Positions 1 to 37,225 are shown, numbered from the stretch's first letter. The stretch: 37,225 bases of DNA from a virus (IMGVR_UViG_3300028837_001131:1-37225), one strand, 5' to 3'. Notes: generated by a model from the letters alone, not told the origin. Numbers and translations: made by a program.

Positions 1-351
1 CCCGACGGTCGCGCTCAGGGCCACCGCAAACACACCGCTCTCGAATATGGCCGTGGGCGTGGCATCCCCGCCCGTGGTGGACGTTTTGAGTAGCTCCCCC
101 CGGTTGGTCGCGCCATCCATAGCTACAGCTGCGGCATAGCCCCCCACCAGCACCCGCCCCTCGGCATTGTCGGCGATGGTTTCCGCCGCCACTCCGATGA
201 CAGCGCAGGAGCCCTCCTCCGTGGTGGTAGTGAACGCGGCATCGGTAGTGGTGTCCACGACCACGACATCTCCCTCCACCACTCCGCCGCCGCTCTTGTT
301 GGTGAGGATCACAACGACCTGCCGTCCCCGGACAATATCTATGTTCGCCAT
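1..351 (-). CDS. Partial virion/tail-associated beta-rich protein (C-terminus cut by window start)
   Basis: An open frame starts with ATG at 351, preceded by GGAGG four bases upstream, and runs without a stop to base 1 (117 codons). The protein starts MANIDIVRGRQVV and is rich in Val, Thr, Gly and Ala, as expected of a beta-rich phage structural or decoration protein. It follows the baseplate/propeller gene by 10 bases, so it belongs to the tail end of the late operon. Its last codon ends exactly at base 1. If the molecule is circular it continues in frame into the 26-residue fragment at 37145-37225, giving a 143-aa protein. I do not recognise a named family; a capsid-cement-like (DUF2190-like) fold is only a guess. 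Confidence 0.75.
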   Translation of the reverse strand, partial: MANIDIVRGRQVVVILTNKSGGGVVEGDVVVVDTTTDAAFTTTTEEGSCAVIGVAAETIADNAEGRVLVGGYAAAVAMDGATNRGELLKTSTTGGDATPTAIFESGVFAVALSATVG

Positions 352-361
352 CCGACCTCCA

Positions 362-3148
362 TCAGACTAGCTCTGCCAGATAATGAACGATCAGCTTCTC
401 CCCACCCGCTGGCGCCGCCGCCATCGTGAAGCCATCGAAAGTCCCAAGTTCCACGTAATCCTCGGCCACGCCATCGATTTCCTCGTCCCTCTGATGGAAT
501 ACCCGAAGTGTCTCAGGTTCGAACTGATTCGCAGTGAGGAAGGTGACCTTAACACCGTTGCATTCAGCCGACTTGTTCTCCTTGTAAATGTGTAAATGCG
601 TCCCTTCCAACCCCGGTGCTTCCTCAGGTCGCCATTCCCCGGCGATCTCATCCCAGACATACACATCCCCATCATCGGGTGCCGCGGCGCTTATCGCGCG
701 GCCCTTAAACCAGCCTGCGTCCTGCTCGTCGGCAAGCACGCCTGAGAGGTCGGTGACATCGATCTCATCCGCTCCACCCTTCTCGTGCTGGCCGTGATGC
801 GAGCCCGCGGCCACCTGCTCATTGCCAGTTCCCACACTTGGCTCCAATTGCGGCCAGGTGACCTGCCCAGGTAGGCTCCCCATCGCTGGCAAGCCAGGAT
901 CGGTCCAGACTTCTAATATCCCCCGCACGCCGCCGCAGTTGTACGGGATGCTATCCCCGCCTCCCGTGTCGATAGTGCAAGCATTCGCGCCCGCCTTCAA
1001 GACCATCGTCTGCCCCTCGTCCTCAGAGGCGAAAACCACATGGCAGGTCTCGGGAGGCGAGGCCACATGCCCGCTCCATTGCCGAAGCAGATAGAGGAAA
1101 TCCGGCGCGGTCTGCACCAACGAGATGCCGAGATGATCTTCGCTGTGTTGCGGCGTCGGCTCCTGCCAGGAACCGCCGTCGTCCCTGGTGGTATGCAGGT
1201 GTTGGGAAACTTGCCCCGCTCCCACCCGTACCGTCTGGCGCTCGTCCATCGCTACGGAGAGATGATAATATGTCGCGCCTAGCGGGGCTCCCATCGGCTC
1301 CGAGCCGTTCAGGTCGTAGTCGTTAATGGTCGCTCCATGATCGAGGCTTACCGCGACGTGCCAGGGACCGGCACCATTCCGCACTCCCACGAAAACCCTC
1401 GACTGGTCATTCGGATCGACCAAGAGATGGCAGGTGTAGCTGCCCGCTCCTATGCCCGCGCCATAATTCCAGGTCGCGCCGCCGTCCAGCGTGATAGCCA
1501 GCCTGGGCGTGGCGTCCACGCCGCAATACATCACCTGGCCCGCGGGATAGGGCGAAGTGCCGATGTACGCCCCGACGGTCAGAGAGAACGGCGTGATCCT
1601 GCTGGAGATATTCCAATCCTCAATGATGCTCTCGTTCCAGGTCGCCCCGAAATCGGGGGAGTACATCATGGCGAGCTTGACATGCGTATGGGCCAGGTTG
1701 GTGGTGCGGAACAGCACCGCCACGAAACCCTCGCGATTGATATTGCAATTCAGCCCGTTGGGGCCGAATATGCTCCACGTCACATCGCCTCCGGTGATCG
1801 CCACGGCCTGGGCCAGGGTCAATATGGAGACCCAGTTTCCCCCGTCCTCCCGACGATACAGCGCGTCCTCCATCAGGCAATACTGTCGTGTCTCCGGGTG
1901 AAACGCATCGCCCCGGAAACCGAGACAATCATGTGCCAGGTTTAGCCCCGTGTTGATAGCCGTCCAGGTCGGCACGCCATGAATGTAATCCGTATCGGTC
2001 ACGAAGCCATCGGTATAGAAGACCCCCAACTCCTTGGTGGCGATGTAGACCTTCTGTATCCAGTTCCCCTCTTTCGGCGGCTCGTACGGCGGCGGGTTAG
2101 GCGGGTAGTGGGGAACATCCGGCAGCGAGGGGAAATCGGGACGTCCCGGCTGGTCGCGGTAGCCCAACCGCAAATCAACGTAGTATTGCGGGTTCCCTGG
2201 TTCGTAGCCCTCCGTGCAGCGCAGGATGGCCCGGCGGATGGAATAGCTATAGTCTATGTTGTGGACGGAGTTCACCAGGCGGATGTTCATGCCCGCCCGC
2301 AGGCCCGGTATCCAGCAGCGTAGGCGCGGCTCGTAGGCGGCCCAGGCATGGAGCGCCAGATACCAATCGCCATACCGTTCTGCCTGCTCCTCGGTGTTGA
2401 TGTTGCTGTCCCGGACCACGGCCTGATAGCGTTTGCCTCCGTAGTGGGCGATGCTGGCCGCGTCCTCACGCCACACGGCGAGACCATTGCCGACCACTAG
2501 CACGTTGTTGCACAAATCGGAACTATCACGGCGGCGGCGGAAACGGGAATAGGGGAAAAGGGTCACGCTATCGGGTTCGGTGCTGAGACCCACCGGAGCG
2601 GCCAAGCCCTCGTCGGCGGAGAAGTAATGCAGACGCTGATAGAAGTCCACATAGTACATCCCACCCGTCTTGCGGCAGATGTGGTCGAGCGCCTCGCGGA
2701 TGGTGATGCTGGCGAAGTGCATCTCCGCCATGGCCACCTCGAGGGTGTCCACATGCGTCACGCCGTCAATCGGCACGCACCAGGCGGCGAAGATGCCCGC
2801 GATCATGGCGCTGTCGGAAGTGCCCGCCTCGAAGAAGGAATTTACGCAGATGTGCTCCTCGAGCTGCACGGTATAATCGCTACCCCGCACGGTGAAGACG
2901 CGGAACGGGCCATCGTGCTCGTCCTCGATGATATTTACCCATCCGCCGAAAAGCCGCGTGGGGCCGTCATCTATCAGCACCTCGCTCTTCTCGGCCAGCT
3001 CGATCCACGCCAGCTCGCCCAGCTTGTCCTCGACTTTGAACACGCAGGTCGCGGCCAGTGCGCTGCCGGAGCTTTCCACCCGGATGCTTTTCTGGGGGAC
3101 GTGATCGACGAGATCCACGCCCGCGATGCGGATGGTCAACGCGGCCAT
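362..3148 (-). CDS. Baseplate/tail protein with Asp-box (BNR) beta-propeller
   Basis: A 928-aa protein directly downstream of the tape measure gene. Residues about 1-340 look like a baseplate hub or tail-tip domain (late-control/gp44-like layout, with a conserved-looking LEEHICVNSFF segment). A proline-rich hinge (PNPPPYEPP) follows at about 350. Residues about 365-720 carry six Asp-box-like motifs at roughly 431 (REDGGNW), 496 (SPDFGATW), 553 (TLDGGATW), 601 (SLDHGATI), 653 (TRDDGGSW) and 707 (SEDEGQTM). Such motifs mark beta-propellers of the sialidase/BNR type. The C-terminal about 150 residues resemble phage tail-fibre attachment segments (GGADEIDVTDLSGVL, then WDEIAGEWRPE). The likely role is baseplate plus host-surface recognition. 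Glycan binding or cleavage by the propeller is inferred from the fold; I saw no catalytic set that proves hydrolysis. Confidence 0.8.
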   Translation of the reverse strand: MAALTIRIAGVDLVDHVPQKSIRVESSGSALAATCVFKVEDKLGELAWIELAEKSEVLIDDGPTRLFGGWVNIIEDEHDGPFRVFTVRGSDYTVQLEEHICVNSFFEAGTSDSAMIAGIFAAWCVPIDGVTHVDTLEVAMAEMHFASITIREALDHICRKTGGMYYVDFYQRLHYFSADEGLAAPVGLSTEPDSVTLFPYSRFRRRRDSSDLCNNVLVVGNGLAVWREDAASIAHYGGKRYQAVVRDSNINTEEQAERYGDWYLALHAWAAYEPRLRCWIPGLRAGMNIRLVNSVHNIDYSYSIRRAILRCTEGYEPGNPQYYVDLRLGYRDQPGRPDFPSLPDVPHYPPNPPPYEPPKEGNWIQKVYIATKELGVFYTDGFVTDTDYIHGVPTWTAINTGLNLAHDCLGFRGDAFHPETRQYCLMEDALYRREDGGNWVSILTLAQAVAITGGDVTWSIFGPNGLNCNINREGFVAVLFRTTNLAHTHVKLAMMYSPDFGATWNESIIEDWNISSRITPFSLTVGAYIGTSPYPAGQVMYCGVDATPRLAITLDGGATWNYGAGIGAGSYTCHLLVDPNDQSRVFVGVRNGAGPWHVAVSLDHGATINDYDLNGSEPMGAPLGATYYHLSVAMDERQTVRVGAGQVSQHLHTTRDDGGSWQEPTPQHSEDHLGISLVQTAPDFLYLLRQWSGHVASPPETCHVVFASEDEGQTMVLKAGANACTIDTGGGDSIPYNCGGVRGILEVWTDPGLPAMGSLPGQVTWPQLEPSVGTGNEQVAAGSHHGQHEKGGADEIDVTDLSGVLADEQDAGWFKGRAISAAAPDDGDVYVWDEIAGEWRPEEAPGLEGTHLHIYKENKSAECNGVKVTFLTANQFEPETLRVFHQRDEEIDGVAEDYVELGTFDGFTMAAAPAGGEKLIVHYLAELV

Positions 3149-3149
3149 G

Positions 3150-5780
3150 CTATGCCCTCGCCCCCGCCCGGACGCCCTGCAACTTCAGCAGCGTCTCGTT
3201 CTCCCGGAATAGGTCTTCCACGAAGTCCTGCGTGATGCCGTAGAATTGCGCTCCCCGGAAGTCGAAGGTGATGCCACCCCCGCGGCCGGGAGGCGTGATG
3301 GTCTCCCCCCCATGCACCATCGCCATCTGCGGCCTGCCGATGGGCCCGGGCACGGTGCCGCCGGATTGGTAGCCGGGATACCAGATAGGTAGCGGCGCGA
3401 TGGGCGTGGGGGGAGTGGGCACATACGGGGCCGTCCAGGTGGGAGGCTGGGGCCAAGCAGGGATGCTCCGGATGGCCGAGGCCGCACGCTGGGCCGTGAT
3501 CTCGTATGCGCTGCCTATCATCGCCACGGTGCCGTGATGGGAGATAGCAGTGTGATCGAGGCCATACATCTCAGTATCCACGTCCTCGATATTGCGCACC
3601 GCGTTCCTGGCCCACCGTTCGTATTCGCTCTCGGCATCCATGATAGTGTCTATCACGTCGCCTACCGTCTCATACATGTCACGATATGCCGGTTCGATCT
3701 TCGCCGCCGCAGCAAGCTGCTCCCCGTAGAGCTTCTTGCCTTCCTTCAGCGCGTCTTCCCAAAGCTCCTGATTGGATTCGGCTATGAGGCGATTCTTGCT
3801 TTCCTGCTTTGCCACCATCTGCATCGCTGCGACGAGTTTCACCAGATCCCGCTTGGCCAATTGCTGGCTGCCGGAAGTCATGATATCGAATAGGTCTTTG
3901 CCCGTCTCTATGTTCTCCCCAAACAGGCGGCTAAGCGCAGTCGTTCCGTCCTCATATCTACGGTTGGCCAGCATCTGGACCGCGGAGGTCGCCAATAGCT
4001 CGGTGCGTTCCTCGCCAAGCGCGGCCATGACCGCATTGTGGCGTGCGATCTCCGCGTCCATCGCGGCCTGCGCCTCTTTGGTGCGCTCCTGCGAAAGGCG
4101 ATTCATTTCCTCTGTATGCTGCTCTTCCTCCGCCTCCATCCGTTGCCGGAGGCTTAGGTGCTCCGTGCCCAGTTCGGTGTAGAGGGAGCCTTGCGCTTCA
4201 TACCATTCGGCTGCCATCTGGCGGCCTACAGCAATTCGCTCACGCTCTCTCTCCTCCCAACGGCGGTCAATCTCGGCCATGTCCCGGTCGCGCTTTTCGT
4301 GCCACTCCAGCGTATCCTCAACATAGCTTCGCTCGGCTTCTGAAAGGCCATCTAACGTTCCTGCCTTGTCCTCAAGCGCCCACATCGCCCGCTTGATGGA
4401 ATAGGCCAGATCATCGGTGGCCTCGGTCATATCTTCTTTGGCTTCGGTCTGTTCGACAATCAGCTCATACTCTTTTTTGCCGACGCCATAGTATTGCTTG
4501 CTTTCCTTCGCCAGAGCCTCTTGCGTTTTAATCCATTCCCGCGTCTCCTTGGTTATCTTCCCGTAGAGTTGCAGATCATCCCTTAGTCGTTTGCGCACCT
4601 TTTCGTGGACGGCCTCGTAGCCCAAAACGCTTCGGATGTAATCCGTGCCCTCCAATTGCAGCAGATGTAGGGCGTCTTTCACATCGGTCAAGGTCGGGAT
4701 GACCATTCCGATCCTCGATAGCGGGTCTTCCAACCTGGGCACGACCTCTTTCTGGAATATGTAGGTGGCTGTGCTGATCGCCGCAATGGCCACAACCACC
4801 TCAGCGAGAGATGCCTGCGCGACAGCACCAGCGGTGGCGAGGCCCTCAGTGGCCTCGGTCGCGGCGGTCAGCCCCTTCACACTACCCATCGCTGCGCTGC
4901 CCATATCGCCTATTGCCTTGCCCACCCCTGGCAAGACCCCACTCAATCCCCCCAGGCCCATCGCCAGCTGTCCGGCGGGCGCGACCATGTCCGAGAATGT
5001 CTTCAGCGGCATGGAGATCTTGCTCAGGACGGGGGACAGCCGCTCGGCCAGGGAATTGCTGAAGTTCTCCGACTTCGCCTGCGCCCTAGCCATGTCGCCC
5101 GCGGTGCCCTGCAATGTGTCGCCGAGCTGCGCCATCTTCTCACGGCTCTGCTCCAGCACCGTCTGCGTGAAGGCTTGCTCACGGGTCATGTCCTCGTTGG
5201 CGGCCATCAGCTCGGCCATGCGCTCCCTGCCACGGCCCGCACTCAAGGCAAACGTATCCATACGGGGAATGGACTGGTTGGCCAGCATGAGGGCGAATTC
5301 CTCTGCGCCCGTTTTGGCATCCTTGCCCATCGCCGTAGCGAGCTGCGTGCTGGCCTCTAGAAGCTCCGCCGCTTCGTCAACGGTGCTGGCCAACCCCATG
5401 CCCAGGAAGCGGTTGGCCGCCGCCATCGCATCCATATCGGAAAGCGTATTGCGAGTAGCCTGGCGGAAGGCCTCCAACGCGGTAGGGGCGTCTCCGCCCA
5501 CGGTTTGCAGGAACTGCTCGAAGGTGCGCCGGGTGCTCTCCACCTTCGCACCCGTCCGCGCCATCTCCGTCATCTCTTCGGAAACGTCACGCAGCGCGCC
5601 GACCGTGGCGATGGCGAGCGTGGCCGTGCTTATCCTTTCCAGGCGCTCGAAGTGATCGCCCACCTCGTTGGTGGTGTCCTCCGCGACGCGCTCGAAGCCT
5701 TTAAGCTCCTTCTCGACCTTATCAAATGCCTTTCCGGTCTCATCTTTGGCTTTGATAAGGACGGCGACTTCGGCAGGCAT
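3150..5780 (-). CDS. Tail tape measure protein
   Basis: An 876-aa protein, the longest helical gene of the tail module. It starts MPAEVAVLIKAKDETGKAFD, a typical tape-measure opening, followed by long Ala/Glu/Met/Arg-rich helices. Gly/Ala-rich hydrophobic stretches lie around residues 270-350 (including LGGLSGVLPGVGKAI and VVVAIAAISTATYIF) and could insert into the host membrane. A charged coiled-coil region at about 450-640 is followed by a Pro-rich stretch near 770-800. The family sets tail length and is threaded inside the tail tube. Its ATG overlaps the stop of the frameshifted chaperone reading frame (TAATG), which is the classic neighbour order chaperone then tape measure. At 876 aa it would predict a medium-length flexible tail, by the usual length rule. 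Confidence 0.9.
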   Translation of the reverse strand: MPAEVAVLIKAKDETGKAFDKVEKELKGFERVAEDTTNEVGDHFERLERISTATLAIATVGALRDVSEEMTEMARTGAKVESTRRTFEQFLQTVGGDAPTALEAFRQATRNTLSDMDAMAAANRFLGMGLASTVDEAAELLEASTQLATAMGKDAKTGAEEFALMLANQSIPRMDTFALSAGRGRERMAELMAANEDMTREQAFTQTVLEQSREKMAQLGDTLQGTAGDMARAQAKSENFSNSLAERLSPVLSKISMPLKTFSDMVAPAGQLAMGLGGLSGVLPGVGKAIGDMGSAAMGSVKGLTAATEATEGLATAGAVAQASLAEVVVAIAAISTATYIFQKEVVPRLEDPLSRIGMVIPTLTDVKDALHLLQLEGTDYIRSVLGYEAVHEKVRKRLRDDLQLYGKITKETREWIKTQEALAKESKQYYGVGKKEYELIVEQTEAKEDMTEATDDLAYSIKRAMWALEDKAGTLDGLSEAERSYVEDTLEWHEKRDRDMAEIDRRWEERERERIAVGRQMAAEWYEAQGSLYTELGTEHLSLRQRMEAEEEQHTEEMNRLSQERTKEAQAAMDAEIARHNAVMAALGEERTELLATSAVQMLANRRYEDGTTALSRLFGENIETGKDLFDIMTSGSQQLAKRDLVKLVAAMQMVAKQESKNRLIAESNQELWEDALKEGKKLYGEQLAAAAKIEPAYRDMYETVGDVIDTIMDAESEYERWARNAVRNIEDVDTEMYGLDHTAISHHGTVAMIGSAYEITAQRAASAIRSIPAWPQPPTWTAPYVPTPPTPIAPLPIWYPGYQSGGTVPGPIGRPQMAMVHGGETITPPGRGGGITFDFRGAQFYGITQDFVEDLFRENETLLKLQGVRAGARA

Positions 5781-5974
5781 TACTTACTCCGCTCCCGTTT
5801 TCTGCGCAGGTATTGCGCCCGTTGGGCCATCCGCTGTATCCAATATTCCGGTGCCTCCTCAAGCTCCCACGGCTTCATCCCCAGAGCTTCCGCGGTCTCG
5901 ATCTCCTCCCACCACCAAGGCAAATCTCCCCGGCCTATCCCCGTCAGCCAGTTGACTAAGCGGTGGGTTTCCGA
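5780..5974 (-). CDS. Tail assembly chaperone, -1 frame extension (gpGT-like)
   Basis: This is the frame-shifted extension of the upstream chaperone gene, not an independent gene. From the TCG codon that begins at 5974 the -1 frame is open for 64 codons. It ends in TAA at 5782-5780, overlapping the tape measure ATG as TAATG. The encoded peptide contains segments such as LPWWWEEIETAEALGMKPWE and APEYWIQRMAQRAQYLRRKR. This Trp/Glu-rich helical style is typical of the second tail assembly chaperone in long-tailed phages. No good start codon with a ribosome binding site lies at its beginning, so ribosomal frameshifting is the simplest route of expression. The full fusion from 6342 would be 187 aa. 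Confidence 0.75.
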   Translation of the reverse strand, partial: SETHRLVNWLTGIGRGDLPWWWEEIETAEALGMKPWELEEAPEYWIQRMAQRAQYLRRKRERSK

Positions 5975-6342
5975 GGGGGGATGGTGGTTGCCGCAGTGAT
6001 GTTCCGGACTATGAAGCGGAACTCATCATCCGCTATCTCCTCCCAGATGCCGGGATCGTCGGCAGGTTGCGGAAGCGGCTCGCCATCACCATTCTCCCAG
6101 TTCCAATGAATCTCGATCGTCTTCAGCCATTCCGTGGTCGCCTCGTCCGCCTCCGGCCTGGACAGACTCTCCTCCTCGCCGTCCGGCAGCAGGCTCCGGC
6201 GGCCTATCTCCACCAGCCCGCGCCACAACCGCCGGGGAATGCGAACTGGTATCCAGATCGCATGATGGTCCTTATGCGCCGGTATCTCCGCGCTGGAGAC
6301 GCGAAAGCCAGAATGGGCCCTCTCCTTTTCCCTCTGTGCCAT
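5956..6342 (-). CDS. Tail assembly chaperone (gpG-like, zero-frame product)
   Basis: A 128-aa acidic protein between the major tail protein and the tape measure. The family coats the tape measure protein during tail assembly and is absent from the virion. I choose the ATG at 6342 (MAQREKERAHSG) because GGAGG sits about five bases upstream. An in-frame ATG at 6354 touches the previous stop but would have the ribosome site inside its own codons. The middle reads WIPVRIPRRLWRGLVEIGRR, then an acidic half. The zero frame ends in TAG at 5956 soon after the CCCCCCT slippery site. The assignment rests on position, size and frameshift architecture more than on residue identity. Confidence 0.75.
   Translation of the reverse strand: MAQREKERAHSGFRVSSAEIPAHKDHHAIWIPVRIPRRLWRGLVEIGRRSLLPDGEEESLSRPEADEATTEWLKTIEIHWNWENGDGEPLPQPADDPGIWEEIADDEFRFIVRNITAATTIPPRKPTA
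5974..5980 (-). promoter_or_regulatory. Programmed -1 ribosomal frameshift slippery site
   Basis: On the minus strand the heptamer CCCCCCT is in the canonical X_XXY_YYZ phase of the upstream chaperone frame (codons CCC then CCT). It lies 15 bases before that frame's TAG stop (5958-5956). Slipping back one base moves the ribosome into an open frame that ends exactly at the tape measure start codon. The position between the tube and tape measure genes is where long-tailed phages keep this signal. Confidence 0.7.
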
Positions 6343-6354
6343 ATCTCCCTCCAT

Positions 6355-7359
6355 TTACGGATATGCGACTATCGTATTGATAACCTCGAATTGAAACTCC
6401 CTACCGGATGTCGGGTCCCACACTGTGCGGGCCGTCAGGCTCATGATGTCGTTGCCGTCGCGCTCGCCTAGCGCGTCATGGCTCTCGTAGATTGCGCAGA
6501 GATCGATGGTGGCCGTCTTCCGCAGCGGGGCTTCATAGACCGAGCCGATGCCCTCGATGCGTATGAAGCGCCGTGTGCCCGCACGCCAGAGTAGCCATTC
6601 CGCCACGGTGTTGTCGTTGAATTCGAAGTTTACCCTGAGCGTCAACGCCCGGCTGGCCAGGCCGTAATCGGAGAACGTGAGCTGCCCGTCCTGGAAGAAC
6701 TTCTCGTGAAAACCGGGAATGTCCACGCTCCAGCCGATCAGTGTCCCCTGCATCGGCGTGGTGCCTAAGCCCGCCCAGGTATCGTCGATGTAAATCTGCG
6801 TCATCTGCCCAAGAATGGTCTCCAGCGGCGTGGGATAGGTTATGTCCTCGAACGCGCTAGGGGCGAGCTGATCGCCGAACAGGTCCCCCGTCAGCGTCCA
6901 CGATCCCCGCGACTCCGCGCCCATGCTGAGGCTGTGCGCCGCCACTCCCTCGACCTGCCAGCAATACTCGTTGTCGCCCACCCGGACGGTGAAAATGTCC
7001 GGCGTGTCGCCGTTGGCCAGGTCGGGGTTGTAAGTCCACCGCCGCCCATCCACGCCCACCACCGCCGGGACCACGTCGCCCTTGACACCCATCGCCAGAA
7101 GATTGATGAGCTGCTCGAAGGTCGCGCCCTCCGTGCCTGCGTCGAATGAGAGAGCGGCGATGACTGCGCCATCGTATATCCTGCGATGGGAGCTCATTAT
7201 CCCGCTGGCCTCGTCCACGAAGGTGCGATCCCGCTCCTCCACCGCGTCCATCATCCCGACCAGCTGCGTGGTCGGCACCACCGCGGCGGCATAACCGTAG
7301 GTCTCCTTGCCGAGTTGAATGCGTCTAAGGTCCCGCACACCACTAGTCAAATCTGCCAT
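6355..7359 (-). CDS. Major tail (tube) protein
   Basis: A 334-aa protein, start ATG at 7359 with AGGAGG eight bases upstream. It sits between the tail terminator and the chaperones, the standard place for the tail tube subunit. The sequence is beta-rich with few Lys/Cys and has segments of the tube-protein kind (FRVNFEFNDN-type strands; GTRRFIRIEGIG; SLTARTVWDPTSGREFQFEV near the C-terminus). Subunits of this family stack in hexameric rings around the tape measure. At 334 residues it is larger than the lambda gpV core, consistent with an added outer domain. Family membership is inferred from context and composition. Confidence 0.8.
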   Translation of the reverse strand: MADLTSGVRDLRRIQLGKETYGYAAAVVPTTQLVGMMDAVEERDRTFVDEASGIMSSHRRIYDGAVIAALSFDAGTEGATFEQLINLLAMGVKGDVVPAVVGVDGRRWTYNPDLANGDTPDIFTVRVGDNEYCWQVEGVAAHSLSMGAESRGSWTLTGDLFGDQLAPSAFEDITYPTPLETILGQMTQIYIDDTWAGLGTTPMQGTLIGWSVDIPGFHEKFFQDGQLTFSDYGLASRALTLRVNFEFNDNTVAEWLLWRAGTRRFIRIEGIGSVYEAPLRKTATIDLCAIYESHDALGERDGNDIMSLTARTVWDPTSGREFQFEVINTIVAYP

Positions 7360-7371
7360 TTCCGTTGCCTC

Positions 7372-7848
7372 CTATAAATCCACCGTTATCGGGGCCAACA
7401 TGTACTTGGCCCACATATTGAAACGCACTCCTAGGGTCTTCACCCCATTCCACTCCGCTGAGAAGAATTCATAACTGCCCTCCGCGTCATCAGGACTATT
7501 GCCGAAACCGCTCACATCGCATGTACCAGTAAGCGACAGGTTTTGTGCATAAAGCTCCTGAAAGCGTTCAATGAATGGCGTCACTTCTCGATCGACAAAT
7601 TGTAATCCTCCTATTTGCGCACGCCGATGGTGCACCTCAATGACCCAGCGATAGATATTGTCCTGTCCCAAGCCTCGACTGTGCCGCAGAGTCCCCGGAC
7701 CGCTGGTGTAGCGCACCGAACAGGGGAACTGTTCCAGACTATCCGGAGGTTCAACATAGACCTTTCGCAAACCCAGCGCGGCCTTGTTTACCTCCTCCAA
7801 CGCTGCCGTTGCATTCCGAATGTCCTTGAATGCTTCTGCTAGTGCCAT
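7372..7848 (-). CDS. Tail terminator / tail completion protein
   Basis: A 158-aa protein starting MALAEAFKDIRNATAALEEV, followed by an alpha/beta core (CSVRYTSGPGT, YRWVIEVHHRRAQ, FVDREVTPFIERFQELY). The pattern of a short N-terminal helix, a strand with Pro, then VTPFIERFQELYAQ-like helix is common to phage tail terminator (gpU-like) proteins, which cap the tail tube and join it to the head. It lies between the gp10-like protein and the tail tube gene, as expected. Assignment is by position and style, not by a diagnostic motif. Confidence 0.65.
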   Translation of the reverse strand: MALAEAFKDIRNATAALEEVNKAALGLRKVYVEPPDSLEQFPCSVRYTSGPGTLRHSRGLGQDNIYRWVIEVHHRRAQIGGLQFVDREVTPFIERFQELYAQNLSLTGTCDVSGFGNSPDDAEGSYEFFSAEWNGVKTLGVRFNMWAKYMLAPITVDL

Positions 7849-7859
7849 TCCTTATCCCC

Positions 7860-8351
7860 TCAGAACTTCTTCGCTGCCCGCTCCACGGCCTGGCTAATCA
7901 TCCGGCGCACGGTATCCGCCTTGATCCGCACCGCATTCTCTAGGATGTGCCTGGCCCGCGTGCCGGGATGCTGCACCGACTTGACCGTGATGGTTTTCCC
8001 CAGCTTCGCCCAATAGAAACTCAGCGCCTTTTTCCGCTTGGCCCTTATGATGTGCGGGGGCGTGCCTAGTTCGATATAGGGCGCATATTTGACCCTGCTC
8101 CCCACACGCCCGACGATCTCCGCCCCCAATGTCCTGACCTCATGGATCCCCTCCTTCGCACGGCTAGTTGCGCCGATGCTTGACATGTATCGCCCTGTGT
8201 CCACTGGCGCGGTTTTCTTTGCCTGGCTGGCGATAACATTCAAGCCGTCTTTTATCGCCTGCATCACTTCGGCACGCTGGATTTCGTTAAAGCCGTGCAG
8301 TTTCTTCAACACCATGTCTATGCCCTTGATATCGATGCTGACCTCAGGCAA
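7860..8351 (-). CDS. HK97 gp10-like head-tail/minor tail protein
   Basis: A 163-aa protein with the layout of the HK97 gp10 family: an N-terminal IDIKGIDMVLKKLHGF segment, a helix, then ASQAKKTAPVDTGRYMSSI (the conserved K-x-x-A-P-V-D-T-G motif), VKYAPYIELGTPPH (conserved Y-A-x-x-x-E-x-G-T) and a basic helical C-terminus. These proteins act at the head-tail interface. I place the start at a TTG (8351) that overlaps the previous stop by eight bases and has GGGAGG seven bases upstream. The longer open frame upstream reads as non-coding, and the next ATG is about 13 codons in. The next gene follows closely. Confidence 0.85.
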   Translation of the reverse strand: MPEVSIDIKGIDMVLKKLHGFNEIQRAEVMQAIKDGLNVIASQAKKTAPVDTGRYMSSIGATSRAKEGIHEVRTLGAEIVGRVGSRVKYAPYIELGTPPHIIRAKRKKALSFYWAKLGKTITVKSVQHPGTRARHILENAVRIKADTVRRMISQAVERAAKKF

Positions 8352-8973
8352 TCGTGATCCTCCCCTCGATGCTCGCCAGCAACACCCGCACGGTCTGGCC
8401 CAATGGCTCGTGATAGAGTATCTGGCCAAGTTCCGTGATGGCCGACTGCTCCTCAAACATCTGCTTGCCCCCCTGGAGGAGGCGGGCCACTAGAATGATG
8501 CAGCTCTCCTTGACCGGTTCCGGCGTCTCGGTGTAGCCCCCCCACAGCGCCGTCACGATGATGTTGCGCTGCCCGTCCGGCCAAGTGGAGTAAGCGCCAT
8601 ACTCTTTCACCACTAGGCAAGCGATATATGACGTGTTGTAGGGCCAGCCGATAAAATCGGTCTCCTCCACCCACTCCGTCAGCGTGGCGTCGCTCTCCTC
8701 GATGTGGACGCTGTCGATGCTGGTGCAGCGGTCAATCCATTGCTCGCCCTCCACGCTCCCATCGTAGCGGTGTATCTCCGCCACCCCGTAACCCGCGGCA
8801 TCGCCGTTATTGTAGTAGCTCACCGGCACGCTCTTGTAGTTGTCGATCCAGCGGCTTACCACCGGGATGAGAAAATCTATCAGGGTATCCTCTGCCGGAT
8901 CGCCTTCGGCCAGGTGGCCTTTGATCTCGGCGCGGCTGCAATAGCTCTGCGGGTTGGTCGTCTCGTAGCTCAT
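8344..8973 (-). CDS. Head-tail connector (gp6-like adaptor)
   Basis: A 209-aa protein whose start ATG overlaps the previous stop (ATGA). It opens with YCSRAEIKGHLAEGDPAEDTLIDFLIPVVSRWIDNY, the helical pattern of connector/adaptor proteins that dock under the portal (a short loop, then helices with D-x-x-I-D-x-x-I). Later segments include TPEPVKESCIILVARLLQGG, the typical P-x-x-V-K-x-A/C helix of this family. It resumes the normal head-tail order after the interrupting sugar-modification cassette: the capsid genes lie on one side of that cassette and this gene on the other. Confidence 0.8.
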   Translation of the reverse strand: MSYETTNPQSYCSRAEIKGHLAEGDPAEDTLIDFLIPVVSRWIDNYKSVPVSYYNNGDAAGYGVAEIHRYDGSVEGEQWIDRCTSIDSVHIEESDATLTEWVEETDFIGWPYNTSYIACLVVKEYGAYSTWPDGQRNIIVTALWGGYTETPEPVKESCIILVARLLQGGKQMFEEQSAITELGQILYHEPLGQTVRVLLASIEGRITIA

Positions 8974-9902
8974 TTATTCCGCCTCTCCTCATCCGAGACG
9001 GCCTTGTTCCGCGCCGCCTTTCTGGGTTTCCGCAAGGCCAGATCCGCCCCGGTCATCACCTTCGGCGTTCTCCGTTTACGCTTCCTCCCAATCTGTTCCA
9101 GCATCATCTCCGCCCCCGTCTTCGACTTCACCCTTGCTGGCCTCCTTCCCCTGTTCCGTATCTGGCTGGCCAAAAGCATCAATTCGTCCCCCGTCAACAC
9201 CCGCCCCCGGCGCTTCTTAAACTTCCACGCCGTCCGCTGGCCGAACTCATGGAACAGCACTTTGGCCTGGCTTGGAGCGTTAGTATTCCAGGTGTAGGGC
9301 ATGGTCAGCACCAATGCCTTGCTCCTGGCGATCGCACGCAGGAGTGCCATCTGCTCATCCCACGCTCCGAAGCGCTGCCATTCCTCGCCCCACAATCGCA
9401 ATAGTTCCTCCACCCGCCCGTTGCGCTTCCAGAAAAGCATCCCGGAATTGTGGTAGAGTATGAATTGCGCCCCACCGAATAGCCCCCGCGTGTATTTGGC
9501 CTCGTTCTCCCCGACCATGTGCTGGAGGATCGTGCGGCCACCCGTCTCCGCGACCAGGAAATCCCAGCGCTCCAGAAGGTCGAACCCCAGTTGCGGGCTT
9601 CCCCGGAATGTCGTGTCGGCGTCCACATAAAGCGTCTGCTGCCATGGCGATAGATGATAGAGGTACGGCTTGATTCGCCCGGCGAGGAACTCCACCCCGC
9701 GGAACGGGTCGATGGTCATCTCCAATTTCGTCTCCAGCCGCTTATCACCCTTGAGTTCCTCCTTCAGCACCTCCACGCTCTCGTCGCCCACCGCCAGCAC
9801 GGGCATGTCCGGCTCCACTTTCCAGAGGCTGGCGATGCTCTGCCCCGCGGCCCAGACCGCCTTGTCACCCCATACCATGTAGACCACACCTCGATCACTC
9901 AT
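8970..9902 (-). CDS. Glycosyltransferase (GT-A, GT8-like) with basic triple-repeat tail
   Basis: A 310-aa protein. Residues about 1-225 form a GT-A nucleotide-sugar transferase: an N-terminal YMVWGDKA segment, the DxD metal/nucleotide motif as D94-A-D96 (TLYVDADT), YHNSGMLFWKR, the WDEQMALLRAI helix, PYTWN and a late FHEFG segment corresponding to the metal-binding His region of GT8-like enzymes. Residues about 230-310 are a Lys/Arg-rich extension with three related units at about 236, 261 and 283 (TGDELMLLA, TGAEMMLEQ, TGADLALRK) separated by basic linkers. The gene is closely related in layout to the glycosyltransferase at 11230-11883 and lies in the same cassette. Donor and acceptor are unknown; virion protein is the contextual guess. 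Confidence 0.8.
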   Translation of the reverse strand: MSDRGVVYMVWGDKAVWAAGQSIASLWKVEPDMPVLAVGDESVEVLKEELKGDKRLETKLEMTIDPFRGVEFLAGRIKPYLYHLSPWQQTLYVDADTTFRGSPQLGFDLLERWDFLVAETGGRTILQHMVGENEAKYTRGLFGGAQFILYHNSGMLFWKRNGRVEELLRLWGEEWQRFGAWDEQMALLRAIARSKALVLTMPYTWNTNAPSQAKVLFHEFGQRTAWKFKKRRGRVLTGDELMLLASQIRNRGRRPARVKSKTGAEMMLEQIGRKRKRRTPKVMTGADLALRKPRKAARNKAVSDEERRNK

Positions 9903-10041
9903 AAGGATATAACGGCCTCCATATACGGTCTGCCAATCTACTCAATCCTGCGACAATTAACACTATGCCTGCCCACGCGAACACACTTGCAAAGATACCG
10001 ACAATGGCCGCACAAATAGTCACGCCAATTTCGAACATCAT
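9895..10041 (-). CDS. Small single-span membrane protein
   Basis: A 48-aa ORF starting MMFEIGVTICAAIVG, with one hydrophobic helix (about residues 5-35) followed by a basic segment RLADRIWRPLYPYE. It starts two bases after the radical SAM stop, with GGAG upstream, and its end overlaps the next glycosyltransferase start. It is therefore translated as part of the cassette. Its function is not recognised. Membrane anchoring or transport related to the neighbouring sugar enzymes is possible but not shown. Confidence 0.6.
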   Translation of the reverse strand: MMFEIGVTICAAIVGIFASVFAWAGIVLIVAGLSRLADRIWRPLYPYE

Positions 10042-10042
10042 G

Positions 10043-11233
10043 TCATCTCCATCGCTTATAGAGCTCTTCGAACTGTCTTCGGGCCAAGAGCAATTCCCTG
10101 CCGGAAAGCGCCTGCGTCCGCACCATGCAATCGTATCGTCGCGGGTCGGCTTTGTAGTATGTCGGCACCGAATTGTGCCATTCCACGTCGTACCGCTCCG
10201 GATGGTTATGGATGGGACTCCCGGGATAGATGCTGAGGATGGTGAAATCCACATCATCCAATCGTGTCTGCAGGAGAAACTCTTCGGTTTCCCCCACGCT
10301 CTGCCAATCCTCGCCCGGCAAACCTACTATGAAGAACCCCTTGACCCGCAAATCCGCGGCCCTCAATGTCCCGATGGCCTCCCGTATCTGCTCGACCGTC
10401 TCCCCCTTCTGGATGTTCCGCAGTATCCGTTCGCTTCCGCTTTCGATGCCGATGCCCACCTCCACACATCCGCCATCCTTCATGGCCGTGGCTATCTCCG
10501 GCGTCACCTGGTCTCCCCGCATCAGGCAGCGCCAGACGATGCCTTCGCTCCCCAATTCCCCGCAGAGCCTTCCCAAACGCTCCCTATCTAGCCCCAGCGT
10601 GTCATCGACGAACATGATCGCCCGGAAACCCGCAGCCTTTATCTCACGCGCCTCCATCATGATGTTCTCGACCGAGCGCATATGGACGCGGTTACCCAAT
10701 GGCTTGGAGCAAAAGGCGCATCGGTGTGGGCATCCCCGGCTGGTCATCATCATAGTGGCCGGCAGGCCGTCTATGGAATATTGGTAGCGCCAGGCTTGTC
10801 TCCGGTCGGGGAAAGGCACATCATCTAGGCTGTTGATTCTTTCAGCAGCGGCTATACCCTTCCATTCAGCATCACGGAAGAGATAATCAACCTCCTCCTC
10901 TGCCTCCCCCCGCAGCAGGGTGTCGCAGCCGTAACTGAGCACCTCATCTGGCGCGAGCGTTGCGTGAGGTCCTCCCGCCACGATCCTGGCCTGGGGATTT
11001 ATCGTCCAGATGAGCGGCACCAGTCTTTCCATCCGCTCCGCTTGCGGGGACGTGCCCGTGATGCCGTACACATCCGCATTATCCGGGATCGCATCGTCAA
11101 AGGCCATATCCGCCACGGTCACATCCCAGCCCTTGGCCCGCAGCGCGGCTGAGACATACCAGAGACCCAGCGGAGGGAAGACCGTATCACTTATCATCAT
11201 CCCCGTCTTGGGGTTTATCAGGCACGCCTTCAT
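10043..11233 (-). CDS. B12-binding-domain radical SAM enzyme
   Basis: A 396-aa protein of the BchE/methyltransferase-like class. Residues about 1-130 match a cobalamin-binding Rossmann domain (PPLGLWYVSAALRAKGWDV, VYGITGTSPQ, VAGGPHATLAPDEVL, LLRGEAEE). Residues about 155-350 are the radical SAM barrel with the cluster motif C168-PHR-C172-AF-C175, followed by VDDTLGLDRER, GIESGSERILRNIQKG and VKGFFIVGLPGE, all typical of the class. Such enzymes methylate unactivated carbons or rearrange substrates by a 5-deoxyadenosyl radical. It overlaps the upstream glycosyltransferase by four bases (ATGA), so it is part of one translation-coupled cassette. The substrate is unknown; a sugar or glycoprotein is inferred from the neighbours. 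A radical SAM gene amid phage head/tail genes is unusual. Confidence 0.85.
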   Translation of the reverse strand: MKACLINPKTGMMISDTVFPPLGLWYVSAALRAKGWDVTVADMAFDDAIPDNADVYGITGTSPQAERMERLVPLIWTINPQARIVAGGPHATLAPDEVLSYGCDTLLRGEAEEEVDYLFRDAEWKGIAAAERINSLDDVPFPDRRQAWRYQYSIDGLPATMMMTSRGCPHRCAFCSKPLGNRVHMRSVENIMMEAREIKAAGFRAIMFVDDTLGLDRERLGRLCGELGSEGIVWRCLMRGDQVTPEIATAMKDGGCVEVGIGIESGSERILRNIQKGETVEQIREAIGTLRAADLRVKGFFIVGLPGEDWQSVGETEEFLLQTRLDDVDFTILSIYPGSPIHNHPERYDVEWHNSVPTYYKADPRRYDCMVRTQALSGRELLLARRQFEELYKRWR

Positions 11234-11883
11234 GCATCCCCCCTCGGTGGCCGGATACTGGCCTGCGCCGCCTGGCTCCCGTAACGATGATAGATCAGCC
11301 TCGTCTCCTCCCTCCGGTTACAATTCCAGGTGTAGGGGAGGGTGAGGAAGGCCATCTCCGAGCGGGCCAAAGCTCGCAGCAAGGCAGCCTGCGGGTCCCA
11401 ACTCCGGAAGCGCGCCCATTCCTCATGCCAAAACTCGAAGAATTTTCTCACCGTCTCCCCACGCCGCCAGAGGAACATGCCACCGTTGTGGTAAAGCAGC
11501 CACCATGCGCCGCCGAACATCGCACGCGTGTATTCCATCTCCGGCTCCTCGATCGTCCGGGAGAGCAGATGGCGCTCCGGCGTCTCCGCCAGCACGAAAT
11601 CCCAATTGTCCAGGAGATCGAACAGTGTTTCCGGAGAGGCCAAGAATTCGGTATCCGCATCCAGATACATGGTGCGCTCCCAAGGCGAGGCCCCATAGAG
11701 GTAGGGCAGTAGGCGACCCCAAAGGAATTTGTCGCCATCGAATGGGGAGACCGGCAATTCTCCAGCATCCCCGATCCTCAATACTGGCATGTCCGGCAGC
11801 CAGCGCCGCAGGGAGGCCACACTATCCTCCGCTTCCTCCGCCGCCCGTTCGCCATACACGATATACATCACGCCTCGACTCAC
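11230..11883 (-). CDS. Glycosyltransferase (GT-A, GT8-like)
   Basis: A 217-aa protein, single-domain relative of the 8970-9902 enzyme without its basic tail. I choose the GTG start at 11883 (GTGA overlap with the previous stop; purine-rich GAGAGGCGG upstream), because the peptide then begins SRGVMYIVYGERAAEEA, matching SDRGVVYMVWGDKA of its paralogue. The DxD motif is D75-A-D77 (TMYLDADTEF). Further matching elements are WDFVLAETPE, LLYHNGGMFLWRRG, WDPQAALLRALARSE, LPYTWNCNRR and a C-terminal IYHRYGSQ. It probably transfers a sugar from a nucleotide donor. Genomic setting between a methyltransferase and a radical SAM enzyme suggests a short biosynthetic series. Confidence 0.8.
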   Translation of the reverse strand: MSRGVMYIVYGERAAEEAEDSVASLRRWLPDMPVLRIGDAGELPVSPFDGDKFLWGRLLPYLYGASPWERTMYLDADTEFLASPETLFDLLDNWDFVLAETPERHLLSRTIEEPEMEYTRAMFGGAWWLLYHNGGMFLWRRGETVRKFFEFWHEEWARFRSWDPQAALLRALARSEMAFLTLPYTWNCNRREETRLIYHRYGSQAAQASIRPPRGDA

Positions 11884-12467
11884 TTCCGCCTCTCGAATGC
11901 GATGGTCCACCCGACTTGCCCGCGGTAAAACCATTTCTTGCCATCCCACCAACGGGTCACCGCCTTCGCGACGCCGGGCACGGAGGGGAAAAACATGTCA
12001 TGCAAAGCGATATAGCCACCCACCTTCACTAAGCCGCCCCAGCCTTTCAGATCTCGAAGCACCTGCCGATAGGCATGGCTCCCGTCTATGAACAGCATCG
12101 CGATCTCGCGCTCGCCGTAAAGTTCCAGTGCCTCATCCGAAGTCGTGGCGAAGAGCTCCGGCGGCTCCAGGCCGATCCGGGCCAGGTTCGCCAGCCATTT
12201 CTCCTGCGTGGCCTCCGGGTCGCGCCACTTGGGGGCCATATGCTCCGCGCCGAACGGCTCGATGGTGGTGAGATGAGCCTCCCAGGGCTTGGCCGCCATC
12301 TGCATGATCGCCGTGGTGCGCCCCATCCACGCGCCTATCTCCACTAGGTTGCCTCTGCGCCGTGAGAGACGATAGAGCCACCTGGCCTCGTTCTTACCGA
12401 ACATCCCCGGTATCATCCAGGCCAGCTTCAGCATGACCTCTAATTCAGTTCTCTTCGGTCCCGCCAT
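11880..12467 (-). CDS. Class I SAM-dependent methyltransferase
   Basis: A 195-aa protein. The ATG at 12467 overlaps the previous stop (TAATG); the longer open frame upstream is the shadow of the neighbouring gene. It has motif I as GNLVEIGAWMGRTTAIM at about residues 44-60, an acidic residue after the second strand (LTTIEPFG), ALELYGEREIAMLFIDGSHAYRQVLRDLKGW (the I-D-G-x-H element of Methyltransf_24-type enzymes), and LVKVGGYIALHDMFFPSVPGV. Enzymes of this type methylate hydroxyls of sugars or small molecules, sometimes amides. It is the stand-alone counterpart of the N-terminal domain in the next upstream gene. Confidence 0.8.
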   Translation of the reverse strand: MAGPKRTELEVMLKLAWMIPGMFGKNEARWLYRLSRRRGNLVEIGAWMGRTTAIMQMAAKPWEAHLTTIEPFGAEHMAPKWRDPEATQEKWLANLARIGLEPPELFATTSDEALELYGEREIAMLFIDGSHAYRQVLRDLKGWGGLVKVGGYIALHDMFFPSVPGVAKAVTRWWDGKKWFYRGQVGWTIAFERRK

Positions 12468-13681
12468 TATCCTGGTGCCCCCTTCCTCGCCACAGTACGA
12501 TGTTTGTGATAGACGAAGCGCGCCTTGTCCTTCCGGTGCGTGTTCCATTGCTCCCTCATGGGCGCGATCCGCACGGGATAGCCATACAGCGCCCGCATCA
12601 AAGCCATCTGGTCCTGCTTCCCCCAGCGCAACCATTGGGTATGCCAGTTCTGAAAGAAGCGGCGGTTGCGCTGGTTCCGGGTGAAACCAATCACGCCCGA
12701 ATTGTAGTATTGCACCTCCGCCGTCCCGATCTCTGCCACGGTCTGATCCACCTCCGCAGGCATGAGCGCGGGCCAGCTCACCCGGCTGAGTATCCTGTTC
12801 GGGTCGATCGCCAAGACCACATCGAAGAAATCCAGAAGCGTGAACGTGGACATGCTCGCCCCCACCACCACGCAATCGGCATCGAGATAGAGCGTCTTGT
12901 GGAAGGGCGAGAGCGAATACATCCGGGTCTTCACCGCCCTCGCTCCCGCGTCGAGGTCGGGATGATAGATGTGGTAGTCGCTATCAATTTCCAAGCTCTC
13001 GTTCCCCACCGTCGCCACGGGCAGCCCCGGCATGTGCTCATGCAGGGAACGGATGGCTTGCTTAGCCCCCTCTCTTGCCTTGGAGCCATAGGCGACGAGT
13101 AATGCCCCCCGGTCGGCTAACATATTTCGGAAGGCGATTGAAACGCCAGACCGCTCGACCTCGATCCATTCCCTTGCGTGCTCTTGCCACTCGTCCACCA
13201 CCTCCTTCACTTCTGGCCTGTCCAGGCAGCGTTTGTGCGCTTTGCCATAATCGTGAAACACCACCGCGCCGCCCGGCTTCACCTTCGGGAGCCAATTGTC
13301 GATATCCGCTTGCACCTCCTCCCGGCTGTGCCCCGCGTCCAGATGCAGCAGGTCTATCTCACGCTCGAAATGCTTCGCGGCCTCATCGGTAGTCATCGCC
13401 AGCAGGCCTTTGGGCATCAGGCCGAGTTTCTTGAGGTTGGCCCTGCATTGCGCCTCCGTCGCGCCTTTGTAGCCTCGATGTTTCATGCTCCCGAAGCTAT
13501 CCACGCCGTATACGTCCGCCTTCGGGTTGGCCAGCATCATCGCGGCCAACGAGCGGCCCTTGTAGCAGCCCAGCTCCACGATGACCTCCGCGGAACGGGC
13601 CATGCGGATGAGCAGAGCCGTCTCCGAGGCCGTCATCAGGCCGGGGATGCCTTTGAGCTTTTGCTGGATGCTATCGGTCAT
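12467..13681 (-). CDS. Methyltransferase-glycosyltransferase fusion
   Basis: A 404-aa two-domain protein and first gene of the cassette (ATGA overlap with the small gene before it). Residues about 1-185 are a class I methyltransferase: EVIVELGCYKGRSLAAMM (motif I, 32-49), YGVDSFG, then IDLLHLDAGHSREEVQADI (the D-x-x-H pattern of Methyltransf_24) and VKPGGAVVFHDYG. Residues about 190-404 are a GT-A glycosyltransferase with D267-A-D269 (TLYLDADCVV), VQYYNSGVIGFTRN, WGKQDQMALMRALYG, REQWNTHR and a terminal FVYHKH. Both activities on one chain suggest that a transferred sugar is methylated, or that two modifications are coordinated on one target. The two domains resemble the separate genes that follow it, so duplication and fusion within the cassette is plausible. 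Confidence 0.8.
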   Translation of the reverse strand: MTDSIQQKLKGIPGLMTASETALLIRMARSAEVIVELGCYKGRSLAAMMLANPKADVYGVDSFGSMKHRGYKGATEAQCRANLKKLGLMPKGLLAMTTDEAAKHFEREIDLLHLDAGHSREEVQADIDNWLPKVKPGGAVVFHDYGKAHKRCLDRPEVKEVVDEWQEHAREWIEVERSGVSIAFRNMLADRGALLVAYGSKAREGAKQAIRSLHEHMPGLPVATVGNESLEIDSDYHIYHPDLDAGARAVKTRMYSLSPFHKTLYLDADCVVVGASMSTFTLLDFFDVVLAIDPNRILSRVSWPALMPAEVDQTVAEIGTAEVQYYNSGVIGFTRNQRNRRFFQNWHTQWLRWGKQDQMALMRALYGYPVRIAPMREQWNTHRKDKARFVYHKHRTVARKGAPG

Positions 13682-13905
13682 AGCTCGAACTCGAATCCTT
13701 CCCAGACATCGGCATTGATGTATTTCTGCTTGTCAGGATAGGCGGCTATGAAAGTTCTGATCGTCTGCTCGATCCCATCGGGGATGGCCACGAAGGGGAT
13801 GGGCACCTCGAAACGCAGATATCGCCTTCCCACCGTAGCTCCGCAATGCGCCATCGCCTGTGTTGTCTCCAGCACTATACGGTTCACATGAATCGTGATG
13901 GCCAT
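13678..13905 (-). CDS. Small hypothetical protein in the virion operon
   Basis: A 75-aa protein starting MAITIHVNRIVLETTQAMAH, with AGGAGG five bases before the ATG. A mixed alpha/beta profile is visible (RRYLRFEVPIPFVAIPDG, then EQTIRTFIAAYPDKQKYINADVWEGFEFEL). It lies at the boundary between the capsid-side virion proteins and the sugar cassette and overlaps the start of the methyltransferase-glycosyltransferase gene. I do not recognise the family. Confidence 0.6.
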   Translation of the reverse strand: MAITIHVNRIVLETTQAMAHCGATVGRRYLRFEVPIPFVAIPDGIEQTIRTFIAAYPDKQKYINADVWEGFEFEL

Positions 13906-13914
13906 CCCACCCTC

Positions 13915-14457
13915 CTAGATAGATAGATTCTCCAGCACCCCCACGGCGCACTCCGGGCGGCGGGTGGCGCCTGCCGTGACCGGGCAGGGATCATCATATG
14001 CGCCGTAGCCGATGGAGTTGTTGAACCAACGCCCGAGAAGGCTGCTGCTGTCGCGAAAACCAGTGTAGGTCGCCGCCACATCGTCCCCCATAATCCCGAA
14101 CCAATAGAGGCCGGGCGGGAGCGTGGTCACGGCTACCGGCACGATTTGAACATTGGCAGTGGCAGCCTGCGCAACCGAAGCACTCTCTACTATCAACGCG
14201 CCGCCATCGGGAATGTCGCCCGCGGGGCCGTCCTCGTAGAGCGCCACGCGGACATTGCCTGCCTGGGCGGCGCCAACCATGTAGAGAAACTCATCAGTCC
14301 TGACCGGCCATCGCACCTCAACAGCGGCTATGAATACCCTACCGGCCGCCCCCACCGCGGCACTCGCCCTGTCGAAGCCCATGCAAATGCCGTAGAACCA
14401 GCGGGTGTAGGCCACCGCTTCCGCAAGCGAAGGATTGATTATTCCCGGCCCGCCCAT
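13915..14457 (-). CDS. Virion-associated beta-sandwich protein (putative)
   Basis: A 180-aa protein that begins with an ATG overlapping the previous stop (TGATG at 14459-14455); an in-frame GTG three bases earlier is the alternative. The body is rich in Ala, Gly, Val and aromatic residues, with strand-like segments AGRVFIAAVEVRWPVRTDEFLYMVGAAQ, VRVALYEDGPAGDIPDGGALI and LPPGLYWFGIMGDD. The A-x-V-R-V-A-L-Y-x-D pattern is common in carbohydrate-binding-like phage surface proteins and is also seen in the 36082-37125 protein. Its place among head genes suggests a decoration or surface protein. Function is not proven. Confidence 0.6.
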   Translation of the reverse strand: MGGPGIINPSLAEAVAYTRWFYGICMGFDRASAAVGAAGRVFIAAVEVRWPVRTDEFLYMVGAAQAGNVRVALYEDGPAGDIPDGGALIVESASVAQAATANVQIVPVAVTTLPPGLYWFGIMGDDVAATYTGFRDSSSLLGRWFNNSIGYGAYDDPCPVTAGATRRPECAVGVLENLSI

Positions 14458-14786
14458 CACCGCACCCCCTCGGCCTCTTGGATGGCCAGATTCTTCTCCC
14501 CCGTTCCCCCATGCCTGCCATAAATGGCCTGCGTGGTGAGCAGCGGGTTGAGGATGTTCAGCGCGCCGCCATTCGCCACCAACGCCACGCCACGCTCACT
14601 GCCTGCTGGAACGGTCGTCCCCACCGCGGGTCTCCCTCCGAAGGCGAGGCAGATGGTCGCATCCGAAGTGTTGGTTATCAACACCGCCTGGCGATGCGGG
14701 TTAGCGATCACGACCTGCCGCCATTCGCTGCTAACCATCGCGGCGCGGGTAGGGGGCAGAAAATTGAGTCGTTCAGCATCAGCCAT
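14457..14786 (-). CDS. Small virion protein, beta-sandwich type (putative)
   Basis: A 109-aa protein. The ATG at 14786 has AGGAGG five bases upstream, so the longer open frame is rejected. The sequence includes WRQVVIANPHRQAVLITNTS, DATICLAFGG, TVPAGSERGVALVANGG and IYGRHGGTGEKNLAIQEAEG. This style (strand, N-T-S-D, G-x-x-A, then P-A-G and I-x-A-I/Y-x-x-G, L-x-x-x-E) recurs in small phage head or surface proteins of unknown role. It is the third gene after the capsid gene. Confidence 0.6.
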   Translation of the reverse strand: MADAERLNFLPPTRAAMVSSEWRQVVIANPHRQAVLITNTSDATICLAFGGRPAVGTTVPAGSERGVALVANGGALNILNPLLTTQAIYGRHGGTGEKNLAIQEAEGVR

Positions 14787-14865
14787 ATAAACCTCCTCTG
14801 TATGGGGGAAGGCCCGCGACGGCCCAGAGGGATGAAACCCCCGCAAGCCCTCCCCGCTATTCGGT

Positions 14866-15348
14866 TCAGTCCACGACTTCGGTCACGTAGGTGGTCGTGA
14901 CGGGCAGATACTCCGCAATGCCTCGCAGAGCCGCCACGGCCGCTTGAGCTGTGTCGCCCGCGCTAACCGTGATGCGGCAGGCTAGGAAATTGAAGCCGTT
15001 ATTGACGTCCATCTCCTCCGCCCGCACATTTACCCGCACCTGATCGTCCTCGGTGGCAAAATCCGCCCCCGCGATAATCTGCGTAGCCTGCTTCGCCCCC
15101 CGTCGGCCCGCGAGCGGCTTCGCGCCCGTGCCCGCGTTGTCCGTGGCCTGCAACACCGCTATATCGACAGCAGTTGCGGCATCAGCCATCTCGCCAAGCT
15201 GCACGAGGAATTCCGCCCAGCGATAGCCCGCCATAGTGACCCAGGCCGTATCGGTGTCCCCCGCGGCCAAAACCTGCGGACGTAGCACATTGGATTGTGC
15301 ATCACCGTCAGTCCTGACGGCTTCGTAGTTAGTTGTCGTAAAACTCAT
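14866..15348 (-). CDS. Head protein next to major capsid (putative decoration protein)
   Basis: A 160-aa protein, ATG with AGGAGG seven bases upstream, directly after the capsid gene (10-base gap). It is Ala/Thr/Val/Asp-rich and looks mostly beta: WVTMAGYRWAEFLVQLGEM, AVDIAVLQATDNAGTGAKPL, FNFLACRITVSAGDTAQAAV. Genes in this position often encode capsid decoration or cement proteins, which bind the outside of the expanded shell. No signature motif was recognised, so the assignment rests on context. As an exposed abundant protein it would be a reasonable target for the sugar-modifying enzymes encoded downstream. Confidence 0.6.
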   Translation of the reverse strand: MSFTTTNYEAVRTDGDAQSNVLRPQVLAAGDTDTAWVTMAGYRWAEFLVQLGEMADAATAVDIAVLQATDNAGTGAKPLAGRRGAKQATQIIAGADFATEDDQVRVNVRAEEMDVNNGFNFLACRITVSAGDTAQAAVAALRGIAEYLPVTTTYVTEVVD

Positions 15349-15358
15349 GTTTTGCCTC

Positions 15359-16624
15359 CTAGCTCGTATCGCCCAGGATCAGGAACGGCGAAACGGTCGT
15401 TCCCTCTTGGGTTGGTATCGGCGCGTTCAGCCACGGGTTGCCATCCAAGCGGTTAACGACCTTGAACGCCGTCTGGTTGTGCCGGAACAGGTAGTGCTCC
15501 GAGCTGGCGATGGTGATGCCCCCCCGCTGGCCGATCACGTAGTAGCTGAAATCCGCCAGCATGACATCGCCAGGGTTCCCCAGCCCGGTCAGCTTCTCCG
15601 TCCAGACGATGGGATAGCCGAGCACCTGGTTCGCCATACCCGCTGCAGCCGCGCCCCCAAAGGCGGGCCAGATGTAGTTGCCCGCCGGGTCCTGCATGGT
15701 GCGCAGAGACGGCTTCACCGAAAGGGTCATCACCCAGATGGGGTTAGCCCCCGGCAATAGCTGGGCGTCCAGGTTCACAAGGTCCTGGTAGCCCACCGCA
15801 CCCGCGGCCGCGCGCGGAACCACGATGGTCGCGGGAGCGCCGATGACACCACGCGGCTGGCCCACGCCGCTGCCTTGCAGATAGGCATAATCCCGATACC
15901 ACCGGGAACCGTCGCCGAAGATGCGGTTGAACAGCGGCGGCAGCGATATGGCCGCATCCGCCAGCAGGTTGTCGCTCACCGGCAGGTAGCCCGTGAGGTC
16001 GTGCGCCACCAGCGTTTTCTGCCGGAACTTGACCTCTATCTCCGGCTTGCCCTCCGCCTCCTCGGTCCACTCGAACACCGCGCCGCCGAAGAAGTTGGTC
16101 TGTCCGGTCGGTGTCGCGATGGTGGCGTAGTCCAGCGCGGGTATGTCGAGCTGCCTGCGGGCCATGGGGATGACTAGGGCACGGGGTTCCACGATTGCGC
16201 CCTCACCCATGATCTGTAGCAGAGTCGCCTCGAACTCCACGGGCACTAGGAAGCCGCCCAGCGCGCCCGTCCCCTCGACTAATTGCTTCTTCAGCCGGGG
16301 GTCGAGGCCGTGGCCCATCCGGAAGGAGTGGGTTTTTTGAAGGAACTCGCCCACATTTTTCCAGTCGCTTGCGGGTGGCTCGGGGTCCTGGGTTTTCGGG
16401 CCGGTCCCACCCCAGAAGTGGTCATACACCTCATCCGCCTCTGTGCGGAGGGCCTCCACTTTTTCAGCTTCGGCAATCTGCGTCCGGAGCTCACTGATCT
16501 CGTCCATCTTGGCCCTGACTTCCGTCTGGATCTCGATGGGCACTTCCGCGGGGTGCTCATCCATGATCACCTTGACTTCTTTGATGAGCAGCGCCACTCG
16601 TTCACGTATTGCGTTGAAATCCAT
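15359..16624 (-). CDS. Major capsid protein, HK97 fold
   Basis: A 421-aa protein preceded by GGAGG six bases from the ATG. Residues about 1-95 form a charged coiled-coil delta/scaffold domain (ERVALLIKEVKVIMDEHPAEVP, SELRTQIAEAEKVEALRTEAD) that the protease should remove. The mature part begins around KKQLVEGTGALGGFLVPVEFE, the usual start of HK97-type capsids (G-G-F/Y-L-V-P). Later landmarks are FEWTEEAEGKPEIEVKF (the E-loop region), VSDNLLADAAISLPPLF, YLQGSGVGQPRGVIGAP (typical G-x-G-x-x-Q-P-x-G-I/V), LSVKPSLRTMQDPAGNYIW, LGYPIVWTEKL and the C-terminal strand VVNRLDGNPWLNAPIP. All of these fit the family. Confidence 0.95.
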   Translation of the reverse strand: MDFNAIRERVALLIKEVKVIMDEHPAEVPIEIQTEVRAKMDEISELRTQIAEAEKVEALRTEADEVYDHFWGGTGPKTQDPEPPASDWKNVGEFLQKTHSFRMGHGLDPRLKKQLVEGTGALGGFLVPVEFEATLLQIMGEGAIVEPRALVIPMARRQLDIPALDYATIATPTGQTNFFGGAVFEWTEEAEGKPEIEVKFRQKTLVAHDLTGYLPVSDNLLADAAISLPPLFNRIFGDGSRWYRDYAYLQGSGVGQPRGVIGAPATIVVPRAAAGAVGYQDLVNLDAQLLPGANPIWVMTLSVKPSLRTMQDPAGNYIWPAFGGAAAAGMANQVLGYPIVWTEKLTGLGNPGDVMLADFSYYVIGQRGGITIASSEHYLFRHNQTAFKVVNRLDGNPWLNAPIPTQEGTTVSPFLILGDTS

Positions 16625-16633
16625 TTCCTACCT

Positions 16634-16663
16634 CCATACGTTTTGACGTATTGCTGCGTATGG
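16634..16663 (-). promoter_or_regulatory. Alternative hairpins before the capsid ribosome binding site
   Basis: Two overlapping inverted repeats lie just upstream of the capsid ribosome binding site. One is ATACGT-TTTG-ACGTAT (16636-16651 on the plus strand, perfect six-base arms). The other pairs CCATACG (16634-16640) with CGTATGG (16657-16663). They share one arm, so only one can form at a time in the mRNA. This could tune capsid translation or be an mRNA processing site; neither is proven. Confidence 0.4.
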
Positions 16664-16700
16664 CTGGCAGGCCCAAACCTGATCTCAGCGTGCCTTCCGG

Positions 16701-16722
16701 CCCAGGCCCAAGCCCAGACCCC
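16701..16722 (-). promoter_or_regulatory. G-quadruplex-type motif in the capsid mRNA leader
   Basis: On the minus (mRNA) strand four G runs follow each other with three-base spacers: GGGG-TCT-GGG-CTT-GGG-CCT-GGG. This satisfies the common G3 N1-7 quadruplex pattern. It lies in the 116-base gap between the protease stop (16741) and the capsid start (16624), the longest gap between structural genes. It may form a folded RNA element that influences translation, stability or transcription pausing. Confidence 0.4.
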
Positions 16723-16740
16723 GGCACCAGCTTATACTTG

Positions 16741-17715
16741 CTATGCTTGAAGCAGCTCCCCCACCTCTAATCGCAGGGCTACTTCCTCCGCCAATCCCAA
16801 GACCGCCGGAGGCTCCTGCGCATCGAGTTCCTCTTCAATTAGTTCCCAGAGGAGCGTGCCTGCTTCCCTCAATTCGCCCTTCTCTATCAGCTCGATCACC
16901 GCGGCCTCCCTACTATCCTCTGCCGCGGGTTCGAATGTCCCGTCATGCGCCTCGCAATGGCTCCCCGCCTCCCCCGCATCCCAGGTGTCCTTCGGGTAAC
17001 GGTAGGCTTGCTCCGTCATCGTCGTCTCCCCTTCCAAGCGGCCCATGATGACGGAATACTTCTTGCCTTCGTGCTCCCGCGAGACGCGGCGGAAACTGTC
17101 ATCCTCGAAATCGCCGGGGGCACGCAGGCGGCAGGCGTGCTCATTGGGATATGGCTTGCCCTCCACGGGCTCGCCCTCTAGCGGCTCGCTCTTGTAGCTC
17201 ACCACTTGCGCCGCGGGCTGCGCCGCCATCGTCACCAGCGAAATCTCAAACAATTGAATCTCCCGAAGATGCCGATAGCCATCCTCGCCTTCATAGAAAC
17301 CATTGTCATCATAGAAATCGTAGCCGATGCTCAACTCGTCGAGGGCCTCAGCCCGGAGCAATGCCTTCGCGTCCTGCCCCCGCCGGGTATCCACGACTTG
17401 GCTTTTGAAGTAGAGGCCACCCGTGGCTTCGGGGAACCTATCCACCAGACCCTGTGGCAACTCGTCCCGTCCCACCTCACGTATCTCATCGGGCTTGCCA
17501 ATCGGCTCATGCCAATCATGCTGCCAGCATAGCGCGATGCGATTCTTGTGCTCCGCCAAGCTGCGGTCGAACGCGCCGAGGTCGATGATCTCCTCATAGG
17601 CGTCCAGCGAACCCATGACGGCCCCGAATCCTTCCAGCTCGCCCTTCTCGTCATCGTATCCCTTGACAAATAGTGGCAGCCGTTTGGTGTAGGTTGGCGT
17701 GCTTCTCTCAGGCAT
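16741..17715 (-). CDS. Prohead maturation protease (HK97-type, S78/U35)
   Basis: A 324-aa protein directly upstream of the capsid gene. Residues about 1-160 are the HK97 prohead protease: FVKGYDDEKGELEGFGAVMGSLDAYEEIIDLGAF, then IALCWQHDWHEPIGKP, with the catalytic His in WQHD at about residue 64, and ALDELSIGYDF, with the Ser nucleophile at about 131. EIQLFEISLVTMAAQPAAQV completes the pattern. It cleaves the capsid delta domain during maturation. The C-terminal half (from about 170) is an added acidic region with DTWDAGEAGSHCEAHDGTFE; such extensions can act as scaffold. I choose the ATG at 17715, with GGAGG seven bases upstream; a TTG at 17721 is too close to the same site. Confidence 0.9.
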   Translation of the reverse strand: MPERSTPTYTKRLPLFVKGYDDEKGELEGFGAVMGSLDAYEEIIDLGAFDRSLAEHKNRIALCWQHDWHEPIGKPDEIREVGRDELPQGLVDRFPEATGGLYFKSQVVDTRRGQDAKALLRAEALDELSIGYDFYDDNGFYEGEDGYRHLREIQLFEISLVTMAAQPAAQVVSYKSEPLEGEPVEGKPYPNEHACRLRAPGDFEDDSFRRVSREHEGKKYSVIMGRLEGETTMTEQAYRYPKDTWDAGEAGSHCEAHDGTFEPAAEDSREAAVIELIEKGELREAGTLLWELIEEELDAQEPPAVLGLAEEVALRLEVGELLQA

Positions 17716-17950
17716 TTTCAAGCCTCCTCAAGCCCTTCACATCCCTAGTAGTGAATTCCCGAGGCATCAGATCATAGCTTACAATCCCAAGCTGTTTCGC
17801 CCGTTCCAACAAATCCCCAGGCGACTCAAGGCCGGGCATCGCCTTCCGGAGACCCATCATTGCCTTATCGCATTCCCGGGCCCTCAATATGCTCTTTACC
17901 GCAAATCTCCAGCCTTCTAACACCACCACCGTCACACATCGTAGCAACAT
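17708..17950 (-). CDS. Small hypothetical protein between portal and protease
   Basis: An 80-aa basic protein starting MLLRCVTVVVLEGWRFAVKS. It fits tightly between the portal-MuF stop and the protease start, overlapping the latter by eight bases. The purine-rich segment GGAGGTCTAGGAAG lies before its ATG. Helical segments such as SILRARECDKAMMGLRKAM and SPGDLLERAKQLGI are visible. No family is recognised. Its tight packing supports a real gene. Confidence 0.55.
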   Translation of the reverse strand: MLLRCVTVVVLEGWRFAVKSILRARECDKAMMGLRKAMPGLESPGDLLERAKQLGIVSYDLMPREFTTRDVKGLRRLENA

Positions 17951-17956
17951 AGCTTC

Positions 17957-20056
17957 CTAGACCTCCTCAATCTCGGCCAATACCGTGCATCTACAATTCA
18001 CGTGCAGCGGGGGGTAGCCCACATCCCAAAGCACTTTGAGGCCATGCCCATTCCCCTCCGCATCGTAGGTCATCATTTCATCGCCTTTGCCATACCAGTT
18101 CCGCCCAATATCGATGACCTTGTTATGCATCTCCATGCACCATGGGCACGTCCGGTCGTCCTGCGCGGTCCACCAGCGGATGACCTTGACCCCGCTCAAA
18201 CGCATGGCTTCGGTCGCGCCGGCGTTGGAGCTGCGAATGGTCTCGGTGCGGGCGATGCCCTCCGCTCTCACGCGGTCGTTCTGTTCCCAGGTCTCATTGA
18301 TCGCCGCCCTCAACTCGGGCACGCTCCAACCCTCCGTCTGCGCCTGAGCCACCAACTCGTTGACTTTGGCCGCGTCAACCTCGAATAGAGCTTCGGAGAA
18401 CTGCATCGAGTAGCCATCCAGGAACGCCTGCACCTCCGGCAACTCCACGTCGAAAGAGATACCGAACGTGGCAGCGATGTTCTCCGCCTGCGCCCCTAGA
18501 AGCACCTGGAACAGCGGTATGAATGTGGTGCGCCAGTCTTCCTTCGCCACCTTTAGCAGATACTCCAACGCGCCCTGCTCGAAGATCGTGAACGGTATAG
18601 CGTCCTTGCTGGCCTTGCCGATCTTGCGCAGCATGGCCAGAAGCTCACGCTGATCATCCTGGAAGCGGAGGGAGGCGGCGCGCTTGAAATCCGGCTCGAA
18701 AGCCCTCGCGGTCGTGTCAAGCGCCTTCCACCACAACATCTCCCTGGCTTCATTCTGCGCGGCCTTCAACGCCAATGGCTCGGGCCGCTCGATTATCACC
18801 GGAATGCTCTTGGCTCCCTGCAGCAACGCGGGTGTGCTCACGGTCATCATTGGCCGCAGGAATATGTCGCCATCGGCCACGGGGGATGCCCCGATGGCCT
18901 CGCGTGCCTCGTTCACCGTGATGTAGCCCGCCTGGAAGTCCTCACGTATGCGGAGGTGCAATTTGGTCTCATCTTCCTGGAGGGCCTTCACGGTGGAGAA
19001 ATCCCAGCGCACCCGCACGTCGCTGCCGAATTCAGGTGCGAGTTGAAGATTGATTATGTCCGCGTGGCGGGTATAGACGGGCATTAGGGTTTCCTGCCAG
19101 AAACTCTCACGGGCCTCCCGATAGTTGGAATACGTGGCGTGCTGCAATCCCACCAGCGCGCCCACCAGGATGGGGGGCACCTGAAACGCGGTGCATATTC
19201 GGCTTTCCGCCACCGCGCGGACAGTGGGCATCTCCACCTCACCTGGCGGAAGGCCCACCTGCTCGTAGGTAACCTGCTGCTCATCGAGTACCATCACGTT
19301 GTGCCAGCCGTCCTTGCCAGCGTATTGATCGTGAAAACGCTTCCGGATGCGCTTCACCTCCGCCTCATCCACCCGCTGCTTGGATACCAACAAGCCAAAC
19401 GGCACCGCGCCATTGTCGAAAAACGCGCCCACGTAATCGGTAAGCACCTTGTCCACACCGGCCATCCCCATCACGACCTCTAGCGGGGACAGCCCTTCCA
19501 ACTCCTTGCGGGGATGGGAATTCTTGAATTGGAGTACGTCATCCGGCTTGAGATCCTCAGTATCGCCACTGCCGAATGTGACCCGCCAGCCCTGCAACTC
19601 ACGCCGCCGCCCCGTCTTCGCCAGCAACGGCTTCACGCGGTCGGGCCAGACGGGCCAGAGGGCCACCACGCGGCCCGCCCTTGACCGCTCCTTCTCGTAG
19701 TACATCTCGCCCGCGATGGCCTCGAACATCGTCACGTCATGCCAGAATTCGTAGGCGGTGCTGCGGGGGTTGGGGCGCTCCAGAAGCAGCGCCAGGGCGT
19801 GCTCCTCGGTTTCCGCCCAACCGTTCCGTGTCCGTTGTTCCACCACCAATCTCGGTTCCGCCGCGCTAGTGGCAAGCTCCTCCACGCAGCCATACACGAG
19901 CGCGTTCTTCTCGTAGAATTCCTGGCTGAGCGCTTGGAACGAACCCCCGCCGCTGTAATAGGTCCAGGCTTTTGGGTTCGTCCACAAGCCGATGACGGCC
20001 TTGCGACGCCCCAGCGCCATGTCCATCGCCATCGTCAGGCGTTCCATCAGACCCAT
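17957..20056 (-). CDS. Portal protein fused to MuF-type head morphogenesis domain
   Basis: A 699-aa protein. Residues about 1-410 are an HK97-type portal: a start region with TYYSGGGSFQAL, then VYGCVEELATSAAEPRLVVEQ, HALALLLERPNPRSTAYEFWHD, DVLQFKNSHPRKELEGLSPLEV, AFFDNGAVPFGLLVSKQ, FQVPPILVGALVGLQHATYSN and FWQETLMPVYTRHADIINLQL, all typical. The portal is the dodecameric DNA gate and terminase dock. Residues about 540-699 are a MuF domain with GIARTETIRSSNAGATEAM, then DRTCPWCMEMHNK and VGYPPLHVNCRCTVLAEIEE (the conserved C-P-x-C and P-P-x-H-x-N-C-R-C motifs). MuF proteins enter the head in few copies. I choose the ATG at 20056, with GGGGAG six bases upstream; the open frame above it is a shadow of the terminase gene. 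Confidence 0.92.
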   Translation of the reverse strand: MGLMERLTMAMDMALGRRKAVIGLWTNPKAWTYYSGGGSFQALSQEFYEKNALVYGCVEELATSAAEPRLVVEQRTRNGWAETEEHALALLLERPNPRSTAYEFWHDVTMFEAIAGEMYYEKERSRAGRVVALWPVWPDRVKPLLAKTGRRRELQGWRVTFGSGDTEDLKPDDVLQFKNSHPRKELEGLSPLEVVMGMAGVDKVLTDYVGAFFDNGAVPFGLLVSKQRVDEAEVKRIRKRFHDQYAGKDGWHNVMVLDEQQVTYEQVGLPPGEVEMPTVRAVAESRICTAFQVPPILVGALVGLQHATYSNYREARESFWQETLMPVYTRHADIINLQLAPEFGSDVRVRWDFSTVKALQEDETKLHLRIREDFQAGYITVNEAREAIGASPVADGDIFLRPMMTVSTPALLQGAKSIPVIIERPEPLALKAAQNEAREMLWWKALDTTARAFEPDFKRAASLRFQDDQRELLAMLRKIGKASKDAIPFTIFEQGALEYLLKVAKEDWRTTFIPLFQVLLGAQAENIAATFGISFDVELPEVQAFLDGYSMQFSEALFEVDAAKVNELVAQAQTEGWSVPELRAAINETWEQNDRVRAEGIARTETIRSSNAGATEAMRLSGVKVIRWWTAQDDRTCPWCMEMHNKVIDIGRNWYGKGDEMMTYDAEGNGHGLKVLWDVGYPPLHVNCRCTVLAEIEEV

Positions 20057-21369
20057 ATTCCACTCCCCTGGTACTGCTGCATGGCCTGCAGGACCGCGTC
20101 GGCCTTGTCGGGTGAGGGCAAACCCCGCTTCTTCATGTCGTCTTTGCTCTCCAGAAGGAGCTGGCCGCGGGCGTTGAATTTGTAGCGCAACGAGGCCAAT
20201 TGGCTTTTGAGCTCCTGGTCGGGGGGTATGTCTATGTCGCCATCCTCGAAGCGCTTGGCCAGACCCAAGAAGTCTTCCGCTCGGCGGTTGGCGTACCGCT
20301 CGGTGTTGCGGGCCTTCTCCCCCGCGCCATAAGCGGTCAGGCGGGGGCGATACGGCTCTATCCCATCCGGCGTCTCCACCGTGCCCCAATCCTCCCAGTG
20401 GTTGAGCTGGTCGTAGACGCCCGCGCCCACGCCGACAACGTCCACCACCACGTGATCTGGGTGGTGCTGCATCATCAGGCCAGCCACATCCCGTGTCGTC
20501 TCCGTGGTGTCCTTCTGGCCCCATTCCGCCATCCAGAGAACCTTCGGACCGCGACGCGCGGCCACCACCGTCTTGTCGTTCCCGAAGCGGGCCACATCCA
20601 CGCCAAAACTGAGGCCCAAGCTCATATCCTCGTCCAGATCACGGTCGGCAGCGGCGTTGATCCGGCGGTAGGGAATGAGGTAGTCCACGCCCCGAATCAC
20701 ATCCCAGTCGCCCTCAAGCAGCGCCCGAGCGAGGTCGTCCGGGAGCTGCCGCCGAAGCTCGTCCACATAACCGGGGGGAAGGTGGGGATTATCCTCGGGG
20801 AGGCTCTTGACGAAGCGATGGTTGGGAAGCTTCTGCTCGATCCACCGCTCACGCACCCAACCCTCCGAGGGGTTGGCGGTGAATAGCGCTTTGTAGCGTG
20901 GCCGTGTCCCGTCGGGGAGGGTATGGCGGAAACGCGTGATGAGCATCATGTAGATGTCGCGTGTCGTCTCCTCCGCCTGGTCAATCGCCACCCATCCCCA
21001 TTCGGTCGTCTTGAGGCGGTTGAAGCCGATCTCGTTCTGGCCCAGGCCGCCGTAATAGATGTAGGAACCGTTGATGAGCTCGAAGTAACCATCCGTCATG
21101 TGGTGGCGCTTCACCAACTCGTCGGGAAGCAAATTCTGCAACGTCAGAAACGTGCTGCGCCGGAAGGCCTTATATTCGTGGCGGGCGATGTAGCCGCGGT
21201 TGCCGGGATAGTCGAGGCTAAGCTGGATGATCTCGTTGCAGAGCCAGTAAGTCTTTCCCCCCCCCACCGCGCCGCCCATGAGGATGTAACGTTCCGGCGC
21301 CCTGTGCGCCTCCTGCTGGCGGGCGGAGGGGATGTACAGTTCGCGCAGGTCAATCGTCTGAACCGTCAT
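20047..21369 (-). CDS. terL: Terminase large subunit
   Basis: A 440-aa DNA-packaging motor. The Walker A motif is GGAVGGGKT (residues 32-40), Walker B with catalytic acid is WVAIDQAEE at about 125-134, and an R-x-x-x-P-x-G-x-x-P-R segment (TRFRHTLPDGTRPRYKALFTANP) follows. The nuclease domain starts with SFGVDVARFGNDKTVV at about 250 (the G-x-D-x-A-x-x-G-x-D motif), then HVVVDVVGVGAGVYDQL and a final PDKADAVLQAMQQY at about 423. All catalytic blocks appear intact. It cuts concatemers and pumps DNA into the prohead. Its start overlaps the small subunit by 20 bases and its end overlaps the portal. Confidence 0.95.
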   Translation of the reverse strand: MTVQTIDLRELYIPSARQQEAHRAPERYILMGGAVGGGKTYWLCNEIIQLSLDYPGNRGYIARHEYKAFRRSTFLTLQNLLPDELVKRHHMTDGYFELINGSYIYYGGLGQNEIGFNRLKTTEWGWVAIDQAEETTRDIYMMLITRFRHTLPDGTRPRYKALFTANPSEGWVRERWIEQKLPNHRFVKSLPEDNPHLPPGYVDELRRQLPDDLARALLEGDWDVIRGVDYLIPYRRINAAADRDLDEDMSLGLSFGVDVARFGNDKTVVAARRGPKVLWMAEWGQKDTTETTRDVAGLMMQHHPDHVVVDVVGVGAGVYDQLNHWEDWGTVETPDGIEPYRPRLTAYGAGEKARNTERYANRRAEDFLGLAKRFEDGDIDIPPDQELKSQLASLRYKFNARGQLLLESKDDMKKRGLPSPDKADAVLQAMQQYQGSGIWV

Positions 21370-21751
21370 GATCCTCCGGCCTGGGAATGGCGGTTATGAT
21401 CCTGATCTCCACGGGCCCGCCGGCGGGGCCGCTATGCTCAAGCTGCGCGCTTTCCGTCCAACCCGGCTCTCCCGGCCGTTCCCTGCCTGGCCCGTAGCGC
21501 AGCCACTTGAACGCGTCGTCCGCGAACACTTGGGCCTCCGCCTTTCGTCGCGTTTCAGCCTTGGCACGCTGGACGTTGGTAAAAAATGCAACATACCGGG
21601 GATTGCCTTTCCTTCCCCATCGCATCCAGTTGTGAAATGTCGTGCCGGTTATCCCCGCGGCTTGAGCAGCCACCCAGTCAAAAGAACCCTGCCGGATCGC
21701 CCGCAGTATGATCTCCTGCACTTCCGGCGTCAGTTTCGTCCGTCTACCCAT
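21350..21751 (-). CDS. terS: Terminase small subunit
   Basis: A 133-aa protein starting MGRRTKLTPEVQEIILRAIRQG, followed by FDWVAAQAAGITGTTFHNWMRWGRKGN, the helix-turn-helix of small terminase proteins that binds the packaging site (it resembles a homeodomain-like/Terminase_2 N-terminus). The C-terminal part is helical then acidic and probably holds the oligomerisation and large-subunit contacts. I choose the ATG at 21751 with GAGG three bases upstream; an earlier in-frame TTG at 21766 sits inside the terminator T tract and is rejected. It is the first gene of the late operon and starts only 14 bases after a strong terminator. Confidence 0.88.
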   Translation of the reverse strand: MGRRTKLTPEVQEIILRAIRQGSFDWVAAQAAGITGTTFHNWMRWGRKGNPRYVAFFTNVQRAKAETRRKAEAQVFADDAFKWLRYGPGRERPGEPGWTESAQLEHSGPAGGPVEIRIITAIPRPEDHDGSDD

Positions 21752-21764
21752 AGTCCTCGCAAAC

Positions 21765-21803
21765 AAAAAAGGGCCACCCTGGCAGTCCCCTGCCGAATGG
21801 CCC
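21765..21803 (-). terminator. Rho-independent terminator before the late operon
   Basis: On the minus strand an outer stem GGGCCA/TGGCCC (six pairs) encloses an inner stem GGCAG/CTGCC with a GGGA loop. It is followed immediately by six T residues (21770-21765). This is a textbook intrinsic terminator for leftward transcription. It lies after the 66-aa zinc-ribbon gene and only 14 bases before the terminase small-subunit ATG, so no promoter can fit between it and the late genes. Confidence 0.85.
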
Positions 21804-21825
21804 TCTCTTGACCGATGAGATTATT

Positions 21826-22026
21826 CTATTGGCTTTCCGCTAAGACCTTCTCCGGAATGGCTATCGGAATACGATAGATCCTGCCACAATCGGGACAGGG
21901 CAGCTCGATCACGATGCGCCCATTTTCCCACCACCAGGAGCAGAGAAACCGTGCGTCATATTTGCCTTTGCGTCCTCGTTCACGCAGGCAAGCCGGATTG
22001 GTGCACAATTCCCGCTGTTCCTGCAT
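21826..22026 (-). CDS. Small zinc-ribbon protein in the late leader
   Basis: A 66-aa protein starting MQEQRELCTNPACLRERGRK. The Cys pairs C-x4-C (CTNPAC) and C-x2-C (CPDCGRIYRIP), plus one middle Cys, suggest a zinc ribbon of the kind that binds nucleic acid or RNA polymerase. I choose the ATG at 22026 with GGAG five bases upstream. The longer frame to 22143 begins with a TTG inside a promoter and is rejected. It is the only gene between a strong promoter (22115-22143) and a terminator (21765-21803), so it may be regulatory, possibly an antitermination or late-control factor. That role is inferred from position only. Confidence 0.65.
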   Translation of the reverse strand: MQEQRELCTNPACLRERGRKGKYDARFLCSWWWENGRIVIELPCPDCGRIYRIPIAIPEKVLAESQ

Positions 22027-22035
22027 ATATTCTCC

Positions 22036-22063
22036 ATTATATGCAAAAGACAGGCTTACGCAA
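22036..22063 (-). promoter_or_regulatory. Candidate secondary promoter
   Basis: On the minus strand TTGCGT (22063-22058) and TATAAT (22041-22036) are separated by 16 bases; the -10 box is preceded by TGCA. The -10 is a perfect match, the -35 is weaker. Transcription from it would start only a few bases before the 66-aa gene's ATG and would overlap its ribosome site, which counts against it. It may be a weak or fortuitous site beside the stronger promoter. Confidence 0.4.
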
Positions 22064-22114
22064 CTTCTTGCCCAAGGCCCGCTATTGGCCGGTTCGTATT
22101 CGTTTCTCAATATT

Positions 22115-22143
22115 ACTATATCACATAATCTGGCATTTGTCAA
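22115..22143 (-). promoter_or_regulatory. Strong sigma70-type promoter, candidate late promoter
   Basis: On the minus strand a perfect TTGACA (22143-22138) and TATAGT (22120-22115) are separated by exactly 17 bases. The -35 box overlaps the stop codon of the 94-aa gene. Predicted transcription starts near 22108, leaving a leader of about 80 bases before the 66-aa zinc-ribbon gene, followed by the terminator at 21803-21765 and then all late genes. Confidence 0.8.
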
Positions 22144-22424
22144 GAATGCATTCTTCGTTCAATGTCCGCCGCCTGTTCTTCAGCCCATTTCTCCCCATCT
22201 TGTTCGCCAAAGGCATCTTTACGCAGCACCCTCACGTCTGGTGTGGGCCCTTTATAGCGGCTCCTGTATAGAGGTTCTTCTGGCCAACCGGCCCACGGAC
22301 CATGATCGCATACTCCTGTGGGATGTTCCTCCCGCCAGAAGTTGTAACATATTTGACTACAAAACCTCTGTTTCTTTGGAACGTTTTCGCCAAGGCCGAC
22401 CCCGCAATACTCGCATTTCCTCAT
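22140..22424 (-). CDS. Small zinc-finger protein
   Basis: A 94-aa protein starting MRKCEYCGVGLGENVPKKQRF, then CSQICYNFWREEHPTG. The C-x2-C...C-x3-C arrangement resembles a short treble-clef or MYM-like zinc finger near the N-terminus (residues 4-27). The rest is charged and helical at the end (EKWAEEQAADIERRM). GGAGG lies upstream of the ATG. It is the last gene of the early operon before the late promoter. This is where some lambdoid phages keep a late antiterminator, but sequence alone does not support calling it one. Confidence 0.65.
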   Translation of the reverse strand: MRKCEYCGVGLGENVPKKQRFCSQICYNFWREEHPTGVCDHGPWAGWPEEPLYRSRYKGPTPDVRVLRKDAFGEQDGEKWAEEQAADIERRMHS

Positions 22425-22434
22425 TTCTTCCTCC

Positions 22435-22758
22435 TCAAATGCCCGGCCCGATATAGGTCTTGCCCGGCTCGTAGACCTCGATCATTTTCCTGACATGCTC
22501 CGCTCGATCCTCCGCATAACGCATCCGATCCAGCATTCCAAGATTGATATCTTGCAAAAGCTGGAATACCGCAACCCGGGCCGCATACGCGATCATCGCC
22601 TTCACCCACCGCTTGTCCTCATCCGTCCATGGCACATCTAATTTTTCCTCGTTAACTGCCCCGGGCTGAACCGGAAGTCCACAATAGGGACAGTAATTAC
22701 AGAACGCCGATGCTATCCACACACCGCATCGCCTACAACTGCTCCCGACTTTTGACAT
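22435..22758 (-). CDS. Zinc-ribbon protein of unknown function
   Basis: A 107-aa protein with two N-terminal Cys pairs (CRRCGVW at about residue 8 and CNYCPYCGLP at about 20), forming a probable double-knuckle zinc ribbon. A helical C-terminus follows (DEDKRWVKAMIAYAARVAVFQLL and DRAEHVRKMIEVYE). I choose the ATG at 22758 with AGGAGG six to seven bases upstream. It overlaps the end of the previous gene by 46 bases in another frame. No family is recognised. Confidence 0.6.
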   Translation of the reverse strand: MSKVGSSCRRCGVWIASAFCNYCPYCGLPVQPGAVNEEKLDVPWTDEDKRWVKAMIAYAARVAVFQLLQDINLGMLDRMRYAEDRAEHVRKMIEVYEPGKTYIGPGI

Positions 22759-22991
22759 TTTTCCTCCTTCTCTGAACAATCCCACTCTGAAATATCCGAT
22801 TTAGGATCAGCCTGCTGGAAGCCCATCCTCTCACCAATCCCAAGCGTGATTCTGCCATCGGTTAGATAAGCCACAACCCATTCATATTCAATCTCCCGCC
22901 AAAGAGGACAGCGCGATTTGTCTTTGGCACATCTATGACAATTCCTGGCTCTCCAGGCATCCAAATTCCAATCAATCTCCCACGATTCCAT
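22713..22991 (-). CDS. Small Cys-containing hypothetical protein
   Basis: A 92-aa protein starting MESWEIDWNLDAWRARNCHR. The segment CHRCAKDKSRCPLWREIEYE contains three closely spaced Cys and one His that could bind zinc. The ATG at 22991 has GAGG about six bases upstream and overlaps the end of the previous gene. The C-terminus (EKCQKSGAVVGDAVCG) lies within the overlap with the next zinc-ribbon gene, so its true end is slightly less certain. Confidence 0.55.
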   Translation of the reverse strand: MESWEIDWNLDAWRARNCHRCAKDKSRCPLWREIEYEWVVAYLTDGRITLGIGERMGFQQADPKSDISEWDCSEKEEKCQKSGAVVGDAVCG

Positions 22992-23469
22992 CTTGTTCCT
23001 CTTCTTCTGGTGGCGCAACCAGCACAAGCGCCGCGTGGTCAACCATATACCGCCTACCCTGTATCTCTATGACCAGATAACCCACCTCCTTATCCCGGTC
23101 CCGCAGAATCTCCTCGAATGCCTCCATCATTGCGTCGCTCAGGTTGTAGTCGCGCTCCATATACAACAGAGCCTCCCATGTCTGGAGAACGAGCGCCTCC
23201 GTCGCACATCTAGCCCGCCACGGTTGCTTCAAGACTTTCGTGCACTTCCATCGATAGGATTCTCGGCACCAAGAACATGCTGCCCAATATGTGTCTTGGG
23301 ATGGGGCGATGATGTCATTTTTGAGGTCCCCCAACGTGGCCTCGAGCATCTCCCAATAGTTCTCGACCGGCACATCCGCCGGAGACTCGAATGGTTTGAA
23401 CTCGAACCCGTCCAACTCCTTCGGCGTTCGCAGCCGAGACCGAGTGTATCTCTGCGGTTGTTTCTCCAT
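22972..23469 (-). CDS. Hypothetical early protein
   Basis: A 165-aa protein starting MEKQPQRYTRSRLRTPKELD, ATG at 23469 with GGAGG seven bases upstream. Central Cys residues (ACSWCRESYRWKC) may bind metal; the second half is helical and acidic (LSDAMMEAFEEILRDRDKEV) and ends in PPEEEEQDGIVGD. It is the first gene after the repeat-rich 134-base gap. A longer open frame upstream runs through the repeat region and is rejected. No family is recognised. Confidence 0.6.
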   Translation of the reverse strand: MEKQPQRYTRSRLRTPKELDGFEFKPFESPADVPVENYWEMLEATLGDLKNDIIAPSQDTYWAACSWCRESYRWKCTKVLKQPWRARCATEALVLQTWEALLYMERDYNLSDAMMEAFEEILRDRDKEVGYLVIEIQGRRYMVDHAALVLVAPPEEEEQDGIVGD

Positions 23470-23603
23470 GGGTGGCCTCCTTATGTCACCATAATCTACA
23501 CTGTAGATGCTTGTAGATGTTTTTGTAGGTGGCAGGGGGTATGTATCTATCAACATACCCCTGTACCTATAGTAGATAAGATGTAGATAGACCGATTATT
23601 GCC
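23470..23603. promoter_or_regulatory. Repeat-rich gap: candidate replication origin or operator
   Basis: This 134-base gap follows the helicase gene and is locally AT-richer than its surroundings. It holds a perfect 15-base palindrome ATCTACA-C-TGTAGAT (23494-23508). TGTAGAT recurs at 23512-23518, ten bases from its neighbour, and at 23582-23588, with the variant AGTAGAT at 23571-23577. A hairpin at 23536-23561 has nine-base arms (GGGGTATGT and its complement) and an eight-base loop, extendable to 23533-23563 with a bulge. Iterons plus a hairpin beside a RepA-like helicase gene fit an origin. The same sites could instead be operators for the downstream genes. I see no convincing promoter inside it. 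Confidence 0.5.
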
Positions 23604-24866
23604 CTAAAAGGCGATGTCATCTGCCTTCAGCCCCCAATAGCCCGCTCCCAGCTGCACGACTTGTTCTGCCTGCTTCAGTCTACCGAGATATACCGAGACG
23701 TTCTTGGGGGATACGCCTGTTTCGGCAGCCAGTTCCTTGTAGTGCAATTTTCCTCCTTCCTTCAGGACCGCCAGGATGCGCTCGCTGTCGCTGAGATGCT
23801 CAAACAGGGCGTTGGCCGCCTCGGTCCGCGTGATGTTGGCCCGCACGACCCGGTTGTGCTCGTTATTGGTGAAGTCGAAATGGAAGGCCAGCGGCTTGTG
23901 GGGGGAGCCCTCGTTCACCTTCGCGTGGATCAAGCCGACATCGAGGCTGTCGCTGTCAATCGGATGTTTGCTCGCCACCCGCCAGGTGGAGCGGGCGGAG
24001 TTGTTCTTGTACACGCTTCCGAACGGCGTTTTGCCATCGCTGGTTTTGGACATGTGGTCCACCAGGAGGGTGGTCACCCGTAGGCTGCGCAAAGCGGTGA
24101 AATACTCGTTGATCACCTCATCGTCGTTGCCCGTCCCCGCTAGACTAAGCCCCACGCTATCCAGGATCACCAACTCGAATTCGTACTGCTCCACCAGTTT
24201 GGCGATGCGTTCGATCTCGCGAACCAACGGCATCTCGCAGCGACGGTATTGGATGACCGTCTTGGGCAGCCCCAAGCCAACTTGCAATGCCCGGCTGCGC
24301 TCGTTGAGGTCGGCGAAGCAGGTTTCGTAATCGAGATAGAGCACGTTGCCCTGCTGCACCCGCAATCCCAGCCTTGATTCGCCCGAGCATACCAGCAGGC
24401 CAAGCATCAGCGCGAAGTATGACTTGCCCGATCCGCCTTCGCCGAAAAGCACCGTGGGCACCATCTCCGGCAGGAATGGCTTGACGCGGTAGGCGGAGGC
24501 CTCCCGTATCGGCTGGTCCCCGATATCCTCCACCGGCTGCCCCTTGCGGTGCGCCGTGACGATCAGGTCGGCCATGTGTTCCAAGCGTTCCGGCCACAAT
24601 GGGGTCGTCTCCTCGCTGTCTTTCAGAGGATAGCGCCTCTCCAGGTCCTTCGCCATCGCGCTCTTGCTGTTCGGGGATAGCAGCGAAACGATGTTGCGGT
24701 ACAGGAGTTCGCTGTAGCCGAAGCGGCCGGTGCTAATCTTGAGTTCCGCCCGTATCCCCCTCCCGTCCTCCCTCACCTGCCGGATGCTCGCGCTTATCGC
24801 TATGTCCTCCCATCGCAGGTTGTAGCCGCCCACGACGGGGTGCATCTGGGTGTCCCTCAAGTCCAT
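23604..24866 (-). CDS. RepA-like RecA-fold helicase/ATPase with C-terminal winged helix
   Basis: A 420-aa protein. The N-terminal about 110 residues are a distinct domain. Walker A is FGEGGSGKSYFAL (about 139-151) and Walker B is ELVILDSVGLSL (about 229-240). A sensor-type VTTLLVDHMSK and KTPFGSVYKNNSARSTWRV follow. These match RepA/AAA_25-type hexameric helicases, common in phages and plasmids lacking a DnaB gene. The C-terminal about 70 residues (SDSERILAVLKEGGKLHYKELAAETGVSPKNVSVYLGRL) form a winged helix that could bind origin DNA. It should unwind DNA at replication initiation. The first 134 bases overlap the preceding reading frame, unusual in this genome. The gap just downstream has origin-like repeats. 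Confidence 0.85.
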   Translation of the reverse strand: MDLRDTQMHPVVGGYNLRWEDIAISASIRQVREDGRGIRAELKISTGRFGYSELLYRNIVSLLSPNSKSAMAKDLERRYPLKDSEETTPLWPERLEHMADLIVTAHRKGQPVEDIGDQPIREASAYRVKPFLPEMVPTVLFGEGGSGKSYFALMLGLLVCSGESRLGLRVQQGNVLYLDYETCFADLNERSRALQVGLGLPKTVIQYRRCEMPLVREIERIAKLVEQYEFELVILDSVGLSLAGTGNDDEVINEYFTALRSLRVTTLLVDHMSKTSDGKTPFGSVYKNNSARSTWRVASKHPIDSDSLDVGLIHAKVNEGSPHKPLAFHFDFTNNEHNRVVRANITRTEAANALFEHLSDSERILAVLKEGGKLHYKELAAETGVSPKNVSVYLGRLKQAEQVVQLGAGYWGLKADDIAF

Positions 24867-25059
24867 GCTTTCTCGTCTCCGCTAAGCGTCGTAGTTGCGC
24901 CTCCTCGGCCAGCCGTTTAAGCCTGTCGCACCTCGCCAGTTCCCGCTCGTCGATGTATGGCCCGTGCGCCTTCCGGAATGCCCTCGCTCCCTCTTCGCTC
25001 TTGTGCCAGTTCGCCCAGTCCCGGCTCATCGGGAAATCGAATAGCTCAATGACTTTCAT
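24733..25059 (-). CDS. Small basic hypothetical protein overlapping the helicase start
   Basis: A 108-aa frame starting MKVIELFDFPMSRDWANWHK (ATG at 25059, ATGA overlap with the preceding gene). Its first about 65 residues look protein-like (WHKSEEGARAFRKAHGPYID, then LKRLAEEAQLRRLAETRKHG). The last about 44 residues lie over the helicase N-terminus and are Gly/Arg-rich, as an out-of-phase reading would be. The true product may therefore end early through a frameshift, or the overlap may be genuine. Function is not recognised. Confidence 0.5.
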   Translation of the reverse strand: MKVIELFDFPMSRDWANWHKSEEGARAFRKAHGPYIDERELARCDRLKRLAEEAQLRRLAETRKHGLEGHPDAPRRGRLQPAMGGHSDKREHPAGEGGREGDTGGTQD

Positions 25060-25217
25060 CTCTTTCCCTCCAGATGCCACCACAGCAGCACGCCGAATGT
25101 CCCCAAAGTCGAGCATGCCATGAAGATAGCGCAGAAACGGATTGCTGCCAAGTGGTCGCTGATTTCACCGAGCAACCTGCCGATTGTGATAAGGCTTTCC
25201 AGCTCACTCACTGGCAT
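25056..25217 (-). CDS. Small membrane protein
   Basis: A 53-aa ORF starting MPVSELESLITIGRLLGEIS with an excellent AAAGGAGGTG ribosome site immediately upstream. A single hydrophobic helix is visible in the C-terminal half (FCAIFMACSTLGTFGVLLWW), followed by HLEGKR. Start and stop overlap the neighbouring genes, so it belongs to the early operon. A short amphipathic N-terminal helix followed by one span resembles many phage membrane peptides of unknown role. Confidence 0.6.
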   Translation of the reverse strand: MPVSELESLITIGRLLGEISDHLAAIRFCAIFMACSTLGTFGVLLWWHLEGKR

Positions 25218-25449
25218 CACCTCCTTTCTCTCCCCATCGGTCTATCGGACACGCATCCGGCGGTTTATCATGCGGCGCGTCCGGATGCCTACATCTCAAG
25301 GTGCCGTCCCCGGGAAAGATTTCATACGAATTGGGGCCGAGGCCCGCGACAGCTTTACGAACATAATACCGCCAATGGAAACAGGGTGCACCATCGATGC
25401 GCGCACCGCAGAACCTAGCTTCGCCAGGCTTGGCCTTCTCCTCACTCAT
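25204..25449 (-). CDS. Small Cys-containing hypothetical protein
   Basis: An 81-aa protein starting MSEEKAKPGEARFCGARIDG, with GGAGG seven bases before the ATG. Four Cys (FCG, APC, LRC, DAC) with nearby His (CFHWRYY, CRHPDAPHD) suggest a structural zinc site. It lies between coding partners with overlapping starts and stops. No family is recognised. Confidence 0.6.
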   Translation of the reverse strand: MSEEKAKPGEARFCGARIDGAPCFHWRYYVRKAVAGLGPNSYEIFPGDGTLRCRHPDAPHDKPPDACPIDRWGEKGGDASE

Positions 25450-25621
25450 CGCTCGCCTCCGCTAATTGCTTCGCGAGCAGGTTGTGGCTCTTCTGGACTT
25501 CCGCAAGCTCGCGTTTCAATTCCTTAATCCGCTTTCTGGCTCTTGTCAATTGCGCTGTCGCCTGGGTGAAGCCGCGAACGGCCTTGTCCCATTCTTCTAA
25601 TGGCACCATATCACTCTTCAT
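25442..25621 (-). CDS. Small coiled-coil protein
   Basis: A 59-aa ORF starting MKSDMVPLEEWDKAVRGFTQ, followed by an almost uninterrupted heptad-like helix (LTRARKRIKELKRELAEVQK, then SHNLLAKQLAEASDE). The ATG at 25621 lies 11 bases inside the resolvase gene end and is preceded by GGAGGAGAGC. It probably oligomerises through the coiled coil. The function is unknown. Confidence 0.6.
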   Translation of the reverse strand: MKSDMVPLEEWDKAVRGFTQATAQLTRARKRIKELKRELAEVQKSHNLLAKQLAEASDE

Positions 25622-26036
25622 CGCTCTCCTCCCATTTAATCGTGATCCGCAGAAACGCTTCCCTCGCGCTGCCCCCTACCCGATAGCCTAGGTCGTGCCA
25701 TCGAAACTCGCGGTCATTGATGTCCGTTGCCGCCTGCACCGCGTCCCCTATCAATTTGTGCAAATTTGAGAGGTCGGGACACGCTCGCTTGTTCACGAAA
25801 TGCCCATAGAGCAAGATGTGGATAGGCGGACTTGGTGGAACGGGCACGGCAGGGATGGCGGCCATAATCTGCAACGCCAGATTGTCCCTCCATTTCTGGG
25901 CTCCCTTCCTTAGCGCACGACCACCTTTACGGGTGCGGGTATAGCAATGGTTGACGCTGCATGTCTGGGCGTCCACATATGGCCAACTAATCGAGATATG
26001 GCTTTGCCCTATCTGCACCCCGCAATCCCAGACCAT
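25611..26036 (-). CDS. rusA: RusA-type Holliday junction resolvase
   Basis: A 141-aa protein of the RusA endonuclease family (usual length about 120-140). Landmarks are VNHCYTRTRKGGRALRKGAQ (the N-terminal strand with N-x-x-Y and a basic loop), WRDNLALQIMAA, then PIHILLYGHFVNKRACPDLSNLHKLIGDAV with the conserved acidic pair region (here CPDLSNLHK; RusA proteins usually have K-x-D-x-D-N-x-x-K), then NDREF. The catalytic Asp equivalent is present, though the usual D-x-D-N reads D-L-S-N, a departure to note. It resolves branched recombination and replication intermediates before packaging. The ATG at 26036 overlaps the previous stop (TGATG). Confidence 0.8.
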   Translation of the reverse strand: MVWDCGVQIGQSHISISWPYVDAQTCSVNHCYTRTRKGGRALRKGAQKWRDNLALQIMAAIPAVPVPPSPPIHILLYGHFVNKRACPDLSNLHKLIGDAVQAATDINDREFRWHDLGYRVGGSAREAFLRITIKWEESDEE

Positions 26037-26380
26037 CACTCCCTCCGTTCCCCAAGAGAATCAATATTCTCCAAGAATTGCTCAAAGGCGTGTTGAGACC
26101 AGCCTTCCAGTTTCCCGGTGTAGAGTGCCCCCACGCTGGCGTCTGTCCAATCAGAGCGGTGTGACATATGCCCAGGATAAAATCGACGAATTATACTGAG
26201 CAATCCTTCTCGCCAGCCCCTCCTGTTTTGAAGCCACCATACTCGCAACCAGAGATAACTGTAGATAGTCCATGCCAGATAACACAACCAGATCCTAGGA
26301 TTAAGTGTTGGGCATTTCCTCGCTGGCCAAACCCCTTTAAGCGCAAATTGTAAGTAACCCTCATTAGGATCGTCCTCCAT
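26036..26380 (-). CDS. Hypothetical early protein
   Basis: A 114-aa protein starting MEDDPNEGYLQFALKGVWPA, whose ATG overlaps the preceding stop (TGATG) with GGAGGGAG upstream. The middle is very aromatic (IWLCYLAWTIYSYLWLRVWW, about residues 28-47) and could be a membrane or interfacial helix. The C-terminal part has HMSHRSDWTDASVGALYTGK and ends EQFLENIDSLGERRE. No family is recognised. Confidence 0.55.
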   Translation of the reverse strand: MEDDPNEGYLQFALKGVWPARKCPTLNPRIWLCYLAWTIYSYLWLRVWWLQNRRGWREGLLSIIRRFYPGHMSHRSDWTDASVGALYTGKLEGWSQHAFEQFLENIDSLGERRE

Positions 26381-26664
26381 CACTCCCTCCCCTCCCACAT
26401 CGCTGTCTGCTCCATTATCGGATAAGGCACGGCCTGCACACCAGACCAATAAGCAGTGCTCCTAATTGGCAGGCCGCGGTAACTTGGCCCTGCAAGAGGA
26501 CCCAGGGGATGATGAGGAATACCCAGGCAAAGTGGCATGAAGGCAGCTTTAAGTTCAGCCAATTCCGCCTCGCCAATGACCAGGTATAGCATGCGGCCCG
26601 GCCATCTCTGACGGGCTTTAACAACTGCCCTATCAATTTGGTCAAATATATCAGCCTCAGCCAT
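26380..26664 (-). CDS. Hypothetical early protein, C-terminus shared with its neighbour
   Basis: A 94-aa protein starting MAEADIFDQIDRAVVKARQR, an alpha/beta protein with LYLVIGEAELAELKAAFMPL and GPSYRGLPIRSTAYWSG. Its end (YPIMEQTAMWEGRE) closely resembles the end of the gene immediately before it (GPIVEQAMLWDGRDG), so the two genes share at least a C-terminal module. A relation to small phage proteins with a Y-x-G-x-P-I/V segment is possible. Function is unknown. Confidence 0.6.
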   Translation of the reverse strand: MAEADIFDQIDRAVVKARQRWPGRMLYLVIGEAELAELKAAFMPLCLGIPHHPLGPLAGPSYRGLPIRSTAYWSGVQAVPYPIMEQTAMWEGRE

Positions 26665-26950
26665 CCCTTCCGTCCCACAGCATAGCTTGCTCGACTATCG
26701 GCCCGCTAACCGCAAGCAGTTTCACCTCGCCGATGGAGGGCGCTGGCGGAGCAGTGCCCTTGTACTTTCTGCGGTAAGGAGCGTACCACTGCGCCCACTC
26801 CGCACTCGCCAGCACCAGCTCCTTCGCCTTGGCCTTCGAGGGAGCGATGACGAACTTCTTCCCTGAGTAGCCCAGCTGGTCGCCCCCCCAAGGTGCGAGT
26901 ACCCTGAAGCGCACCCGCCAGAGCCTGATATCGTCAGGCATTTCGTGCAT
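26657..26950 (-). CDS. Hypothetical early protein, C-terminus shared with its neighbour
   Basis: A 97-aa protein starting MHEMPDDIRLWRVRFRVLAP, then GYSGKKFVIAPSKAKAKELV, ASAEWAQWYAPYRRKYKG and the C-terminal VSGPIVEQAMLWDGRDG. The latter resembles the following gene's C-terminus. Starts at 26950 or 26941 are both possible; neither has a strong ribosome site. The second would be coupled to the stop of the tiny frame at 26934-27002. No family is recognised. Confidence 0.55.
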   Translation of the reverse strand: MHEMPDDIRLWRVRFRVLAPWGGDQLGYSGKKFVIAPSKAKAKELVLASAEWAQWYAPYRRKYKGTAPPAPSIGEVKLLAVSGPIVEQAMLWDGRDG

Positions 26951-27002
26951 CCGCCAGGTAGAGGCGGGCGAAGTCGTCAGCGTAGACCGGTGTATCGCTC
27001 AA
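26934..27002 (-). CDS. Possible 22-aa peptide, truncated duplicate of the next gene's start
   Basis: A TTG-initiated frame encoding (M)SDTPVYADDFARLYLADAR plus two residues, with GGAGG seven bases upstream. Its ribosome site and N-terminal sequence mirror those of the 26977-27183 gene (MKPHYADDFDALL), differing by a two-codon insertion. It may be a remnant of tandem duplication or a leader peptide coupling to the following ATG. Confidence 0.3.
   Translation of the reverse strand: MSDTPVYADDFARLYLADARNA
26969..26985. repeat. 17-bp direct repeat, copy 1
   Basis: The 17-mer CGAAGTCGTCAGCGTAG (plus strand) is repeated exactly at 27156-27172, 187 bases away. On the coding strand both copies encode YADDF-type peptides just after a start codon. 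A second shared element, TGTGGAGGCTA, lies upstream of each, so the repeat is part of a duplicated translation start. Confidence 0.8.
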
Positions 27003-27183
27003 GGCATAGCCTCCACACCTGCTGCTCCATTTCCCGCGCCACCCATTCTGGCACTTCCCCGGCGATCCCCCCAACCTCCTCACCATTCCATAGCAGTAGC
27101 CACCGCTGCTGTGATGGCTGCCAGAACCGCCCCGTGAGAGGAGAAAGCAATGCATCGAAGTCGTCAGCGTAGTGGGGCTTCAC
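26977..27183 (-). CDS. Small hypothetical protein with GTG start
   Basis: A 68-aa protein (M)KPHYADDFDALLSPLTGRF, then WQPSQQRWLLLWNGEEVGGI and VAREMEQQVWRLCLERYTGL. The GTG overlaps the previous stop (GTGA) and has GGAGG seven bases upstream. Its N-terminal coding sequence is partly duplicated downstream at 26934-27002. No family is recognised. Confidence 0.55.
   Translation of the reverse strand: MKPHYADDFDALLSPLTGRFWQPSQQRWLLLWNGEEVGGIAGEVPEWVAREMEQQVWRLCLERYTGLR
27156..27172. repeat. 17-bp direct repeat, copy 2
   Basis: Exact second copy of the 17-mer at 26969-26985, inside the start of the 68-aa gene. Confidence 0.8.
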
Positions 27184-27542
27184 TCAGTAGCCTCCACATA
27201 CGCTTCGCAGATGGCGCGGCCTGGATTGGATGTCCATAGAAACCATTGCAGCGGTTCGTATGATCCAATGGGAATATTTGGACGGGGGATAAGTGCATCA
27301 AAGAAAAACCTTCTAAGGAACTTATGTTCTGGCTCCTCCCGCACCCACTCCACCACGCGCCACCAGTGCTCCGCCCTGTTGCACGGGTCCCAGTACATAA
27401 TTTCGTCACCATTTGGAAACTTCCAATAGCCTGGGCAGCCGAATGGATGGGATTTGTATTCAATCCATTTGGCCCCCATCTTCTCCGCCACCAGCGCGCC
27501 GAGTTCGTTATCGCTCAGTTCGCTTAGCTTCTCACCCATCAT
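27180..27542 (-). CDS. Phage ABA-sandwich domain protein
   Basis: A 120-aa protein starting MMGEKLSELSDNELGALVAEKMG, then HPFGCPGYWKFPNGDEIMYW, HWWRVVEWVREEPEH and a C-terminal NPGRAICEAYVEATE. The pattern of N-terminal L-S-x-x-E-L-x-A-L-V-A-E-x-M-G, a central W-x-x-V-E helix and a final A-I-C-x-A helix matches the small phage ABA-sandwich family, of unknown biochemical function. Its ATG overlaps the stop of the tiny membrane peptide upstream. It lies among other early accessory genes. Confidence 0.7.
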   Translation of the reverse strand: MMGEKLSELSDNELGALVAEKMGAKWIEYKSHPFGCPGYWKFPNGDEIMYWDPCNRAEHWWRVVEWVREEPEHKFLRRFFFDALIPRPNIPIGSYEPLQWFLWTSNPGRAICEAYVEATE

Positions 27543-27637
27543 TCCCCCCACAGCCATGCCAGCAGCTTGACCAGCAGCCTGAGCAGCAGAATGCTGCCGA
27601 TAGTGAGTGCGAGGGCAAGCCCGGCGAGCGGGGTCAT
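27539..27637 (-). CDS. Tiny single-span membrane peptide
   Basis: A 32-aa ORF starting MTPLAGLALALTIGSILLLR, continuing LLVKLLAWLWGE, so almost entirely one hydrophobic helix. Start overlaps the previous stop (ATGA) and stop overlaps the next start (ATGA), which argues that it is translated. The ribosome site is the AGGAG about seven bases upstream. Role unknown. Confidence 0.5.
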   Translation of the reverse strand: MTPLAGLALALTIGSILLLRLLVKLLAWLWGE

Positions 27638-28362
27638 TTCGGGAACTCCTGTGGGCGCGGGATGTAATAGCCAGCCCGAGCTTCGCTAAGGTTGTCCTTG
27701 ACGAAGGCGGGGATCCGCGCCTGCCGGGCCTCCCATAGTAGCTCATTGACCCAATACGAGTCTGGGATAAGTGTCGGCTTCGTCTGCGAGCCGATGATTA
27801 TCCAATCTGGAAGCTGGCTCTCCCCCATCTCCACTGGGCCCAGCAGCGGCTCGAAGCTCACGAATTTCACCCTAGCCTCCAGTTCCGCCAGTATCGGCCA
27901 CCGCTCATTCCAATCTTGTTGGCATGTTACGGTGATGCCGAGCCATTCGTGGGATAGCCAGGGACTTTGACGCTCATATAGCACGGGATTCTTGGTGAGA
28001 AATTGGAAAGTGTGCTGGGGTGCATAAAATGGAATTTCAAGAATCCGTACTAACCATTCGTCAGGTATGCACTTGGCAAACAAGTCCCCCATGTTCACCA
28101 CGAATATCTTGGCAGGCTTCACGCGGCTCTGTGGCTCCTCTAAGCGCTTAGGCCAAAAACGCGGGGAGAAGGGGTCGTCAGGATCACACCCTGGAGCCAC
28201 ATTGGAGTTGCTGAGATAGAGCGGCTTCAGCCTGCCATTCGCCAGCCGATGAGCATAGCAGTATGGGCATCGCTTAGGGTTGTCTGGTGTCCCCCCGGGC
28301 CCCAGGCAACCCGTGACAGGGTTCCACGTGAAGTCAGTCCACTCGATTGAAGTGCGGTTCAT
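27634..28362 (-). CDS. DUF5131 (phage Gp37/Gp68) family protein
   Basis: A 242-aa protein starting MNRTSIEWTDFTWNPVTGCL, then RCPYCYAHRLANGR, SPRFWPKRLEEP, KIFVVNMGDLFAK, PQHTFQFLTKNPVL, LGITVTCQQDW, KFVSFEPLLGPVEM, LPDWIIIGSQTKP and IPAFVKDN. This is the full block order of the family, which looks like a shortened radical-SAM-type barrel with a Cys cluster (C19 and C-P-Y-C). The biochemical activity is not established; links to DNA or nucleotide modification have been suggested. It is translationally coupled to the ASCH-like gene before it (ATGA). I choose the ATG at 28362 with GGAGGGG upstream. Confidence 0.85.
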   Translation of the reverse strand: MNRTSIEWTDFTWNPVTGCLGPGGTPDNPKRCPYCYAHRLANGRLKPLYLSNSNVAPGCDPDDPFSPRFWPKRLEEPQSRVKPAKIFVVNMGDLFAKCIPDEWLVRILEIPFYAPQHTFQFLTKNPVLYERQSPWLSHEWLGITVTCQQDWNERWPILAELEARVKFVSFEPLLGPVEMGESQLPDWIIIGSQTKPTLIPDSYWVNELLWEARQARIPAFVKDNLSEARAGYYIPRPQEFPK

Positions 28363-28892
28363 TTCCCCTCCCACTGATACTCTCCCTGGCCGATGATCCA
28401 GACTTTGGGATTGTCTATCCAGCGTTTGCCCCTCGGGTGGATGCTGTCCCAGAGGTCTTGAAAGTCGTCAAGGAGCTGCCCACTAGTCCCCATCATCAGG
28501 TCTTTCTCAATACCCTCAGCCACACAGTCAACACCATCCATGTGCCGCAGCCACTTACCCCGGAGACCGGTGCAGAGGAAGCTGCCGATTGCCTTCCCCA
28601 TCCGTCCCTTATCGCCTGGTCCTGGGGGCGGATTGATAGAGTAGCGGCGGCCAACCTGCCATTTGATATTACCATGCTTATCGAGGATGGTGGGGATACT
28701 GAAGATAAATGTAGGTTTGTCGTTCCACCCCCAGCTTCTAGCTATGGCGAAAGAGTCGCCGTATTTATTATAAAACTCCCAAGTGTAATGTCCATAGACT
28801 AGTCTCTCCCCCTCATTCTGCACCCGCCGCGTCTGCGTCTTCCGTGGTGGCTCGGCCCGCATCGCCTCGATACTGTATTGGTGGTATCTCAT
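28359..28892 (-). CDS. ASCH-like phage protein
   Basis: A 177-aa protein starting MRYHQYSIEAMRAEPPRKTQ, followed by TRRV. The R-K-T-Q-T-R-R-V opening is the hallmark of a widespread ASCH-type phage protein group. Its usual end is also present: CVAEGIEKDLM, then LWDSIHPRGKRWIDNPKVWII (normally L-W-x-S-I-N-x-x-R-G-x-x-W-x-x-N-P-x-V-W-x-I). ASCH domains bind RNA or modified nucleosides. The central part (RRYSINPPPGPGDKGRMGKAIG) replaces the typical Y-x-x-G-D-x-L-W-V-R-E segment. Gene overlap with DUF5131 suggests a functional pair. Confidence 0.75.
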   Translation of the reverse strand: MRYHQYSIEAMRAEPPRKTQTRRVQNEGERLVYGHYTWEFYNKYGDSFAIARSWGWNDKPTFIFSIPTILDKHGNIKWQVGRRYSINPPPGPGDKGRMGKAIGSFLCTGLRGKWLRHMDGVDCVAEGIEKDLMMGTSGQLLDDFQDLWDSIHPRGKRWIDNPKVWIIGQGEYQWEGK

Positions 28893-29245
28893 TTCCCCTT
28901 CTCCAGCTCGGTGATGCGGCGCTCCCACTGCTGTTTCAAGGCCTTGAATCTATCCGAATCAACTTGGAGATATGTGCCCTGGCCATATCTGAAATGAAGT
29001 TCTAAGTCCTCAATGCGCCGTCCCAGATGCTCCGCCAACTCCTTCCGTAGCTCGGCATTGTCCGCCTTTAGCTTGTCGATGCGCTCCCAAAGTCCATTGA
29101 TAGTCCTGTCAAGCTGCTCCCGCTCCAATGCTTCTTGCTCATCTGGGTCTCTCATCTCCTCCTCCTTCTCAGCCAACTTGTCCGCTCGTTGATCATACTT
29201 CCAGTCAGCATATTCCCAACACTCCTCTTCGGTCCATCTGCTCAT
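28889..29245 (-). CDS. Coiled-coil hypothetical protein
   Basis: A 118-aa protein starting MSRWTEEECWEYADWKYDQR, then a long charged helix (LAEKEEEMRDPDEQEALERE, LWERIDKLKADNAELRKELA) and a second helix ending QQWERRITELEKGK. ATG at 29245 overlaps the previous stop (ATGA) and has GGCGGGG upstream. The heptad pattern suggests self-association. Function is unknown. Confidence 0.6.
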   Translation of the reverse strand: MSRWTEEECWEYADWKYDQRADKLAEKEEEMRDPDEQEALEREQLDRTINGLWERIDKLKADNAELRKELAEHLGRRIEDLELHFRYGQGTYLQVDSDRFKALKQQWERRITELEKGK

Positions 29246-29541
29246 TTCCCCGCCTCGGTGTATTTTGTATGGCCCCAAATTTCGAGCATCCGGTCTAGCT
29301 CTTTGAAGGCATCCCCATATTTCGTACACATACTCCATGCGCTCATTTCGATAGAGACGTATACGGCCCCGCTGCAATAGGCCAACCACCAACGCAACCA
29401 CTCGATAGGATTCTTACCACGTACAATTTGCATTTCCCCCCACTCCTCCTTTTCGCCCTCCCCCTCCCAGCCGAGGGAGGGCAGGCTAATCGCATAAACC
29501 CCATCATTATATTTGCCTCGCGTGCCGGGCCGCGTTAGCAT
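29242..29541 (-). CDS. Hypothetical early protein
   Basis: A 99-aa protein starting MLTRPGTRGKYNDGVYAISL, overlapping the previous stop (TGATG) and preceded by GGAGGG. A second in-frame ATG (MQIVRGKNPIEWLRWWLAYC) at about residue 37 has its own GGAG-rich ribosome site with the recurrent GGGGAAATG junction. An internal start is therefore possible. The middle is aromatic and may be membrane associated. No family is recognised. Confidence 0.5.
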   Translation of the reverse strand: MLTRPGTRGKYNDGVYAISLPSLGWEGEGEKEEWGEMQIVRGKNPIEWLRWWLAYCSGAVYVSIEMSAWSMCTKYGDAFKELDRMLEIWGHTKYTEAGK

Positions 29542-29801
29542 CAGTCCCTCCTGAAGCCGCAGCGTTTACAGACCTTGCCGCGGTCAGAGGTGTAGATGTG
29601 CTCTGGCGGCGGCACTGGGAAAGGACAGCCGTTCTTCCATAGGGTAACACACTCCATCCGCACCACCCGTTTACCCTGCGAATTTATATAGCCGCAATCG
29701 TGGACATGGCAGCAGGGACGGCAGGGGCATTCCTTGTCGTGGGCATCGAAGGGGAGCCCCTTGTATGTATCTTTTGGTTTGGTCTTGTCTCTAACTAGCA
29801 T
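29541..29801 (-). CDS. Small Cys-rich, probable zinc-binding protein
   Basis: An 86-aa protein starting MLVRDKTKPKDTYKGLPFDA. Cysteines occur as CPCRPCCHVHDC (about residues 25-36), MEC, GCP and a final CKRCGFRRD, enough for two zinc sites. It lies between the Gp157-family gene and other small early genes; its own ribosome site is weak. Function is unknown. Confidence 0.55.
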   Translation of the reverse strand: MLVRDKTKPKDTYKGLPFDAHDKECPCRPCCHVHDCGYINSQGKRVVRMECVTLWKNGCPFPVPPPEHIYTSDRGKVCKRCGFRRD

Positions 29802-29805
29802 TGAT

Positions 29806-30327
29806 TTACTTGAACCTCACGCGGATAACCTCCCGCGTCTCCACCCCGGCAGGCACCTCCCCGGTGGCCTTGATGTGATCCGAGATGAGCTTCTTTTCCA
29901 CCACCCAAGTCGCCGGGATCTCCCGCTGGAATTGCTGCGGCACGGCATTCCCATCCATTACCTTCACCGCGAAGCCTCCAGAGCTCACCACAATCTCCCG
30001 GGTATTGCCCTTCAGCTTCTTGCGGTCGAGGAGGGCAGCGGCCATCTTCGCCACCTCTTTCAGGTGGTTGGCCTGGTTGTCAGCAACGCGGGCCATCCCC
30101 TGCAGCTTCCTGGCCTCGTCTTTCTGCGCTTTGGCCCTGGCGATAAGCTCGTCATAGGCATAGACGTAGCCGTCCACCTTCTCTGCGAGCTGCACTTCTA
30201 CCGCAGTAAGCTCGACGGCAAGCGTTTCCCTCAGCTTGGCTTGCTCTTCCGGCTCCATGCCGTCCAGCCGCTCCAGGTCAAACAGTATCTTTTGCGCTTC
30301 GTCTGTGAGATCAAATAGCGTCGGCAT
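29806..30327 (-). CDS. Siphovirus Gp157 family protein
   Basis: A 173-aa protein starting MPTLFDLTDEAQKILFDLER, with a long helical region (AKLRETLAVELTAVEVQLAEKVDGYVYAYDELIARAKA in overlapping segments), then LDRKKLKGNTREIVVSSGGF and the C-terminal IPATWVVEKKLISDHIKATG, then EVPAGVETREVIRVRFK. Helical first half, K-x-x-G-x-x-x-I/L-x-x-x-x-x, and I-P-x-x-x-x-x-x-x-x-x-x-x-I-K-x-x-x-K/E-G-E-x-V-x-G match the Gp157 family. Those proteins are usually next to single-strand annealing or helicase genes, as here with RecT. The ATG at 30327 overlaps the previous stop (TGATG). Its exact role is not established. Confidence 0.85.
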   Translation of the reverse strand: MPTLFDLTDEAQKILFDLERLDGMEPEEQAKLRETLAVELTAVEVQLAEKVDGYVYAYDELIARAKAQKDEARKLQGMARVADNQANHLKEVAKMAAALLDRKKLKGNTREIVVSSGGFAVKVMDGNAVPQQFQREIPATWVVEKKLISDHIKATGEVPAGVETREVIRVRFK

Positions 30328-30530
30328 CAGTCCTCCTTTCGGTCGTCCCCTTGGGGGCCGGACCACGTGGTGAAGGTTAGTCGCGTAACATATTGTTCAC
30401 CCTCGCTTCTGGCCTCCGCCAATGCGTCAGCCAGAACCTCCTCCAAAAGGTTGTCCCGTGCATCATCACGATCTAGGGCGACTAGATTGAGCCTTCTCAA
30501 TTTACCCAACAATTCCTTTGCATCCATCAT
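30327..30530 (-). CDS. Small hypothetical protein between RecT and Gp157
   Basis: A 67-aa acidic protein starting MMDAKELLGKLRRLNLVALD, followed by a helix (NLLEEVLADALAEARSEGEQ) and a strand-like end YVTRLTFTTWSGPQGDDRKE. The start overlaps the RecT stop (ATGA) and has AGGAGGAGA upstream. Tight coupling to RecT and Gp157 suggests a shared recombination role, unproven. Confidence 0.55.
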   Translation of the reverse strand: MMDAKELLGKLRRLNLVALDRDDARDNLLEEVLADALAEARSEGEQYVTRLTFTTWSGPQGDDRKED

Positions 30531-31378
30531 TCTCCTCCTTTTGGCGCATTCGCTTCCATGTACTTCAGCGCCTTTTCGTAGCGCTCCTGGTCGCGGGGGC
30601 TGCTGGCCCAAAGCTCCATGAATTCCTCCACGTCTTCCGGTGGATACTTCAGCTCCTCCGCATGTTTCTTAAGGCCTCTAGCCCACCTCTCTTCCTGCTT
30701 GATGGATACCTCTTTGACCTCCGCCTGGGGGAAGGCGTCCTGAATGGCCTCAGCTTCAGTGGCTTCCTCGTCAGGCACGGACAAGACCTTTCCCTCTTCC
30801 GTCCCCACCAGAAACTCACCCTCAACCGATGGCCCAGCTTGCATCATCTCCGCGTGCGTGTAGAGACCACTGAGGTCTTGTGGGGAGCATTTACGGTGAG
30901 CCAAAGTCTCCGCGCACTTTGCCAATTGGCTATGAGGCATTTTCCCCCAGAAGTGATTAGGGATCCCATCCTTTTTCTTTTGGACATACTCATCGTAGAA
31001 AGCGGTGGCAGAGACCTCAAACCATCTATCTCCAACTTGTTTCCAGAGATATGCGGTTGCGGAAAGCAGGGCGCCGTCTTCTTTATAGTGGAAAGTTGGC
31101 TCCCGCCCTGGTGCTATGTTGCCCGTGCGTTCAGATATAAGCCGGTAGCCATCAATGCCCACCTGGATTGTCATCACCTTTTTCTTTTGTGTGCTATCCC
31201 ACCGCTTGACCGCGTGTATCTGCCGATTGAACGGGTCAAGCCCAGTACGTCGGCACTGATACTCGAATAGCTTGAGTTCCAAATCTGTCAGGCCCTTCGC
31301 GACAGTCTCCTTTATGAGCGCCCTTTCGTCGGCGGTATATTCTTTCCTGAGAACCAATCCCCTCTCCTCATTCTCCAT
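30527..31378 (-). CDS. RecT/Bet-type single-strand annealing protein
   Basis: A 283-aa protein of the phage recombination protein Bet/RecT group. Landmarks are LIKETVAKGLTDLELKLFEY, RTGLDPFNRQIHAVKRWDS, KKVMTIQVGIDGYRLISERT, then AYLWKQVGDRWFEVSATAFYDEY, WGKMPHSQLAKCAETLAHRK and DLSGLYTHAEM. The G-L-D-P-x-x-x-Q-I/L-x-x-V and G-I-D-G-x-R-x-I-A/S-x-R-T elements are diagnostic of the Bet subgroup. It anneals complementary single strands during phage recombination and replication. An exonuclease partner was not recognised in the window. The C-terminal about 80 residues are acidic and helical, as usual for interaction tails. Confidence 0.9.
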   Translation of the reverse strand: MENEERGLVLRKEYTADERALIKETVAKGLTDLELKLFEYQCRRTGLDPFNRQIHAVKRWDSTQKKKVMTIQVGIDGYRLISERTGNIAPGREPTFHYKEDGALLSATAYLWKQVGDRWFEVSATAFYDEYVQKKKDGIPNHFWGKMPHSQLAKCAETLAHRKCSPQDLSGLYTHAEMMQAGPSVEGEFLVGTEEGKVLSVPDEEATEAEAIQDAFPQAEVKEVSIKQEERWARGLKKHAEELKYPPEDVEEFMELWASSPRDQERYEKALKYMEANAPKGGE

Positions 31379-31628
31379 CGCTCTCCTCCTTCTTCCTTTT
31401 CGCTTTCACCGCATCAATCGCAAGTACGGCTACCCTGACGCGCTGTTCTTCGATTGCTCTAGGATAAGGTGAAACAGCTAATTCTGGCAGCACGGCGTAA
31501 TACTTAGGCGGCCTTGAATACTGAATTGCCTCTACGATATGTAGGTGTTCAGAGTGATCCCGCCTTATCTCTACACAGACATAGAACCGCTTGATTTCCT
31601 CAAGCACCTGTGTCACTTGCGCTCCCAT
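31368..31628 (-). CDS. Small hypothetical early protein
   Basis: An 86-aa protein starting MGAQVTQVLEEIKRFYVCVE, with alternating strand-like segments (EHLHIVEAIQYSRPPKYYAV, RVRVAVLAIDAVKAKRKKEE). AGGAGGAGAGC precedes its ATG. Its C-terminal codons for KKEESDG carry the ribosome site of the RecT gene. No family is recognised. Confidence 0.55.
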   Translation of the reverse strand: MGAQVTQVLEEIKRFYVCVEIRRDHSEHLHIVEAIQYSRPPKYYAVLPELAVSPYPRAIEEQRVRVAVLAIDAVKAKRKKEESDGE

Positions 31629-31767
31629 CGCTCTCCTCCTTCTTCTCAGCCTTCATACGCTCCTCGTTTAATCGGACCACCAGAAGCCGGAACATAGCCC
31701 GAGCATAACTAACTCCCGTCTGGGCTGTATTCAGGGCATTCTCGAGTTCACGCAACTGTCGCTCCAC
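31600..31767 (-). CDS. Small coiled-coil protein, GTG start
   Basis: A 55-aa ORF (M)ERQLRELENALNTAQTGVSY, then ARAMFRLLVVRLNEERMKAE and KKEESDGSASDTGA. GTG at 31767 has AGGAG about six bases upstream and overlaps the previous gene by 20 bases. The frame is a single heptad-like helix. It is supported by its helix pattern and by filling the gap between neighbours. Alternative starts are possible. Confidence 0.45.
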   Translation of the reverse strand: MERQLRELENALNTAQTGVSYARAMFRLLVVRLNEERMKAEKKEESDGSASDTGA

Positions 31768-31894
31768 CTTGCTCTCCTTCCTCCTCCTTTTCCATTATCC
31801 ATACATTGCCACACCGCAGACACTCCACCCACAGCGACCCCTTCTCGTGCGCCACCGCTATATGATCCGTGCTCCCACACTTAGGACATGCCAT
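31748..31894 (-). CDS. Small zinc-ribbon protein
   Basis: A 48-aa ORF starting MACPKCGSTDHIAVAHEKGS, then LWVECLRCGNVWIMEKEEEG. C-P-K-C and C-L-R-C with the intervening strand form a classic zinc ribbon. AGGAGG precedes the ATG by seven bases, and the start overlaps the previous stop region. Such ribbons often bind DNA, RNA or partner proteins. Confidence 0.6.
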   Translation of the reverse strand: MACPKCGSTDHIAVAHEKGSLWVECLRCGNVWIMEKEEEGEQGGATVA

Positions 31895-32228
31895 CGCGTT
31901 CCTCCTTTATTCGACTTGGGAACCATTCCTCTTGCACGGGAGGCGGTATCTGTATCTCGCCATCCACCCGCGGCCGATGTGGCAGCTTGGAGTGCTCGTT
32001 CCACCAGTCCTTGCCCGCTTGCCGTTCCTCTTGTGCTCCAGCCGATAAGGCCCCGGCTATATTTCCAATGTCCACAGCTGCAATGTTCACCTCCTCAAGG
32101 AGGTCTGCGATGTCCTTTGGTAGGGGTGCCTCCTTGTCCACGGCCTCAAAGGCTAACATCAATCGCCGTGCTCTCTCTCGCAGGTTAGTAGCTTGGCCCT
32201 CCATTACCTCCGCAGCGCGCTTACTCAT
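31881..32228 (-). CDS. Helical hypothetical early protein
   Basis: A 115-aa protein starting MSKRAAEVMEGQATNLRERA, followed by helices RRLMLAFEAVDKEAPLPKDI and ADLLEEVNIAAVDIGNIAGA, then a Pro/Trp-rich end (HRPRVDGEIQIPPPVQEEWF). ATG at 32228 overlaps the previous stop and has GGAGGGG upstream. No family is recognised. Confidence 0.6.
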   Translation of the reverse strand: MSKRAAEVMEGQATNLRERARRLMLAFEAVDKEAPLPKDIADLLEEVNIAAVDIGNIAGALSAGAQEERQAGKDWWNEHSKLPHRPRVDGEIQIPPPVQEEWFPSRIKEERDGMS

Positions 32229-32409
32229 CGCCCCCTCCCTCTCCAGAGCTTTCATATTCCTCGTCCAGCTTATCTATCGAGACCCATCCCTTGCCCTCAC
32301 ATAGTGGACACGGGCCATAACGGACATGGCTTTCACCCGTGCCTCCACACCGCGGACAAAGCTCAATCGGTCTTGGGTAAACCTTGCCGTCATGTAAGCC
32401 CAGATACAT
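32221..32409 (-). CDS. Small DnaJ-type zinc-finger protein
   Basis: A 62-aa protein starting MYLGLHDGKVYPRPIELCPR, then CGGTGESHVRYGPCPLCEGK and GW. The two C-x-x-C-x-G-x-G/K-x-G repeats match the Cys-rich zinc domain of DnaJ, here alone and without a J domain. Such mini-proteins are common in phages. ATG at 32409 has GGGAGG about seven bases upstream. It probably binds zinc and a partner protein; the role is unknown. Confidence 0.65.
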   Translation of the reverse strand: MYLGLHDGKVYPRPIELCPRCGGTGESHVRYGPCPLCEGKGWVSIDKLDEEYESSGEGGGDE

Positions 32410-32420
32410 CTTCTCCCTCC

Positions 32421-32549
32421 CTACAATCCCAACCGCGTGCTGACCAAATCCCATAGCAGGAGCAGATAAGCCCCTATGACCACACCGGCTATCAGCCATC
32501 CCGGGACTGGTGGAAGTGCTGCCAGTTCAGGCGGTATCGGTGGCATCAT
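32421..32549 (-). CDS. Small membrane peptide
   Basis: A 42-aa ORF starting MMPPIPPELAALPPVPGWLI, continuing AGVVIGAYLLLLWDLVSTRL and GL: a proline-rich N-terminus and one hydrophobic helix. GAGGAGGAGG precedes the ATG. It fills the gap between two early genes. Function is unknown. Confidence 0.5.
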   Translation of the reverse strand: MMPPIPPELAALPPVPGWLIAGVVIGAYLLLLWDLVSTRLGL

Positions 32550-32606
32550 TCCTCCTCCTCTCTAATCTATCCAGTCCTGCCACCCACAGCGTGAGTAGCA
32601 GGGTAG

Positions 32607-32828
32607 TCAACTTGATATTGCCCGTTCGACTACGGCGATGAGCACTGCCATTTGAATAGCGGTGTCGCAGAATGCGCCAGGGTTATCCCTAACGATGGTT
32701 GCTAGATAGGACAAATTTCTCAACGTGTCCGTGCAGGCTGTGATGTCGAATGCTCTCACCACCTCGGGTCCCTGGTGCAATAGCCGCTGCTCTGGATTGA
32801 GGCTGATTACTGCTCGGTAGTCGTGCAT
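32607..32828 (-). CDS. Small hypothetical early protein
   Basis: A 73-aa protein starting MHDYRAVISLNPEQRLLHQG, then DITACTDTLRNLSYLATIVR and AFCDTAIQMAVLIAVVERAI. GGAGGGGAGGGC lies before the ATG. Mostly helical with a hydrophobic C-terminal helix. No family is recognised. Confidence 0.6.
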   Translation of the reverse strand: MHDYRAVISLNPEQRLLHQGPEVVRAFDITACTDTLRNLSYLATIVRDNPGAFCDTAIQMAVLIAVVERAISS

Positions 32829-32843
32829 GCCCTCCCCTCCTCT

Positions 32844-33023
32844 CTAAGCTGCCCACCCCTGCGCCGATGTCGCCTCCCCCATCAGCTTGATACTCAGCAG
32901 CCTGTTCAGCCGTTTGAAAACATAGAATATGCTCTCCTCCACGGTTATCAGCCCACCCCGCCGGAGGATCATGCCATAATGAAGCGTCTGCATGATGCGG
33001 TAGTAATATTGTTCAGGGGTCAT
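32844..33023 (-). CDS. Small hypothetical early protein
   Basis: A 59-aa protein starting MTPEQYYYRIMQTLHYGMIL, then ITVEESIFYVFKRLNRLLSI. ATG at 33023 overlaps the previous stop (ATGA), with GGGAGGCGG upstream. Two short helices are visible. No family is recognised. Confidence 0.55.
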   Translation of the reverse strand: MTPEQYYYRIMQTLHYGMILRRGGLITVEESIFYVFKRLNRLLSIKLMGEATSAQGWAA

Positions 33024-33130
33024 TTCACCGCCTCCCGGGCCAGCCGCTTGGCCTCGTGGTACGGGATGCCGTCCTTCCTCGCCTGCCAAAACGCTGCTTG
33101 CTCCAGTGCCTTGCGTTGTTCAGCGGTCAT
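33020..33130 (-). CDS. Tiny helical peptide
   Basis: A 36-aa ORF starting MTAEQRKALEQAAFWQARKD, then GIPYHEAKRLAREAVK. It overlaps both neighbours by ATGA junctions and has GGGAGGTGGCG upstream. The helix-loop-helix character and perfect fit argue that it is real. Function is unknown. Confidence 0.55.
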   Translation of the reverse strand: MTAEQRKALEQAAFWQARKDGIPYHEAKRLAREAVK

Positions 33131-33390
33131 CTCGCCACCTCCCGTACGTTGATCGCCTTTCTGGTCTCTTTCAGGGTTTCCTCGAATTCGCCGCACCAAT
33201 CCTCGCCACCAGTGCGGGGCCAGTAGCCATCCATTCCCCGCCGGAAGGCCCCCGCTGGACGGGGACGGAACGCACCGACTCCATACAATAGGGGAGGACT
33301 ATGAACGCGACATAACCCCTCACCCCGCGCCCGCCGGACATCGGCGAAACTGTCCCAGTGCTTGCATCTCCAACAGCGTTTGTCTCTCAT
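33127..33390 (-). CDS. Small four-Cys phage protein (zinc-binding)
   Basis: An 87-aa protein starting MRDKRCWRCKHWDSFADVRR, then GEGLCRVHSPPLL and YWPRTGGEDWCGEFEETLKE. C-x-x-C-x-x-W, G-x-C-R...P-P, W-P-x-T and D-W-C-G-E-F are the recurrent blocks of a small zinc-binding phage family. ATG at 33390 has AGGAGG about six bases upstream. The segment between the second and third blocks contains one arm of the 40-bp inverted repeat (33240-33279), whose other arm is inside the tail-surface gene. This segment may therefore be acquired sequence. Confidence 0.65.
   Translation of the reverse strand: MRDKRCWRCKHWDSFADVRRARGEGLCRVHSPPLLYGVGAFRPRPAGAFRRGMDGYWPRTGGEDWCGEFEETLKETRKAINVREVAR
33240..33279 (+). 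repeat. 40-bp perfect inverted repeat, arm 1
   Basis: These 40 bases are the exact reverse complement of 36202-36241. Similarity stops sharply at both ends. This arm lies inside the 87-aa four-Cys gene and is read on its antisense strand as the peptide that the other arm encodes (GPRWTGTERTD). The arms are about 2.9 kb apart and face each other across the early promoter and the lysis genes. Confidence 0.9.
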
Positions 33391-33441
33391 TTCCCCTCCT
33401 CGCATATCAAAACACCTATCCCTATCCACTCATGCCAGAAG

Positions 33442-33484
33442 CATAGCTACAGCGCATAATCTGAAGCCAAAACATAGCTACAGC
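33442..33484. repeat. Tandem 12-mer repeats in an early intergenic gap
   Basis: CATAGCTACAGC occurs at 33442-33453 and again at 33473-33484, 31 bases apart (about three helical turns), between the 33490-33756 gene and the 33390 start. The same 12-mer plus one base occurs at 118-130 inside the tail gene. This gap (33391-33489) holds no gene. The repeats may be binding sites for a phage regulator; no clear promoter was seen. Confidence 0.5.
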
Positions 33485-33489
33485 TAGTC

Positions 33490-33756
33490 TTATTCGGCGC
33501 GCCGCGCCCTCGCCGCAGCCGCGGCAGCCTCGGCCCGCGCCTTGCTTTTGGGTCTGGGCAATCTCACCCGATCCTTAGGTATGTCCCATCTCTGATAGCC
33601 ATTCCTGCCCTGGTTTTCCGATAGTGGTTTGCCAGGGCCGAAGTGCTTCTTCATGTGGGCGATGACCTTCTTTTGACATGTCGTAACCCTGGCAGGTTCG
33701 CCGCTGTCGTTCATCAGGATAATGGTCTCTCGTTCTCTAGGCGATAGCTTCGCCAT
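33490..33756 (-). CDS. Small basic early protein
   Basis: An 88-aa protein starting MAKLSPRERETIILMNDSGE, then PARVTTCQKKVIAHMKKHFG, RNGYQRWDIPKDRVRLPRPK and an Ala/Arg-rich tail. It resembles a group of small phage proteins with E-R-E-x-x-I-x-x-N-x-x-x-x-x-A-x-V-x-T-x-x-K and a final W/Y-x-x-P-K-x-x-x-x-x; their function is not established. ATG at 33756 overlaps the HTH gene's stop (TGATG) with GGAGG seven bases upstream. The basic tail could bind nucleic acid. Confidence 0.65.
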   Translation of the reverse strand: MAKLSPRERETIILMNDSGEPARVTTCQKKVIAHMKKHFGPGKPLSENQGRNGYQRWDIPKDRVRLPRPKSKARAEAAAAAARARRAE

Positions 33757-33968
33757 CACACTCCCTCCTTTTCGGCTAGAAGTTCCACAAGGAAAGGCGA
33801 TAGGTATTCCGGGTAGCGCTGGACTATCCGCCGCTTGACCTCAGTGCTTATTGGTCTATCGCCGTTCAGCAAACGGGCGATGTAGGCTTCGTTATAGTCC
33901 AACTCCGCCGCCAATGCCCGCTGCGTGCGTTCCCCCTTTATCTCTACCAATACTGCGTTCCAATCCAT
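33756..33968 (-). CDS. XRE/Cro-type helix-turn-helix regulator
   Basis: A 70-aa protein starting MDWNAVLVEIKGERTQRALA, then AELDYNEAYIARLLNGDRPI (helix-turn-helix with the N-x-x-Y-I-A-R-L-L-N-G-x-R-x-I recognition helix) and STEVKRRIVQRYPEYLSPFL. This is the Cro-size version of the family. It is the first gene after the early promoter, separated by about 15 bases from the -10 region, with GGAGG before the ATG. It probably autoregulates that promoter, whose spacer carries a repeated TTGCCAA. No CI-size partner or integrase was found, so lysogeny is not indicated. Confidence 0.8.
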   Translation of the reverse strand: MDWNAVLVEIKGERTQRALAAELDYNEAYIARLLNGDRPISTEVKRRIVQRYPEYLSPFLVELLAEKEGV

Positions 33969-33985
33969 TTCAACCTCCGACTACA

Positions 33986-34014
33986 TTATGCACCCATACT
34001 TGCCAAATGTCAAG
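33986..34014 (-). promoter_or_regulatory. Near-consensus early promoter
   Basis: On the minus strand TTGACA (34014-34009) and CATAAT (33991-33986) are separated by exactly 17 bases. It points at the HTH gene and the whole early operon. TTGCCAA (plus strand) occurs in the spacer (34001-34007) and again at 34053-34059, 52 bases away, and the palindrome GCAATTTGC lies at 34027-34035. These are candidate operators. The promoter sits just after the lysis-module terminators. Confidence 0.85.
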
Positions 34015-34078
34015 GGGTAAAAGGGGGCAATTTGCACACGAAGCTTAAAGTTTTGCCAAGTGGCCAGAAAAGAGCGAA

Positions 34079-34094
34079 GCACCCCGAAGGGTGC
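34079..34094 (-). terminator. Terminator-like hairpin after the lysis module
   Basis: On the minus strand GCACCC-TTCG-GGGTGC is a perfect six-pair stem with a stabilising UUCG loop, followed by TTCGCTCTTTTC. The T tract is imperfect but pyrimidine-rich. It is the last structured element before the early promoter and probably ends late transcription. Confidence 0.65.
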
Positions 34095-34121
34095 CCCGCC
34101 CCGAGGAGAGGAGAGATGCTC

Positions 34122-34152
34122 TGCCCGGGGGAAAGGAGGTAACCCCCAGGCA
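34122..34152 (-). terminator. Strong hairpin directly after the holin gene
   Basis: On the minus strand TGCCTGGGGG and CCCCCGGGCA pair over ten positions (one G-T) around an 11-base loop. It begins 10 bases after the holin stop. It lacks an immediate T run and may act with the next hairpin (34079-34094) as a tandem terminator or protect the 3' end of the late mRNA. Confidence 0.55.
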
Positions 34153-34162
34153 GGCTTCTGGC

Positions 34163-34420
34163 CTACTTAAACAACTCGTATAATCCCACGGCGGCCGCGC
34201 CGAACACCGCGCCTCGCAGGGTGGCTTCCGCAATCTCAGCTGTACCTTGAATGCCCGTCGCGAGTGTCCAGAGAATCGTAACCACCGCACCGAGCACCAC
34301 GGCAGCGATCGGGATATACTGGTTATCCTCCCCGATGGCCACGATTTTCTTAAGCGCCTGGAATACCACTGTCAGCGCAGGCACTATCAACATCTGTGCA
34401 TTTCCCCAGTCCATTTTCAT
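34163..34420 (-). CDS. Holin
   Basis: An 85-aa membrane protein: MKMDWGNAQMLIVPALTVVF, then IPIAAVVLGAVVTILWTLAT and a third Gly/Ala-rich segment (ATLRGAVFGAAAVGLYELFK). Three hydrophobic segments and small size fit class I-type holins, which open the membrane for the endolysin. The start overlaps the endolysin stop (ATGA); an internal ATG two codons later has better ribosome spacing, giving a possible dual start as seen in holin/antiholin pairs. It is the last gene of the late operon. Confidence 0.75.
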   Translation of the reverse strand: MKMDWGNAQMLIVPALTVVFQALKKIVAIGEDNQYIPIAAVVLGAVVTILWTLATGIQGTAEIAEATLRGAVFGAAAVGLYELFK

Positions 34421-35868
34421 CTCTCCCTCATACGTTTCAAAAGATTTTCTGCTGCGAGTTCCGCATATCTGACCTTCCCCGTCAGTATCGCGTTCTCCTG
34501 CCTCAATTTGGCCAGCTCATCCTCTAGCGGATAGTCGCCCCACAGCGCGCCGATTTCGTGGGCCTCCACGCCGTCCGGCCACCAGTCGCCGGGGCATTCG
34601 GTGGAGTACGACGGCACCCGAACCATCTTGTGGCAGACTATCTCGGTTCCCACGCCCTGCGTTAAGAGCCATGCCCGCAGCTTGCGGAAGTTGGCGAACT
34701 GTGTCGCCGTAGGCTTGCCTTGCCCCCGCAGGTCGCCGGTGAAACAGACTGCCACGCCTTCCGAATTCCACGGCCCAGTCGCCCTGTCACCCGCGTGCCA
34801 CACCACATCATGGATGTCGTTCAGGTAGTAGATCTCTTTGTCGATGAGGAAATGGTAGCTAACCTCTTTGAACCGCTTATAGAACGCCAGCACGTCTTCC
34901 AGATCGGCCCGCGTGCCCTCGTGGTGAACGCAGATGCCTCGCATGGCATCCCGCTTCCGGCCTGTATCGAAAGCCACTTCATTCCGAATGTCCTCGATCC
35001 ACTCCGGTATCACCATCCCCACCTCCTCGTTGGCTTGCCTTATGGCGTCCGCTATTGGCGGTTGCCCCACGACCTCGAAGCTGTCCCAACCCTTTCCCCC
35101 GCAGACGAAGACCATCGCGCCTGCCACTTCATTCCTGATCCGTCTGTAGGTCTCCAACAGCCATTGCGCATACCGCTCCGCGTTCCAGTTCCAGGAGCTT
35201 CCCCGCCATCCCGACTGGCCAGGATTGGCCTTGTCGTCCAAGCCGAACTCGGTCAGGAATATCGGCTTAGCCCGCAGGTCGGGGGGGAGAACATGCTGGA
35301 CCAGGCGATGGCGCAGCAGCGTGAACTTGTCATCGTGGCCGGGCAATTTGTATTGATGGAGCGCCAGCCCGTCCGCGGCCCGCAGGCCATCGTGGTAAAC
35401 CGCCCAATACTGCTCTAGTTTCTCCATCCAAAGCGCGGGATCTTTCTCATATGGAAATGTGGCATAGCCCGGTGGGTTGCCGACTGAGAATGAGTAGGCG
35501 AGCAGCTTCTGGCCCGTCTGGTGTAATAGCCCCGCCAGTTCGACGGTGAACTCGTTATACAGCGGGCCGTCATCCCAAAGGCCCGTCTCATTGTAGCCCT
35601 CGGCGTAATCGTAGGGGAACGCGGCCAGGTGCGGCATGGCGGCATCATAGACCTCGCGGGCCCGCCTCTTGGGATTGTCCAGCGGCTGCGTGTTGAAGAA
35701 GGGCCGGTAGACGAAGACGCAACCGGGAAGCGCGGCCTTCAGTTCCCGCAGGAGATCAATGGGCTGCGGGGCGATAGACTTGAACACGCCCACCTCGGCC
35801 CGCAAGCAGAAATCCAGAACTCTCCGGTCGAGTCTTTGGGTCTGGACGCCCAACTTGCCCATGCTCAT
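34417..35868 (-). CDS. Two-domain endolysin: clan GH-A-like glycosidase plus amidase_2
   Basis: A 483-aa protein. Residues about 1-280 form a TIM-barrel glycosidase. N93-E94 (EGYNETG) fits the acid/base after strand 4 and E207 (IFLTEFGLD) the nucleophile after strand 7, the clan GH-A arrangement. Residues about 300-440 are an N-acetylmuramoyl-L-alanine amidase of the Amidase_2/PGRP type: zinc ligands H315 or H316 (ICVHHEG), H413 (VCHKM) and C425 (TECPGDWW) in expected order, plus DVVWHAGDRATGPWNSEGVAVCF. A C-terminal coiled coil (LEDELAKLRQENAILTGKVR) may oligomerise it. It should cut peptidoglycan, possibly with attack on an attached glycan. The ATG at 35868 overlaps the previous stop (ATGA); there is no signal peptide. 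Confidence 0.82.
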   Translation of the reverse strand: MSMGKLGVQTQRLDRRVLDFCLRAEVGVFKSIAPQPIDLLRELKAALPGCVFVYRPFFNTQPLDNPKRRAREVYDAAMPHLAAFPYDYAEGYNETGLWDDGPLYNEFTVELAGLLHQTGQKLLAYSFSVGNPPGYATFPYEKDPALWMEKLEQYWAVYHDGLRAADGLALHQYKLPGHDDKFTLLRHRLVQHVLPPDLRAKPIFLTEFGLDDKANPGQSGWRGSSWNWNAERYAQWLLETYRRIRNEVAGAMVFVCGGKGWDSFEVVGQPPIADAIRQANEEVGMVIPEWIEDIRNEVAFDTGRKRDAMRGICVHHEGTRADLEDVLAFYKRFKEVSYHFLIDKEIYYLNDIHDVVWHAGDRATGPWNSEGVAVCFTGDLRGQGKPTATQFANFRKLRAWLLTQGVGTEIVCHKMVRVPSYSTECPGDWWPDGVEAHEIGALWGDYPLEDELAKLRQENAILTGKVRYAELAAENLLKRMRER

Positions 35869-36053
35869 TTCAGTAGCACATCCTGTATCTTGACGCCCAA
35901 TACGGCCAGCACGATGGCCAGCATCACCGCTACGGTAGTGGCCATCACCCGGCCGTTTATGCCGCATTCGAGAGCCTTGATCTCTATTCTATAGACGAGA
36001 TAGACTCCCCAGGCGGCCAACGCCAAGCCCCCTATGAATGGTATGTATTCCAT
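35865..36053 (-). CDS. Holin-like small membrane protein
   Basis: A 62-aa protein with two hydrophobic helices (FIGGLALAAWGVYLVY, about 6-21, and MATTVAVMLAIVLAVLGV, about 37-54) separated by a short charged loop. GGAGG precedes the ATG. It is coupled to the endolysin start. With a second holin on the other side of the endolysin, one of the two may be an antiholin or spanin-like accessory. Confidence 0.65.
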   Translation of the reverse strand: MEYIPFIGGLALAAWGVYLVYRIEIKALECGINGRVMATTVAVMLAIVLAVLGVKIQDVLLK

Positions 36054-36081
36054 CGTCTGCCTCCCAACACAGAATATCCTC

Positions 36082-37125
36082 TCAGCCCACCAGCAGCCCC
36101 GCCATCGGTTCCGCCCCGCCGTCCCCGCCTGCGAATGTTATGTCGTTCACCCATATCGCCATGTAGCCCTGCTCCAACGCGGTGTCCGTCCACGCGCCTA
36201 GGTCGGTGCGTTCCGTCCCCGTCCAGCGGGGGCCTTCCGGCATCGCGTCGCGGGAATCGGCGTCAGGGAAGGTTACCCGTCCCGGCTTGATTATTGCCGT
36301 CGCGTGGGTCGCCCGCAAGGTCAGGCGATAAGTAGCCGCAGCGGTCAGGGTTACCTCATCCCAGAAAGCGTCATGCCAATTCTGGTCCCGCAGCGCCTTG
36401 TCCTCATCGTCAACGGTCATGGAGGCAATGACAGCATCAGCAGCATTGTAGAGCCTCACTTCCCAGGAGGCGTTCGCAATTGCCGAATTGAATCCCACTC
36501 GTGCCCCATAGCAGACCATATCCGCGGGCACGATGAACTTGCAGCCCATCTCGTCCGGCGTGTCAGCAACATCGAAAGTCTCACCCTCACACGATATGGC
36601 GGCGAGGCCGTAGACGGTGCCGTCATCATATTGCACCGCGATGGGTGGCCGCCCGCTCACGGTGGCCCAACCAGTGCTGAACTGTTTATAGACGGGTGAT
36701 CCCGAGTCGCTGCCCAAGGCCTGGACGCCGATATCAATCGAGTTCGCAGGCGTGGGAGCAACCGCCTGGGGGCCAACCACAGCCGCCACCAGATCGCCCG
36801 CGGCCACCGTCGCATTGGTTCCTAGCGCAACCCAAAGCCACCCCACGCCCGCGGGTGTGAACCCACCGAACGCGCTGCCCCCATAATCCGCTCCCGAAGG
36901 ATGGCCATCGGCTGCCAAGGTCTCGATGGTGACTTTGTAATCCGGGGGAGCGCCATTGAATACATCGATATAAAAGCCAACCTTCTCAATCGTGCCATCC
37001 CAGGGTATAGCGAAGGCAATCGCGACTTTATCATCTGCATCATCCAGGTCATAGTTCTGGTCGCCGCTTATAGTCCAATCCGCTAGCGATGCTGGCCCCC
37101 ACAAAACCTTGACCGCCGTTCCCAT
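36082..37125 (-). CDS. Tail/virion surface protein with repeated beta-sandwich units
   Basis: A 347-aa protein starting MGTAVKVLWGPASLADWTIS, of beta-sandwich character with two similar halves. Each half has a segment of the type I-E-K-V-G-F-Y-I-D-V (FAIPWDGTIEKVGFYIDVFN; FIVPADMVCYGARVGFNSAI), then a V-T/R-x-E/L-x strand and a W-L/D-x-V-A/T-L strand. This layout is common in phage fibre or carbohydrate-binding surface proteins. The segment EGPRWTGTERTDLG near residue 300 is encoded by arm 2 of the 40-bp inverted repeat. It lies between the tail genes and the lysis module. Host binding is plausible, not shown. Confidence 0.65.
   Translation of the reverse strand: MGTAVKVLWGPASLADWTISGDQNYDLDDADDKVAIAFAIPWDGTIEKVGFYIDVFNGAPPDYKVTIETLAADGHPSGADYGGSAFGGFTPAGVGWLWVALGTNATVAAGDLVAAVVGPQAVAPTPANSIDIGVQALGSDSGSPVYKQFSTGWATVSGRPPIAVQYDDGTVYGLAAISCEGETFDVADTPDEMGCKFIVPADMVCYGARVGFNSAIANASWEVRLYNAADAVIASMTVDDEDKALRDQNWHDAFWDEVTLTAAATYRLTLRATHATAIIKPGRVTFPDADSRDAMPEGPRWTGTERTDLGAWTDTALEQGYMAIWVNDITFAGGDGGAEPMAGLLVG
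36202..36241 (-). repeat. 40-bp perfect inverted repeat, arm 2
   Basis: Exact reverse complement of 33240-33279. Here it is read in frame in the tail-surface gene as part of GPRWTGTERTDLG, which fits the surrounding protein. This arm is therefore likely the original and the one in the four-Cys gene the copy. Confidence 0.9.
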
Positions 37126-37144
37126 CGGTTAGCCCCCCCTATTC

Positions 37145-37225
37145 CTAAGCATTCCCATAGACCACGTGCAGCGCCACGCAAACCCACTCCACGGTCGCGA
37201 CACTATCCACATTGAAACCAATCCA
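37145..37225 (-). CDS. Partial CDS (C-terminal 26 residues) at the window end
   Basis: The minus-strand frame from 37225 reads WIGFNVDSVATVEWVCVALH, then VVYGNA and TAG at 37147-37145. The strand-like end and the position just before the surface-protein gene suggest a virion protein. It begins exactly on a codon boundary at 37225. Joined to the gene cut at base 1 it makes one continuous 143-aa frame, so both pieces may be a single gene on a circular map. Confidence 0.65.
   Translation of the reverse strand, partial: WIGFNVDSVATVEWVCVALHVVYGNA

Follow-up and report, generated by a model that had tools for sequence, protein, structure and literature searches.

We identified, in the structural operon of an uncultured virus of siphovirus type (IMG/VR record IMGVR_UViG_3300028837_001131:1-37225, analysed over its full 37,225 bases and referred to here as the window), a cassette of glycosyltransferase (GT), methyltransferase (MT) and radical SAM genes. 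It is probably expressed late and serves to glycosylate the particle of the phage itself, with sugars that are O-methylated and further modified by the radical SAM enzyme. The glycan chemistry of the cassette is well supported, and the position of the genes suggests that the glycan target is a virion protein. Phage virion glycosylation is already known; the enzyme set of this cassette is new, and a radical SAM step in the maturation of virus particles would, to our knowledge, be the first.

Organization of the cassette

On the minus strand of the window, the structural genes run from the terminase through the portal (MuF-like at its end), the protease and the capsid gene to the small-protein genes; the cassette comes next, and the head-tail adaptor, Neck1 and a series of tail genes follow. 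The cassette (8970-13681, minus strand) encodes an MT-GT fusion, an MT, a GT (the GT2 copy), a B12-binding/radical SAM protein, a 48-residue peptide and a further GT (the GT3 copy). Its slot has the capsid-side genes upstream, including a protease gene beside the capsid gene, and the head-tail adaptor downstream.

15359..16624, minus: major capsid protein, flanking the cassette upstream; candidate glycan acceptor (phrog_10, E = 3e-48)
13915..15348, minus: three small proteins between the capsid gene and the cassette, possibly exposed on the virion surface (matches to two PHROGs of unknown function, phrog_25864 and phrog_28483)
13678..13905, minus: 75-residue protein whose gene is ATGA-coupled to that of the fusion (no family match)
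12467..13681, minus: MT-GT fusion, 404 residues, with MT at about residues 1-180 and a GT-A-like domain at about 190-400, DADC (Pfam Methyltransf_24, E = 2e-18; GT8, E = 3e-4, sub-threshold)
11880..12467, minus: stand-alone Methyltransf_24 MT, 195 residues (Pfam, E = 3e-16)
11230..11883, minus: GT2 copy, DADT, GTG start (Nucleotid_trans, E = 8e-4, sub-threshold; paralogous to both other GT domains)
10043..11233, minus: B12-binding/radical SAM enzyme, 396 residues (Pfam B12-binding, E = 2e-19, and Radical_SAM, E = 9e-26, both over cut-off)
9895..10041, minus: 48-residue hydrophobic peptide with one predicted membrane span (sequence and hydropathy)
8970..9902, minus: GT3 copy, DADT, basic tail (fold match to UGGT, glycogenin, LgtC and LARGE1)
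8344..8973, minus: head-tail adaptor, downstream flank (phrog_442, E = 5e-10)
7860..8456, minus: Neck1/tail completion protein, downstream flank, true start probably internal (phrog_5, E = 6e-22)

The initial annotation had placed six genes between the head and connector genes, joined by overlaps of 1-8 bases or near-contacts, and all six reading frames are indeed present on the minus strand. The 75-residue gene overlaps the fusion gene by 4 bases (ATGA), the fusion gene overlaps the MT gene by 1 base (TAATG), and the MT gene and the GT2 copy share 4 bases (GTGA), as do the GT2 copy and the radical SAM gene (ATGA). A 1-nt gap separates the latter from the peptide gene, which overlaps the GT3 copy by 8 bases (ATGAGTGA); the stop codon of the GT3 copy in turn overlaps the start of the head-tail adaptor by 4 bases (ATGA). 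As no recognised nucleotide-sugar enzyme is encoded in the window, the sugar donors would have to come from the host.

Methyltransferase and glycosyltransferase domains

Both MT domains belong to Methyltransf_24 (PF13578), with scores of 67.5 and 60.8 bits (cut-off 26.3), and each carries a recognizable MT motif I (VELGCYKGRS and VEIGAWMGRT). The three GT domains are paralogues in which the DxD motif (DADC or DADT) is present throughout and aligned in all copies. These motifs, together with the radical SAM cysteines described below, had been listed in the initial annotation and could all be read from the sequence.

By Pfam score the GT domains stay outside the named families: the fusion reaches 21.0 bits for GT8, below the cut-off of 24.3, and the matches of the GT2 and GT3 copies to Nucleotid_trans are likewise below cut-off. 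A search of the window GT against PDB sequences gave no match. The predicted structure of the GT3 copy, a model of moderate quality (pLDDT 64), resembles by fold the catalytic domains of UGGT, glycogenin, LgtC and LARGE1, with Foldseek E-values for this model of 2e-8 to UGGT and 7e-8 to glycogenin. The window GTs thus appear, as far as modelling can tell, to combine a GT-A fold with DxD, features that they share with GT8/GT24-type enzymes such as these four while scoring below the Pfam cut-offs. The basic tail already noticed on the GT3 copy spans 85 residues, 29 of which are lysine or arginine. Hydropathy analysis predicts no membrane span in any of the five enzymes, and neither a flippase nor a polytopic GT, as in Gtr-type serotype conversion, was found among the cassette genes. 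Families, motifs and flanking genes support the earlier description of a cassette for assembling and methylating glycans, located within the structural operon where head genes give way to neck genes.

A class B radical SAM enzyme

The radical SAM protein has the class B cobalamin-binding architecture, with an N-terminal B12-binding domain followed by a CxxxCxxC core (C168-x3-C172-x2-C175) whose cysteines are invariant in 31 relatives. Its AlphaFold model (pLDDT 93) superimposes on AprD4, MgmA, OxsB, CysS and TsrM with Z scores of 27-34, the closest solved structures being AprD4 (Z 34), MgmA (Z 32) and OxsB (Z 30). Within the B12 domain, MgmA can be aligned through the GGPHAT and GEAE/GEGE stretches, whereas the B12-like domain of AprD4 aligns weakly there; these MgmA-like stretches are suggestive, but only suggestive, of cobalamin binding. 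The structure prediction and homology searches proposed in the initial annotation point to a class B radical SAM enzyme accompanied by putative GT-A enzymes.

Of the NCBIfam models, those for AprD4 and HpnJ rank with the best matches of the radical SAM protein. The protein scores far under every equivalog cut-off and reaches 107.6 bits against a cut-off of 500 for NF033070, the AprD4-type diol dehydratase. Because AprD4 acts without cobalamin, the fold match by itself does not define the chemistry, and since this sugar diol dehydratase is the closest solved structure, C-methylation is not the sole option for the phage enzyme. We consider C-methylation more probable than dehydration, though by no wide margin.

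The same cassette in a second phage

One check suggested in the initial annotation, a search of phage genomes for this set of genes in the capsid-connector interval, had a positive outcome. The whole enzyme set recurs in L004, a 7.7-kb contig from a different sample, which encodes the fusion, MT, GT, radical SAM enzyme and GT in the order and slot of the window and has the same downstream genes, namely adaptor, Neck1, terminator-like and tube-like. Protein identity between the two phages amounts to 73% for the fusion, 64% for the MT, 49% for the GT2 copy, 58% for the radical SAM enzyme and 56% for the GT3 copy, compared with 41-60% for the structural genes. As synonymous sites are near saturation, only the comparison of cassette and structural genes is meaningful: pN/pS is 0.29-0.52 for the five enzymes and 0.36-0.56 for the adjoining structural genes, the same range, and purifying selection on the enzymes is as strong as on the structural genes. 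Capsid and tail-tube relatives, sought as a route to cassette-free phages of this lineage, comprised only near-identical fragments and L004.

In L004 the next GT follows directly after the radical SAM stop codon. The membrane peptide proposed in the initial annotation exists in the window as a hydrophobic 48-residue frame, but it lies outside the conserved set, and we dropped it as a functional part of the cassette because it is absent from L004.

A core trio behind the capsid gene in other uncultured phages

A scan with the GT alignment retrieved 78 further viral loci, which form 64 clusters at 90% nucleotide identity. Mapped with only two capsid queries, a capsid gene on the same strand lies no more than 5 kb upstream in 37 of the 64 clusters, and in no cluster is it downstream (PF05065 was discarded as a capsid-mapping model because it is too narrow). 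Among contigs of at least 15 kb, 19 of 32 clusters have an upstream capsid gene, whereas about 6 would be expected by length alone (binomial 1.5e-7, the clusters not being fully independent).

The order capsid, MT-GT, MT, GT, (small protein), connector is found in the uncultured siphophages L133, L137, L140 and L147, and the left part of this layout in L138 and L149, whose contig ends are truncated. Six additional contigs thus have the trio on the downstream side of the capsid gene, and those long enough to include the connector have it after the trio. Gene order is kept in L133, L137 and L147 although their fusion orthologues share only 43-62% identity with that of the window over parts of the protein, and their MT orthologues 42-46%. 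The basic tail of the GT3 copy has a weakly similar counterpart in the trio phages, either fused or as a separate small protein, with a partly helix-hairpin-helix-like end.

Both the GT2 and the GT3 copy are closest to the single GT of the trio phages, which leads us to propose that the window lineage duplicated its GT and gained the radical SAM gene between the copies. By these sequence relationships, a trio of MT-GT, MT and GT between capsid and connector would be ancestral, and the GT duplication and radical SAM insertion later. Within the DNA examined, none of the 78 other GT loci has a radical SAM gene, so the link between the radical SAM enzyme and this GT cassette rests on the window, L002 and L004.

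Neither the window GT nor a distant capsid-adjacent GT (L188) has a match in 50,697 isolate-phage records, in which the MT-GT fusion is matched only via its MT domain. An MT match in the mycobacteriophage Boilgate adjoins an HNH gene, not a GT. A plasmid search yielded no match, and neither did a GT search of 395 genomes from one phylum, run without a positive control.

Radical SAM genes in phage glycan islands

An alignment-based scan with the radical SAM protein returned 38 viral records, many of them in glycan islands inside structural modules and, as with the window, in the slot behind the capsid gene, here in other lineages. In L003, L016, L018-L025 and L032, 10-17 GT, MT and sugar genes extend from behind the capsid gene to a terminal radical SAM gene, followed by neck-like and tail genes; the capsid side of these islands is phrog_29, tested in the L003 record and L016, and several contigs stop before the capsid gene. 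L003 and its relatives also carry nucleotide-sugar and LicD-like genes. In L027, GT, MT and radical SAM genes precede phrog_442 and then phrog_5, the flank families of the window. Other arrangements are capsid, GT, radical SAM and MT/carbamoyltransferase (L014 and L015) and terminase, sugar genes, radical SAM and portal (L012), with further variants in L013 and L042. GT2-family genes occur in 22 of 28 radical SAM viral records.

The nearest bacterial relatives (37-42%) come from Geobacteraceae, Desulfuromonadaceae and Omnitrophota and have GTs, epimerases, a dTDP-sugar isomerase and a GHMP kinase as neighbours. The window, L004, L012, L013 and five proteins of bacterial glycan clusters form one group in the radical SAM tree (SH-aLRT 96). 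Several virus-cell exchanges are indicated by this quick tree with weak deep branches, which contains 8 changes, at least 3 of them forced.

Proposed function and alternatives

Our preferred model is that the three GT-A-like domains would transfer sugars from host nucleotide sugars onto a virion protein made alongside, and then onto the first sugar, with the capsid protein or the small proteins at 13915-15348 as candidate acceptors. The two Methyltransf_24 domains would O-methylate the sugars, and the radical SAM enzyme would alter a sugar carbon beyond the reach of ordinary methyltransferases, most likely by C-methylation and otherwise by dehydration or deoxygenation.

The capsid-adjacent position could reflect late expression alone, and the cassette might then modify a host surface glycan late in infection, for receptor masking, superinfection exclusion or easier release. 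The location of the bacterial radical SAM relatives in cell glycan clusters, the presence of LgtC, a lipooligosaccharide GT, among the fold matches of the GT3 copy, and the nucleotide-sugar and LicD-like genes of L003 and its relatives would fit such a role. We nonetheless regard it as unlikely: timing would not by itself require the slot directly behind the capsid gene, which is kept across many lineages, and known serotype-conversion cassettes sit elsewhere in temperate genomes. That the enzymes are soluble, with no flippase or polytopic GT, and that no dCMP-hydroxymethylase-like gene is present make both this alternative and hypermodification of phage DNA with a methylated sugar less likely. 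MgmA, the second-best structural match, C-methylates protein glutamine, which suggests that the radical SAM enzyme could instead act directly on an amino-acid side chain of a virion protein, with the GTs and MTs working separately. This is very improbable given that AprD4, the best match, has a sugar substrate and that the phage and bacterial radical SAM relatives accompany GT and nucleotide-sugar genes.

DNA hypermodification is less probable still. GTs of DNA-hypermodifying viruses are known (Pyle 2024, as cited in PMC12619734), and the MT domains match a PHROG annotated as DNA methyltransferase, but their Pfam family is Methyltransf_24 and not a DNA methyltransferase family, and the slot is structural rather than replicative. 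Moreover, a thymidylate-synthase-like base hydroxymethylase, including dCMP-hydroxymethylase-like proteins, is absent from the window and from 24 of 25 other cassette phages (one match in 26 records, some of which may be incomplete; Tet/JBP was searched for without a positive control). Finally, other GT-cassette phages do without the radical SAM gene, which is therefore dispensable at the family level, as would be expected if the cassette genes were accessory passengers, under no selection for a function on the particle. This last explanation is the least probable, as purifying selection equals that on the structural genes and gene order persists at the low identities given above.

A wider proposal, plausible but tentative, is that a large and hitherto unrecognised set of uncultured tailed phages builds a particle glycan at the capsid-connector junction, and that several lineages independently recruited B12 radical SAM enzymes to make C-methyl or deoxy virion sugars. 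If our model of virion glycosylation is correct, this modification, experimentally known from a few mycobacteriophages, would extend to a broad set of uncultured phages, and radical SAM chemistry would act on phage particles, providing candidate enzymes for C-branched or deoxy sugars. The capsid-connector slot lets such enzymes be found without homology to known systems.

Comparison with known systems

GTs of the mycobacteriophages Che8, Corndog and Myrna glycosylate capsid and tail-tube proteins (Freeman 2023, as cited in PMC11256854, PMC12363180 and PMC12619734). The window resembles these phages in its phage-encoded GTs, here three domains known from their genes, and differs from them in having an MT-GT fusion and a radical SAM enzyme between the capsid and connector genes.

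Class B radical SAM enzymes with sugar substrates include AprD4, GenK and GenD1 (PMC5461906). The window enzyme shares the B12-binding and radical SAM architecture of these proteins and of HpnJ but is phage-encoded in a structural operon, and no AprD3-like reductase was recognised in the cassette. Among open-licence papers we found none describing B12 radical SAM enzymes in phage particles. Streptomyces phage SF3 is the sole isolate phage in which a relative of B12 radical SAM type was both clear and annotated; its gene product is 30% identical to that of the window. Unlike the window gene, the SF3 gene adjoins thymidylate kinase and NUDIX genes and lies outside the structural module.

Capsid–connector gene clusters in related contigs

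In contigs of uncultured viruses carrying relatives of the cassette glycosyltransferases, a small basic protein whose C-terminus is helix-hairpin-helix-like is encoded directly before the connector gene, either 3' of the glycosyltransferase or fused to it:

L131:1462-1830
L147:8770-9180
L133:8001-9317
L137:7950-9194

Another gene order recurring ahead of the connector in uncultured phages (L175-L208) runs from the capsid gene through a single small protein, two successive glycosyltransferases and a ~520-620-aa protein with a glycosyltransferase match to the connector (for example, L194:5863-10518 and L188:3748-8720). The tested glycosyltransferase of this layout (L188) had no match among 50,697 isolate-phage records.

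Among contigs with B12-type radical SAM relatives, the capsid-adjacent clusters of L014 and L015 add a further sugar-tailoring step, a NodU/CmcH-type carbamoyltransferase encoded 3' of the radical SAM enzyme (L015:7981-9474; L014:8024-8208). A glycan island of ~17 genes (L003:1-11188 with L009:1-8646) lies within a structural operon and includes genes for a GDP-mannose-dehydratase-like epimerase, a cytidylyltransferase, a LicD-like protein, GT4/GT9 glycosyltransferases, two radical SAM enzymes and several methyltransferases.

Other genes of the window

The true start of the portal gene is probably internal to the called frame (17957-20524), since portal family matches begin only at residue 153 and the frame overlaps that of the terminase by 478 bases. 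Two further genes were annotated:

362-3148, a large tail protein of 928 aa that matches BNR/Asp-box repeats weakly, under the Pfam cut-off
27634-28374, a member of the DUF5131 family (phage Gp37/Gp68), matched in Pfam at E=1e-39
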